Positions 1 to 45,566 of a stretch of DNA of 45,566 nucleotides are shown here, piece by piece (position 1 is the stretch's first letter; each line of letters starts with the position of its first letter). A model generated the notes under the pieces. The model was given only the letters and a program-made list of their open reading frames with translations. It was not told the origin of the DNA and made no database searches. Location: contig JAJZEC010000028.1 in the NCBI GenBank assembly GCA_021805825.1, positions 1 to 45,566 on the forward strand. The letters are read 5' to 3'. This DNA comes from Pseudomonadota bacterium. GTDB taxonomy: Bacteria > Pseudomonadota > Gammaproteobacteria > Burkholderiales > Burkholderiaceae_C. A program made the translations under genes and the position numbers.

Positions 1-26
1 AACAGCAGCACGGCGATCGTGCGCAT
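1..26 (-). CDS. Possible 5' end of a minus-strand gene cut by the window edge
   Basis: On the minus strand an ATG at position 26 opens a frame that stays open to the window edge and reads MRTIAVLL, which could be the start of a signal peptide. It would be divergent from the gene starting at 117. Only eight codons are visible, so no product can be named and the call rests on position and the hydrophobic start alone. Confidence 0.3.
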
Positions 27-116
27 GGCAGAAAACGTGGGATCCAGTCCTTTATGACAAGCCATTATGCGGCGAACATGAGAGCCAGGCATCCCTTGTC
101 GCCACAGGAGACCCCT

Positions 117-812
117 ATGAGCCAGGACTTCCCCGTCGTTTTCGCCCTCTATCCCGGTGTGACCCAGCTCGATTTCACGGCGCCTTACGAGGTGCTCTGG
201 CGTCTGCCCGGGGCGCGTTGCGTGCTCGCCTCCACCACGGGACAGGGCATCGCCACGCCCCAGGGACTGCGCCTGGAGGGTCTGCAGCGCCTGTCCGAGG
301 TGCGCGCATGCGCGCTGCTGTGCGTGCCCGGAGGCCACGGCTGCGTGCAGGCCATGGAGGATCAGGAGTTCCTCGGCGCATTGCGGCGCCTGGCGGCCGG
401 CGCGCGTTACCTGAGTTCGGTGTGCACCGGCTCCTTGCTGCTCGGTGCGGCGGGGCTGTTGCGCGGGCGCCGCGCCGCCTGCCACTGGGCCTGGCGCGAG
501 GGGCTGCGCGCCTTCGGCGCCATTCCCGACGAGGCACGCGTGGTGCGCGACGGCTCCGTGTTCACGGGTGGCGGCGTCACCGCGGGCATCGACCTGGCCC
601 TGAGCGTGATGGCCGAGGTGGCTGGCGAGGCGTACGCGCAGGAAGTCCAGCTCGCCATCGAGTACGCACCGCAGCCGCCTTTCGACAGTGGGCGTCCGGA
701 GCGCGCCCCGGCGCAAGTCCTCGCGGCGGTGGAGGCCCGCATGCAGGGGCTGCGCGTCGAGCGCGACCAGGCGATCGCCCGCGCCGCGCGGCGGCTGCGG
801 GCGCGGGGCTGA
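117..812 (+). CDS. DJ-1/PfpI family protein, isonitrile hydratase (InhA)-like
   Basis: This 231-residue cytoplasmic protein has the DJ-1/PfpI glutamine-amidotransferase-like fold. The nucleophile elbow SVCTGS carries Cys103 and Thr104, and Asp19 lies in LDFTAPYE near the N-terminus. The Asp/Cys/Thr trio has the same spacing as the catalytic residues Asp17, Cys101 and Thr102 known for Pseudomonas isonitrile hydratase, which hydrates isonitriles to N-formamides. The start at 117 is preferred over an upstream ATG at 54 because AGGAG lies at 106-110 and the fold begins right after it (FPVVFALYPG). Without an AraC-type DNA-binding domain it is an enzyme rather than a GlxA-type regulator. The real substrate is unknown and other PfpI-family activities remain possible. 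Confidence 0.8.
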   Translation: MSQDFPVVFALYPGVTQLDFTAPYEVLWRLPGARCVLASTTGQGIATPQGLRLEGLQRLSEVRACALLCVPGGHGCVQAMEDQEFLGALRRLAAGARYLSSVCTGSLLLGAAGLLRGRRAACHWAWREGLRAFGAIPDEARVVRDGSVFTGGGVTAGIDLALSVMAEVAGEAYAQEVQLAIEYAPQPPFDSGRPERAPAQVLAAVEARMQGLRVERDQAIARAARRLRARG

Positions 813-839
813 GCGGTCGCGCAACGAAAGGGCACAGGC

Positions 840-1045
840 ATGGCCGCGAACTGGAAAGACGTCGCCCGCACCTGACTCGAAGGCGCTGAATCGGGTGCGA
901 TGAGCGTCCCGCGGATTGTCGGCACATGGATCGAAGCCGGTTTCGACGGCTATGCCGTCGATGTGCGCCGCGCCACCGCTGCCTGCTACCGACCGGGCGG
1001 CGAGAATCCATCGACCGGGAGGCAAGGTTCCGCCAGGAGCACGTC
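840..1045 (+). pseudogene. Decayed small gene remnant, DUF1398-like
   Basis: An ATG at 840 opens a frame of only 11 codons (MAANWKDVART) ending in TGA at 873-875. The same frame then continues with convincing protein-like sequence, including SVPRIVGTWIEAGFDGYAVD followed by VRRATAACYRPGGE. The pattern of a (S/T)xPxxV segment, then an AG...Y..D segment, then an aromatic-rich PxGE segment resembles DUF1398 proteins as I remember them. Reading past the TGA, a cysteine codon (TGC or TGT) would be the simplest ancestor. The frame then runs without a stop into the methyltransferase at 1101. A nonsense-inactivated remnant is the most likely reading. The family assignment is from memory and not verified. 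Confidence 0.35.
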
Positions 1046-1100
1046 GAAGTCTGGCGTAGGCTTGCGGCTACGGGCAGCGGCCTGGCGACCGGAGGCGGCG

Positions 1101-1952
1101 ATGGCACAGGAGGGGAATGGCGTCGGCGAGCACTATGCGGCCAAGGGGCTGGTGCAGCGCATGCGCACGGCGCTGGCCGCCCTGGGCTCGGAGGATCGGC
1201 TGCTGACGACGCGCGAGCTCGGCGCCATGGATCAGTTCCATACGCGCGGGCATGCCGCCACCGCCGAGCTGGCGGAACTGGCCGCGATCGAGGCCACCGA
1301 CCGCGTGCTCGATCTGGGCTGCGGCATCGGCGGGCCGGCGCGCCTGATCGCCGAGAGCCGCGGTTGCCGCGTCACCGGGGTCGACCTCAGCGAGGGCTTT
1401 GTCGAGGCCGCGCGGTACCTGAGTCAGCGCACGGGCCTGCAGGAACGCGTGGAATTCCATGTCGGGAGCGCGCTGGCGCTGGACTTTGCCGACGCCAGCT
1501 TCGACGTGGTGCTGCTGCAGCATGTGGCCATGAACATCGCCGATCGCTCCCGCCTGTACCGGGAGATCCGCAGGCTGCTCGTCGCGGGCGGACGTTTCGG
1601 CACCTACGACGTCGTGCGCGGCGAGGGCGAGCCGCTCTATCCCGCGCCGTGGGCACGCGATGCTCGGGACAGCTTCCTGCTCGATGCGCAGGCCACGCTC
1701 GAGGCTGTCGAGGCGGCGGGGCTGCGGGTGCGCGCCTGGCACGACGACACGCCGGCCGCCAGGAACTGGGCGGCGCAACGCAAGGCAGCCGCCTCGGGCT
1801 CGCGACCCCCCGCGCCGGGGCTCGGGGTGGTGATGGGGCCGGACTTCCCGGTGCAGGCGGGCAACCACGCCCGCAATCTGCTGGAAGGCCGCGTGGGCGT
1901 GCTGATGGCGGTGTTCGAGGCGGCGTTCGAGGCGGCGCTCGAGGCCGTGTAG
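1101..1952 (+). CDS. SAM-dependent class I methyltransferase
   Basis: This 283-residue cytoplasmic methyltransferase carries the glycine-rich SAM-binding motif I VLDLGCGIGG at residues 69-78. The acidic end of strand 2 is VTGVDLSEGF and motif IV lies near FDVVLLQHVAMNI. The N-terminal segment MDQFHTRGHAA is typical of Methyltransf_11/25 enzymes acting on small molecules. The frame is open from 900, but the start at 1101 is chosen because GGAGG at 1091-1095 sits five bases upstream and recognisable methyltransferase sequence begins just after. The C-terminus ends in a 12-nt tandem repeat, (TTCGAGGCGGCG)2 plus a degenerate third copy, encoding FEAA-FEAA-LEAV. The substrate cannot be told. The gene converges with the one at 2020. 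Confidence 0.8.
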   Translation: MAQEGNGVGEHYAAKGLVQRMRTALAALGSEDRLLTTRELGAMDQFHTRGHAATAELAELAAIEATDRVLDLGCGIGGPARLIAESRGCRVTGVDLSEGFVEAARYLSQRTGLQERVEFHVGSALALDFADASFDVVLLQHVAMNIADRSRLYREIRRLLVAGGRFGTYDVVRGEGEPLYPAPWARDARDSFLLDAQATLEAVEAAGLRVRAWHDDTPAARNWAAQRKAAASGSRPPAPGLGVVMGPDFPVQAGNHARNLLEGRVGVLMAVFEAAFEAALEAV

Positions 1953-1993
1953 GCTGCGCGGCGTCCTCCCGGCATGCATCGCGCCGCTGGAAG

Positions 1994-2015
1994 CGCAGGG
2001 GGTTGAACCCCTGCG
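1994..2015. terminator. Hairpin between convergent genes
   Basis: A perfect 8-bp stem (CGCAGGGG at 1994-2001, CCCCTGCG at 2008-2015) with a 6-nt loop GTTGAA lies between the methyltransferase stop at 1952 and the stop of the opposing gene at 2020. There is no T-tract on either strand, so it may be a weak bidirectional or Rho-assisted terminator. Confidence 0.45.
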
Positions 2016-2019
2016 AGCC

Positions 2020-3021
2020 TCAGCGGAAATCGGCGTCGACCACGCCGAGCCTGCGCGCCTGCTCGACAAGCTCCGCGCGGCGTGCGTCGGGCGCCGGGGG
2101 GGCCGCCCGGGCCGGAGCCGACATCGGTACCCACGTGCCGCGGCGCAGACGCCACCATTGCGCGCGCAGCGGCCGGATTCCCGGCAGATCGGTTCGCGGC
2201 GCAGGATCGACTGGCTTGCGCATGACGCAGGGCTCGGCGCCGCACCAGTGCAGCGTCACCTCGGTGTCGGCGAACGGCAGCCTGAACACCCGCGCGGGCC
2301 CTGCAGCGGCCCGGCCTACCGCCAACCCTGTCAGCGGCCCGTCCTGGCCGCGCTGCATCAGGATCGCCACCTGGCTCGCATCGTCGGACCATTTCGGCCT
2401 CGATCCGAAGGACTCCGCCCCGCCCTTGAGCCTGAGAACCGTGCGGCCGTCGATTTCCAGCGTCGGTGTCGTGGCGGCCGCACGCGTGAAGTGCGGCACG
2501 CCGCTGACGACCGCCCAGTGCATGCCGTCCGCCGAAAAGCCTGCGCCTTCCGACTGGTCGCCGATTTCGGCCACCGTCCGCCCGGACACCGGGTCGAGGA
2601 TCACGTACTCCGAATCGGAAGGATTGAGATGCCCCTCGACCACCACGCGCCGCGTGCCGAACCAGCGCAGACCGACGACGGTGGTCATCATGCCGTAGCC
2701 CTCGTTGTCGGTGCCTGCCGCGCCGATCGGCATGCGTCGCTGCACCGCGCCCTGGTCGTTCATCACGACGACCTGGGCGAACATGCCCTGCAAACCGGAC
2801 ATTTGCATATAGGCGATGCGTTGGCCGTCGGGTGCCCATTTCGGTGGACTCTTGGCTGCGCCGTCGCTGGTCAGGCAGCGAATCGGCGCGCTTTCTTCGA
2901 GCATGCATACCTCGTGTCCGCGCAGGAACACGGCTGCCGGCACGACATCGACCGCAGCGACTGCGCTCTGCATCGTCAAGGCGACGGCCAGAGCCGCCAG
3001 AGATCCTGGCTGGATGCGCAT
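2020..3021 (-). CDS. Exported protein with TolB/PD40-like beta-propeller repeats
   Basis: This 333-residue protein has an N-terminal signal peptide (basic start MRIQPGS, hydrophobic core, AVAA region). The body contains a clear PD40-type repeat, PPKWAPDGQRIAYM near residues 60-73, and more degenerate copies around PKWSDDASQVAILM and GFSADGMHWAVV. These are the hallmarks of TolB-like beta-propellers, so it is probably a periplasmic binding or sensing protein. It starts one base after the stop of the gene at 3023-4225, so the pair is almost certainly co-transcribed and perhaps co-functional. No enzymatic motif is visible. Function is unknown. Confidence 0.65.
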   Translation of the reverse strand: MRIQPGSLAALAVALTMQSAVAAVDVVPAAVFLRGHEVCMLEESAPIRCLTSDGAAKSPPKWAPDGQRIAYMQMSGLQGMFAQVVVMNDQGAVQRRMPIGAAGTDNEGYGMMTTVVGLRWFGTRRVVVEGHLNPSDSEYVILDPVSGRTVAEIGDQSEGAGFSADGMHWAVVSGVPHFTRAAATTPTLEIDGRTVLRLKGGAESFGSRPKWSDDASQVAILMQRGQDGPLTGLAVGRAAAGPARVFRLPFADTEVTLHWCGAEPCVMRKPVDPAPRTDLPGIRPLRAQWWRLRRGTWVPMSAPARAAPPAPDARRAELVEQARRLGVVDADFR

Positions 3022-3022
3022 G

Positions 3023-4225
3023 TCAGACTCCCGGGCAGGCGTCCTGCGGCGTGGCGCATGCGCCGATCACCGTAGGGTTCGTATAGCCTCGGCATGCTGC
3101 TTCGCCCGCGCCGCCGTACAGATCGATCCGGTAGCCCTTGATCGATCCTCCGCGGTCGTTCGCCAGCACCGCGCCGATGTCGTCGAGCACCATCGCGACG
3201 TTGCGTCCGCGCACGACCTTCGGGTCGCGCGCCACGGTCGATCCGGCGACCAGAGGCGTGCCGTCCGCGGTTGGCGGCTCCGCGACCCTGAAGATGCGAG
3301 GCGGGTAATGTTCGTAGTGCACGAAGCTGCCGTCGGTCAGTTGCGCGCTGCCCTGCAACCGGACGTTGGCGATGAACGAGCGGCAATATTGCCCGGGCAG
3401 GCCGAAGGGATCGCGCTCCGCGCCCTCGTACACCACGCCGCGGATCCGCCTCGACTGGCACGAAAGAGGCGGTGTGCCATAGTCCGCCTCCAGCGCCAGG
3501 ACGTAGCACGACATCCCGAAGCTCGCGGCACGCTTGGTGTCTTCCACCACCGGGCCATCGACGGTGTCGAGCTGGAACCGCAGCTGCGCCAGTCCGCCCG
3601 GTTGCGGAACATCCCTGGCCGGGTGCGGGACGAGCCTGAGCAGGAGGACATCTTCATGCGGGGCCGGCTCTTCGGCCTTCTCGAGGCGCGGGCCGACCGC
3701 ACCGGCGATCCGGGTCGCGGAATAGGAGATGTGATCCAGATCGGAATAGACGGAGCGACTGATGGAATACCTGGTCAGGCCTTGCCGGTAGACCCTCAGA
3801 TGAGGGTCGCGACGCCACGTCATCCGGCCGCCGGTTCCGTCGCCGTGGACGATATGCCCGATGCCGCTTTCGCAGCCCTCGTCGTACTGGATGTGGCCGT
3901 GGAACCCCTGGCAGCGGGGATCGGTCGGCGTGCGCGCTGCATCGAAGGAAAAGCCCGTCGCTGTGTCGGCAATCCGAACCTCCTCGACACATTCGTGGCC
4001 GCCCGCGGGATCGAATTCGACGGCGCCCGAGCGACTCTGCTCGACGAGCAGGACCACGCCGTATCCCGTGTTGTCCACCACACCGTACCAGTTGCCTACC
4101 GGCGTACAGATGCTGGTTCGCGGCGGGGCGGCGGCAAGCACGGGGCACGACACCCCGACTGCCAGCGTGGCCAGCCAGCGCAGGCACATGCCAGAAGGGC
4201 TGGACGCGGGGAAGGACGAGCGCAT
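3023..4225 (-). CDS. Exported protein with C-terminal 3D (MltA-type) domain
   Basis: The 400-residue protein begins with a signal peptide ending near VLAAAPP. The first roughly 300 residues match no family I recognise and contain several cysteines, suggesting a disulfide-bonded periplasmic domain. The C-terminus looks like a 3D domain. STVARDPKVVRG is followed by MVLDDIGAVLANDRGG and SIKGYRIDLYGG, giving the three conserved aspartates (ARDP, ANDRGG, YRIDLY) of the double-psi barrel of MltA and related peptidoglycan-cleaving or cell-wall proteins. This suggests a wall-acting enzyme or binder, although the rest of MltA is absent. It is first in a two-gene unit with the beta-propeller protein. 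Identification of the 3D domain is by motif only. Confidence 0.6.
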   Translation of the reverse strand: MRSSFPASSPSGMCLRWLATLAVGVSCPVLAAAPPRTSICTPVGNWYGVVDNTGYGVVLLVEQSRSGAVEFDPAGGHECVEEVRIADTATGFSFDAARTPTDPRCQGFHGHIQYDEGCESGIGHIVHGDGTGGRMTWRRDPHLRVYRQGLTRYSISRSVYSDLDHISYSATRIAGAVGPRLEKAEEPAPHEDVLLLRLVPHPARDVPQPGGLAQLRFQLDTVDGPVVEDTKRAASFGMSCYVLALEADYGTPPLSCQSRRIRGVVYEGAERDPFGLPGQYCRSFIANVRLQGSAQLTDGSFVHYEHYPPRIFRVAEPPTADGTPLVAGSTVARDPKVVRGRNVAMVLDDIGAVLANDRGGSIKGYRIDLYGGAGEAACRGYTNPTVIGACATPQDACPGV

Positions 4226-4415
4226 GGCCGGCCACCTCCGGGCCCGCCGCGCGGGCCCCTGACGCTTCCATCATAGGAAGTCGCGGCGCCGATGCAGGGC
4301 ATGGGTCGCCATTCTCGAGACGGCGTGATGGGTTTCGCGGGTACCCCGGAGGCAGGGGCGTGCAGAGCGAAGGCCGTCGGCGAGATCCGGGGCTACGCAG
4401 CCTCGCAGGCGCCCG

Positions 4416-5483
4416 TCATCGGGGTTGCGCTTCGCGGCGCAGCAGTTCGCGCTTGCGTTCCACGCCCCATCGATAGCCGGCGAGGTCGCCATCGCGCCGC
4501 ACGACGCGGTGGCAGGGTATGGCCACCGCGAGGCGGTTGGCGGCGCAAGCCTGCGCGACGGCGCGCACGGCCTTGGGCGCGCCGATGCGCTCGGCGATCT
4601 GGGTGTAGCTCACCGTGGTGCCCGGCGGAACATCGCGCAATGCGCGCCAGACGCGCTCCTGGAAGGCCGTTCCCTGCACGTCCAGCGGCAGGTGCAGGCC
4701 GATCGCGGGGCGCTCCAGGAAGCCGACCACCTCCGCCACCAGTTGCTCGAACTGCGCGTCGCCACCGAGCATGCGGGCCCGCGGGAAGCGATCCTGCAGA
4801 TCGCGGACGAGGGCGTCCGGATCGTCGCCCAGCAGGATCGCGCAGATCCCGCGCTGGCTCTGCGCGACCAGGATCGCGCCCAGCGAGCACTGGCCGACGG
4901 CAAAGCGGATCACCGCGCCCGTGCCGCCCGCCCGGTAGTCGCGGGCGCGCATGCCCAGCAACTGATCCGCGTGTTCGTAGAAACGGCTGTTCGACTGGAA
5001 CCCGGCGCCATAGATGGCCTGCGTGATCGAGGCTTGCGGGCTGGCCAGCTCCGCGCGCAGCCTGCGCGCTCGCTGCGCCGAGGCGTAGGCCTTGGGCGTC
5101 AGCCCGGTTTCGAGCAGGAACAGGCGGTGCAGACGATAGGGGCTCTCACCCAGCGCCGCTGCCAGTGCCTGGAGTCGGGGCGGGGCCTGCGACTCCTCGA
5201 TCATCAGGCAGGCCCTGGCGACCAGCGCGGCCCGCGCGCCTGCGGAGTCGTCATGCGCAGACCCTGCGGGCCGACCGGGCCGGTATCCCGCGCTCTCGGC
5301 CGCCTGCGCGGACTCGAAGAACTCGACGTTGCGGCGCTTCGGCAGCCGGGAGGCCGAACTCGGGCGGAAGTACAGCCCCGTGGTGCGCACCGCGTAGACA
5401 AAGGCAGCGTCGGCCGCGGGGTCGCGGTCGCGCAGGGCCTCCCAGCGGGCTTGGTCGTTGTCGTAGGCCTTGGCGGCATGCAT
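4416..5483 (-). CDS. ada: Ada-like O6-methylguanine-DNA methyltransferase with AraC-type domain; sensor cysteines lost
   Basis: The 355-residue protein has the full Ada architecture: an N-terminal Ada domain (about 1-80), an AraC-type helix-turn-helix (about 85-185) and a C-terminal O6-alkylguanine methyltransferase. The active site is IPCHRVVR with acceptor Cys324. The alignment to E. coli Ada, recalled from memory, is nearly gap-free. In the N-terminal domain, however, all four zinc ligands are replaced: C38 by Phe39 (GLYFRPSS instead of GIFCRPSC), C42 by Ser43, C69 by Gly70 and C72 by Ala73 (RPGRPA instead of RPCKRC). Cys38 is the methyl-phosphotriester acceptor and the switch of the adaptive response, so this protein should still repair O6-methylguanine but not sense phosphotriesters. 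The start is the ATG at 5483, without a clear ribosome-binding site. Confidence 0.88.
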   Translation of the reverse strand: MHAAKAYDNDQARWEALRDRDPAADAAFVYAVRTTGLYFRPSSASRLPKRRNVEFFESAQAAESAGYRPGRPAGSAHDDSAGARAALVARACLMIEESQAPPRLQALAAALGESPYRLHRLFLLETGLTPKAYASAQRARRLRAELASPQASITQAIYGAGFQSNSRFYEHADQLLGMRARDYRAGGTGAVIRFAVGQCSLGAILVAQSQRGICAILLGDDPDALVRDLQDRFPRARMLGGDAQFEQLVAEVVGFLERPAIGLHLPLDVQGTAFQERVWRALRDVPPGTTVSYTQIAERIGAPKAVRAVAQACAANRLAVAIPCHRVVRRDGDLAGYRWGVERKRELLRREAQPR

Positions 5484-5606
5484 GGTCGCGGGGAAAGGGG
5501 TCGATCAGGTGCCCAGGATAGCCCTCGTCCCCGACGTGGGAACTCCGATTCTTGCAAGCCGAGATTCGGTGGCTGGAACCCGCGGTGGGCGCCTCGGAAC
5601 GGTGGC

Positions 5607-6257
5607 TCAGGCGCGTGGGCGGAACATCCGGAACATCTCGCCCAGCCGCGCGTAGTCGCCCTGGTAGCCGGCGCGCAGGATCGGCTGCGCGGCTTGGGTG
5701 TCGAACAGGCCCTGGCGCAGGAAGGCCTTGCGGATGTGTACGCCCACCACCTGGCCCAGCGCCAGCCAGTTGTCCAGCGGGCGGCCGTCGACGTCGTGCA
5801 GGCGCACCACCTGCAGCAGCCGGCATTCCAGCGCGGCCGGTGATTCGCCGACATGGGGCACCGCGACCTTGCGCCCGGCCACCGGCGTCAGGCCCGCCAG
5901 TTCGAACTCGTCGACCTCGGGCGCGACCGGGGCGGAGCTCCGGTTCATCGCTTCGGCCAGTTCCTGCGAGCACAGGTTCCAGACGAATTCCCCGGTCTGC
6001 TCGACATTGCGCAGGGTGTCCTTGCGGCCCTCGCTGCTGAAGCCGATGACCGGCGGTGCGCTGGCGAAGGCGCCGAAGAAGCTGTAGGGCGCGAGATTGA
6101 GTCGCCCGTCGGCCGAGCGGGTCGACATCCATCCGATGACCCGGGGCGCGACAATGGCCTTGAAGGGATCGTGCGGCAGCCCGTGGCCCACGGCCGGGTC
6201 GTAGAAATGCACGTCGGATCCGTCGTCCGCAGCGCGGTTTTCCGAAGAGGGGTTCAT
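5607..6257 (-). CDS. Flavin reductase-family protein (FMN-binding split barrel)
   Basis: This 216-residue cytoplasmic protein matches the flavin reductase-like split-barrel family. An N-terminal PRVIGWMSTRSADGRLNLAP segment is followed by YSFFGAFASAPPVIGFS and by a segment where residues KDTLRNVEQTGEFVWNL fit the conserved K-DT--N---T-EFV pattern. This subgroup of about 200 residues usually binds FMN and may reduce flavins or other small acceptors. The physiological partner is unknown. The start is the ATG at 6257. The gene lies upstream of ada on the same strand with a 123-bp gap that contains no obvious Ada box. Confidence 0.8.
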   Translation of the reverse strand: MNPSSENRAADDGSDVHFYDPAVGHGLPHDPFKAIVAPRVIGWMSTRSADGRLNLAPYSFFGAFASAPPVIGFSSEGRKDTLRNVEQTGEFVWNLCSQELAEAMNRSSAPVAPEVDEFELAGLTPVAGRKVAVPHVGESPAALECRLLQVVRLHDVDGRPLDNWLALGQVVGVHIRKAFLRQGLFDTQAAQPILRAGYQGDYARLGEMFRMFRPRA

Positions 6258-6550
6258 GGCGATGGGGGCTGGGCGGCTGATTCCCGCATGCTAACTGGCG
6301 GGGCACAAGGCCGGCAGCCGTTCGACAGGCGGTGCGCCGCTCAGCCCGGCGCGGGCGAGCAGCGCGTCGAGGTGCGTGGGCAGTTGGCCTCCCGCGCGCG
6401 TGCAGCCCTCGATGCATTCGGCCAGGCGCGTCAGGCGCTGCACCCGCTGCTGGTCGAGCGCCTGCGCGCCAGGAAGTTGATCCCGACAAAGGAAAAACGG
6501 CTCCCGCCTGCCTACGATGGGGTACCGGTGGCGGACAGGGGGACTCTTCG
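6258..6550. other. Intergenic stretch with a possible promoter
   Basis: This 293-bp stretch separates the divergent flavin reductase and lipoprotein genes. A -10-like TACGAT at 6513-6518 would give a transcript starting near 6525 for the lipoprotein gene at 6551; no good -35 is seen. The minus strand has an open frame from 6563 to 6291 that ends in protein-like sequence, but it has no credible start codon or ribosome-binding site and I recognise no family, so it is not called as a gene. Confidence 0.3.
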
Positions 6551-7114
6551 GTGCGTATTGCACGCTTCATGCTGGCGCTCGGCCTGCCCCTGCTGCTGCT
6601 GGCCTGCTCTTCGATGCTGCCCCGCGGCCAGGCGCACATCGACCGCCCCTGGAAGAGCTACGAGCAGGCGCGCAGCGCCTACGCGGCGATCCAGCCCGGG
6701 CGCACCACCCTGGGCGAACTGCGCAAGCTGGGACTCGACCCGCAGGCGGCCCCGAATGTCCAGCTGCTCAGCTATGCGGACATCCTGCGCCGCCTGGTTC
6801 CACCTTCGACGGACATCCACCTCGACCCCGGCATCCGCGACTGCCTGAACGCGCAGGCTGCCTGCGAGGGCCTGGAGGTCATCGAGAGCCATGCCGACTA
6901 CGAGCGCGTGGGCAACTTCCTGCTCGATTTCCTCGATTTCCGTCGGGAGACCCGAACCACCGGCTGGAAGTTCGACATGCTGGTGCTGGTGAGCGACGGC
7001 CGCGTCGTCTACAAGCTGTGGAGCGGCGAGCCGGACGTCTCGCAGACCTCGGCGACCCGCAACCCCCTCGGCCCGCTGCAGGGTTTCGGCACCAGCGGGT
7101 TCTGGCAGTTCTAG
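6551..7114 (+). CDS. Putative lipoprotein
   Basis: The 187-residue product starts with GTG at 6551, behind an AGGGGGA ribosome-binding site with about 7-nt spacing. It reads VRIARFMLALGLPLLLLAC, a classic lipoprotein signal with lipobox LLAC and lipidation at Cys19. The mature protein contains SYEQARSAYAAIQPGRTTLGEL, which resembles the start of small outer-membrane lipoproteins of the BamE/SmpA type (xxPGxTTxxEL). The rest does not match that family, so function is unknown. An ATG at 6569 is a possible alternative start but would leave no basic n-region. The stop abuts the stop of the convergent LysR gene with no intervening base. Confidence 0.65.
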   Translation: MRIARFMLALGLPLLLLACSSMLPRGQAHIDRPWKSYEQARSAYAAIQPGRTTLGELRKLGLDPQAAPNVQLLSYADILRRLVPPSTDIHLDPGIRDCLNAQAACEGLEVIESHADYERVGNFLLDFLDFRRETRTTGWKFDMLVLVSDGRVVYKLWSGEPDVSQTSATRNPLGPLQGFGTSGFWQF

Positions 7115-8029
7115 TCAGACGGTCGCTCCACGCCTGGGCGATGCCGATCCCGACCCCGCGAGCAGCCGATCCAGGCGCTCCAGGCGGTGGCGGTGGGTGG
7201 TGGTGATGGCGTAGAAGTGTTCCTGCAACTGGTTCGAGCGGCCGACGGTGAGCAGGCGCCCGGAGCGCAGTTCGTCCTGCACCACGACCTCGGGCAGCAC
7301 GGTCAGCCAGCCGCTGTCGCGGGCGATCAGCCGCAGCATGGCCATGTCGTCGACCTCCGCGCGAAAGCGCGGCCGCACGCCGGCGGCCAGGCACAGCGCG
7401 TCGAACTGCGCGCGCAAGGCATGGCGCGGCCCCGGCACCGCCAGCTCCACCCCATGCAGATCCTCGGGCAGTCGCAGGCTGCGGCCCTTCCAGGTGCGCG
7501 CCGCGCCGACCAGGGAAATCGCCTGGCTGCCCAGGAAGCGGCAATGCAGGGGGCGCTCGACCTCCGCGGCCACCGCCTCGTTGGCCAGCACCACGTCGAG
7601 CCGGTGCTGCAGCAGGCGTTCGAGCAGATCGTCGAGCATGCCCGATTCCAGCGTCAGCGCCACCGCGGGATCGACCAGCAGCGGGCGGATCCAGTTCTCC
7701 TGGTAGTTGCGCGACAACGTGGCCACGCTGCCCACGCGCAAGCGCAGCATGCCTTCGCTCTGGCCGTCCAGGCGGCCGAGCAATTCCTGGCCGAGGCCGA
7801 AGATGTCCTCGGCGTAGGCCAGCACCAGCTGCCCGGCGTCGGTCAGCGCCAGGCGGCGGCCGTCGCGCTCGAACAGCGCCTGGCCCAGGCGATCCTCGAG
7901 CTGGCGGATCTGCGTCGACAACGCCGACTGCGATACGTGCAGTTCCTGCGCAGCCCGCGTGAGATGGCCGATGCGGGCCACGCGCCAGAAGTACAGCAGA
8001 TGGTGGAAGTTCAGCTGCTCGAGGTTCAT
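7115..8029 (-). CDS. LysR-family transcriptional regulator, NhaR-like, probable dab regulator
   Basis: This 304-residue regulator has an N-terminal winged helix-turn-helix (residues 1-65; LTRAAQELHVSQSALSTQIR is the recognition region) and a C-terminal effector-binding domain. The FHHLLYFWRVAR start and the overall sequence are closest to the NhaR subgroup. It is divergent from dabB across 94 bp that hold a perfect inverted repeat with LysR-type TTC-N9-GAA spacing. Known DAB loci of autotrophs also carry a LysR gene, so control of dabBA, perhaps in response to inorganic carbon status, is a reasonable inference. Autoregulation is likely from the shared intergenic region. Confidence 0.85.
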   Translation of the reverse strand: MNLEQLNFHHLLYFWRVARIGHLTRAAQELHVSQSALSTQIRQLEDRLGQALFERDGRRLALTDAGQLVLAYAEDIFGLGQELLGRLDGQSEGMLRLRVGSVATLSRNYQENWIRPLLVDPAVALTLESGMLDDLLERLLQHRLDVVLANEAVAAEVERPLHCRFLGSQAISLVGAARTWKGRSLRLPEDLHGVELAVPGPRHALRAQFDALCLAAGVRPRFRAEVDDMAMLRLIARDSGWLTVLPEVVVQDELRSGRLLTVGRSNQLQEHFYAITTTHRHRLERLDRLLAGSGSASPRRGATV

Positions 8030-8031
8030 AG

Positions 8032-8077
8032 TTCTGTAAAAAAGAAGGAAACGTTCTTATCAATGTATTTTACAGAA
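8032..8077. promoter_or_regulatory. Candidate LysR operator: perfect 10-bp inverted repeat in the lysR-dabB intergenic region
   Basis: TTCTGTAAAA at 8032-8041 is matched exactly by its reverse complement TTTTACAGAA at 8068-8077, with a 26-bp spacer. The left arm also forms TTC-N9-GAA (8032-8046), which contains the T-N11-A core of LysR sites. The region is strikingly AT-rich against its surroundings. It begins three bases upstream of the LysR start codon and would act on both divergent genes. Confidence 0.55.
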
Positions 8078-8123
8078 TGATGTCCAGCAGGCACCATGTC
8101 GCTCAAGGAGCGTTTGCACAACC

Positions 8124-9704
8124 ATGCACCAACATCTGCAACCCTGGTTCGAAGCGGCGGCGCTGGCGCCTGCCCTGCTCATGTTCGTGGCCGCCGCGGG
8201 ATTGCGCCTGCAGCGGCGCGATGACGCGACGGTCTGGCCGCGCCTGCTGCTGCCCGCCGTGCTGGCGCTGGCCTGCGCGCTGCTGGCGCTGGGCTGGCAG
8301 ATCGGGCCGGATGGGGCGCCCGCGGCCGCCGCGGGCACGCCGCTGCTGCCCGGGCTGGCCAGCTGCCGGCTGGCGGCCTGGGTCGCGGTGCTGGTGCAGT
8401 TCCTGGGTCTGGTGATCAGCGCGTTTTCCGCCCGCTACCTGCAGGGCGAGCCGGGGCAGGCGCGCTACGCGTCGGCGCTGGCCCTGGTGCTGGCCAGCGT
8501 GCAACTGCTGTTGCTGGCCGGGCAGTGGCTGGTGCTCATCGCGGCCTGGGCGCTGGCCGCTGCCGCGCTGCACCGCCTGCTGTGCTTCTATCCGGAGCGA
8601 CCCTTCGCGCTGCTGGCCGCGCACAAGAAGCGCCTGGCCGACCGCATCGCCGACCTGTTGCTGCTGGCGGCGGCGGCGCTGGCCTGGCAGGCCACCGGCA
8701 GTGGCTCCCTGGATGCGCTGGGCCCCTACCTGGCACGGCACGCGGCGTCGCCCGAACTGCAGGCCAGCGCGGTGCTGCTGGTGCTGGCGGTGCTGCTGCG
8801 TACCGCGCTGCTGCCGGTGCACGGCTGGCTGGTGCAGGTCATGGAGGCGCCGACCCCGGTTTCGGCGCTGCTGCATGCCGGAGTGGTCAACCTCGGCGGC
8901 TACGTGCTGATCCGCTGCGCGCCCCTGCTCGACGCGGTGCCGGCGGCGCGCTGGCTGCTGGTCGCAGGCGGCCTGGCCACCGCGGTGCTCGCCGGGCTCG
9001 TGAGCCTGACGCGCATCAGCATCAAGGTGCGGCTGGCCTGGTCCACGGTGGCGCAGATGGGTTTCATGCTGCTCGAGTGCGGGCTCGGCCTGTACACCCT
9101 GGCTGCGTTGCACCTGATCGGGCATTCCCTCTACAAGGCCCATGCCTTCCTGTCGGCTTCCGGCGCGGTTCGGCAATCCGGCCTCTCGGCGTTGCGCGGT
9201 CATCCGCGCCCGGCGCCGGCGACGCTGCTGGCGGCGCCGCTGGCCAGCCTGGCGGTGCTCGCGCTGCTTGCCGCGGCGCACGCCCCGTGGCCGTGGTGGT
9301 GGAGCGGGGTGCTGGCGCTGGCCTGGGCGCCCCTGCTGTGGCTGCCCGCCCGCGGCACGCCGCGCGCGCCCTGGCTGTGGCAGGCGGGCGCCGCCCTGCT
9401 CACGCTGATCGGGCTGTGCGCCGCCGCTTGGCTGGTGCACCATCTGCGGCTGGGCGTGGTGTCGCGGCCGCAGGGATTGTCTGGCCTGGTTGCGCTGGCC
9501 GGCATGGGCTTGCTGTATGCCTGCCTGGCCGTGTCGCGCTGGCGCCCGCAGGCGCTGGCCGGGCTGCGCCGCTGGTGCTACGCCGGCTTCTACCTCGACG
9601 AGGCCTATACCCGGGTCGCGCTCTGGCTGTGGCCGGCGCGCTGGGGCGGCGGGGCGGCGCGGCAGGCCCGCGCCGCGGCCGCCACGGCGATGGCCGCCGA
9701 TTGA
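8124..9704 (+). CDS. dabB: DabB, proton-conducting membrane subunit of the DAB inorganic carbon pump
   Basis: The 526-residue integral membrane protein belongs to the proton-conducting family of NuoL/MrpA-like antiporter subunits, with about a dozen hydrophobic segments. Its conserved core includes the PTPVSALLHAGVVNLGGY region near residues 244-261 and LTRISIKVRLAWSTVAQMGF near 295-315, followed by the HLIGHSLYKAHAFLSAS signature. Followed by a DUF2309 gene, it is DabB, which couples the proton gradient to CO2-to-bicarbonate conversion by DabA. The start at 8124 has AGGAG at 8106-8110, a slightly long spacing of 13 nt. DabA begins 20 bp after the stop, so the two form an operon. Confidence 0.92.
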   Translation: MHQHLQPWFEAAALAPALLMFVAAAGLRLQRRDDATVWPRLLLPAVLALACALLALGWQIGPDGAPAAAAGTPLLPGLASCRLAAWVAVLVQFLGLVISAFSARYLQGEPGQARYASALALVLASVQLLLLAGQWLVLIAAWALAAAALHRLLCFYPERPFALLAAHKKRLADRIADLLLLAAAALAWQATGSGSLDALGPYLARHAASPELQASAVLLVLAVLLRTALLPVHGWLVQVMEAPTPVSALLHAGVVNLGGYVLIRCAPLLDAVPAARWLLVAGGLATAVLAGLVSLTRISIKVRLAWSTVAQMGFMLLECGLGLYTLAALHLIGHSLYKAHAFLSASGAVRQSGLSALRGHPRPAPATLLAAPLASLAVLALLAAAHAPWPWWWSGVLALAWAPLLWLPARGTPRAPWLWQAGAALLTLIGLCAAAWLVHHLRLGVVSRPQGLSGLVALAGMGLLYACLAVSRWRPQALAGLRRWCYAGFYLDEAYTRVALWLWPARWGGGAARQARAAAATAMAAD

Positions 9705-9724
9705 ATTCCTCGCGGAGACATCCC

Positions 9725-12280
9725 ATGCACGATCTTGCAGAGAATCCGGCGCAAGGCACGCCCCCGAACGCCGCGGCGCCCGCGGCGGATCCGCGGCAAA
9801 GCTTCGACCACAGCGCCTGCGACCCCCGCGTCGAGCGCGCCTGCGCCCAGGCCTGCGCCAGCATCGCGCCGGCCTGGCCGCTGGATCGATCGATCGCCGT
9901 CAACCCGCATTGGGGGCGCATCGGCCGGCCGCTGCGCGAGGTCGCCGCGCGCATGCAGGCACTGGCCGGCATCCAGGTCTTTCCCCCGCGCGCCATGCTG
10001 CGCCAGGCGTGGGAGCAGCAGCGCATCACCCCGGAGCAGCTGGAGCAGGCCTTGCGCGCGCTGCCGCAGGCCGTCGATGCCGGCCTCGGCCCGCAGAGCT
10101 GCATCGACGCCCTGCGCGAGGCGCCGCGCATCCAGCGCCTGCCCCTGCTCATCGACATCCTCGACGACGATCCGCGGGGGCATGCCCGACTGAGCTGGCG
10201 GCAGGCCATCACCCACCAGCTGAGCCAGTGCTGCGCGGCGTATTTCGACCGCGGGCAGGCCGACTGGCAGCCCGCGCGTGGCGAGGGGCTGTATGCGTTC
10301 TGGCTGCGCAGCCTGCGCCACGACCGGGGTATTGGCCTGCTCATGGGCCTGCCGCGCCTGCACCACAGCCTGCATGCGCTGCCGGCCACGCGCGCGCAGG
10401 CCGAAGCGTGGGCCCTGCAGCGCCTGGGGCTCGACGAGGCAAGCTGGGCAGATTACCTGGAGGCCGTGCTGCTGAGCATCCAGGGCTGGGCTTCATGGTG
10501 CGCCTATCTGGGCTGGGACGCCGCCCAGCAGGGACGGCAGGATTCCCACCTGCGCGAGCTGCTGGCCATGCGCCTGGCCTGGGGCGCGCTGCTGCTCGAA
10601 TGCAAGGACGATGGCGCGGCGCGGCGCGCCTTCGCCGCGGTGCGTGCGCAGTGGTCGCGTGCGAGCGTGCTGCTGCAGCAGGCGCAGCAGGCCCTGCTGG
10701 TCGACGAGGTCTGGCAACGGGCCTACGAGGCCGGCTACCAGCATCAGCTGCTGCGCAGGCTGGCCACGGCGGGAGCCGCTCCGTGCGCGCAGCCGCCGCA
10801 GGTGCAGGCGGTGTTCTGCATCGATGTACGAAGCGAGCCGATGCGGCGGGCGCTGGAGGCGGTGTGGCCGCAGGTGCACACCCTGGGCTTCGCGGGCTTC
10901 TTCGGGCTGACGCTGCAGTACACGCCGCTGGCCACCGCGGCGACCAGGCCGCAGCTGCCCGGCCTGCTGGCGCCGTCGCTGCAGGCCGTCGACCGCATGG
11001 TTCCGGCCGGCGCGGCCAGCGCTTCCTCGCTCGCGGCACTCGACGCCGAGGCCGCCGATGCGCGTCTGCGCCGCTTTGCCGCCGAGGCGCCCTGGCAGGC
11101 CGCGGGACGCTGGCCGGGGGCGGCGTTCTCGCTGGTCGAGGCCGCAGGCCTGGGCTACCTCGGCAAGCTCACGCGCTGGCTGCTGCCCACGACGGCGCCG
11201 CGGCAGCGCGACGACCTCGACGGCCTGCCGCCGCGCTACCGCAGCATCTGCCGGCCGTTGCTGGATGGGCTGGACGCCTCGGAACGGGTGGAGCTGGCGG
11301 CGCGCGTGCTGCAGGCGATGGGCCTGCGGCGGGATCTGGCACCCCTGGTGCTGCTCGTCGGGCATGCCAGCCAGAGCGCCAACAACGCGCATGCGGCAGC
11401 CCTCGACTGCGGCGCCTGCTGCGGGCAGAGCGGCGAGGTCAACGCCCGCGCGCTGGCGCAGTTGCTGAACGACCGGCTGGTGCGCGAGGGGCTGTGCGCG
11501 CGGGGCATCGACATTCCCGGGGCGACGCACTTCGTCGCCTGCCTGCACAACACCACCACCGACGAGATCGACGGGCTCGACCTCGACCTGCTGCCGCAGG
11601 ACGCGCAGGCGCGCTGGCAGCGGCTGCAGCCGGTGCTCGAGCAGGCCGGCGATCAGGCGCGGCGAGCGCGCGCAGCGCGCCTCGGCATGGACGCGCGAGC
11701 CGACGCGCGGCGCCTGCTGCGGCAGTTGCGCAGGCGCGCCAACGACGGTGCGCAGACACGCCCCGAGTGGGGCCTGGCCGGCAATGCCGCGCTGCTCATC
11801 GCGCCGCGCAGCCGCAGCCTGGGGGCGGTGCTCGACGGGCGCTGCTTCCTGCACGACTACGACTGCGGGGCGGACGCCGACGGCGCCCTGCTCGAGCAGC
11901 TGATGACCGGCCCGCTGCTGGTCGCGCACTGGATCAACTGGCAGTACCACGCATCGACCTGCGACCCGGCGCACCTCGGAGCCGGCAACAAACTGCTGCA
12001 CAACGTGGTCGGCGGCAACATCGGCGTGTTCGAGGGCAACGGCGGCGACCTGCGCCCGGGTCTGGCGCTGCAGTCCTTGCACGACGGCGGGCGCTGGATG
12101 CACGAGCCGCTGCGCCTGAGTGTGCTGATCGAGGCGCCGCAGCGGCTCATCGAGCAGGTGCTCGGCCGCCACCAGGTGCTGCGCGACCTCGTCGACAACG
12201 GCTGGCTGCACCTGCTGTGCATCGACTCCGACGGCAGCATCCGCCAGCGCGGCGGGGCAGGGCACTGGCGTGTCGCCTGA
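9725..12280 (+). CDS. dabA: DabA, DUF2309 zinc-dependent carbonic anhydrase-like subunit
   Basis: This 851-residue DUF2309 protein is the cytoplasmic partner of DabB. The beta-carbonic-anhydrase-like zinc site is intact. Cys365 and Asp367 lie in FCIDVRSE, His547 lies in LLVGHASQSANN and Cys562 in ALDCGACCGQ. These correspond to C351, D353, H524 and C539 of Halothiobacillus DabA, with identical local spacing. The complex is thought to convert CO2 to bicarbonate vectorially, accumulating inorganic carbon for fixation. The start is ATG 9725, with GGAG about 9 nt upstream; the frame is open further upstream but overlaps dabB. Ends convergent with the cytochrome operon. Confidence 0.93.
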   Translation: MHDLAENPAQGTPPNAAAPAADPRQSFDHSACDPRVERACAQACASIAPAWPLDRSIAVNPHWGRIGRPLREVAARMQALAGIQVFPPRAMLRQAWEQQRITPEQLEQALRALPQAVDAGLGPQSCIDALREAPRIQRLPLLIDILDDDPRGHARLSWRQAITHQLSQCCAAYFDRGQADWQPARGEGLYAFWLRSLRHDRGIGLLMGLPRLHHSLHALPATRAQAEAWALQRLGLDEASWADYLEAVLLSIQGWASWCAYLGWDAAQQGRQDSHLRELLAMRLAWGALLLECKDDGAARRAFAAVRAQWSRASVLLQQAQQALLVDEVWQRAYEAGYQHQLLRRLATAGAAPCAQPPQVQAVFCIDVRSEPMRRALEAVWPQVHTLGFAGFFGLTLQYTPLATAATRPQLPGLLAPSLQAVDRMVPAGAASASSLAALDAEAADARLRRFAAEAPWQAAGRWPGAAFSLVEAAGLGYLGKLTRWLLPTTAPRQRDDLDGLPPRYRSICRPLLDGLDASERVELAARVLQAMGLRRDLAPLVLLVGHASQSANNAHAAALDCGACCGQSGEVNARALAQLLNDRLVREGLCARGIDIPGATHFVACLHNTTTDEIDGLDLDLLPQDAQARWQRLQPVLEQAGDQARRARAARLGMDARADARRLLRQLRRRANDGAQTRPEWGLAGNAALLIAPRSRSLGAVLDGRCFLHDYDCGADADGALLEQLMTGPLLVAHWINWQYHASTCDPAHLGAGNKLLHNVVGGNIGVFEGNGGDLRPGLALQSLHDGGRWMHEPLRLSVLIEAPQRLIEQVLGRHQVLRDLVDNGWLHLLCIDSDGSIRQRGGAGHWRVA

Positions 12281-12283
12281 AGC

Positions 12284-12318
12284 AAAAAACCGGGGTGCCG
12301 CTCGCGCGGACGCCCCGG
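12284..12318 (-). terminator. Rho-independent terminator of the cytochrome/porin operon
   Basis: On the minus strand, CCGGGG (12318-12313) and CCCCGG (12295-12290) pair, with an inner CCGC/GCGG stem, and are followed by six T residues (12289-12284). It lies about 50 nt past the mtrB/mtoB stop at 12368. The A-run also lets part of the hairpin act on dabA from the other side. Confidence 0.75.
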
Positions 12319-12339
12319 ATCCACTGAAGATGGCGGCCT

Positions 12340-12360
12340 GCCGCCCGCGCCGCGGGCGGC
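12340..12360. repeat. 21-bp GC-only palindrome
   Basis: GCCGCCCGCG at 12340-12349 and its exact reverse complement CGCGGGCGGC at 12351-12360 flank a single C. It sits seven bases past the stop of the outer-membrane barrel gene and just before the terminator. It may be a 3'-end mRNA-stabilising hairpin or a second terminator stem. Confidence 0.5.
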
Positions 12361-12367
12361 CTGTGCG

Positions 12368-14812
12368 TCACTGGAAGGAGTAGGTGTACTCGGCGTAGAT
12401 GGCGCTGATCGATGCCGATGGGTTCTGCACGTTCCACGGCAGCACCGCGGTGGCCGTGTAGCCCATCTGCTGCGCCAGGTACATGTAGTCGTTGACCTCG
12501 TAGCGCGCGTACAGGTAACCCAGTTGCAGCTTGGCGTGCGGGTTGAACTTGTAGGTTCCGTTCAGATCCAGGCGGGTGATCCGGGTCTTGATGTCCGGCA
12601 CCGTGCCGCAGGTGTAGCCGCTGGTGCTCGGAGTCGTGCAGTAGGTGTTGACCACCGCGAAGTTGGCGCCCGGTTGCACCGCGGTCGAGTAGCTCGTGGT
12701 GTCGTCCGAGTACGTCAGCTTGGCGCCCAGGCTCAACTTGTCATCCATCAGGCCGCGCTGCTTGAAGCCCGCGCCCAGCGTGATGGCCTGATCCGTCGCA
12801 TCGGTCATCCACTCGAAGGGATACTGGGTGCGCACGCCGCCGACCGTGATGCGCTGCGATCCGGCGGACAAGGTGCCGCTGGTCTCCCGCTGCCAGGTCG
12901 CGAACAGGCTGGCGGTGGCGTTCTCCCGAACCTGGAAGTCGCCCTGCAGGTCGACGGTGGCATCGTGACCGCTGCGGCGGCCCAGCGCGGTATCGCCGTA
13001 CTGGTCGTTGCCGAAGCTGCCGTCGACGCTCAGGTTGACCGCCGAACTCGGCGCCCAGCTCAGGCCGAAGTGCGCCTGCTCCTGCTTGCGTGATCCGTCG
13101 AAGAAGGCCACCCAGCCCGGCTGGTCGTTCTCCCCGTTGCCGGCGATCGTGTCGTCGGTGATCGGGTTGTAGTAGTAGGGGTTGAGGGTCGCCGTGCGCT
13201 TGGCGTACTTCAGGCCGGCACGCAGGTTCAGGTTGTCGCCGTAGCGCAGGAAGTAGTCGACCTTGCCGGTGTTTTCCGAGCTGTCCGGCACCGCCGCGCA
13301 TCCGGTCGGGCTGTAGTCGTTGCCGTCGGCGGCAAGGATCGTCTGTCCGAGGTAGGCGGTGCTGTCGCACCAGCGCCGGATCTTCTCGTTCTGCGCGGAA
13401 AGGTGCAGCCGTTGTCCCGGCATGAAGCGCCAGTCGGCAGCCAGCTTGCTCTGCAGGTGGCTGTTGCTCATCGGGATGTTGTAGACGCTGAACCAGTCCG
13501 TGGTCGGCCCGCTGTCGGGCGCCTCGAAGTTGTACAGGTTCGACGGCGTCTGGTTGTCCCGCTTGCTGTAGATCATGCCGGCCGAAAGCGTCAGGTTGCG
13601 CGTCGTCTGGTTGCTCAGGCTCCAGTTGGCGTGCTGCGTGACGACCAGGCCGTTGAGCGAGCCCACGGGCAGGTTGAGCAGGCTCGTCGGGCCGGTGCCG
13701 ATCTGCGCCGGCTCGTAGGCGTAGGACATGTTCTGGGTGTTGCGCCCGTAGGTGTAGCCGCCCACCAGCTGGGTTCGCGGACTGAAGCGGTAGCCGCCGC
13801 TGAACTGCAGTTCGTTGTCGGAATTGCTCGGCGGCAGCGATTCGACGTCCATCGGGTAGGTGCTGCCCGCCGCCGCCGCGGTCGTGCCGCTGCTGACATA
13901 GGGGTTGGCGAACCAGACCCCGTTGTAGTCGTCGTGGAACATCGACCCGTAGTACGCGCCGGTGAAGAATCCCTTCTCCCCGGCCCAGTTCAGCGCGAGG
14001 TTGAAGTTGTTGGTCTTGTACTGGGTCGGATAGGGCAGCCCGAGCAGGCGCTGTCCACCCAGGTTCGATGAACTCCCGGTGAATGTGGCTCCGGTGACCG
14101 AATCGACGATGGCCGAGGCCAGGATCGACCCGCTTTCGCGGATGTTCGTCCAGTCGAAGGTCATGTTCCAGCCTTCCTTGAACTGGTGGCTGGCCGAGAA
14201 CCGGGTCGTCGCGCGCTGGACGTAGAGGTGATCCGTGTGGAAGAACTGCTGCTGGTCGGGGGTCAGTGCCTGGGTGCCGACCAGGCCGCTGGCGTTCTTG
14301 TAGCTGGGGTTGATGTAGCCGAAGGTCGACGGCAGGGTGAACACATTGCTGCCCGGAGCCCCGACCAGCGGGGTCTGGAAGCTGCCCGGGTTGCTGACCA
14401 GGGAGTCGCCGCCGTAGTTGCGCAGCTGGTCGAAGCTCAGGCCGACGCTCCAGTTGCCCTGGTCGGCCATGCCCCCGGAGATCGACCGCGAGGTCGTCCC
14501 CAGGTTCTGGCCCTGCACGAACCAGGTGTTGGCTCCGGGCTGCTGGCCGTAGCCGTTGCCTCCGCGCAGGCTGAACCCGCCCAGCAGCGTCGGCCCGGAG
14601 TTCTCCAGCCCGTTGTACTGCCCGAACAGATCGGAGTCGTGGTTGCTGTAGATGCCTCCGATGCTCAGGGTGTCGGTCGGGGCGATCAGCGCCTGCAGGG
14701 CACTGTCGGCCATGGCTGCCGGGGCGATCGACGCCACGGCGAGGGTGGCAAGGGCGGCACGCAGGGCGACGGTCAGGGGCCGGGCGCGCAGCACGCTGTT
14801 GCGGTGTTTCAT
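12368..14812 (-). CDS. mtoB: MtrB/PioB/MtoB-family outer-membrane barrel (decaheme-associated porin)
   Basis: The 814-residue protein has a long signal peptide ending near AAMA. The body alternates polar and aromatic strands and ends in an aromatic residue (YTYSFQ), as expected of a large beta-barrel inserted by the BAM machinery. The N-terminal pattern GGIYSNHDSDLFGQYNGLE is characteristic of the MtrB/PioB decaheme-associated family. The barrel would sheath the decaheme cytochrome encoded immediately upstream, forming a transmembrane electron conduit. The start at 14812 is chosen over an upstream start at 14854, since AAGGAG lies 7 nt before it and the upstream start would overlap the cytochrome gene. 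The N-terminal CXXC of Shewanella MtrB is not seen. The name mtoB is by analogy with Fe(II) oxidisers; pioB or mtrB fit equally. Confidence 0.87.
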   Translation of the reverse strand: MKHRNSVLRARPLTVALRAALATLAVASIAPAAMADSALQALIAPTDTLSIGGIYSNHDSDLFGQYNGLENSGPTLLGGFSLRGGNGYGQQPGANTWFVQGQNLGTTSRSISGGMADQGNWSVGLSFDQLRNYGGDSLVSNPGSFQTPLVGAPGSNVFTLPSTFGYINPSYKNASGLVGTQALTPDQQQFFHTDHLYVQRATTRFSASHQFKEGWNMTFDWTNIRESGSILASAIVDSVTGATFTGSSSNLGGQRLLGLPYPTQYKTNNFNLALNWAGEKGFFTGAYYGSMFHDDYNGVWFANPYVSSGTTAAAAGSTYPMDVESLPPSNSDNELQFSGGYRFSPRTQLVGGYTYGRNTQNMSYAYEPAQIGTGPTSLLNLPVGSLNGLVVTQHANWSLSNQTTRNLTLSAGMIYSKRDNQTPSNLYNFEAPDSGPTTDWFSVYNIPMSNSHLQSKLAADWRFMPGQRLHLSAQNEKIRRWCDSTAYLGQTILAADGNDYSPTGCAAVPDSSENTGKVDYFLRYGDNLNLRAGLKYAKRTATLNPYYYNPITDDTIAGNGENDQPGWVAFFDGSRKQEQAHFGLSWAPSSAVNLSVDGSFGNDQYGDTALGRRSGHDATVDLQGDFQVRENATASLFATWQRETSGTLSAGSQRITVGGVRTQYPFEWMTDATDQAITLGAGFKQRGLMDDKLSLGAKLTYSDDTTSYSTAVQPGANFAVVNTYCTTPSTSGYTCGTVPDIKTRITRLDLNGTYKFNPHAKLQLGYLYARYEVNDYMYLAQQMGYTATAVLPWNVQNPSASISAIYAEYTYSFQ

Positions 14813-14834
14813 CTCGTGCTCCTTGGGTCGTTCG

Positions 14835-15845
14835 CTAGCGATGCAGGTACGCACCAGCCGGGTTGTTCGAGCCGTGAACCATGATGTGGCAGTTCAGGCA
14901 GCCTTCTCCCACTCCACCGTCGGCCGGGCTTCCGGGGATGGCGCTGAATCCGGTCGCGGTCGAGGGCCCGGCGACTCCGGGGCCGAACATGTTGGCGCTC
15001 TGGTGCGGGCCGTCATGGCACTCTTCACACAGGAAGGGCGGGCGCGCCTTGAGCAGCGGGGCGATGTTCGAGCCGTGCGGGTTGTGGCAGTTGGTGCAGT
15101 TCTCCACCACCGGCTCGTGCTCCCACAGGAAGGGCCCGCGCTTGTCGGCGTGGCAGCTCCAGCAGGTCTCGTTGATGGTCGCCTTCTTCATCAGGAAGGG
15201 GCCGACCGAGCCGTGGGGGTTGTGGCAGTCCGAGCACATCATCTTGCCCTCGGGAACCGGGTGGTGCGAGAGCTTCATGAAGTCCGCGCGCCGATCCTTG
15301 TGGCAGGTGTAGCAGACGGTCTGCTGCATGCCCTTGGTGCGCACCGGGTCGACCGCGCTGTGCACCTTGTGGCAGTCGCTGCAGGCCAGGCCGTTGACCT
15401 GGTGCGGGCTGCCCTCCCAGTGCGTGCGCTGGGTTCCGGAGTGGCAGGCCAGGCAGGCCGAGGCGCGTTGCGATGCGCTCGACTCGGGGTACATGCCGCC
15501 CTTGTTGAACACCACGTCGGGTGGTGCGATCTTGCCGTTGACGGGGCCGCGCAGGTGCGCCAGGCTGGCGCCGTGGCAGCTCTGGCAGGTGGGTGTGCGC
15601 GGATCGCCGGTGACCCCCATCGGGGTCTGGAAGAACGCCAGCACGGGCTTGGATTCGTTCTCGTCGTGGCAGCGCGTGCACTTGGCGTCCTGCGCCAGGT
15701 GCTCCCTGGAACTCTGTGCGGCGCTGACTGGCGCCTGCTGCGATGCGCCGAGTGCCGGCAGCTCGATCTTGTCGGCATGCGCCGCCAAGCTCCAGCTTCC
15801 GAGCAGCACCGCGGCAGCCATGATGAATTTCCTGGAGGTCTTCAC
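14835..15845 (-). CDS. mtoA: Periplasmic decaheme cytochrome c, MtrA/MtoA/PioA family
   Basis: The 336-residue protein has a cleavable signal peptide (…SWSLAAHA) and exactly ten CXXCH heme-binding motifs, in order CTRCH, CQSCH, CLACH, CSDCH, CYTCH, CSDCH, CWSCH, CTNCH, CEECH and CLNCH. The length and the short spacing between hemes match MtrA/MtoA/DmsE decahemes; PioA of phototrophs has a longer N-terminus. It would form a heme wire inside the MtrB-type barrel. No surface cytochrome of the MtrC/OmcA type is in the window. That arrangement is more typical of electron uptake, as in Fe(II) oxidisers, than of metal reduction. The stop is 22 bp before the barrel gene, so the two are translated from one transcript. 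Confidence 0.92.
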   Translation of the reverse strand: MKTSRKFIMAAAVLLGSWSLAAHADKIELPALGASQQAPVSAAQSSREHLAQDAKCTRCHDENESKPVLAFFQTPMGVTGDPRTPTCQSCHGASLAHLRGPVNGKIAPPDVVFNKGGMYPESSASQRASACLACHSGTQRTHWEGSPHQVNGLACSDCHKVHSAVDPVRTKGMQQTVCYTCHKDRRADFMKLSHHPVPEGKMMCSDCHNPHGSVGPFLMKKATINETCWSCHADKRGPFLWEHEPVVENCTNCHNPHGSNIAPLLKARPPFLCEECHDGPHQSANMFGPGVAGPSTATGFSAIPGSPADGGVGEGCLNCHIMVHGSNNPAGAYLHR

Positions 15846-15886
15846 CGTTCGCTCCCCTGGGGTCGTTCGCTATGGGTTGGGATTCG

Positions 15887-15921
15887 TGATGCTTGATGGG
15901 TGATGCTTGATGCTTGATGCG
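15887..15921. repeat. Five tandem heptamers (TGATGNN) between two cytochrome genes
   Basis: Five consecutive 7-bp units start at 15887, 15894, 15901, 15908 and 15915. They read TGATGCT, TGATGGG, TGATGCT, TGATGCT and TGATGCG. They lie in the 89-bp gap between the monoheme and decaheme cytochrome genes. The pattern could be a slippage-prone tract or a translational or regulatory spacer. Confidence 0.7.
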
Positions 15922-15934
15922 CCGCAGCCCGGGC

Positions 15935-16276
15935 TCACTTCTTCAGGCTCAGGATCCAGTCGGCGACTTCGTCCAGCTCGGCCTTGCTCAGCGACGGGTT
16001 GGCGGGCATCGCGCTGCCCTGGACACCGGCATGCACGTCGCCTTCCAGCGCCTCCTCGCCCTTGTCCTCGCCCATCGCGGCGAACTTGGCCGCGATCTGC
16101 TTGAAGCCCGGGCCGACCTTGGTGCCGTCCATCGCGTGGCAGGTGAAGCACGAGTGCTCCTTGACCAGCCGGGCGCCGGCGCTCACGTCGTGTGCCTCGC
16201 CCGCGTGCGCGGCGGGCAGGGCGAAGGCGAAGGCGGCGGCGAGGCTGGCGATGGTGGCGAGAGCGGTGGTTTTCAT
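15935..16276 (-). CDS. Small periplasmic class I cytochrome c (MtoD-like position)
   Basis: The 113-residue precursor has a signal peptide ending at AAHA and a mature part of about 90 residues. It has one heme motif, CFTCH, and a distal methionine candidate in SAMPANPSLSK. It ends with the helix ELDEVADWILSL typical of class I c-type cytochromes (c5/c551-like). As first gene before the decaheme cytochrome and barrel, it is well placed to shuttle electrons between the outer-membrane conduit and inner-membrane carriers. This is the role proposed for MtoD in Fe(II)-oxidising Sideroxydans. The start at 16276 is used because the signal peptide begins there; an upstream frame extension is not credible. 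Confidence 0.88.
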   Translation of the reverse strand: MKTTALATIASLAAAFAFALPAAHAGEAHDVSAGARLVKEHSCFTCHAMDGTKVGPGFKQIAAKFAAMGEDKGEEALEGDVHAGVQGSAMPANPSLSKAELDEVADWILSLKK

Positions 16277-16525
16277 GGCAGGTATTCCGAGGCAATGGAT
16301 CGAAGGGGCACGGCGGCCTGAGGCCACGGTGGATTCCTGAGAAGGATTGTTCCTGGGGGATACCCTGAGTCGCCATCGGCGCAGGCGCAAAATGCCCATC
16401 GGAAAATTCCTACCCCGGATCGGAATCGGCCGCCTGCGCGGCGACGCCGCAGCCGGCGCGCAGGCGCGCGCCGACGCGCCCCTGGCGCAGGGCGGTGGCG
16501 GCGGGGGCCGGGCAGGGGGAGTGCT
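16277..16525. other. Intergenic region upstream of the cytochrome operon
   Basis: This 249-bp region lies between the response regulator gene and the cytochrome operon on the same strand and should carry the operon's promoter. It contains GC-rich inverted sequences (for example around 16456-16482) and a short ATTCC/GGAAT inverted pair around 16407-16427. I cannot identify a convincing -35/-10 or a defined regulator site. Confidence 0.4.
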
Positions 16526-17176
16526 TCAGTCCAGCGCGGCGTCGGTCAGGCCGTGCTGCAGGGCGTAGCGCACGAGATCGACCTCGTGCGCTACCCCCAT
16601 CTTCTCGAGGATGTGCGCCTTGTGGGTGCTGACGGTCTTCACGCTCAGGCGCAGTTCGTCGGCGATGTCGGTCAGGCTGCGCCCGTCGACAATGCGCTGG
16701 AAGATCTCGAATTCGCGGTTCGACAGCAGGGTGTGCACCGGCACGTCGCGCGGCCGCGAGACGTCGGTGGCCAGCAGTTCGGCCAGCTTCGGGCTGACGT
16801 ACACCCCGCCGCGGGCGATCTTGCGCATCGCCCCCAGCAGCACGTCGCCGTCGACCTCCTTGGTCAGGTAGCCCGAGGCGCCGGCACGCATCGCGCGCAC
16901 CGCGTACTGCTCCTCCTGGTGCATGGTGAACACCAGGATCGGCAGGTGGGCGCGCTCGGCCTTGACCAGGCGGATCAGCTCCAGGCCGTTGCGCCCGGGC
17001 ATCGACAGATCCAGCACCAGCAGATCCCAGTCGCGCTCGCGCACGCGCTCCAGCAGGGTGTGGCCGTTGCTGGCCTCGCCGGCGCAGCGCAGATCCTCGG
17101 TGTCCTCGAGGATGTTGCGCAGGCCGTTGCGGATGATGGAGTGGTCGTCGGCCAGCAGTACTTCGAGGCGTTTCAT
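16526..17176 (-). CDS. NarL/FixJ-family response regulator
   Basis: The 216-residue regulator has an N-terminal receiver domain with acidic pair Asp10-Asp11, phospho-acceptor Asp56 in LLVLDLSMPG and the conserved lysine in YLTKEVD. A C-terminal LuxR-type helix-turn-helix lies at about residues 149-195, from SNREFEIFQRI to VKTVSTHKAHI. Its ATG overlaps the stop of the kinase gene by four bases (ATGA at 17176-17173), so the two are translationally coupled. It would bind DNA as a phosphorylated dimer. Its position next to the cytochrome/porin operon on the same strand makes that operon the leading candidate target, but no binding site could be confirmed. Confidence 0.93.
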   Translation of the reverse strand: MKRLEVLLADDHSIIRNGLRNILEDTEDLRCAGEASNGHTLLERVRERDWDLLVLDLSMPGRNGLELIRLVKAERAHLPILVFTMHQEEQYAVRAMRAGASGYLTKEVDGDVLLGAMRKIARGGVYVSPKLAELLATDVSRPRDVPVHTLLSNREFEIFQRIVDGRSLTDIADELRLSVKTVSTHKAHILEKMGVAHEVDLVRYALQHGLTDAALD

Positions 17177-19200
17177 GCCTGCGCTCCTTCGGTCTGCAGA
17201 TCCTGCAGGGGGATGTCCAGTTCCACGACGGTGCCTCCCTCGCCGGCCGCCGCGATGTGCAGCCGCGCGCCCAGTGCGGTGGCGCGTTCGCGCATGCTCA
17301 GCAGGCCGACGCCGGCGCCGATGCGCGAGGCATCGATGCCGCGGCCGTCGTCGCGCACGCGCAGCTGCAACTGCCCGGCGTCGGTGTGCAGTTCGATGCG
17401 TACCCGGGACGCCCCGGCGTGGCGCGCGACATTGGTCAGCGACTCCTGCACGATGCGGAACAGCGCGGTCGACAGCTCGTCGCCCTGCACCAGCCGGGTG
17501 GCGTCCAGCCGCAGTTCGACCTGGATGCCGGTGCGGTGCTCGAACTCCTTGGCCAGCCAGCTCAGCGCCTCGTCGAAGCCCAGGTCGTCCAGCATGCGTG
17601 GGCGCAGTTCGGTGGAAATGCGTCGCACCGAGGCGATCGCTCCGTCGAGCAACTGGCGCATGGACTCGAAGGTCTGCGGCGTCGGCTGGCGCCCGTCCCG
17701 CGAGCGCGCCACCAGGCGCGACAGATCCAGCTTGATGCCGGTGAGCAACTGCCCGAGGTCGTCGTGCAGTTCGCGCGAGATGCGCGCGCGTTCCTCCTCG
17801 CGCACCGTCTGCTGGGCATTCGACAGCCGACGCAGCTCGCGGTTCATCTGCCGGAGCTCGGCTTCGCGGCGCCGACGTTCGGTGACGTCGCGCAGCACCG
17901 CGGTGAACTGCACGGCGTCGCCGATGCGTGTCTGCGACACCGCCGACTCGACCGGAAACTCGCTGCCGTCGGCTCGCCGGCCGATGACCTCCATGTTGGA
18001 GGTCATGCCGCGCGTGGCCACGCCGGACGCGGCGAAGTCGCGCATGCGTGCCGCATGCGCATGCCGCAGCCGCGCCGGGATCAGCAGATCCAGCGGCTGG
18101 CCCAGCGCCTGCGCCGCGGGCATGCCGAACATGCGCTCGGCGGCCGGGTTGAACATGATGATGCGGTGTTGTTCGTCGACCGACACCATGGCGTCCATCA
18201 CCGAATCGATGGTGCGCCGGAAGCGGTCGTCGGCGTCGCGCAGCGCGCGGTCGAGCTGCTGCTCGCGTTGCAGCTCGTAGCTCAGCAGCAGCGCGGCGCC
18301 GCCGATGAAACCGCACACCAGCAGCGCGCCAAGTCCCACCGGGGCGGCCACCGCGCGCCACGAGGCGAGGGTGGCCGCGCGGTTCTCATCGACCCCGACG
18401 AGCAACGGCAGGCCGGGCACACGGGCCAGGCTGAACAGGTGGTCGCCGCCGCCGCTGCGCAGTACGTCGGCGTGCAGCAGCATGCCGGGTCGCGGCAGGC
18501 GCAGCCCGTCCAGCTCGGGCGCCGGCTGATCGAGCAGCGCATCGCGCCGCGGCAGGCTGGCCAGCAACGTGCCGTTGTCCAGGTACAGCGCGGTCGGGCG
18601 GCCGAAATCCTGCAGCACGTAGCGGTACAGCGACTCCAGCTGGTCGCTGCCGATGCCGGCCACGATCACCCCGCGCAGCGTACCGTCGGGATTGCGCAGC
18701 GCGCGCGCCAGGTGCAGCGTCCAGTCGGTGGTCAGGCGACTGGGCACCGGAGCGGCGATGTACAGGCCGTGCGCCTGTCCGCTCGCGAAGGCGCGGAAAT
18801 AGTTCCGGTCGGCCACCGAGACCGTGGGCATCGGATATGCCCGCGTCGAATTGACCACCAATCCCTGGGCGTCGACCAGGAACAGCGAGCCGCGCGTACC
18901 CAGGCCATGCGCATGCGCGGCCAGCAGCAGATGCACCGGAAGGCTGTCGAGCCCGAGGCGGCCGATGAAGGATGAGCTCAGGCGATCGGCGACCGTGCGC
19001 AGGGTGGCGTCGCTGCGCTCGAAGTTCTGCGCCGTCTGCTGCGCCAGCAGCCGCGTCAGGGTGTCGGTGCGCGCCGCGTCCTCGGCCATCGCGCGTGCGC
19101 GCAGGCCCCACAGCAGGGCCAGCACGCTGACCGCGATGGCCACGATGGTCAGCGCCGCGAACAGCCCGACCACGCGCACCGGCTGGATTCGCATCGCCAT
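17173..19200 (-). CDS. Membrane sensor histidine kinase with periplasmic dCache-like and PAS domains
   Basis: The 675-residue kinase has a transmembrane helix at about 8-30, a periplasmic dCache-like sensor (about 40-270, with the YPMPTVSVADRNYFRAF signature) and a second helix at about 280-305. A PAS domain follows at about 325-450 (DSVMDAMVSVDEQHRIIMFN). The HisKA_3 dimerisation helix has phospho-acceptor His near residue 478 in ISRELHDDLGQLL. The HATPase_c domain has DDGRGID and GVGLLSMRERA. The HisKA_3 type pairs with NarL/FixJ regulators, as found here. The start is uncertain: ATG 19200 is used, with ATG 19194 and GTG 19212 as alternatives; none has a good ribosome-binding site. The ligand is unknown, but dCache domains usually bind small organic or ionic signals. 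Confidence 0.9.
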   Translation of the reverse strand: MAMRIQPVRVVGLFAALTIVAIAVSVLALLWGLRARAMAEDAARTDTLTRLLAQQTAQNFERSDATLRTVADRLSSSFIGRLGLDSLPVHLLLAAHAHGLGTRGSLFLVDAQGLVVNSTRAYPMPTVSVADRNYFRAFASGQAHGLYIAAPVPSRLTTDWTLHLARALRNPDGTLRGVIVAGIGSDQLESLYRYVLQDFGRPTALYLDNGTLLASLPRRDALLDQPAPELDGLRLPRPGMLLHADVLRSGGGDHLFSLARVPGLPLLVGVDENRAATLASWRAVAAPVGLGALLVCGFIGGAALLLSYELQREQQLDRALRDADDRFRRTIDSVMDAMVSVDEQHRIIMFNPAAERMFGMPAAQALGQPLDLLIPARLRHAHAARMRDFAASGVATRGMTSNMEVIGRRADGSEFPVESAVSQTRIGDAVQFTAVLRDVTERRRREAELRQMNRELRRLSNAQQTVREEERARISRELHDDLGQLLTGIKLDLSRLVARSRDGRQPTPQTFESMRQLLDGAIASVRRISTELRPRMLDDLGFDEALSWLAKEFEHRTGIQVELRLDATRLVQGDELSTALFRIVQESLTNVARHAGASRVRIELHTDAGQLQLRVRDDGRGIDASRIGAGVGLLSMRERATALGARLHIAAAGEGGTVVELDIPLQDLQTEGAQA

Positions 19201-19278
19201 GTCGTTTCGCACCGTGCTTGCGGGCCCGACAGGTCCCGCCGTCGCGGATGCTAGGAGCGCAGACCGGAGGGGGTTTGC

Positions 19279-19290
19279 GCTTGATCAAGC
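19279..19290. repeat. 12-bp perfect palindrome between kinase gene and ccm operon
   Basis: GCTTGATCAAGC is a perfect 12-bp palindrome in the 245-bp divergent intergenic region. It contains the TTGAT and ATCAA half-sites of FNR boxes but they overlap without the 4-bp spacer, so it is not a canonical FNR site. It could be an operator for another dimeric regulator. Confidence 0.35.
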
Positions 19291-19343
19291 ATTCAGCAAG
19301 TGGCGACCGCATTTGTGTGCAATTTGCCGCAATCCGGCTTTGG

Positions 19344-19385
19344 TTGATTCTGCTCAAACGATGACACATCTGCACTGCATATCTT
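19344..19385 (+). promoter_or_regulatory. Candidate FNR/ANR class II promoter of the ccm operon
   Basis: TTGATTCTGCTCAA at 19344-19357 matches the FNR box TTGAT-N4-ATCAA at nine of ten positions. Its centre is 19350.5. A -10-like TATCTT lies at 19380-19385, so a start near 19392 places the box at -41.5, the standard class II position. The E. coli ccm operon is known to be FNR-controlled. The site is about 90 bp before ccmA. Confidence 0.5.
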
Positions 19386-19445
19386 TGAGCCCAGGTGTCG
19401 AGTTGTGCACAGATGCAACCTTGCCGAACCCACTGATCGCCTGCC

Positions 19446-20075
19446 ATGGACAAGCCGGAACACGAACTGCGCGCCAGCGCCTTGAGCTGCCGCAGGGGGC
19501 ATCGCGAGCTGTTCGCAGGCCTGAGCTTCAGCCTGCGCGCAGGGCAATGGCTGCATGTGCGCGGAGCCAACGGCGCCGGCAAGACCAGCCTGCTGCGCCT
19601 GCTGACCGGGCTGGCGCGGCCGCAGTCGGGGCGCATCGAATGGAACGGCGTGGAACTGGCGCGCGCCGGCGAGGCGTATCGGGCGTCGCTGGCGTATTTC
19701 GGGCACGGCCACGGTGTGAAGGACGACCTCAGCGCGCTGGAAAACCTGCGCCTGGGCGCGGCCATCGACGGTCGTGCCCTCGACCGCGCCACGGCCGTCG
19801 GCGCGCTGGCCCGCGTCGGGTTGCGCGGCCGCGAGGATCTGCCCATGCGCGTGCTGTCGCAGGGCCAGCGACGGCGTGCGCTGCTGGCCCAGGTGATCAG
19901 CCGCGGCGCCAGGCTGTGGATCCTCGACGAGCCCTTCGCCGCGCTCGACGTCTCGGGCGTCGACATGGTGTGCGCGCTGGTAGGCGAACACCTGCAGCGT
20001 GGCGGCAGCGCGGTGCTCACCAGCCACCAGCCGATCGCGCTGGCTGGCGGCCAGAGCGTGGAGCTCGCGCTGTGA
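19446..20075 (+). CDS. ccmA: CcmA, ABC transporter ATP-binding subunit for heme-chaperone release
   Basis: This 209-residue ATPase has Walker A GANGAGKTS near residue 40, the signature LSQGQRRRALLAQ, and Walker B LWILDEPFAALD with the switch histidine in LTSHQP. These are hallmark features of CcmA, which with CcmB, CcmC and CcmD uses ATP hydrolysis to release holo-CcmE. It is the first gene of a complete ccmABCDEFGHI operon. Its stop overlaps the ccmB start by four bases. It is somewhat closer in sequence to other small ABC ATPases only in the generic motifs; the context makes the call firm. Confidence 0.95.
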   Translation: MDKPEHELRASALSCRRGHRELFAGLSFSLRAGQWLHVRGANGAGKTSLLRLLTGLARPQSGRIEWNGVELARAGEAYRASLAYFGHGHGVKDDLSALENLRLGAAIDGRALDRATAVGALARVGLRGREDLPMRVLSQGQRRRALLAQVISRGARLWILDEPFAALDVSGVDMVCALVGEHLQRGGSAVLTSHQPIALAGGQSVELAL

Positions 20076-20821
20076 AGGCCATCCGCGGCGTCGTGCAGGC
20101 CGGCGGCGGCGAGGCGGTGTTGCGCGCGCCCGCCGCCGATGCCGAGCCGCGCGCCACCAGCGCGATGCTGGCCATGCTGCGCCGCGAGCTGTTGCTGACC
20201 CTGCGCCGGCGCAGCGAGATCGCCACCGTCCTGATGTTCTTCGTCATCGTCGCCAGCCTGTTCCCGCTGGCCATCGGCCCGGAGCCGCAACGCCTGCGCG
20301 CGATCGGCCCCGGCGTGCTGTGGGTGGGGGCGCTGCTGTCGACCCTGCTCGGGCTGCACCGCATGTTCGCCGAGGACTACGCCGACGGCACGCTGGAGCA
20401 ACTGGCGCTGTCGCCTACGCCCCTGGCCTGGCTGGTCGCCGGCAAGATCGTCGCGCACTGGCTGGTGGCCGGGCTGCCGCTGGTGCTGCTGGCACCGGCG
20501 CTGGGCCTGCAGTACGGCATGCCGCCGGCGGCGCTGGCCCTGCTGGTCGCCGCCCTGCTGCTGGGCACGCCGCTGCTGTCGCTGATCGGATCCATAGGCG
20601 CCGCCCTGACCCTGGGCGCGCGCGGAGGCGGCGCGCTGCTCGCGCTGCTGCTGTTGCCGCTGTACGTGCCCGCGCTGGTATTCGGTTCCGGCGCGCTCAC
20701 CGCACAGGCCAGCGGCCTGGATTCCAGCGGCCACCTGGCGCTGCTGGGGGCGATGCTGGTCGTCGCCGCGTTCCTGGCGCCGATGGCGTCGGCCGCGGCC
20801 ATAAGGATAGCCATCGAATGA
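20072..20821 (+). CDS. ccmB: CcmB, ABC transporter membrane subunit
   Basis: CcmB is an integral membrane protein with six hydrophobic segments that partners CcmA, CcmC and CcmD in cytochrome c maturation. The start is taken as GTG 20072, which overlaps the ccmA stop as GTGA and has GGAG at 20060-20063 eight bases upstream, giving 249 residues. The E. coli protein has about 220 residues, so the ATG at 20165 (MLAMLRRELLLTLRRRSE, 218 residues) is a real alternative. The 31-residue N-terminal extension would then be absent. The core VLMFFVIVASLFPLAIGPEP and LHRMFAEDYADGTLEQL are typical CcmB sequence. Confidence 0.93.
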   Translation: MKAIRGVVQAGGGEAVLRAPAADAEPRATSAMLAMLRRELLLTLRRRSEIATVLMFFVIVASLFPLAIGPEPQRLRAIGPGVLWVGALLSTLLGLHRMFAEDYADGTLEQLALSPTPLAWLVAGKIVAHWLVAGLPLVLLAPALGLQYGMPPAALALLVAALLLGTPLLSLIGSIGAALTLGARGGGALLALLLLPLYVPALVFGSGALTAQASGLDSSGHLALLGAMLVVAAFLAPMASAAAIRIAIE

Positions 20822-21564
20822 ACACGCACAAGATCCGCTGGTACAAGTACTCCAGTCCGGCCACCTTCTACACCCTGGCCGGGCGCCTGGCGCCGTGGTT
20901 CGCCGCCGCCGCGCTGCTGTTCGCGATCGCCGGATTGTGGGTCGGCTTCCTTGTCGCCCCCACCGATGCCACCCAGGGCGATGGCTATCGCATCATCTTC
21001 CTGCATGTGCCGGCCTCGTGGATGTCCATGTTCCTCTACGTGGTGATGGCCTTCTGGGCGGCCCTCGGGCTGGCCTTCAACACGCGGCTGTCGGGCATGA
21101 TGGCCGCCGCGCTGGTGCCCACCGGAGCGATGTTCACGGCGCTGGCCCTGGTCACCGGCTCGCTGTGGGGCAAGCCGATGTGGGGAACCTGGTGGGTGTG
21201 GGATGCGCGCCTGACCTCCGAGCTCATCCTGCTGTTCCTCTACCTCGGGCAGTCGGCGCTGCGCGCGGCCATCGACGACGACAAGCGCGCCGACAAGGCC
21301 TGCGCGGTGCTGGCGCTGGTCGGCGTGGTCAACATCCCGGTGATCTATTTCTCGGTGCAGTGGTGGAACACCCTGCACCAGGGTGCGTCGATCTCCTTCA
21401 CCCACGCCTCGATGGCCACCACCATGCTGGTGGGCATCCTGCTGATGACCCTGGCGGCGTGGATGTACAGCATTTCCGTGGCCCTGACCCGCGTCAGGGT
21501 GATCATCCTGGAGCGCGAGCACGATGCCGCGTGGCTCGGGCAGTTGATGGAGGCTGCATCATGA
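20818..21564 (+). CDS. ccmC: CcmC, heme-handling protein of cytochrome c maturation
   Basis: The 248-residue protein (E. coli about 245) has six transmembrane helices and the tryptophan-rich heme-binding motif WGTWWVWDARLTSELIL. Conserved histidines in FLHVPASWMSM and FTHASM are the expected axial ligands of heme. CcmC loads heme onto CcmE. It overlaps ccmB by four bases (ATGA). The sequence is fully typical and shows no missing key residue. Confidence 0.96.
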   Translation: MNTHKIRWYKYSSPATFYTLAGRLAPWFAAAALLFAIAGLWVGFLVAPTDATQGDGYRIIFLHVPASWMSMFLYVVMAFWAALGLAFNTRLSGMMAAALVPTGAMFTALALVTGSLWGKPMWGTWWVWDARLTSELILLFLYLGQSALRAAIDDDKRADKACAVLALVGVVNIPVIYFSVQWWNTLHQGASISFTHASMATTMLVGILLMTLAAWMYSISVALTRVRVIILEREHDAAWLGQLMEAAS

Positions 21565-21803
21565 TCTGGCAATCGGCGTCCCAATTCTTCGCCATGGGGG
21601 GCTACGCCCTGTACGTCTGGGGCAGCGTCGCTGCCTGTGCCGCCGCGCTGTGCGCCGAGGTGGTCGCGCTGCGCCTGCGTCGACGCGCGGCGCTGGCCAT
21701 GGTGCGTCAACGCGACGTGGTGCGGCGCATCGACCGCATGGAGCGCGCGCGGCCCGCCGGCGAGCTCGGCATGGCGGTCGAACTGCGCAGGGAGGCGGCA
21801 TGA
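21561..21803 (+). CDS. ccmD: CcmD, small membrane protein of the heme-release complex
   Basis: The 80-residue protein has one transmembrane helix (about 13-38, GGYALYVWGSVAACAAALCA) with the FAMGGYALYVWGSY-like start of CcmD. It has a basic, charged cytoplasmic tail. CcmD is required to release holo-CcmE from the CcmABC complex. It is at the long end of the family (E. coli CcmD has about 69 residues). It overlaps both ccmC and ccmE by four bases, so it is easily missed as a gene but essential to the operon layout. Confidence 0.9.
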   Translation: MIWQSASQFFAMGGYALYVWGSVAACAAALCAEVVALRLRRRAALAMVRQRDVVRRIDRMERARPAGELGMAVELRREAA

Positions 21804-22240
21804 AGGCGCGCCGCCGCCGCGGCGCGCTGATCGTCGGTGGCCTGGCGGCACTCGGGCTGGCCAGCGCGCTGGTGCTGCATGCGCTGAACAGCGCCATCGA
21901 GCTGTACGTCACGCCGACGCAGATCGCCGACGGCGACGCGCCGCACGCCGCGTTGTTCCGGCTCGGCGGACTGGTCGAGCGCGGCAGCCTGCAGGAGCAT
22001 GGAACCAGCGTGCGCTTCGTCGTCACCGACACCGCGCGGCAGGTGCCGGTGGTCTACAGCGGCATCCTGCCCGATCTGTTCGCCCAGGGGCGCGGCGTCG
22101 TGGTGCAGGGCACCCTCGGCCCGCACGGCACCTTCCACGCCACGCAGGTGCTGGCCAAGCACAGCGCCAACTACATGCCTCCGGAAGCGCGCAATGCGAT
22201 CGCGCAGGCGCAAAGGATGCAAGAGGAAGCAAGACCATGA
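21800..22240 (+). CDS. ccmE: CcmE, periplasmic heme chaperone
   Basis: The 146-residue membrane-anchored OB-fold chaperone has one N-terminal helix and the covalent heme site LAKHSANYMPPE, with His121 and Tyr125 at the spacing of E. coli His130 and Tyr134. It carries heme from CcmC to the CcmFH ligase. The start at 21800 overlaps the ccmD stop by four bases and has GGAGG at 21791-21795. The short C-terminal tail after the heme motif is normal. Confidence 0.96.
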   Translation: MKARRRRGALIVGGLAALGLASALVLHALNSAIELYVTPTQIADGDAPHAALFRLGGLVERGSLQEHGTSVRFVVTDTARQVPVVYSGILPDLFAQGRGVVVQGTLGPHGTFHATQVLAKHSANYMPPEARNAIAQAQRMQEEARP

Positions 22241-24177
22241 TTCCCGAACTCGGACATTTCGCGCTGCTGCTGGCGCTGCCGGTGGCGCTGGTGCAGGCGC
22301 TGCTTCCTCTGCTCGGCGCGTGGCGCGGCAACCGCACGTGGATCGCGCTGGCGCGTCCGGCCACGCGCGCCACCTTCCTGCTCGTGGCCTTCGCCTTCGG
22401 CTGCCTGGTGTGGGCCTTGCTGCACGACGATTTCTCGGTGCTGTACGTGGCCGAGAATTCCAACACCATGCTGCCGCTGATCTACAAGATCGGCGCCGCC
22501 TGGGGCGGCCACCAGGGCTCCTTCCTGCTCTGGCTGCTGATGCTGTGCGGCTGGTCGCTCGCGGTCTCGGTGTTCTCGCGCAGCCTGCCCGAGGAGATGG
22601 TGGCGCGGGTGCTCGGCGTGCTCGGGCTGATCGCCTTCGGCTTCCTCGTCTACCTCAACGTCGCCTCCGACCCCTTCCAGCGCCTGCTGCCGGGGCCGCT
22701 CAACGGGCGCTCGCTCAACCCGCTGCTGCAGGATCCGGGAATGATGGGGCACCCGCCGATGCTCTACATGGGCTACGTCGGTTTCGCCGTGGCCTTTGCC
22801 TTCGCGATTTCCGCGCTGCTCGCCGGGCGCCTGGATGCGGCGTGGGCGCGCTGGTCGCGACCGTGGACCATCGCGGCCTGGATCTCGCTGACGCTGGGCA
22901 TCGCGCTGGGATCCTACTGGTCCTACTACGAGCTCGGCTGGGGTGGCTGGTGGTTCTGGGATCCGGTGGAAAACGCATCCTTCATGCCGTGGCTGTTGGG
23001 CACGGCCCTCATCCATTCGCTGGCGGTCACCGAGAAACGCGGTTCCTTCCGCAACTGGACGGTGCTGCTGGCCATCGGAACCTTCGCGCTGTCGCTGCTG
23101 GGCACCTTCCTCGTGCGTTCCGGGGTGCTTTCCTCGGTGCACGCCTTCACCACCGATCCCCGCCGCGGCATGATGATCCTGCTGCTGTTCGCCCTGGTCG
23201 TCGGCGGCTCGCTGCTGCTGTTCGCGCTGCGCGCCCCCGCGCGTGACCCCGGTGGCAGGTTCGAGCTGATCTCGCGCGAGAGCCTGCTGCTGGGAAACAA
23301 CGTGCTGCTCGTCGTCGCCGCCGCCAGCGTGCTGCTGGGCACGCTGTACCCGCTGGTCGTCGAGGCGCTCAACCTGGGCAAGTTGTCGGTCGGCCCGCCG
23401 TACTTCAACAGCGTGTTCGTTCCCGTCGTGGTGCCGCTGTTCCTGCTGGCCGCGGTAGGCTCGATCGCGCGCTGGCGCTCCGCGCGCTTCGGCGACCTGG
23501 CGCGGCAGATGCGCGTGCCCGCGGTGCTGGCGCTGCTGGCCGCCATCGCCCTGCCGCTGGCGCTCGGGCGCTGGAACGCCGGCGCCGCGCTGGGCAGCTT
23601 CGTCGCCATGTGGCTGGCCGCCTCCGCGCTGCGCCAGCTGCGCGTCCGCCTGCGCAGCGGCAATCCCCCGGGAGGGTACTGGGGCATGCAGCTGGCGCAT
23701 GTCGGGCTGGCGGTGAGCATTCTCGGCGTGGCCATGGTCAGCCACTACCAGGCCGAGCGCGCGCTGCGCATGGTTCCCGGCGACTACACCCGCATCGCCG
23801 GCTACACGCTGCGCTTCCAGGGCGTGCGCAAGATCCCCGGGCCCGACTTCACCGCGCAGCAGGGAAGCTTCGAGCTGAGGCACGAGGGCCGGCTGGTGGC
23901 CGTGCTGCGCCCGGAGAAGCGTGACTACTTCAGCTCCTCGATGATCATGACCGATACGGCGATCGACACCGGGCCGCTGCGCGACATCTACGTCACCCTC
24001 GGCGCGCAACTGAGCAACGGGGCGTGGGCGGTGCGGGTGTACTACAAGCCCTTCGTGATCTGGATCTGGGCCGGCGCGCTGCTCATGGCGCTGGGCGGAG
24101 TGGCGGCCGCCGCCGACCGCCGCTACCGCGTGCTCAGCCGGCGCGCCGCGATGGCGCTGGAGGTGGCCGCATCATGA
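22237..24177 (+). CDS. ccmF: CcmF, heme lyase subunit
   Basis: The 646-residue integral membrane protein (E. coli 647) belongs to the HHP family. It has the WWD-type motif WGGWWFWDPVENASFMPW in the middle and conserved histidines, for example in MMGHPPMLYMGYVG. CcmF with CcmH and CcmI ligates heme to the CXXCH cysteines of apocytochromes. It overlaps ccmE and ccmG by four bases each. No truncation or frameshift is seen. Confidence 0.97.
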   Translation: MIPELGHFALLLALPVALVQALLPLLGAWRGNRTWIALARPATRATFLLVAFAFGCLVWALLHDDFSVLYVAENSNTMLPLIYKIGAAWGGHQGSFLLWLLMLCGWSLAVSVFSRSLPEEMVARVLGVLGLIAFGFLVYLNVASDPFQRLLPGPLNGRSLNPLLQDPGMMGHPPMLYMGYVGFAVAFAFAISALLAGRLDAAWARWSRPWTIAAWISLTLGIALGSYWSYYELGWGGWWFWDPVENASFMPWLLGTALIHSLAVTEKRGSFRNWTVLLAIGTFALSLLGTFLVRSGVLSSVHAFTTDPRRGMMILLLFALVVGGSLLLFALRAPARDPGGRFELISRESLLLGNNVLLVVAAASVLLGTLYPLVVEALNLGKLSVGPPYFNSVFVPVVVPLFLLAAVGSIARWRSARFGDLARQMRVPAVLALLAAIALPLALGRWNAGAALGSFVAMWLAASALRQLRVRLRSGNPPGGYWGMQLAHVGLAVSILGVAMVSHYQAERALRMVPGDYTRIAGYTLRFQGVRKIPGPDFTAQQGSFELRHEGRLVAVLRPEKRDYFSSSMIMTDTAIDTGPLRDIYVTLGAQLSNGAWAVRVYYKPFVIWIWAGALLMALGGVAAAADRRYRVLSRRAAMALEVAAS

Positions 24178-24704
24178 ACAAGGTGCGCGCGGTGTCCATA
24201 CTCGCGGTGTTCTGCGTGCTGCTCGGCCTGCTGTACGTCGGGCTGCATCACGACCCACACACCATCCCGTCGCCGCTGATCGGCAAGGCAGCGCCGAGCT
24301 TCGATGCGCCGCTGCTCGAGCCTCCGGACAAGCCTTTCGACTCCTCGCAGATGAAAGGCAAGGTCTGGCTGCTCAACGTGTGGGCTTCATGGTGCACGTC
24401 CTGCCGCGAGGAGCATCCCCTGCTGCTGGCCTTCGCCCATGGGCGCCATGTGCCCCTCGTCGGGCTCGACTACAAGGACGATCCGGTGGCCGCGCGCCAC
24501 TGGCTGTCCGAGGCCGGCAATCCCTACGACCTGGTGGCGCAGGACGCCAACGGCCACATCGGGATCAATTACGGGGTGTACGGAGTGCCCGAGACCTATC
24601 TCATCGACCGCAACGGCACGATTGTGTACAAGCAGATCGGGCCGCTGACGGTGCATGTGCTGGAACACAAGCTGCTGCCGATGATCCGGAGGCTATCGCA
24701 ATGA
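24174..24704 (+). CDS. ccmG: CcmG/DsbE, thioredoxin-like reductant for apocytochrome
   Basis: The 176-residue membrane-anchored thioredoxin-fold protein has one N-terminal helix and the redox motif WCTSC (Cys74, Cys77), where E. coli has WCPTC. The cis-proline loop GVPETYLIDR and the acidic patch around LLNVWASWC match DsbE/CcmG. It reduces the heme-binding cysteines of apocytochromes with CcmH. It overlaps ccmF and ccmH by four bases. Confidence 0.96.
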   Translation: MNKVRAVSILAVFCVLLGLLYVGLHHDPHTIPSPLIGKAAPSFDAPLLEPPDKPFDSSQMKGKVWLLNVWASWCTSCREEHPLLLAFAHGRHVPLVGLDYKDDPVAARHWLSEAGNPYDLVAQDANGHIGINYGVYGVPETYLIDRNGTIVYKQIGPLTVHVLEHKLLPMIRRLSQ

Positions 24705-25165
24705 AACGCATGCTGGGAACCCTGCTGCTGCTGTTGCTGGCGCTGCCTGCCTATGCCGGGCTGGCCCGCCCGCTGGCGCACAACGAGGCCATCGAACAGC
24801 GCATGATCGCGCTCACCCGCAACCTGCGCTGCCTGGTGTGCCAGAACGAATCCCTGGCCGCGTCGCAGGCCGACCTGGCGCGCGACCTGCGCGGCGAGGT
24901 GCGCGGCCTGCTGGAGCGCGGCTACACCAACCAGCAGGTGGTGGCCTATCTGGTCGCGCGCTACGGCAACTACGTGCGCTACAGGCCACCCTTCGACGCC
25001 GAGACCTGGGCCTTGTGGCTGGGACCTTTCGCGCTGCTGGCGCTGGGCCTGGCGACGCTGGGCCTGGCCATCCGCCGCCGCCAGCGACAGCCCGACGCAC
25101 CGCTGGACGAAGCGCAACGCGAACAGGCGCTGGCCATGCTGGCGCACAGCGGAGAAGGCCGATGA
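24701..25165 (+). CDS. ccmH: CcmH, N-terminal thioredoxin-like domain protein (LRCxxCQ type)
   Basis: The 154-residue protein has a signal peptide (LALPAYA), the signature LRCLVCQNESLA (Cys44, Cys47) and a C-terminal transmembrane helix before a short basic tail. It corresponds to the N-terminal domain of E. coli CcmH (CcmL in some species). The C-terminal TPR part is encoded separately as ccmI, the usual split outside Enterobacteria. It forms part of the heme ligase with CcmF. Confidence 0.95.
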   Translation: MKRMLGTLLLLLLALPAYAGLARPLAHNEAIEQRMIALTRNLRCLVCQNESLAASQADLARDLRGEVRGLLERGYTNQQVVAYLVARYGNYVRYRPPFDAETWALWLGPFALLALGLATLGLAIRRRQRQPDAPLDEAQREQALAMLAHSGEGR

Positions 25166-26421
25166 CCGATTTCCTGCTTGCCGCCACGCTGCTGACCGCG
25201 GTCGTGCTGGCCATCCTGGTGCTGCCGCTGGCGCGACGGAAGCATGCCTCCGGAGTCGATCGCGCCGCCCTCAACGCCCGCCTGCTGCGCGACGACATGG
25301 CGGCGCTGGAGCGCGAGCGCGCGAGCCTCGGCGAGGCGGAATACCAGCGCGCACGCGAGGAGCTGGCGCGTCGGGTGATCGCCGACACCGCGCCGGTGCC
25401 GACGGCGTTGCGCGCCACGGGCGCCTTGCCGACCGTCGTCGGCCTGTTGCTGGGCCTACCGCTGTGCGCCGGCCTGCTGTATGAACTCTTCGGCACCCCG
25501 GCGGCGCTGGCCGCTCCGCGCCCGGCCGCCAGCGTGGCCGCGCAAGGCACCGCACCCGCGACCACGTCCCAGGTGCAGGGCATGGTGGCGTCGCTGGCTG
25601 CCAGGCTGGCCGCGCACCCCGACGATCCCGCAGGCTGGGCGATGCTCGGTCGCTCCTACGGCGTACTGGGTCAATTCGGCAAGGCGGCCGATGCCTATGC
25701 GCATGTCGGGCCGCAGCTGGAGCACCATGCGCGCTGGCTGGCCGAGTACGCCGACGCGCTGGCCATGACCAACAACGGAAGCCCGCTGGGCAAGCCCGAG
25801 CGCCTTGCGCGCCAGGCCCTGGCCATCAACCCGAACAACCTGCTGGCGCTGATGCTCGCCGGCTATGGCGCCGCCATGCGCGGGGACGACCGTGGCGCGC
25901 TGCCCCTGCTGGAGCGGGCCAGCGGCGAGGTGGCCGCGGGATCCGAGGACGCTGCCTTCCTCCAGCATGTCATCGCCCAGGTGCGCAAGCGCATGGGACT
26001 GACCGCCGAGGAGAATGGAGCGCCCATGCCGGGCACGACGGCCAAGGCGGCCCCGACCCCCGCACCGGCGGCCGCGCGCGGCAGCCATGTGGTGCTGGTG
26101 CGGGTGCAGGTGCGCGTCGCGCCGGCGCTGCGCGCGCAGGCGGCCGGCCGCACCCTGTTCGTCATCGCCCGCCTGCCGGGGCAGGGCATGCCGCTGGCAG
26201 CGGTCAAGCGAGCCGGCGCGGTGCTGCCCCTGCAGGTGCAGCTCACCGACGCCGATGCCATGGATCCCTCGCACCCCTTGTCGGCGGTGCGCCAGATGCA
26301 GGTCGAGGCGCGGCTGTCGGCCACCGGGGACGCCATGCCGGCCAGCGGCGACCTGTACGGAACCGCCAGCGTCACCCAGGGCGGCAGCGTCGAGGTGCTC
26401 ATCGACCGCCGTCGGCCCTGA
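25162..26421 (+). CDS. ccmI: CcmI/CycH, TPR apocytochrome-binding protein
   Basis: The 419-residue protein has two hydrophobic segments at the N-terminus (about 4-24 and 90-110) with a coiled-coil cytoplasmic loop between. A periplasmic TPR region at about 150-280 (PDDPAGWAMLGRSYGVLGQFGKAADAYAHV) binds apocytochrome C-termini. A C-terminal domain at about 310-419 holds the ARGSHVVLVRVQVRV segment typical of CcmI. It completes the ccm operon and overlaps ccmH by four bases. Nothing unusual is seen besides low-complexity Ala/Pro between domains. Confidence 0.93.
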   Translation: MTDFLLAATLLTAVVLAILVLPLARRKHASGVDRAALNARLLRDDMAALERERASLGEAEYQRAREELARRVIADTAPVPTALRATGALPTVVGLLLGLPLCAGLLYELFGTPAALAAPRPAASVAAQGTAPATTSQVQGMVASLAARLAAHPDDPAGWAMLGRSYGVLGQFGKAADAYAHVGPQLEHHARWLAEYADALAMTNNGSPLGKPERLARQALAINPNNLLALMLAGYGAAMRGDDRGALPLLERASGEVAAGSEDAAFLQHVIAQVRKRMGLTAEENGAPMPGTTAKAAPTPAPAAARGSHVVLVRVQVRVAPALRAQAAGRTLFVIARLPGQGMPLAAVKRAGAVLPLQVQLTDADAMDPSHPLSAVRQMQVEARLSATGDAMPASGDLYGTASVTQGGSVEVLIDRRRP

Positions 26422-26494
26422 GGCCCGCGAGCCGGAGGGCACGAACGGCCGGCAGTACACTGCCCGGACCCTTCGCCCCGCCGGCGCGCGCCAC

Positions 26495-27511
26495 GTGACC
26501 CACCCCCCGCCCGAAAGCCTCGACACCCCCTACGCCGACCTCGACCCGCAGCGCGTGCTGGACGCCGTCGACAGCGTCGGCCTGCGCTGCGACGGAAGCC
26601 TGCTGCAGCTCAACAGTTTCGAGAACCGCGTCTACCTGCTCGGTCTGGACGATGGCGGGCAGCTGGTGGCCAAGTTCTATCGCCCGCGGCGCTGGAGCGA
26701 CGAGGCGATCCTCGAGGAGCACGCCTTCTGCCTGGAGCTGGAGCAGGAGGAGGTTCCCGCGGTGCCGCCGCTGGCCTTCGGCGGACGCACCCTGCACCAT
26801 GCGGGCGGCCATCGTTTCGCCTTGTTTCGGCGGCAGCGGGGCAGGGCGCCCGAACTGGAGCAGGAACAGACGCTGGAATGGCTGGGGCGCTTCCTCGGCC
26901 GGCTGCACGCCGTCGGGCAGCGCGCGGCGTACCGCGCGCGCCCGGCGCTGGATCCGCGCAGCTTCGGTTTCGAGCCGCGCGACTGGATCGTCGCCAGCGA
27001 CTGGCTGCCGCCCGAGGTGCGCGCATCCTGGATCGATGCCTCCACGCGAGCGCTCGAGGAGGTGCAACGGGTCTGGCAGGGCGCGGGCCGGGTGCGCAGC
27101 CTGCGGCTGCACGGCGACTGCCATGCCGGCAACCTGCAGTGGAGCGAGCAGGGACCGTACTTCGTCGACTTCGACGACAGCCGCAGCGGGCCGGCGGTGC
27201 AGGATCTGTGGATGCTGTTGTCGGGTGACCCGGCGCAGGCGCGCGAGCAGCTGTGCGCGCTGTTGCGTGGCTACCGCATGTTCGCCGAGTTCGACCCGCG
27301 CGAGCTGCAGCTGGTGGAGGCGCTGCGCACCCTGCGCCTGCTGCACTACAGCGCGTGGATCGCGCGCCGCTGGAACGACCCGGCCTTTCCGGCGGGCTTT
27401 CCCTGGTTCGGCGATGCGCGCTACTGGCAGCAGCGCGTGGTCGAGCTGCGCGACCAGGTCGAGCTGATGCGCCAGCCCCCGCCGTGGCTGGCACCGGCGG
27501 GCCTGGCCTGA
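26495..27511 (+). CDS. srkA: SrkA (YihE/RdoA-family) stress response kinase
   Basis: The 338-residue cytoplasmic kinase is collinear with E. coli SrkA (328). The conserved segments include LNSFENRVYLLGL, KFYRPRRWSD and ILEEHAFCLELE, the catalytic LHGDCHAGNL (Asp near residue 208), FVDFDDSRSGPAVQDLWML and WNDPAFPAGFPWF. SrkA counteracts Cpx/MazEF-linked stress death in E. coli and phosphorylates Ser/Thr in vitro. The start is GTG 26495, the only start before the conserved region. A -10-like TACACT at 26456-26461 suggests its own promoter, separate from ccm. Confidence 0.9.
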   Translation: MTHPPPESLDTPYADLDPQRVLDAVDSVGLRCDGSLLQLNSFENRVYLLGLDDGGQLVAKFYRPRRWSDEAILEEHAFCLELEQEEVPAVPPLAFGGRTLHHAGGHRFALFRRQRGRAPELEQEQTLEWLGRFLGRLHAVGQRAAYRARPALDPRSFGFEPRDWIVASDWLPPEVRASWIDASTRALEEVQRVWQGAGRVRSLRLHGDCHAGNLQWSEQGPYFVDFDDSRSGPAVQDLWMLLSGDPAQAREQLCALLRGYRMFAEFDPRELQLVEALRTLRLLHYSAWIARRWNDPAFPAGFPWFGDARYWQQRVVELRDQVELMRQPPPWLAPAGLA

Positions 27512-27560
27512 GGGCTCCACCCGCGCCGCGCGAGGCCGCGGCGCGCGGCGCTGCCTTTCC

Positions 27561-27592
27561 TACAATGGGCAGCCTTCGGCATCGCTGCCCAT
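27561..27592 (+). promoter_or_regulatory. -10-like TACAAT and 9-bp inverted repeat reaching into the start codon
   Basis: TACAAT at 27561-27566 looks like a -10 element. ATGGGCAGC at 27565-27573 and GCTGCCCAT at 27584-27592 are perfect inverted repeats with a 10-nt spacer, and the right arm includes the first two bases of the ATG at 27591. If transcription starts near 27574 only the right arm is transcribed; if from further upstream, the hairpin would occlude the start. Confidence 0.4.
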
Positions 27593-27812
27593 GTACGCCT
27601 TCATCCTGTCCGCGCTGGCCTATCCCTTCGTCGCCTGGTGGTTGCACCGGCGGCTGGAGGATTGGCTGGAGCCCGGCATGCTGCGGCGGCTGCTGGTCTT
27701 CCTGCTGGCCAGCATCGCCTGCTGGATGCTGAGCAGCGCCATCGACTGGATGTTCCCCGGGCAGGCCATCCACCTGCTGGGTGCGATGCAGCAGGGCGTT
27801 CCCCGCGCCTGA
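27591..27812 (+). CDS. Small membrane protein of unknown function
   Basis: The 73-residue product is almost entirely hydrophobic, with two predicted helices (about 3-19, FILSALAYPFVAWWLHRR region, and 34-55, LLVFLLASIACWMLSSAI). A basic loop lies between them. No family is recognised. It has a -10-like element upstream but no Shine-Dalgarno sequence. It lies between srkA and the macA-type gene, with the same orientation. Confidence 0.55.
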   Translation: MYAFILSALAYPFVAWWLHRRLEDWLEPGMLRRLLVFLLASIACWMLSSAIDWMFPGQAIHLLGAMQQGVPRA

Positions 27813-27882
27813 GGCGGCAGCTGCGGTCGGCTGCTGATGTGCGTCAACGCGCCCCCCCGGGCCGGTGGCGTACAAGGGGTGC

Positions 27883-29082
27883 ATGGTCAGCTTCCTGCAC
27901 GAGGCGTGGTGGCCGCGGCGGTCGGCCGTGGCCTGGATCGCGGCGCTGATCCTGCTGTCGGCACTGGGTGCCGGGGCACGGTGGATGGGCCGCCGCCAGC
28001 CGCCGCCGAACTACCTGACCGCGCCCGCCGGGCGCGGCCTGGTGGCGCGCGCGATCAGCGCCACCGGAAGCGTCAACCCCGTGATGACGGTGATCGTCGG
28101 CTCCTACGTGTCGGGCGTGGTGCAGGCGCAGTACTGCGACTTCAATACCCGCGTGCGCAAGGGGCAGTTGTGCGCGCGCATCGATCCACGGCCGTACCAG
28201 ACCGTGGTCGACGAGAACAGCGCGCAACTGGCGGTGGCGCGCGCGCAGTTGCGCAAGGATCGGGCGAACCTCGACTACGCGGCGATCAACCAGCGGCGCC
28301 AGGCCTCGCTGGTCGGTCGCGGAGTGGTGTCGCAGGACACCGTCGATGCCGCGCGCAACGCCCTGCGACAGGCGCAGGCCCAGGTGCTGCTCGATGCCGC
28401 GGCGGTGCGCGAGCGCGAGGCCGCGCTGGAGGCCGCGCGGGTGAACCTGGGCTACACCGCGATCGTCTCCCCGGTGGACGGCACCGTGGTCTCGCGCAAC
28501 ATCACCATCGGGCAGACGGTGGCGGCGAGCTTCCAGACGCCGACGCTGTTCCTCATCGCCACCGATCTCACGCGCATGCAGGTCGACGCCAATGTCAGCG
28601 AAAGCGATATCGGCAGCGTGCGCGACGGCCAGCGCGCCCGCTTCACGGTCGAGGCCTACCCCGGGCGCAGCTTCGACGCGCGGGTGGTGCAGGTGCGCCA
28701 GGCGCCGCAGTCGGTGCAGAACGTCATCACCTACGACGTGGTGCTGGCGGTCGACAACCCCGCGCTGCTGCTCAAGCCGGGCATGACCGCCACCGTCAGC
28801 ATCGTCACCGCGGAGCGCCGCGACGTGCTGCGGGTTCCCGACCAGGCGCTGCGCTTCCAGCCGGCGGGCGCGCCCGCGCCCGGCAACGGCGCGGCGCAGC
28901 GGGTGTGGGTGCTGCGCGACGGCCGGCCGCAGGCCGTGGCCGTGCGTATCGGCCTGGACGACGAAAGCTACGCCGAAGTCACGGCTGGCGCGTTGCGGGC
29001 CGGCGATCGCGTGATCCTCGGCGAGCAGCGCGCGGATGCCGCGAGCGCCGGGGGCGGCTCGCTGCTGCGCCTGCGTCTGTAG
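27883..29082 (+). CDS. macA: MacA-like periplasmic adaptor of an ABC efflux pump
   Basis: The 399-residue membrane-fusion protein is anchored by one N-terminal helix. It has split biotinyl-lipoyl-like segments, the first near VGSYVSGVVQAQYCDFNTRV and the second near LGYTAIVSPVDGTVVSRNI, which flank a long alpha-hairpin rich in Ala/Gln. Beta-barrel and membrane-proximal domains follow. It bridges the MacB-like transporter at the inner membrane and the outer-membrane channel encoded just downstream. The start is ATG 27883, with AGGGG just upstream; an in-frame GTG at 27865 adds six residues. The exported substrate is unknown (macrolides, siderophores, peptides or lipids are known for MacAB relatives). 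Confidence 0.88.
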   Translation: MVSFLHEAWWPRRSAVAWIAALILLSALGAGARWMGRRQPPPNYLTAPAGRGLVARAISATGSVNPVMTVIVGSYVSGVVQAQYCDFNTRVRKGQLCARIDPRPYQTVVDENSAQLAVARAQLRKDRANLDYAAINQRRQASLVGRGVVSQDTVDAARNALRQAQAQVLLDAAAVREREAALEAARVNLGYTAIVSPVDGTVVSRNITIGQTVAASFQTPTLFLIATDLTRMQVDANVSESDIGSVRDGQRARFTVEAYPGRSFDARVVQVRQAPQSVQNVITYDVVLAVDNPALLLKPGMTATVSIVTAERRDVLRVPDQALRFQPAGAPAPGNGAAQRVWVLRDGRPQAVAVRIGLDDESYAEVTAGALRAGDRVILGEQRADAASAGGGSLLRLRL

Positions 29083-29095
29083 CCCGGGGTCGGCG

Positions 29096-31237
29096 ATGGG
29101 CGAACCGGTCATCGAACTGCGCGACGTCACCCGCATCTACCGTGCCGGCGACAGCGCCTTGCGCGCCCTCGATGGCGTCAGTCTGCGCATCGAGCGCGGG
29201 GAGTTCGTCGCCATCATGGGGTCTTCGGGTTCGGGCAAGTCCACGCTGATGCACCTGTGCGGCTGCCTGGATCGGGTCAGCGGTGGCAGCTACCACTTCG
29301 AGGGTGTCGACGTGGCCACGCTGGCCGAGCCGCAATTGGCGAGACTGCGCGGCGAGCGCATCGGCTTCGTGTTCCAGAGCTTCAACCTGCTGGCGCGCAC
29401 CAGCGCGCTGGACAACGTGGCGCTGCCGCTGCTGTACGGCCGTGTGGGCCCGGGGCGACGCAGCGAGCGCCTGCAGCGCGCGCGCCAGTCGCTGGCGCGC
29501 CTGGGGTTGGCCGGGCGTGAGCACAATACGCCGGGGCAGCTCTCCGGGGGCCAGCAGCAGCGCGTGGCCATCGCGCGCGCGCTGATCAATCAGCCGCCGC
29601 TCCTGCTGGCCGACGAGCCTACCGGCAACCTCGACACCCGGAACGCGCACGACATCATGCGCATCCTGCGCGCGTTGAACCGCGAGGAGTCGCTGACGGT
29701 GGTCGTGGTGACCCACGAGAGCGACGTCGCCGCCTACGCCGGGCGCATCATCACCATGCGCGACGGGCGCATCGTCTCCGATCGGCGCAACCCGCATCCC
29801 GCCGAGGTTGCGCCGACGACCATCGGCGCCGAAGCCGCGGCGGCCCCTGCGCCGATGGCGAGACCGGCTGCGGCGGCGGGCGGCTCCGGGGCCTTTGCCG
29901 GCATGGTGCTGAGCGCGGCCGCGCAGGCCATCCTGCGCAACAAGATGCGCTCGGCGCTGACCATGCTCGGAGTGTTCATCGGCGTGGCGGCGCTCATCGT
30001 CATGGTCGCCGTCGGGCAGGGAGCGAATGCCGCCGTGCGCAGGCAGATCGAGAGCCTGGGCACCAACCTGCTGGTCGTGGTTCCCGGGGCGACCACGCGG
30101 GCCGGGGTGCGCGCCGGCTTCGGCAGCGCATCCACGCTGACGCTGGCCGATGCGCAAGCGCTGCGTCACGAGGCCTCCGCGGTGGCTCGCACCGCCTGCA
30201 TGATCCGGCAACTCGGGCAGGTGCAGTACGCCGGCAACAACTGGAGCACCAGCATCCAGGGCGTGACCCCGGCCTACCTGCCGATGACCAACTGGCAGAT
30301 CGCGGCCGGCCGCGGACTGCAGCCGGCCGACGAAAGCGCGGCGGCGATGGTCGCGGTGATCGGCCAGACGGTGGCGCGCGAGCTCTTCGGGCCCTACGAG
30401 AACCCGCTGGGCGCGCACATGCTGGTGCGGGGGCGCAGCGTGCGCGTCGTCGGACTGCTCGCCGCCAAGGGCCAGACGCCCTTCGGCCAGGATCAGGACG
30501 ATCTCGTCATGCTGCCCCTCAGCGCGGCGCAGCAGAAGGTGCTCGGCGTGGCCGCGCCGGCGGCGGCGCAATCGGTGGCGGTGACCGTGCTGGCCGGCGC
30601 CAGCGCGCCGGTGAACAACACGGCGGCCGCCTTCGCGTCGCCGCCCAATCCCTACAACATCCCGCCGCGGCTGGTGGGCTACGTGAACACCATTTTCGTG
30701 CAGGCTGCCAGCCCGCAGCAGGTGCCGCTGGCCATGCGCCAGGTCACCGAGGTGCTGCGACGGCGGCACCGCATCCGCGCCGGCGACACCCCCGACTTCT
30801 CGGTGCGCAACCTCAGCCAGATCGCGCAGACGGCGCAAAACTCCTCGGCGGTCATGGCCGCGCTGCTGGCTGTCGTGGCCTCGATTTCCTTGCTGGTCGG
30901 CGGCATCGGCATCATGAACATCCTGCTCGTTTCGGTCACCGAGCGAACGCGCGAGATCGGTCTGCGCATGGCCATCGGCGCACGCCGGCTGCACGTACTG
31001 CTGCAGTTCCTGGCCGAGGCGGTGTTCCTCAGCTCCAGCGGCGGACTGGCAGGCATCGCCTGCGGCGTGCTGGCCGCGGCCGCGGTGTCCGCGGTCGCGC
31101 ATTGGCCAACGCTGCTGTCGGCGGCATCGATGGCCGGGGGCTTCGGCTTCGCCGCCGGCGTGGGCATCTTCTTCGGCTACTACCCGGCGCGCAAGGCCGC
31201 GCGCCTGGATCCGATAGCCGCGCTGCGCTATGAGTAG
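29096..31237 (+). CDS. macB: MacB-like ABC transporter (ATPase fused to permease)
   Basis: The 713-residue protein has an N-terminal ABC ATPase: Walker [10 protein letters not shown], signature [15 protein letters not shown] and Walker [13 protein letters not shown]. After an Ala/Pro linker comes a MacB permease with one helix near 285-305 ([20 protein letters not shown]), a large periplasmic domain and three C-terminal helices ending in [21 protein letters not shown]. This is the standard MacB mechanotransmission topology. It begins 13 bp after macA and overlaps the outer-membrane factor gene by 8 bp, forming a tripartite efflux operon. Confidence 0.93.
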
Positions 31238-32651
31238 GCGCGCCCAGCGCTGGCGCCGGTTGGCCGTCGTCCTCGCGCTCGGCCTGACCGGCTGTGCGGT
31301 CGGGCCCGATTACCGCGCTCCGGCGCCACCGACGGTTGCGGGCTATCTCCCCGGCCCGCCGCGTCTGCCCGGTGCCGGAGCCTCCGAGCCGGCGCAGCGC
31401 ATGCTGCCGGCGGCAGCGCTGCCTGCTCGCTGGTGGAGCCGCTTCGGCTCGCGCAGGCTCGATGCCACGGTGCGGCTGGCGCTTCGCGCCAGCCCGAGCC
31501 TGCAGCAGGCGCAGGCCGTGTTGCTGCAGGCGCGGGCCGCGGTGGACGTGGCCCGCGGCGGTCTGGCGCCGCAGCTCGATGGCCAGGCATCGATCCAGCG
31601 CGGCAGCGCCACGTCGGGCGCGCCTGCGGCGTGGCTGTACGCGGCCGGCCCACTGGTCAGCTACGCGCCCGACGCTTTCGCAGGCGCGCGGCGACTGGTC
31701 GAGCAGCGCCTGGCGCAGGCCGCGGAGCAAGGCCACCAGCGCGACGCCGCGCGCCTGGCGCTTTCGGGGCAGGTCGTGGCGCAGGCCATCGATGCCGCCG
31801 CGGCGCGCGAGCAGTTGCGCGCGCTGGCTCAGGTGCTCGACGCCGATCAGCGCGGGCTCGATCTGGTGCAACTGGCGTGGCGCGCCGGGCGCGCCTCGCG
31901 TGCCGACTGGGTCAGTGCGCGCAGCCAGCTGGCTGCCGACCAGGCGCTGCGCGCGCCCTTGCTGCAGCAACTCGCGCTGGCCAATGACGCGCTGGCCCGC
32001 CTGGTCGGCAGCACCGTCGCCAGCTGGCGGCCCCCGGTGTTCGACCTCGAGGATCTGCACCTGCCGCTGGCCCTGCCGCTGGTCGTGCCTTCGCAACTGG
32101 CGCGCGCACGGCCCGACATCGCTGCGTCCGCGTCGGCGCTGCACGCCGCCAGCGCAGCGATCGGCGTGGCCGCGGCCGACCTGTATCCGCGGATCACGCT
32201 GAGCGCGCAATGGAGCGCGCAGTCGACGAGCCTGGGCGCGCTGTTCGCCGGTGGCACCGGCTGGGGCGTGTCCGCGCTGCTGTCAGCGCCGCTGTGGCAT
32301 GGCGGCGCGCTGCGTGCGCAGCGCCGCGTCGCCGAGCAGGCCTACGCGGCGCAGCTCGCGCTGTATCGGCAGACCGTGTTGCTGGCCTTCAACCAGATCG
32401 CCGACGTGCTGCAGGCGCTGGCCCACGATGCCCAGTTGCTGCAGGCGCAGCAAGTGGCTCTGCGCAGCGCGGACGAGGCCCTGCGCCTGCAGCGCCAGGC
32501 CTACGCGGCCGGCGCGGCCGACCTGCTGCAGGTACTGAGCGCGCAGCGCGCCTTCGCGCAGGCACGTCTGGCCTATGCACGGGTTCGCGCGCAGCGCTTT
32601 GCCGACACCGCGCAATGGTTCACTGTAATGGGGGCTGTGCCAGCATCGTGA
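31230..32651 (+). CDS. OprM/NodT-family outer-membrane efflux lipoprotein
   Basis: The 473-residue protein has a lipoprotein signal with lipobox LTGC (VVLALGLTGCAVGPDYRAP), the CAVGPDY start being diagnostic of the NodT/OprM branch of TolC-like channels. The two-fold repeated Ala/Gln/Leu-rich helices and the SAQWSAQS- and AYAAGAADLLQVLSAQRAF-type segments fit the outer-membrane efflux protein fold. It is the third gene of the macAB-like operon, with the start codon inside the macB 3' end. It should form the exit duct of that pump. Confidence 0.92.
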   Translation: MSRRAQRWRRLAVVLALGLTGCAVGPDYRAPAPPTVAGYLPGPPRLPGAGASEPAQRMLPAAALPARWWSRFGSRRLDATVRLALRASPSLQQAQAVLLQARAAVDVARGGLAPQLDGQASIQRGSATSGAPAAWLYAAGPLVSYAPDAFAGARRLVEQRLAQAAEQGHQRDAARLALSGQVVAQAIDAAAAREQLRALAQVLDADQRGLDLVQLAWRAGRASRADWVSARSQLAADQALRAPLLQQLALANDALARLVGSTVASWRPPVFDLEDLHLPLALPLVVPSQLARARPDIAASASALHAASAAIGVAAADLYPRITLSAQWSAQSTSLGALFAGGTGWGVSALLSAPLWHGGALRAQRRVAEQAYAAQLALYRQTVLLAFNQIADVLQALAHDAQLLQAQQVALRSADEALRLQRQAYAAGAADLLQVLSAQRAFAQARLAYARVRAQRFADTAQWFTVMGAVPAS

Positions 32652-32875
32652 TGGTGTACAGGATCCTGGAGGCGCAGGATTCGTTGGTCTTGCTTCGACT
32701 CTGCGATACTTCGTGCGCTGGTGCGCCGTCGCCGCACACGCGGCGCACGCCGGAGCGATGGCGCACCCGGCTTCGTGCATCACGTGCCACCAGGGCCTGC
32801 CTGTGCCAACGTGGTGGTCTCGCCGATCGAGAGCACGCCACGCGGCCCTGCGCTTTTCGGGAATGCTTGCGCACC

Positions 32876-34126
32876 ATGACGACGGTGGAAATCCCTGCTT
32901 CGGCGGCACGGCCGCGTTTGCGGGTGCTGTACCTCGAGCCGGATCCGGAGGGCGGCGATCGCACGCGACGGCATCTGTGCGGCCAGGCCCCGCACATCGA
33001 CCTGCGCGTGGTCGCCGAACCACCGCCGGCGCAGGGCGATTCCGGGGACGCCTTCGACGTGCTGCTGCTGCATCCGCGCCGGGCCGGGGAGGACGCGCTG
33101 CGGGAGCTCGATCTGCTGCGCGCCCGGCTCGGTCGGGAGCTTCCTGCGGTGGTGCTGGTCGAGCAGGAGGATGCGCAGGAGGTCGAGCGCATCCGGCTCC
33201 ACCCTGGCGGGGTCGACTGCCTCGCCGCGCATGCGGGCTACCTGCGGGATCTGCCGGCCGCGCTGCAGCGGGCCTACGACCAGGCCGAGGTGGCGCGCGA
33301 TCGCCTGAAGCTTCGGCAGACCTCGCAGCGACTGGAGCATGTGCTGGCCATCAGCCCGACCATCCTGTACACCCTGGCGCTGGACGGCGAGGCGGTCGCC
33401 GCGACCTGGGTCAGCGGCAACATCGAGCGTCTGATGGGCTTCACGCCGGAGCAGGCGCTGGCACCGGGCTGGTGGCTCGACCGCGTGCATCCGGAAGATC
33501 GCCAGCGCGCGTTGCAGGGCCACTCGATGCTGCGCGACGCCGGCGCGGTGGAACAGGTCTACCGCGTCTTCGACGGCGCCGGGCGCCTGCGCTGGATCCG
33601 CGACGAGCTGCGCGTGGCCGGCGCCGAAGGCGACGGCGCGCGCACGGCCATCGGCGCCTGGCAGGACATCACCGGCCAGAAACTCGACGAGCTGATGCAG
33701 CAGGTGCGCATCGAGGTGCTGGACGGCCTGAACCTCGGCCGCGACCTCGGCGACATCCTGCTGCTGATCGTCAAGCGCCTGGAGCACGCCTACCCGGACA
33801 TGCTGGTGTCCATCCTGCTGCGCGACGCCAGCGACGGCAGGCTCTACACCGGCTGCGCGCCGAGTCTGCCGCAGGACTACAACGCCGCGGTCGATGGCCT
33901 CGAGCCGGCGGTCGGCCATGGATCCTGCGGCTCCTCGGCGGCGCTGGGAACGCGGGTGATCGTCGAGGACATCGAACACCACCCGTACTGGGAACCGTAT
34001 GCGCATATCGCGCGCGCGGCCGGGCTGGCGGCATGCTGGTCGACCCCGTTCAAGGATCAGCATGGCCAGATCCTCGGCACCTTCGGCATCTACTACCGGC
34101 GTCCGCGCAGTCCGGAAGACTCGTAG
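32876..34126 (+). pseudogene. N-terminal half (receiver-like, PAS, GAF) of an amber-interrupted cyclic-di-GMP protein
   Basis: The 416-codon open frame begins at ATG 32876 and ends in TAG at 34124-34126. It holds a degenerate receiver domain (about 15-130; the phospho-acceptor position in DVLLLHPR is His66 instead of Asp), a PAS domain (about 155-280, with FTPEQALAPGWWLDRVHPED and WQDITGQK) and most of a GAF domain (about 290-416). The GAF domain stops mid-way: after YYRRPRSPEDS the frame resumes without shift as LRVIDEFARMAGLAVERA, the normal GAF C-terminus. One base change from GAG or CAG to TAG explains this. It is thus a probable nonsense-interrupted gene, or a sequencing error. The upstream 224 bp contain no clear promoter. 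Confidence 0.75.
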
Positions 34127-34132
34127 CTGCGG

Positions 34133-35860
34133 GTGATCGACGAGTTCGCGCGCATGGCCGGCCTGGCGGTCGAACGTGCGCGTGCCGGCGACGTGATGCG
34201 CCAGTCCGCCGCGGTCTTCGAGAACGTGCGCGAGGGCGTGCTGGTGACCGACCTGCAGGGGCGCATCCAGAGCGTCAACCGTGCCTTCACCGACATCACC
34301 GGCTACGCGCAGGACGAGGTGATCGGGCGCAAGCCCGGCATGTACGCGTCCGGACGCCAGAGCGCCGCGTACTACCGGGGAATGTGGCGCAGCATCCTGA
34401 GTCGCGGACAGTGGCAGGGAGAGGTATGGAACCGGCGCAAGAGCGGGGAGATCTACCCGGAGCTGCTGAGCATCAGCACGGTACGCAGCGGGGACGGGCG
34501 GCCCACGCACTATGTCGGGGTGATGACCGACATCAGCCAGCTCAAGCAGTCCGAGGCGCGTCTGCAGCATCTGGCGCACTACGACCCTCTGACCCGGCTC
34601 CCCAACCGCCTGCTGGTGCAGTCGCGCCTGGGGCACGCGCTCGAGCGCGCGCGACGAACGCAGGCGCAGGTGGCCGTGCTGTTCATCGATCTGGATCGCT
34701 TCAAGCATGTCAACGACAGCCTCGGGCATCCCGCGGGCGACGCGCTGCTCGAGCAGGTCGCGCGGCGACTGCAGGACAGCCTGCGCGAGGACGACACCGC
34801 GGGGCGCCTGGGCGGCGACGAATTCCTCATCATCCTCGAGGATCTGCCACGCCCGGAGGAGGCCGCGGGCGTGGCGCAGAAGCTCATCGACGTGCTCGAC
34901 CGACCCTTCGTGCTGCACGGTGGCCGTACCGTCTATGTCGGCGCGAGCATCGGCATCAGCATCTTTCCCGGTGATGGCGTCGACGCCGTCGAGCTGGTCA
35001 AGCACGCCGACGTGGCGATGTACCAGGCCAAGGAGCAGGGGCGCAACGCCTATCGCTTCTACACCCCGTCGCTGGCCGCCGCCGCCAACGAACGCCTGGA
35101 ACTGGAGGCGCGCCTGCGGCGCGCGCTGGCGCGCGAGGAGTTCGTGCTGCATTACCAGCCGCAGTTCGAGATCGGCAGCGGACGCTTGCTGGGCTGCGAG
35201 GTGCTGGTGCGCTGGCTCGACCCCGAGCAGGGCCTGATCGCGCCGGCGCGCTTCATTCCCCTGGCCGAGGAGACGGGGCTGATCGTCGCGCTCGGGGAAT
35301 GGGTGCTGCGCGAGGCCTGTGCGCAGGCGCGCCGCTGGCGGGATCGGGGACTGGCGCCGCTGATCCTGTCGGTGAACCTTTCGGCGCGGCAGTTCCAGCA
35401 GCGCGACCTCGCCGCGCGCGTGGCGGCGATCGTCGAGCGCGCCGGCGTGCCGCCAGCGTGCCTGGTGCTGGAACTGACCGAGAGCATGCTCATGCGCCAG
35501 GGGGAACAGGCGGTCGGCCAGATGCAGTCGCTCAAGCAGCTCGGTGTCGGGCTTTCGATCGACGATTTCGGAACCGGATACTCCTCGCTGGCCTACTTCA
35601 AGCGCTTCCCGCTCGATGAGCTCAAGATCGACCGCAGCTTCGTGCAGGACATCCCGGCCGACAGCAGCGACTCCGAAATCGCCTCGGCGATCATTGCCAT
35701 GGCGCGCAGCCTGCGCCTGCGGGTGGTCGCCGAAGGCGTGGAGACCGCAGCGCAGCTGGAGTTCCTGGCAGGTCGCGGCTGCCACGCCTACCAGGGTTAC
35801 CTCGGCAGCCCGGCGCTGCCGGCGGAGGACTTCGAGCGCGGCTTCCTGGGCGCGGCCTGA
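34133..35860 (+). pseudogene. C-terminal half (PAS, GGDEF, EAL) of the amber-interrupted cyclic-di-GMP protein
   Basis: In frame with the preceding half, this 575-codon stretch starts at a GTG (34133) with no ribosome-binding site. It carries the GAF end, a PAS domain (about 25-140), a diguanylate cyclase domain with intact RLGGDEF and an EAL phosphodiesterase domain. The EAL motif is EVL (GCEVLVRW), with DDFGTGYSSL, LKIDRSFV and AEGVET all intact. Catalytic signatures are thus preserved in both enzyme domains, so inactivation is recent or expression occurs by readthrough or reinitiation. The full product would be about 994 residues. As written, the second half has no convincing translation start. 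Confidence 0.75.
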
Positions 35861-35884
35861 GGCCCTCGGCCAGGAAACCGCGCT

Positions 35885-36604
35885 TCAGACGGGTGTCGTG
35901 GCCCGCGGCGCCTGCGCGCGCAGCCACTCCAGGCGCTGCTCGATGCGCGCGCGCCAGTGCGTGGCGATTCCGGGCGTGTCGGCCAGGCGCCGCAAGGATG
36001 CCTGCTGCGCGGGCTGGGTGTGCCAGATCTCGAGCGCCTCGCGCAGCGTCGGAGCCTGCGGCGCCGGCTGTTCGAGTTCGATCCGATCCTGCGGGCCCAC
36101 CGGGCCGCAGCGCAGCACGCGGAAATACCAGCCGGTGATGCGCTGCTCGACGATGTACGCAGCCATGCCGCGGCAGCCGAAGCGCTCGTCGATCTTCCAG
36201 CACGGGTTGCGCGGCTGACAGGGCTGCAGCAGCGCCGGGCCGAGGCGCCACACCTCGCCCACGCGTACATCGTGCTCGTCGAGTTCGTCGCTGCTCAGGT
36301 TCTCGCCGATCGAGCCCGGCTGCAGCAGTGGGGCAGCCGCGGGAAAGGCGCGCGCGAGCAGTCGATAGTGGCGTGCCGGATACATGTGCACGGCCTTCTC
36401 GGGGCCGCCGTGCACCCGCAGATCGGCCTGCTCGTCGCCGGCCAGGCCCTCAGGCCCCAGGTGCACCGCGGCTGCCAGTGCCTCCTTGAAGATGCCGCTG
36501 AGCCGACCCGATTCGGGCAGCGGGCGCGCCGTTCCGGCAAACAGGGCCACGCGGGCGGTGGGTCGGGCGGGGCCCGGTGGTTGCGGCATGATCGTTGTCG
36601 GCAT
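35885..36604 (-). CDS. MOSC-domain protein, YiiM-like
   Basis: The 239-residue protein contains a MOSC domain, a beta-barrel found in molybdenum-cofactor sulfurases and in detoxifying proteins. The signature QPCQPRNPCWKIDERFG resembles YiiM of E. coli, which protects against N-hydroxylated bases together with the mARC-type pathway. VHGGPEKAVHMYP and GSIGENLS are also typical of this branch. The start is ATG 36604 with GAGG about 10 bases upstream; ATG 36589 is an alternative. It is divergent from the HD-domain gene. The substrate is not determined. Confidence 0.85.
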   Translation of the reverse strand: MPTTIMPQPPGPARPTARVALFAGTARPLPESGRLSGIFKEALAAAVHLGPEGLAGDEQADLRVHGGPEKAVHMYPARHYRLLARAFPAAAPLLQPGSIGENLSSDELDEHDVRVGEVWRLGPALLQPCQPRNPCWKIDERFGCRGMAAYIVEQRITGWYFRVLRCGPVGPQDRIELEQPAPQAPTLREALEIWHTQPAQQASLRRLADTPGIATHWRARIEQRLEWLRAQAPRATTPV

Positions 36605-36654
36605 GCGGGGCGCGCCTCTACAGGGCACCGGGCGTCGAGGTAGGATCCACCATT

Positions 36655-37767
36655 ATGGATGACTTCGTCGACCCGGCGGTCGCAGCCGATGGCGAACCTG
36701 CCGAACGCCAGTATCTGCAGCGCGTGCAGGAAGGGCTGCAGGCCCTCGAGCGCATGCGCGGCAGGGCGGTGCAACTGCTCCAGGAAGGATCTCCCGACGC
36801 GGCCTGGCTGCAACGCATGGAGAGCCTGGTCGAGGATCTGCTGGCCATGGCCGACGACCAGCCGGATCTCGCGCTGTACTACCTGGTGAATGAGAAGGTC
36901 ACCCATCCGCTGCAGTACACCGGGCTGCACTGCCTGTGCTGCGCGTTGATGGTCGCGCTGGGCGCGACCTGGCTGGAATGGAGCGGGCACGAGGTGCGCG
37001 CCGTCGCCAGCGCCGCGTTGAGCATGAACCTGGGCATGGGCGGGCTGCAGGACGTGCTGGCACGCCAGCCCGAACCGCCGAGCCCGGCGCAGCGGGAGGT
37101 CATCCGTGCCCATGCCGAGCGCTCTGCGCAATGGCTCGAGCAGGCGGGGGTGCACGAGGAGCTCTGGCTGCAGGCGGTGCGCGGTCACCACACCGTGCAG
37201 GAGGCCCCGGAGGGACAGGATCTGGAGCCCGGCGCGCGTCTCGCGGAGCTGCTGCGCCGGGTCGACGTCTACGCGGCCAGGCTCAGCCGCCGCCGCACGC
37301 GGCCCGCGCTGACCGCCGCGATCGCCGCGCGCGGAGCCCTGCTCGACGGCAGCAACCGTCCCGACGCGATCGGCTCGACGATGTTGCGGGTGCTCGGTCT
37401 GTACCCCCCGGGCGTGTATGTCGAACTTGCCAACGGCGAGCGCGCCGTGGTGATCGAACGCGGAGAGCGTGCACATACCCCGCTGGTCGTCAGCCTGCGC
37501 CGCGACGATGGCCATGCGCTGCTGAACCTGCAGGCGCGCGATACTGCGCTCGGGCGTTACGCGGTGCAGCGGGGCGTTCACGCCGCGCAGGCTCAGGTGC
37601 ACGTGGCCCACGCCTCGGTCTGGAAGGCACGGCTGCAACTCGGCCTTCCGGTGCGGCCGGCGATGGCATCCGAGGCCGCGCCGCCGGACTTCGATCCCGA
37701 AGGCGCCGGCCCGGAAAGTGGCGAGCCCGGCGGCTTCGAGCCGGATTCGACCCGCGACGCGGCCTGA
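36655..37767 (+). CDS. Degenerate HD-GYP domain protein
   Basis: The 370-residue protein aligns by pattern with HD-GYP cyclic-di-GMP phosphodiesterases. HPLQYTGLHCLCCALMVALG matches the first helix, and PPSPAQREVIRAHAERSAQWL matches the LTxxExxxIRxHxxxG segment. However, the metal-binding HD pair is replaced by Met-Asn (ALSMNLGM) and the HHExxDGxGYP motif is missing (RGHHTVQEAPEG). It therefore probably binds rather than hydrolyses a nucleotide, or it is structural. Similar degenerate proteins occur in betaproteobacteria as I recall. The C-terminal tail is acidic and Gly/Pro-rich. Start ATG 36655. Confidence 0.6.
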   Translation: MDDFVDPAVAADGEPAERQYLQRVQEGLQALERMRGRAVQLLQEGSPDAAWLQRMESLVEDLLAMADDQPDLALYYLVNEKVTHPLQYTGLHCLCCALMVALGATWLEWSGHEVRAVASAALSMNLGMGGLQDVLARQPEPPSPAQREVIRAHAERSAQWLEQAGVHEELWLQAVRGHHTVQEAPEGQDLEPGARLAELLRRVDVYAARLSRRRTRPALTAAIAARGALLDGSNRPDAIGSTMLRVLGLYPPGVYVELANGERAVVIERGERAHTPLVVSLRRDDGHALLNLQARDTALGRYAVQRGVHAAQAQVHVAHASVWKARLQLGLPVRPAMASEAAPPDFDPEGAGPESGEPGGFEPDSTRDAA

Positions 37768-37852
37768 TGCGGCCGCCGGGTTCGGCGCGCGGGCGCGCGC
37801 GTCGATCCCGCACAATCCCCGCATGTTCCCCACGCCTGCAGGAGGCAGCGAA

Positions 37853-38941
37853 GTGACGCATTCCCCATCCCCGGTGCTGGCCGAACGCCATGGCGGCGTC
37901 GGCCTGCTCACCTTGAACCGGCCGCGGGCGCTGCACGCCCTCGATCTGGACAGCGTGCGCGCGCTGCATGCCGCCTTGCGCGCCTGGGCCGACGATGCAC
38001 AGGTGTTCGGGGTGCTGCTGCGCAGCACGCCCAGCCAGCCGCCGGCGCTGTGCGCGGGAGGCGATCTCAAGTTCTTCCACCGTGCCGCGCGCGCCGGTGA
38101 CAAAGGGGTCGACGCCTTTCTCAGCGAGGAATACGCGCTCGACCATGCGATCCACCGCTACCCCAAGCCGGTGCTGGCCTGCATGGACGGCATCGTCATG
38201 GGCGGCGGCATGGGCATCAGCCAGGGGGCCTGGCTGCGCGTGCTGACCGAACGTTCGCGCCTGTCCATGCCCGAGGTCCGGATCGGACTGTTCCCCGATG
38301 TGGGCGGCAGCTGGTTCCTGGGCCGCTGTCCCGGGCGCGTCGGCGAATACCTGGCGCTGACCGGCGATGCCCTGGGTGCAGCCGACGCCCTGGCCTGCGG
38401 CCTCGGCGACCGCATGGTCGATTCCGCGGCCCTCGACGCCCTGAGTGCGCAGCTGCTGCAGGCGCGCTCGGCCGAATCATGGAGCGCGCTGGTCGATGCC
38501 GCCGCGCGAGATCCAGGCGAGCCGCAGTTGCTGCGGCATCGCGAAGCCATCGATCGCCATTTCTGCCTGCCCGACCTGCCGGCGGTGCTCGATTCCCTTC
38601 GAAGCGATCCCGGCGACTTCGCGCGCTCGGCGCTGCAGATGATCGCCCAGGGCGCGCCGCAGATGCTGGCGCTCAGCCTGCAGCTGGTGCGCCGCGGCCG
38701 CGGCATGCAGCTGGCCGACGTGCTGAGGATGGAGCGGGTGGCCATGCACCACTGCTTCCATCCGCCCGGCGGCGGCGGCGACGCCCTCGAGGGGATTCGC
38801 GCACTGGTCATCGACAAGGATCGCAACCCCCACTGGCGCCCGGCGCGCGTGGAGGATGTCGACGCCGCCGCGGTCGAGGCCTTCCTGCTCAGTCCCTGGG
38901 CCCCCGCACAGCATCCGCTGGCCGGGCTGGTCGATGCATGA
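37853..38941 (+). CDS. Enoyl-CoA hydratase/isomerase family protein, probable 3-hydroxyisobutyryl-CoA hydrolase
   Basis: The 362-residue crotonase-fold protein fits the ECH_2 branch: CAGGDLKFF and GIVMGGGMGISQGAWLRVLTE form the oxyanion hole. MPEVRIGLFPDVGGSWFLGR carries the catalytic Glu and Asp, and a C-terminal extension supports 3-hydroxyisobutyryl-CoA hydrolase, a valine-degradation enzyme. The start is GTG 37853, chosen because a perfect AGGAGG at 37840-37845 lies seven bases upstream. A nearer-looking ATG at 37823 would sit at a likely transcription start (CACAAT at 37811-37816). Other members are simple enoyl-CoA hydratases, so substrate certainty is moderate. Confidence 0.8.
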   Translation: MTHSPSPVLAERHGGVGLLTLNRPRALHALDLDSVRALHAALRAWADDAQVFGVLLRSTPSQPPALCAGGDLKFFHRAARAGDKGVDAFLSEEYALDHAIHRYPKPVLACMDGIVMGGGMGISQGAWLRVLTERSRLSMPEVRIGLFPDVGGSWFLGRCPGRVGEYLALTGDALGAADALACGLGDRMVDSAALDALSAQLLQARSAESWSALVDAAARDPGEPQLLRHREAIDRHFCLPDLPAVLDSLRSDPGDFARSALQMIAQGAPQMLALSLQLVRRGRGMQLADVLRMERVAMHHCFHPPGGGGDALEGIRALVIDKDRNPHWRPARVEDVDAAAVEAFLLSPWAPAQHPLAGLVDA

Positions 38942-39077
38942 GTGCAAGCATGTGCCTTCCGGAACCTGCTCGACCGTGACGGCATGCCGAGCAGGAAAAT
39001 CCCGTTGTCCTTAAGATTTCTCCTCGCTGCCAACCGTCGCGTCGAGCGCCGGGCGCGGCGCCGAAGCGGGAGAATCC

Positions 39078-39542
39078 ATGATCGAATGCACAGTCAACGG
39101 GACGCCGCAGTCCCTCGACCTCAGCCCCGACACGCCCCTGCTGTGGGCGTTGCGTGACCACCTCCATCTCAGCGGAACCAAGTTCGGCTGCGGCATCGCC
39201 GAATGCGGGGCCTGCACGGTGCTGCTCAACGGCAATGCGGTGCGATCCTGCCAGATCCCCGTGTCCTCGGTGCAGGGCATGCACGTGACGACCATCGAAG
39301 GCCTCGACGACCCGCAGGCGCGCGCGGTGCGCGCGGCCTGGGTGGCGCACCAGGTGCCCCAATGCGGCTACTGCCAGTCTGGGCAGATCGTCTCGGCCAG
39401 CGCGCTGCTGCACAGCAATCCCGATCCCAGCGATGCCGACATCGACGCCTTCATGTCGGGCAACATCTGCCGCTGTGGCACCTACGACCGCATCCGCGCC
39501 GCCATCCACGACGCGGCGCGCGCACTGCGTCAGGAGGCCTGA
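39078..39542 (+). CDS. iorA: [2Fe-2S] subunit of an IorA/CoxS-type molybdenum hydroxylase
   Basis: The 154-residue protein binds two [2Fe-2S] clusters. The plant-ferredoxin-type cluster uses Cys38, Cys43, Cys46 and Cys58 ([18 protein letters not shown]). The second uses Cys96, Cys99, Cys131 and Cys133 ([10 protein letters not shown] and [11 protein letters not shown]). It matches the small subunit of isoquinoline 1-oxidoreductase and related aldehyde oxidoreductases, and passes electrons from the molybdenum subunit. It is followed two bases later by the catalytic subunit gene. No FAD subunit is present, consistent with the IorAB class that reduces a cytochrome or quinone. The isoquinoline substrate itself is not implied. 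Confidence 0.9.
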
Positions 39543-39544
39543 GC

Positions 39545-41752
39545 ATGCGTGACGACACCCTCGGGAGCCTGCCGGCCAAGGCGGCGCGCCGGCATTTCCT
39601 GAAGACCTCCGCCCTCGCCGGGGGCGGCCTGCTGCTGGGCCTGTACCTGCCGCGCAACGCGCGCGCCGCGCAGGCGCAAGCGCAGGCGGCCAATCCCCTG
39701 GCCGAGCCGGGAGCCTTCAGCCCCAACGCCTACATCCGCATCACCCCCGACGACCAGGTCACGCTGGTGGTGGACAAGTCGGAAATGGGGCAGGGCGTGA
39801 TGACCGCGCTGCCGATGCTGCTGGCCGATGAAATGGACGCCGACTGGCCGCGGGTGAAGCTCGAGCAGGCAGGAGCCCACGATGCCTACAAGAACCCGCT
39901 GCTGGGCATGCAGGCCACCGGGGGCAGCACCAGCGTGCGCAGCTCCTGGTTGCCGCTGCGCCACGCCGGCGCCACCGCGCGCGCGCTGCTGGTGCAGGCG
40001 GCGGCGCAGCGCTGGCAGGTCGACGCGTCGGCCTGCCGCACCGAAGGCGGGGTGGTGCACGGTCCTGCCGGGCAGCATGCGCGCTACGGGGATCTGGCCA
40101 GCGCGGCCGCGCAGTTGCCGGTGCCCGAGGGGGTGACCTTGAAGAAGCCGGCGCAGATGCGCCTGATCGGGCGCCCTTTGGCGCGCGTGGACATACCCGA
40201 GAAGACCACCGGCGCCGCCGTGTTCGGGCTCGACGTGCGCGCGCCGGGCATGCTGACCGCGGTCATTGCCCAGCCACCGGCCTTCGGCGCCACGCTGCGC
40301 GCGCTGGACGACACGGCCGCGCGCGCGCTGCGCGGAGTGCATGCGGTGCTGCGCGCCGGCGACGGCGTGGCCGTGCTGGCGCAGGACTTCTGGACCTCGC
40401 GCAAGGGCCGCGACGCCCTGCGCATCGACTGGGACATGGGTCCCAACGCCGCGCTCGACGACGCCGCCATCCGCGGCATGTTCGACGCCGCCGCGCAGCA
40501 GCCCGGGGCCAGCGCGTGGAAGGTCGGCGATGGCGAGGCCGCGCTGCCCGCGGCCGCCGCCCGGCCAGGTGCGCGAACCCTGCAGGCCAGCTATTTCCTG
40601 CCCTTCCTGGCGCATGCCACGATGGAGCCGATGAACTGCACCGCGCATGTGCAGCGCGATCGCGTGGACATCTGGGGACCGACGCAGGCGCAGACCCTCG
40701 ACCAGGTCGTGGCCGCCCGCATCACCGGACTGCCCGTGCACGCGGTGCATGTGCACACCACGCTGCTCGGAGGGGGCTTCGGGCGTCGATTCGAACAGGA
40801 TTTCGTGGCACAGGCGGTGGAGCTTTCGAAGGCCGCCGGGCGACCGGTGAAGGTGGTGTGGACGCGCGAGGACGACACCCGTCACGACTTCTATCGCCCG
40901 GCCAACCTGCACCAGTTGCAGGCCGTGCTCGACGCGCAGGGACGCGTGCAGGCGTGGAAGCACAAGATCATCGGTCCTTCGATCTTCAGCCGCGTCTTTC
41001 CGCAGTACATCAAGGACGGCATCGACGAGACCTCGGTGCAGGGAGCGGTGGATCTGCCCTACGCGCTGCCCAACGCGCAGACGCGCTATGTGCTGTGCAA
41101 CACCCCGGTTCCGGTCGGGTTCTGGCGTTCGGTCGGGCACTCGATCACGGCCTTCACCGTGGAATCCTTCGTCGACGAACTGGCGCACGCGGCCGGCGCC
41201 GACCCCTACGCCTTCCGCCGAGGGATGCTGCTGCAGGGGGGCGACCCGCGGGCGCTGAAGGTGCTCGACGTGGCGGCTCGCGAAGCTGGCTGGGGACGCG
41301 CGCTGCCGCACGGACATTTCCATGGCATCGCCGTGCACCACTCCTTCGGCAGCTATGTCACACAGGTCGCCGAGGTGTCGGTGCAAGCCAAGGGCCAGGT
41401 GCGGGTGCACCGCGTGACCTGCGCCGTCGACTGCGGCCAGGTGGTCAATCCCGACACCGTGAAGGCGCAGGCGCAGAGCGCGGTGATCTACGGTCTCACC
41501 GCGGCGCTGCTCGACCGCATCACCCTGCGCCACGGCGGGGTGGTCGAAGGCAACTTCGACAAGTACCGCATGCTGCGCATGGACGCCGCGCCGCGCATCG
41601 ACGTGCACATCGTCGACAGCGACGAGGCTCCGGGCGGCATGGGCGAGCCGGCCACGCCCCCGATCGCCCCGGCGGTGGCCAATGCGGTGTTCGCCGCCAC
41701 CGGCAAGCGCCTGCGCGAGCTGCCGTTGCGCGCCGAGGATCTGGCGGCGTAG
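39545..41752 (+). CDS. iorB: Molybdopterin-binding catalytic subunit, IorB-type
   Basis: The 735-residue protein belongs to the xanthine dehydrogenase large-subunit family in the IorB/aldehyde-oxidoreductase branch. An N-terminal Tat signal ([20 protein letters not shown]) directs the folded, cofactor-loaded enzyme to the periplasm. [28 protein letters not shown] and the C-terminal [18 protein letters not shown], which contains the active-site Glu, are conserved. It has AGGAGG seven bases before ATG 39545 and pairs with the Fe-S subunit upstream. XdhC-type chaperone genes are not in the window. The substrate (an aldehyde or N-heterocycle) is unknown. Confidence 0.9.
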
Positions 41753-41880
41753 CCCGGGGGCCGAAGCCGGGGGCCGGCCCGGCCCGGCCCTTGAAAGCGC
41801 GCCTGCGGGCCCTATCTGCACAGTCGATTCGGTGTTTGCCGTTCTACCCGCCCAGTTCGGCGGGTTTCCTGGAGCCATCC
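41753..41880. other. GC-rich intergenic gap
   Basis: This 128-bp gap contains GC-only hairpin-forming runs near 41755-41791 (repeated GGCCGG/CCCGGCC) and a CCCGCC/GGCGGG stem near 41849-41865 just before the next gene. No T-tract follows, so a Rho-independent terminator is not clear. Confidence 0.3.
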
Positions 41881-42216
41881 ATGACGCAATCCACTTCCTC
41901 CGAGGTGCGCAGTCCTGCGCTGCAGGGGCTGGCCTCGCTGGCGTGGCTGCTCGAGCGCATCGAGCGCGACGCACGCCCCGATCCAGCCCAGTATCAGACC
42001 CTGGTGTCCCGCGTTCGTGAACAATTGCAGCAGCAGCCGATGTGCCCGCAGCTCGCTGCCTTGCTCGATCGCTTTCCCGCGACTGCCGACATCTACGAGA
42101 ACCTGCGCTACGAGCACGCCGGGCTGTGCCGTGCCCCGCTGGAGCGCTCGGTGGGCACCGAGCGCCAGGCGCACGCGATCCTCGCGCGCGTGGCGCGCGG
42201 CCTGCCTCGCGACTGA
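41881..42216 (+). CDS. Small conserved-looking protein of unknown function
   Basis: The 111-residue soluble protein is helical and polar, with LASLAWLLERIERDARPDP and DIYENLRYEHAGLCRAPLER as its strongest segments. I recall similar short proteins in betaproteobacteria but no named function. It begins at ATG 41881 with a GGAG about eight bases upstream and precedes the YeeE pair by 104 bp. It may belong with the upstream molybdoenzyme operon or stand alone. Confidence 0.55.
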   Translation: MTQSTSSEVRSPALQGLASLAWLLERIERDARPDPAQYQTLVSRVREQLQQQPMCPQLAALLDRFPATADIYENLRYEHAGLCRAPLERSVGTERQAHAILARVARGLPRD

Positions 42217-42245
42217 GCTTTCGGACGACACCCGGACAAATACTG

Positions 42246-42255
42246 ATACTCGTAT
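42246..42255. promoter_or_regulatory. Short inverted repeat ahead of the YeeE pair
   Basis: ATAC-TC-GTAT at 42246-42255 is a small dyad in an AT-rich patch (TACTGATACTCGTATATGTA). It lies about 65 bp before the YeeE start at 42321. It could be an operator of a sulfur-responsive repressor, as in BigR-type control of YeeE genes, but no known site matches well. Confidence 0.25.
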
Positions 42256-42320
42256 ATGTACGGTAGCGGGACAATGCCCCCACGGATCAAGTCGACCGGT
42301 CACCGCGGGGAGGGCAGTCC

Positions 42321-42767
42321 ATGCTGCATGGTTTCGAGGTTTCACACGGGCATCTGCTGGCGGCGCTGATCGGGGGTCTGTTCATCGGCCTGGCCGCCGG
42401 CGTTCTGTCCCTCGGGGCGGGCAAGATCATGGGCTGCAGCGGCATCGCGGGCGGCCTGCTGCACGATGCGGTCTACGGGGCTCGAGCCCAGGCGTGGCGG
42501 GCCTGGTTCCTCGGTGGCGCGCTGCTCGGCGGCGCGCTGTGGGTCGCGCTGTACGGCCATGTGCCGGGCTCGAGCCATGCGCTGCCGGCGGCGGCCGTGG
42601 TGCCCGCCGGCTTGCTGACGGGCTTTGGCACCCGCCTGGGATCGGGGTGCACCAGCGGCCACGGGGTATGCGGCATTCCCCGCCTGTCGCCGCGATCGCT
42701 GGTCGCGGTGGCGCTGTTCATGGCCAGCGGCATGCTGACCGTGTACGGGGTGCGCCATGTTGTCTGA
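42321..42767 (+). CDS. YeeE/YedE sulfur-compound transporter, first half
   Basis: The 148-residue membrane protein has four or so helices with family signatures [10 protein letters not shown] (Cys39) and [16 protein letters not shown] (two conserved Cys). These correspond to the N-terminal half of YeeE/YedE thiosulfate importers, in which the cysteines relay the sulfur compound. It ends inside the next gene, an 11-bp overlap. Split pairs of this type are known as PmpA/PmpB or YeeE-like modules. GGGGAGGG at 42307-42314 is a strong ribosome-binding site. Confidence 0.85.
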
Positions 42768-43269
42768 GGCGGCCGGGGTCGGGTGCGTGGGGGAGCGGCC
42801 GCTGAGTCGGCGCGCCATCCACCTGGTAGCGCTCGGGGCCGGGGTGCTGTTCGGCTTCGGGCTCATGGTTTCGGGCATGGTCGACCCGCAGCGGGTGCTG
42901 GACTTCCTCGACCTCGCCGGTGCGTGGGATCCGAGCCTGGCGCTGGTCATATTCGCCGCGGTCGCCGCGGCGTGGATTCCGCTGCGCATGGCGCTGCGCC
43001 GCGGTCGGCCCTTGCTCGGTGGCATGCTGGAGTTTCCGCGCGCCACCGGTATCAGCCGGCGTCTGGTCGTCGGCAGCGTGCTGTTCGGCATCGGCTGGGG
43101 ACTGTGTGGCGTATGCCCCGGGCCGGCGCTGCTCAACCTGCTGAGCCTGCGCCCGGATCGCTGGGCGTATTTCGGCTGCATGCTGGCGGGCATGGCGCTG
43201 TACGACGCCTGGAACCGCCGCGCCGCGCCGCGACCCGCGCGGCCGCGCGCGGCCGACGCCGAGGCTTGA
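42757..43269 (+). CDS. YeeE/YedE (DUF6691-like) sulfur transporter, second half
   Basis: The 170-residue membrane protein has four predicted helices and the conserved [13 protein letters not shown] motif, the C-terminal-half counterpart of the YeeE cysteine loops. [20 protein letters not shown] is also characteristic. It overlaps the first half by 11 bases, implying coupled translation and a 1:1 complex. The pair likely imports a sulfur compound such as thiosulfate or sulfite. No ArsR regulator or rhodanese gene is next to it. Confidence 0.83.
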
Positions 43270-43324
43270 CCTGGCGCGGTGTACGGCGCGGCCGCTGCCG
43301 CGCAACTTGGCGGAGAATCGCGGC

Positions 43325-44578
43325 ATGGATCTGAGCCTGCCGGATTCCCTGGGCTGGGTGGCCGCGCTGGCCGCCGGCCTGCTGATCGGTATCGAGCGCG
43401 AGCGCAGCCAGCCCGACGAGCAGTCGAGCGCCGGGGTGCGCAGCTTCGCGCTGGCCGCGCTGTGCGGGGCGGTGGCCGAGCGCTTCGGCGCCGTCGCGCT
43501 GCTCGCGGTTCTGCTCGCCGTGGCCGCGCTGGCGGTGGTGGCCTACGTGCGCGCCGGCGGCAGCGACCCCGGGATCACCACCGAAATCGCCCTGCTGCTC
43601 AGCCTGCTCCTCGGCGCGCTGGCAATGCGCCAGCCGGCGCTGGCCTCGGCCTTGGCGGTGCTGGCGGTTCTGCTGCTGGCGGCCAAGGCTCCCCTGCATG
43701 GCTTCGTGCACCGCGTGCTGAGCGAGCAGGAGTTGCAGCACCTGTTGTTGCTGGCGGCCGCGCTGCTCGTCGTGCTGCCGCTGCTGCCCGACCGCGGCGT
43801 GGACTGGCTGGGTGGCCTGAACCTGCACGTGCTGTGGATGCTGGCCGTGTTGATGATGCTGATGCAGGGCATGGGTCATGTCGCGCTGCGCTGGCTGGGC
43901 GCCGCGCGCGGGCTGCCGCTGGGAGGCCTGTTCGGCGGCTTCGTGTCCAGCACGGCGACGATCGCCGCGATGGCGCGGCTGGCGCGCGAACAGCCCCGGC
44001 ACGCGGCCGCGGCCATCGCCGCCGCGCTGTGGTCCAACCTGGCCACCGTGCTGCAACTGGCGGTGCTGGCCGCGGTGGTGTCGCCGGGCCTGCTCGGGCC
44101 GTTGCTGCCGGCGCTTGCGCTGGCCTTCGCCGCCACGCTCGGCTGCGCGGGCTGGGCCACGCTGCGGGTGGTGCGCGGTGGTGCGGCTGCCGCGGCTGCC
44201 GGGGATGCCACCGAGGCGAAGCACGGCCAGCCCTTCAGCCTGCGTGCCGCTTTGCTGTTCGCCGCGTTGGTGGGCGCGGTGCTGTTCCTGGCCGAGCGCG
44301 CGCAGCACGCCTTCGGCGGCGGCGGCGTGCTGCTGGCCACCGCGTTGGCCGGCCTGGCCGATGCCCACGCTTCGTCCGTGTCGGCCTTGCAACTGCATGC
44401 CAGCGGCGCGCTGCCGGTGGCGACCACGATGGCTTGCGTGGGCGCGGCGCTGAGCAGCAACGCGCTCAGCAAGCTGGTCGCTGCAGCCATCGGCGGCAGC
44501 CGGCGTTTCGTGCTGGTGCTCGCGCTGTCCCAACTGGCCGCGCTCGGCGCCTTCTGGGCCGGGGTCGCGCTGGCCTGA
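43325..44578 (+). CDS. MgtC/SapB- and DUF4010-domain membrane protein
   Basis: The 417-residue integral membrane protein begins with an MgtC/SapB-like domain (WVAALAAGLLIGIERERSQ, SAGVRSFALAALCGAVA) and continues with a DUF4010 domain rich in helices, including PLGGLFGGFVSSTATIAAM. The function of this two-domain family is not established. Start at ATG 43325, with CGGAG at 43311-43315. It is not clearly in an operon with the YeeE pair (55-bp gap) and is followed by the tRNA-Asp promoter. Confidence 0.82.
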   Translation: MDLSLPDSLGWVAALAAGLLIGIERERSQPDEQSSAGVRSFALAALCGAVAERFGAVALLAVLLAVAALAVVAYVRAGGSDPGITTEIALLLSLLLGALAMRQPALASALAVLAVLLLAAKAPLHGFVHRVLSEQELQHLLLLAAALLVVLPLLPDRGVDWLGGLNLHVLWMLAVLMMLMQGMGHVALRWLGAARGLPLGGLFGGFVSSTATIAAMARLAREQPRHAAAAIAAALWSNLATVLQLAVLAAVVSPGLLGPLLPALALAFAATLGCAGWATLRVVRGGAAAAAAGDATEAKHGQPFSLRAALLFAALVGAVLFLAERAQHAFGGGGVLLATALAGLADAHASSVSALQLHASGALPVATTMACVGAALSSNALSKLVAAAIGGSRRFVLVLALSQLAALGAFWAGVALA

Positions 44579-44594
44579 ACTTCGCGCAGCTTCC

Positions 44595-44623
44595 TTGACA
44601 GGCTGTTGGCCTTGCAGGAAAAT
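44595..44623 (+). promoter_or_regulatory. Promoter of tRNA-Asp
   Basis: A perfect -35 TTGACA at 44595-44600 is followed by a 17-bp spacer and a -10 GAAAAT at 44618-44623, four of six bases matching consensus. Transcription would start near 44630, giving a short leader to the tRNA at 44667. Confidence 0.7.
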
Positions 44624-44666
44624 GCCAGCTTCGCCCGGGCGCAAGGCCTTGGCGATGCATGGCAAA

Positions 44667-44743
44667 GGAGTGGTAGTTCAGTTGGTTAGAATACCGGCCT
44701 GTCACGCCGGGGGTCGCGGGTTCGAGTCCCGTCCACTCCGCCA
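44667..44743 (+). tRNA. tRNA-Asp (anticodon GUC)
   Basis: A full 77-base cloverleaf with encoded CCA: acceptor GGAGTGG (44667-44673) pairs with CCACTCC (44733-44739), discriminator G, D-loop TAGTTCAGTTGGTTAGAA, anticodon stem-loop CCGGCCTGTCACGCCGG with GTC at 44701-44703, and T-arm GCGGGTTCGAGTCCCGT. It is nearly identical to E. coli tRNA-Asp. The 3' end is a probable integration site for the recombinase gene downstream. Confidence 0.97.
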
Positions 44744-44751
44744 ACGAATTC

Positions 44752-44785
44752 AACGGGTTAGCGTTTGCGCGCTAACCCGTTTTTC
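44752..44785 (+). terminator. Rho-independent terminator of tRNA-Asp
   Basis: A perfect 12-bp stem, AACGGGTTAGCG (44752-44763) and CGCTAACCCGTT (44770-44781), with a 6-nt loop TTTGCG, is followed by TTTTTC. It begins nine bases after the tRNA CCA end. Confidence 0.9.
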
Positions 44786-44789
44786 ATTG

Positions 44790-44812
44790 CATATTCCAAA
44801 GTTTGGAATATG
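44790..44812. repeat. 23-bp palindrome between tRNA terminator and recombinase gene
   Basis: CATATTCCAAA at 44790-44800 and its exact complement TTTGGAATATG at 44802-44812 flank a single central G. The 11-bp arms are far above chance. The 1-nt loop argues against an RNA hairpin terminator and for a protein-binding dyad. No T-tract follows on the recombinase strand. It is AT-rich against its surroundings and sits 17 bp from the recombinase stop. Confidence 0.75.
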
Positions 44813-44829
44813 GCTCTCGCGCGGAGGGT

Positions 44830-45566
44830 TCAGCGCGCCGGTTTCGCGACGCGCACGCGGCGCCGATCGTAGACCTGGCGAACCATCCGTTCGGACGTGT
44901 GCATGGTCGCATCGACCGTGTCGTGGTCGCCGCGCGCCATCTTCTCGGTCACGCCCTTCGGGCGGCAGTCCTGCAGGCTGAACTTCTGAAATGCGATGCC
45001 TCGGCGCTCCGCCTCGGCGACGCACTCGTTCATCAGTTTCGCCAGCGTCGCCTTCCAGCCGCCCTTGGTGTACTTCTGGCCGTCCAGGTTGCCGAACACG
45101 TACCAGCTGCCGGCGAGCTTGTGCCGCTTGATGGCCAGGGCCTCGTCGATGGTTGCGCGCAGCTCGTCGCTCCATTCGATCAGGCCGACCATCGCGGATT
45201 GCCCGCGCTGGCGCTTCGCCGCCTTCCACGCGATCCCGTCGTCTCCGATCATGTCGCGCGTGAAAGCGCGCACCTCCACCGAGCGCCGCAGGCACAACCA
45301 CGCGGTTTTCAGAGCCAAGGCGCAGATCAGCTGCGGGCCACCCATCTTGCGCCCGACCTCGACGGCCAGCGCCATCTCGGCATCGCTCACCAGGCGGTCG
45401 GTCTTCGCGGTGACAAGGCGCTCGACGCCACTGAACGGGTTGGTGCTCAGCCACTGCCGACGCACGCCCCACTCGAGGATTTTGTGCGCGAGCGAGATTT
45501 CCTTGTTGCCCTTCGCCGGGCGCGGCCGCAGGTTGCCTTCCTTGTCGCGCGCCGACAGGCACGTAT
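44830..45566 (-). CDS. Tyrosine recombinase/integrase, C-terminal part (gene runs off the window)
   Basis: The frame is open from the stop at 44830 through the right edge of the window (at least 245 residues visible), so the N-terminus lies outside. The catalytic domain is recognisable: LALKTAWLCLRRSVEVRAF is the first arginine segment. FSLQDCRPKGVTEKMA holds the Arg of the HxxR region, though with Gln-Asp-Cys rather than the usual His. HTSERMVRQVYDRRR holds the nucleophilic Tyr. It is oriented toward tRNA-Asp and ends 87 bp from its CCA, the usual position for an element integrated in a tRNA 3' end. A standard integrase N-terminal start at GTG 45465 would be too short, supporting truncation by the window. 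Confidence 0.88.
   Translation of the reverse strand, partial: TCLSARDKEGNLRPRPAKGNKEISLAHKILEWGVRRQWLSTNPFSGVERLVTAKTDRLVSDAEMALAVEVGRKMGGPQLICALALKTAWLCLRRSVEVRAFTRDMIGDDGIAWKAAKRQRGQSAMVGLIEWSDELRATIDEALAIKRHKLAGSWYVFGNLDGQKYTKGGWKATLAKLMNECVAEAERRGIAFQKFSLQDCRPKGVTEKMARGDHDTVDATMHTSERMVRQVYDRRRVRVAKPAR

Follow-up and report, generated by a model that had tools for sequence, protein, structure and literature searches.

An MtoAB-like electron conduit with a predicted His/Met cytochrome c in the place of MtoD and a conserved histidine kinase beside it

Which periplasmic partner does an MtrAB-type outer-membrane conduit serve, and in which direction does it carry electrons, when neither a surface cytochrome nor a quinone-linked cytochrome is found with it? 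The question is raised by a minus-strand gene cluster in a 45,566-nt stretch of DNA (hereafter the window), which is contig 79 of a Burkholderiales genome of 3.35 Mb in 110 contigs, rated 100% complete. An earlier note on this DNA had described a monoheme cytochrome, a decaheme cytochrome and a barrel there, had judged them closer to MtoA/MtoB/MtoD of Fe(II) oxidisers than to metal reducers, and had read them, together with an adjoining inorganic carbon pump, a cytochrome c maturation operon and a two-component system, as a lithoautotrophy island. The features of the locus are as follows.

7115–8029, minus strand: LysR-type regulator, divergent from dabB and not part of the conduit (profile match)
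8124–9704, plus strand: DabB, membrane subunit of an inorganic carbon pump (PF00361; PRK08168, 616 bits)
about 9725–12280, plus strand: DabA, inorganic carbon pump subunit (PF10070, 860 bits)
12284–12318, minus strand: hairpin resembling an intrinsic terminator, with six U, downstream of the barrel gene (sequence and fold)
12368–14854, minus strand: MtrB/PioB-family outer-membrane barrel, N-terminus without a nearby CXXC (TIGR03509, 336 bits against a cut-off of 240; PF11854, E 4e-94)
14835–15845, minus strand: decaheme cytochrome of the MtrA/MtoA/DmsE family with ten CXXCH (TIGR03508, 281 bits against a cut-off of 192; motif count)
15935–16276, minus strand: monoheme class I cytochrome c, predicted His/Met with an AMPANP loop (PF00034; PDB c551/c552 matches)
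16526–17176, minus strand: NarL/LuxR-type response regulator (PF00072, PF00196)
17173–19212, minus strand: sensor histidine kinase with PAS, HisKA_3 and HATPase domains (Pfam)
19446–26421, plus strand: ccm operon for cytochrome c maturation, divergent from the kinase (profile matches; synteny)

Profile matches and motif counts confirmed the three-gene unit. The decaheme protein (336 aa) carries exactly ten CXXCH motifs, the first at residue 56, the barrel gene probably starts at 14812, and the monoheme protein has an apparent signal peptide, as judged by eye. Equally, no MtrC/OmcA- or CymA-type gene lies within the window, where every other CXXCH is a single one, in an overlapping frame or in an ORF of another family. 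The terminator claimed for the end of the unit is present in sequence and fold (stem CCGGGG...CCCCGG followed by six U), although a strict scanner scored zero and missed it; the whole 116-nt stretch that contains it folds only modestly better than shuffled sequences (z −1.7). Since about 250 bp separate the response regulator and monoheme genes, a second promoter may precede the latter; a promoter search of this gap found no sigma-70-like site. All three neighbours named earlier are likewise in place. The LysR–dabB–dabA cassette, convergent with the conduit genes, pairs DabA (PF10070) with a membrane DabB as expected of a DAB pump, and the sensor kinase has a dCache match that falls below its cut-off. 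The ccm operon encodes an ABC ATPase at the CcmA position, CcmB, CcmC, CcmE, CcmF, CcmH, a DsbE-like redoxin and CcmI/CycH; CcmD was not identified in it, so that “complete” holds for this operon except for CcmD.

Genome-wide searches, of which the note had proposed those for RuBisCO, cyc2 and MtrC/OmcA, found a single TIGR03508 decaheme. Form I RuBisCO is represented by one large chain, a small chain and CbbQ. There is no PF03264 (NapC/CymA) match in the genome, with an E. coli control positive, and no TIGR03507 (OmcA/MtrC) match, a model for which there was no positive control because none of 14 control genomes passes its cut-off. Elsewhere in the genome a Cyc2-like protein of 460 aa carries AVPAFARQT...CIACH, in agreement with the Cyc2 consensus of PMC8406198, applied as AXPXFAR[QK][TY] followed by CXXCH in a porin of at least 365 aa; its motif and length agree, while its porin part received no name from Pfam or NCBIfam, and such a motif is not in itself proof of iron oxidation. 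Of the heme-copper oxidase subunits I, two score above the cut-off and one fragment below it, and the two could belong to cytochrome c or to quinol oxidases.

We then placed the conduit among its relatives. Homologues occurred in 25 of 369 evenly drawn genomes of the class, the window's own included, and in neither of the two sampled genomes from other genera of the same family. The best two matches outside the genus (genomes G044 and G240, loci L093 and L094) have the order monoheme–decaheme–barrel–NapC, which is also the order reported for Sideroxydans lithotrophicus ES-1 (PMC5178258); in a third locus, L018, a 4-heme protein stands between monoheme and decaheme, and MtrC-context loci scored lower than mto-type loci. 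Mto context was assigned from gene order and a match to the MtoD structure, PDB 4XXL (PMC4412085), which the L094 monoheme matches at 7e-34; the sole named anchor is S. baltica MtrA, taken from the PDB. Among the 48 rows of the decaheme tree, the window genus groups with a Rhodanobacter MAG and Methylococcales (95/93), and that group joins three mto-context rows only weakly (82/48). The barrel tree (41 rows; L007, L100 and L111 left out, L106 not entered, L107 and L118 lacking a full barrel ORF) unites the same lineages with the mto-context loci at SH-aLRT 99. AU tests rejected keeping the 16 rows of the window group together with six MtrC-context decahemes (p 1e-56) and did not reject a union of window and mto rows to the exclusion of Methylococcales (p 0.35). 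Decaheme and barrel thus sit nearer to mto-type loci than to MtrCAB, as the note had judged, and common ancestry with the mto-type loci is supported strongly by the barrels and weakly by the decahemes.

The third member of the proposed trio fared differently. Whereas the MtoD heme is bis-His (PMC4412085) and the DGHEE..H loop that marks it is kept in the monohemes of L018, L093, L094 and L014–L017, with a variant in L011, in each of the 16 congeners that carry the conduit the monoheme has a Met loop resembling that of His/Met c551/c552 cytochromes (AMPANP-like, MMMAHP in G007 and G016; in G007 the Met-loop monoheme is on a different contig from most of the decaheme). The best PDB matches of the window monoheme are 6kq1 (3e-11) and c551/c552 chains, with MtoD sixth (1e-9). 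Because it lacks the bis-His loop, with Met where MtoD has His, identity with MtoD is ruled out, so that of the MtoA/MtoB/MtoD assignment the MtoAB kinship stands and MtoD does not. If the monoheme genes are orthologous by position, the ligand was exchanged on the branch leading to this genus. A neighbouring monoheme need not be the partner of a decaheme, since in ES-1 MtoD, encoded upstream of mtoA, showed no interaction with MtoA, whereas another monoheme, PmcA, did (PMC13390432).

To separate lasting neighbours from chance ones, we compared 28 congeneric genomes, 16 of which carry the conduit. Two of the 28 are assembled in only 3 and 6 contigs and may thus come from isolates; the one in 6 contigs, G003, is among the conduit-bearing genomes. 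The order ccmA, then kinase, response regulator, monoheme and decaheme, is kept in all 12 loci with enough upstream DNA (L003–L008, L012, L019, L119, L121–L123), and the barrel comes next in these wherever the contig continues; the Rhodanobacter MAG locus (L011) has both kinase and regulator in reversed orientation. Kinase matches (E up to 1e-80) were found in 16/16 conduit genomes, 14 of which have kinase and conduit on one contig, and in two of the 12 others (Fisher p 5e-6, phylogeny ignored). In those two, G009 and G025, the contig stops within 0.75 kb past the kinase, for which reason their conduit cannot be judged. The kinase therefore tracks the conduit across the genus. The carbon pump does not behave in this way: dab adjoins the barrel in none of the relatives' 11 loci that extend 5.8 kb or more past it (L002–L007, L009, L010, L119, L121 and L122; L008, L012 and L123, with under 2 kb, were left out), and in all 13 other genomes having both, conduit and DabA are on different contigs. 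DabA is present in 21/28 genomes (14/16 conduit-bearing versus 7/12 conduit-lacking; Fisher p 0.10), RuBisCO in 23/28 (13/16 versus 10/12; p 1; a 28-position fragment in G007 counted) and the Cyc2-like motif in 24/28 (13/16 versus 11/12; p 0.61; a weak match in a 27-aa frame in G015 included), phylogeny being ignored throughout. With no dab adjacency in any judged relative and a conduit that tracks neither RuBisCO nor DabA, the reading as a lithoautotrophy island is rejected, and the carbon pump seems to stand beside the conduit by local chance. As far as the comparison reached, dab as a neighbour is confined to this genome, unlike the kinase and the ccm operon; of the co-location that the note had considered unusual, the ccm and two-component part is conserved and the dabAB part is not.

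Set against known systems, the conduit is nearest to Mto of ES-1 (MtoABD with CymA/ImoA), grouped here with the Mto-like clusters that acidophilic Sideroxydans and Ferrovaceae carry (PMC5178258 and PMC13390463). It has in common with them the monoheme–decaheme–barrel order, the lack of MtrC, and a Cyc2-like protein and RuBisCO in the genome, and its barrel shares a clade with mto-type loci; it differs in a genome without a NapC-family partner, in a His/Met instead of a bis-His monoheme, and in the conserved kinase–regulator pair and ccm operon that adjoin it. As two of the ES-1 features fail (MtoD and CymA/ImoA), we count it as a variant and not as an Mto system. The Methylococcales clusters (Methylobacter, Crenothrix; PMC13322032) have sister decahemes, about 50% identical, and sister barrels, again in the order monoheme–decaheme–barrel without MtrC, but theirs is an MtoD-like bis-His loop, and according to that study an inner-membrane-anchored monoheme lies downstream; the clusters are proposed for export. 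Shewanella MtrCAB has the decaheme and barrel in common with the window (42% identity to S. baltica MtrA over 285 residues); unlike it, the window conduit has no MtrC/OmcA match and no barrel CXXC and falls in a separate clade. PioABC of Rhodopseudomonas palustris also combines decaheme and barrel without MtrC, but the window decaheme lacks the long heme-free N-terminal extension that characterises PioA (PMC10654088), and no HiPIP (PioC) gene was seen beside the conduit among the ORFs scanned, the small ones in part.

The barrel CXXC, a signature with which Wee et al. (2014) reportedly deal, separates some of these groups. It is absent from all 14 window-genus barrels read and present in 12/12 barrels that neighbour MtrC or some other large multiheme protein (L100 and L107 among them; L097, beside an 8-heme cytochrome-b561-type protein, was excluded from the 12 and has no CXXC). 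It is missing also from the MtrC-less barrels L095, L096, L108, L112, L115 and L116 and, less certainly, L111 and L114, and as a marker of direction is only partly useful.

Taken together, these results point to an MtoAB-like porin–cytochrome conduit, a decaheme wire in an MtrB/PioB barrel that would cross the outer membrane without surface MtrC and would be wired to a high-potential cytochrome c, probably for electron uptake from solid donors, a reading to which we give a probability of about 0.5. The decaheme would exchange electrons with the periplasmic His/Met (c551/c552-type) class I cytochrome c that takes the place of bis-His MtoD in the nearest mto-type loci and, as NapC has no match, the conduit probably communicates with the cytochrome c pool and not directly with quinones. 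Electrons would likely pass from a presumed extracellular donor through decaheme and cytochrome c to a terminal oxidase, the last step being conjectural, and reversed bc1 might furnish quinol and NAD(P)H for the Calvin cycle. The conduit would then give solid electron donors a second way in, next to the Cyc2-like protein, with its own kinase–regulator pair as a putative switch, whatever that kinase may sense and control; in ES-1, MtoAB is reported to appear only with a solid electron source and Cyc2 to be made always (PMC12016527). Only tentatively do we narrow this to a quinone-bypassing Mto variant, with the His/Met cytochrome for MtoD and no NapC, through which, switched by the kinase, electrons from solid Fe(II) or sulfide minerals would enter the cytochrome c pool.

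Direction itself is where the alternatives part. Because MtoA and PioA form no function-specific clade and trees do not separate direction, according to PMC8805035, sequence cannot settle the flow. Mto kinship, the lack of OmcA/MtrC and CymA matches, a presumed high-potential acceptor, RuBisCO and the Cyc2-like protein would all favour uptake; the failure of the conduit to track RuBisCO, with no match in three conduit-bearing genomes of the genus, weakens it. Those three genomes fit the opposite course, by which, at low oxygen and without MtrC, electrons would leave bc1 through cytochrome c and then the decaheme for Fe(III), dissolved or in poorly crystalline form. In strong acid, low-potential hemes cannot draw on dissolved Fe(II), which is too oxidising there, and this counts against uptake; Fe(III) is abundant and strongly oxidising in acid, which would suit export. 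Sister Methylobacter clusters without MtrC are proposed to export electrons on an anode (PMC13322032), and since MtrAB needs no further protein to reduce dissolved Fe(III) and MtrC does occur in some MAGs of iron oxidisers (both PMC10734462), the absence of MtrC is weak evidence. Export nonetheless finds no CymA/NapC and no OmcA/MtrC in the genome, a barrel without the CXXC of all 12 barrels beside large multiheme proteins, and an outward step that would run uphill, as a His/Met cytochrome c is expected to lie above decaheme potentials; we regard it as a serious, though less likely, alternative.

A conduit that buffers redox state in both directions, its flow set by conditions and its amount adjusted by the kinase, would agree with reports that MtrAB-type conduits work both ways (PMC8805035 and PMC10734462) and that ES-1 may use branched routes (PMC13390432); a single-shuttle layout without a NapC-family quinone partner leaves little branching, however, and makes this improbable. 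We find it hardly credible that the pair is a DmsE/DmsF-type conduit for a surface molybdenum reductase. NCBIfam does call the decaheme “DmsE family”, but that model passes its cut-off on MtrC-, mto- and Mo-reductase-context decahemes alike, Pfam finds no Mo-bisPGD reductase adjoining the conduit within the window, the xanthine-dehydrogenase-like genes, at a distance of 23 kb, belong to another family, and grouping with L112, the one Mo-reductase-context row and a long branch, was rejected (AU test, p 0.002).

MAG site codes suggest acid mine drainage sediments as the habitat of the genus. Mto-like clusters with NapC have been reported from acid mine drainage (PMC5178258 and PMC13390463), although according to PMC10654088 no report of MtoAB or PioAB in acidophiles existed; among the literature matches listed, no title names this genus's conduit or a NapC-less His/Met variant. 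Should the habitat prove to be so, the genus would add another lineage to the Mto-like conduits described from acid mine drainage. More broadly, the outer-membrane wire occurs here apart from the quinone partner by which pathways of this kind are usually defined, and the axial-ligand swap together with the lack of NapC may offer a sequence handle on what sets flow direction in MtrAB-type conduits, a question made testable by a genus of 28 genomes, with and without the conduit, and by a conduit-linked kinase.

In the LysR-dabB-dabA cassettes of two congeneric genomes, G003 (locus L120) and G021 (locus L151), which lie apart from the conduit, LysR showed 81–84% identity to its counterpart in the window, and DabA identity was only 40–48%. 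Elsewhere in the genus, RuBisCO was found with a DabA copy no more than ~2.1 kb away in G001, G006, G017, G018, G022 and G023, several of which carry a second DabA at another place. A RuBisCO search of G013, G015 and G021 returned no match, though conduit and DabA are both present; with these genomes rated 90–94% complete, the missing match reflects either true loss or assembly gaps.

Within the window barrel (12368–14854, minus strand), two close cysteine pairs (residues 496/519 and 739/749) are possibly disulfides in loops. The window also carries the following genes:

27865–32651, MacAB-TolC-like efflux genes
39078–44743, Mo enzyme genes resembling those of xanthine dehydrogenase, with genes for a DUF6691 protein, an MgtC/DUF4010 protein and tRNA-Asp

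The mto-like cluster of L018 (4688–9391) is ordered monoheme, 4-heme gene, decaheme, and G064 holds two clusters (L095 and L096), the decaheme-family protein of L095 (8881–9867) bearing eleven CXXCH motifs. In L097 (G109), the decaheme-barrel pair lies close to an 8-heme protein bearing a cytochrome b561 domain (4272–6371) and an MtoD-like monoheme (7044–7439), a gene layout resembling that of MtoC/CbcL, the conduit-linked quinone oxidoreductase type.
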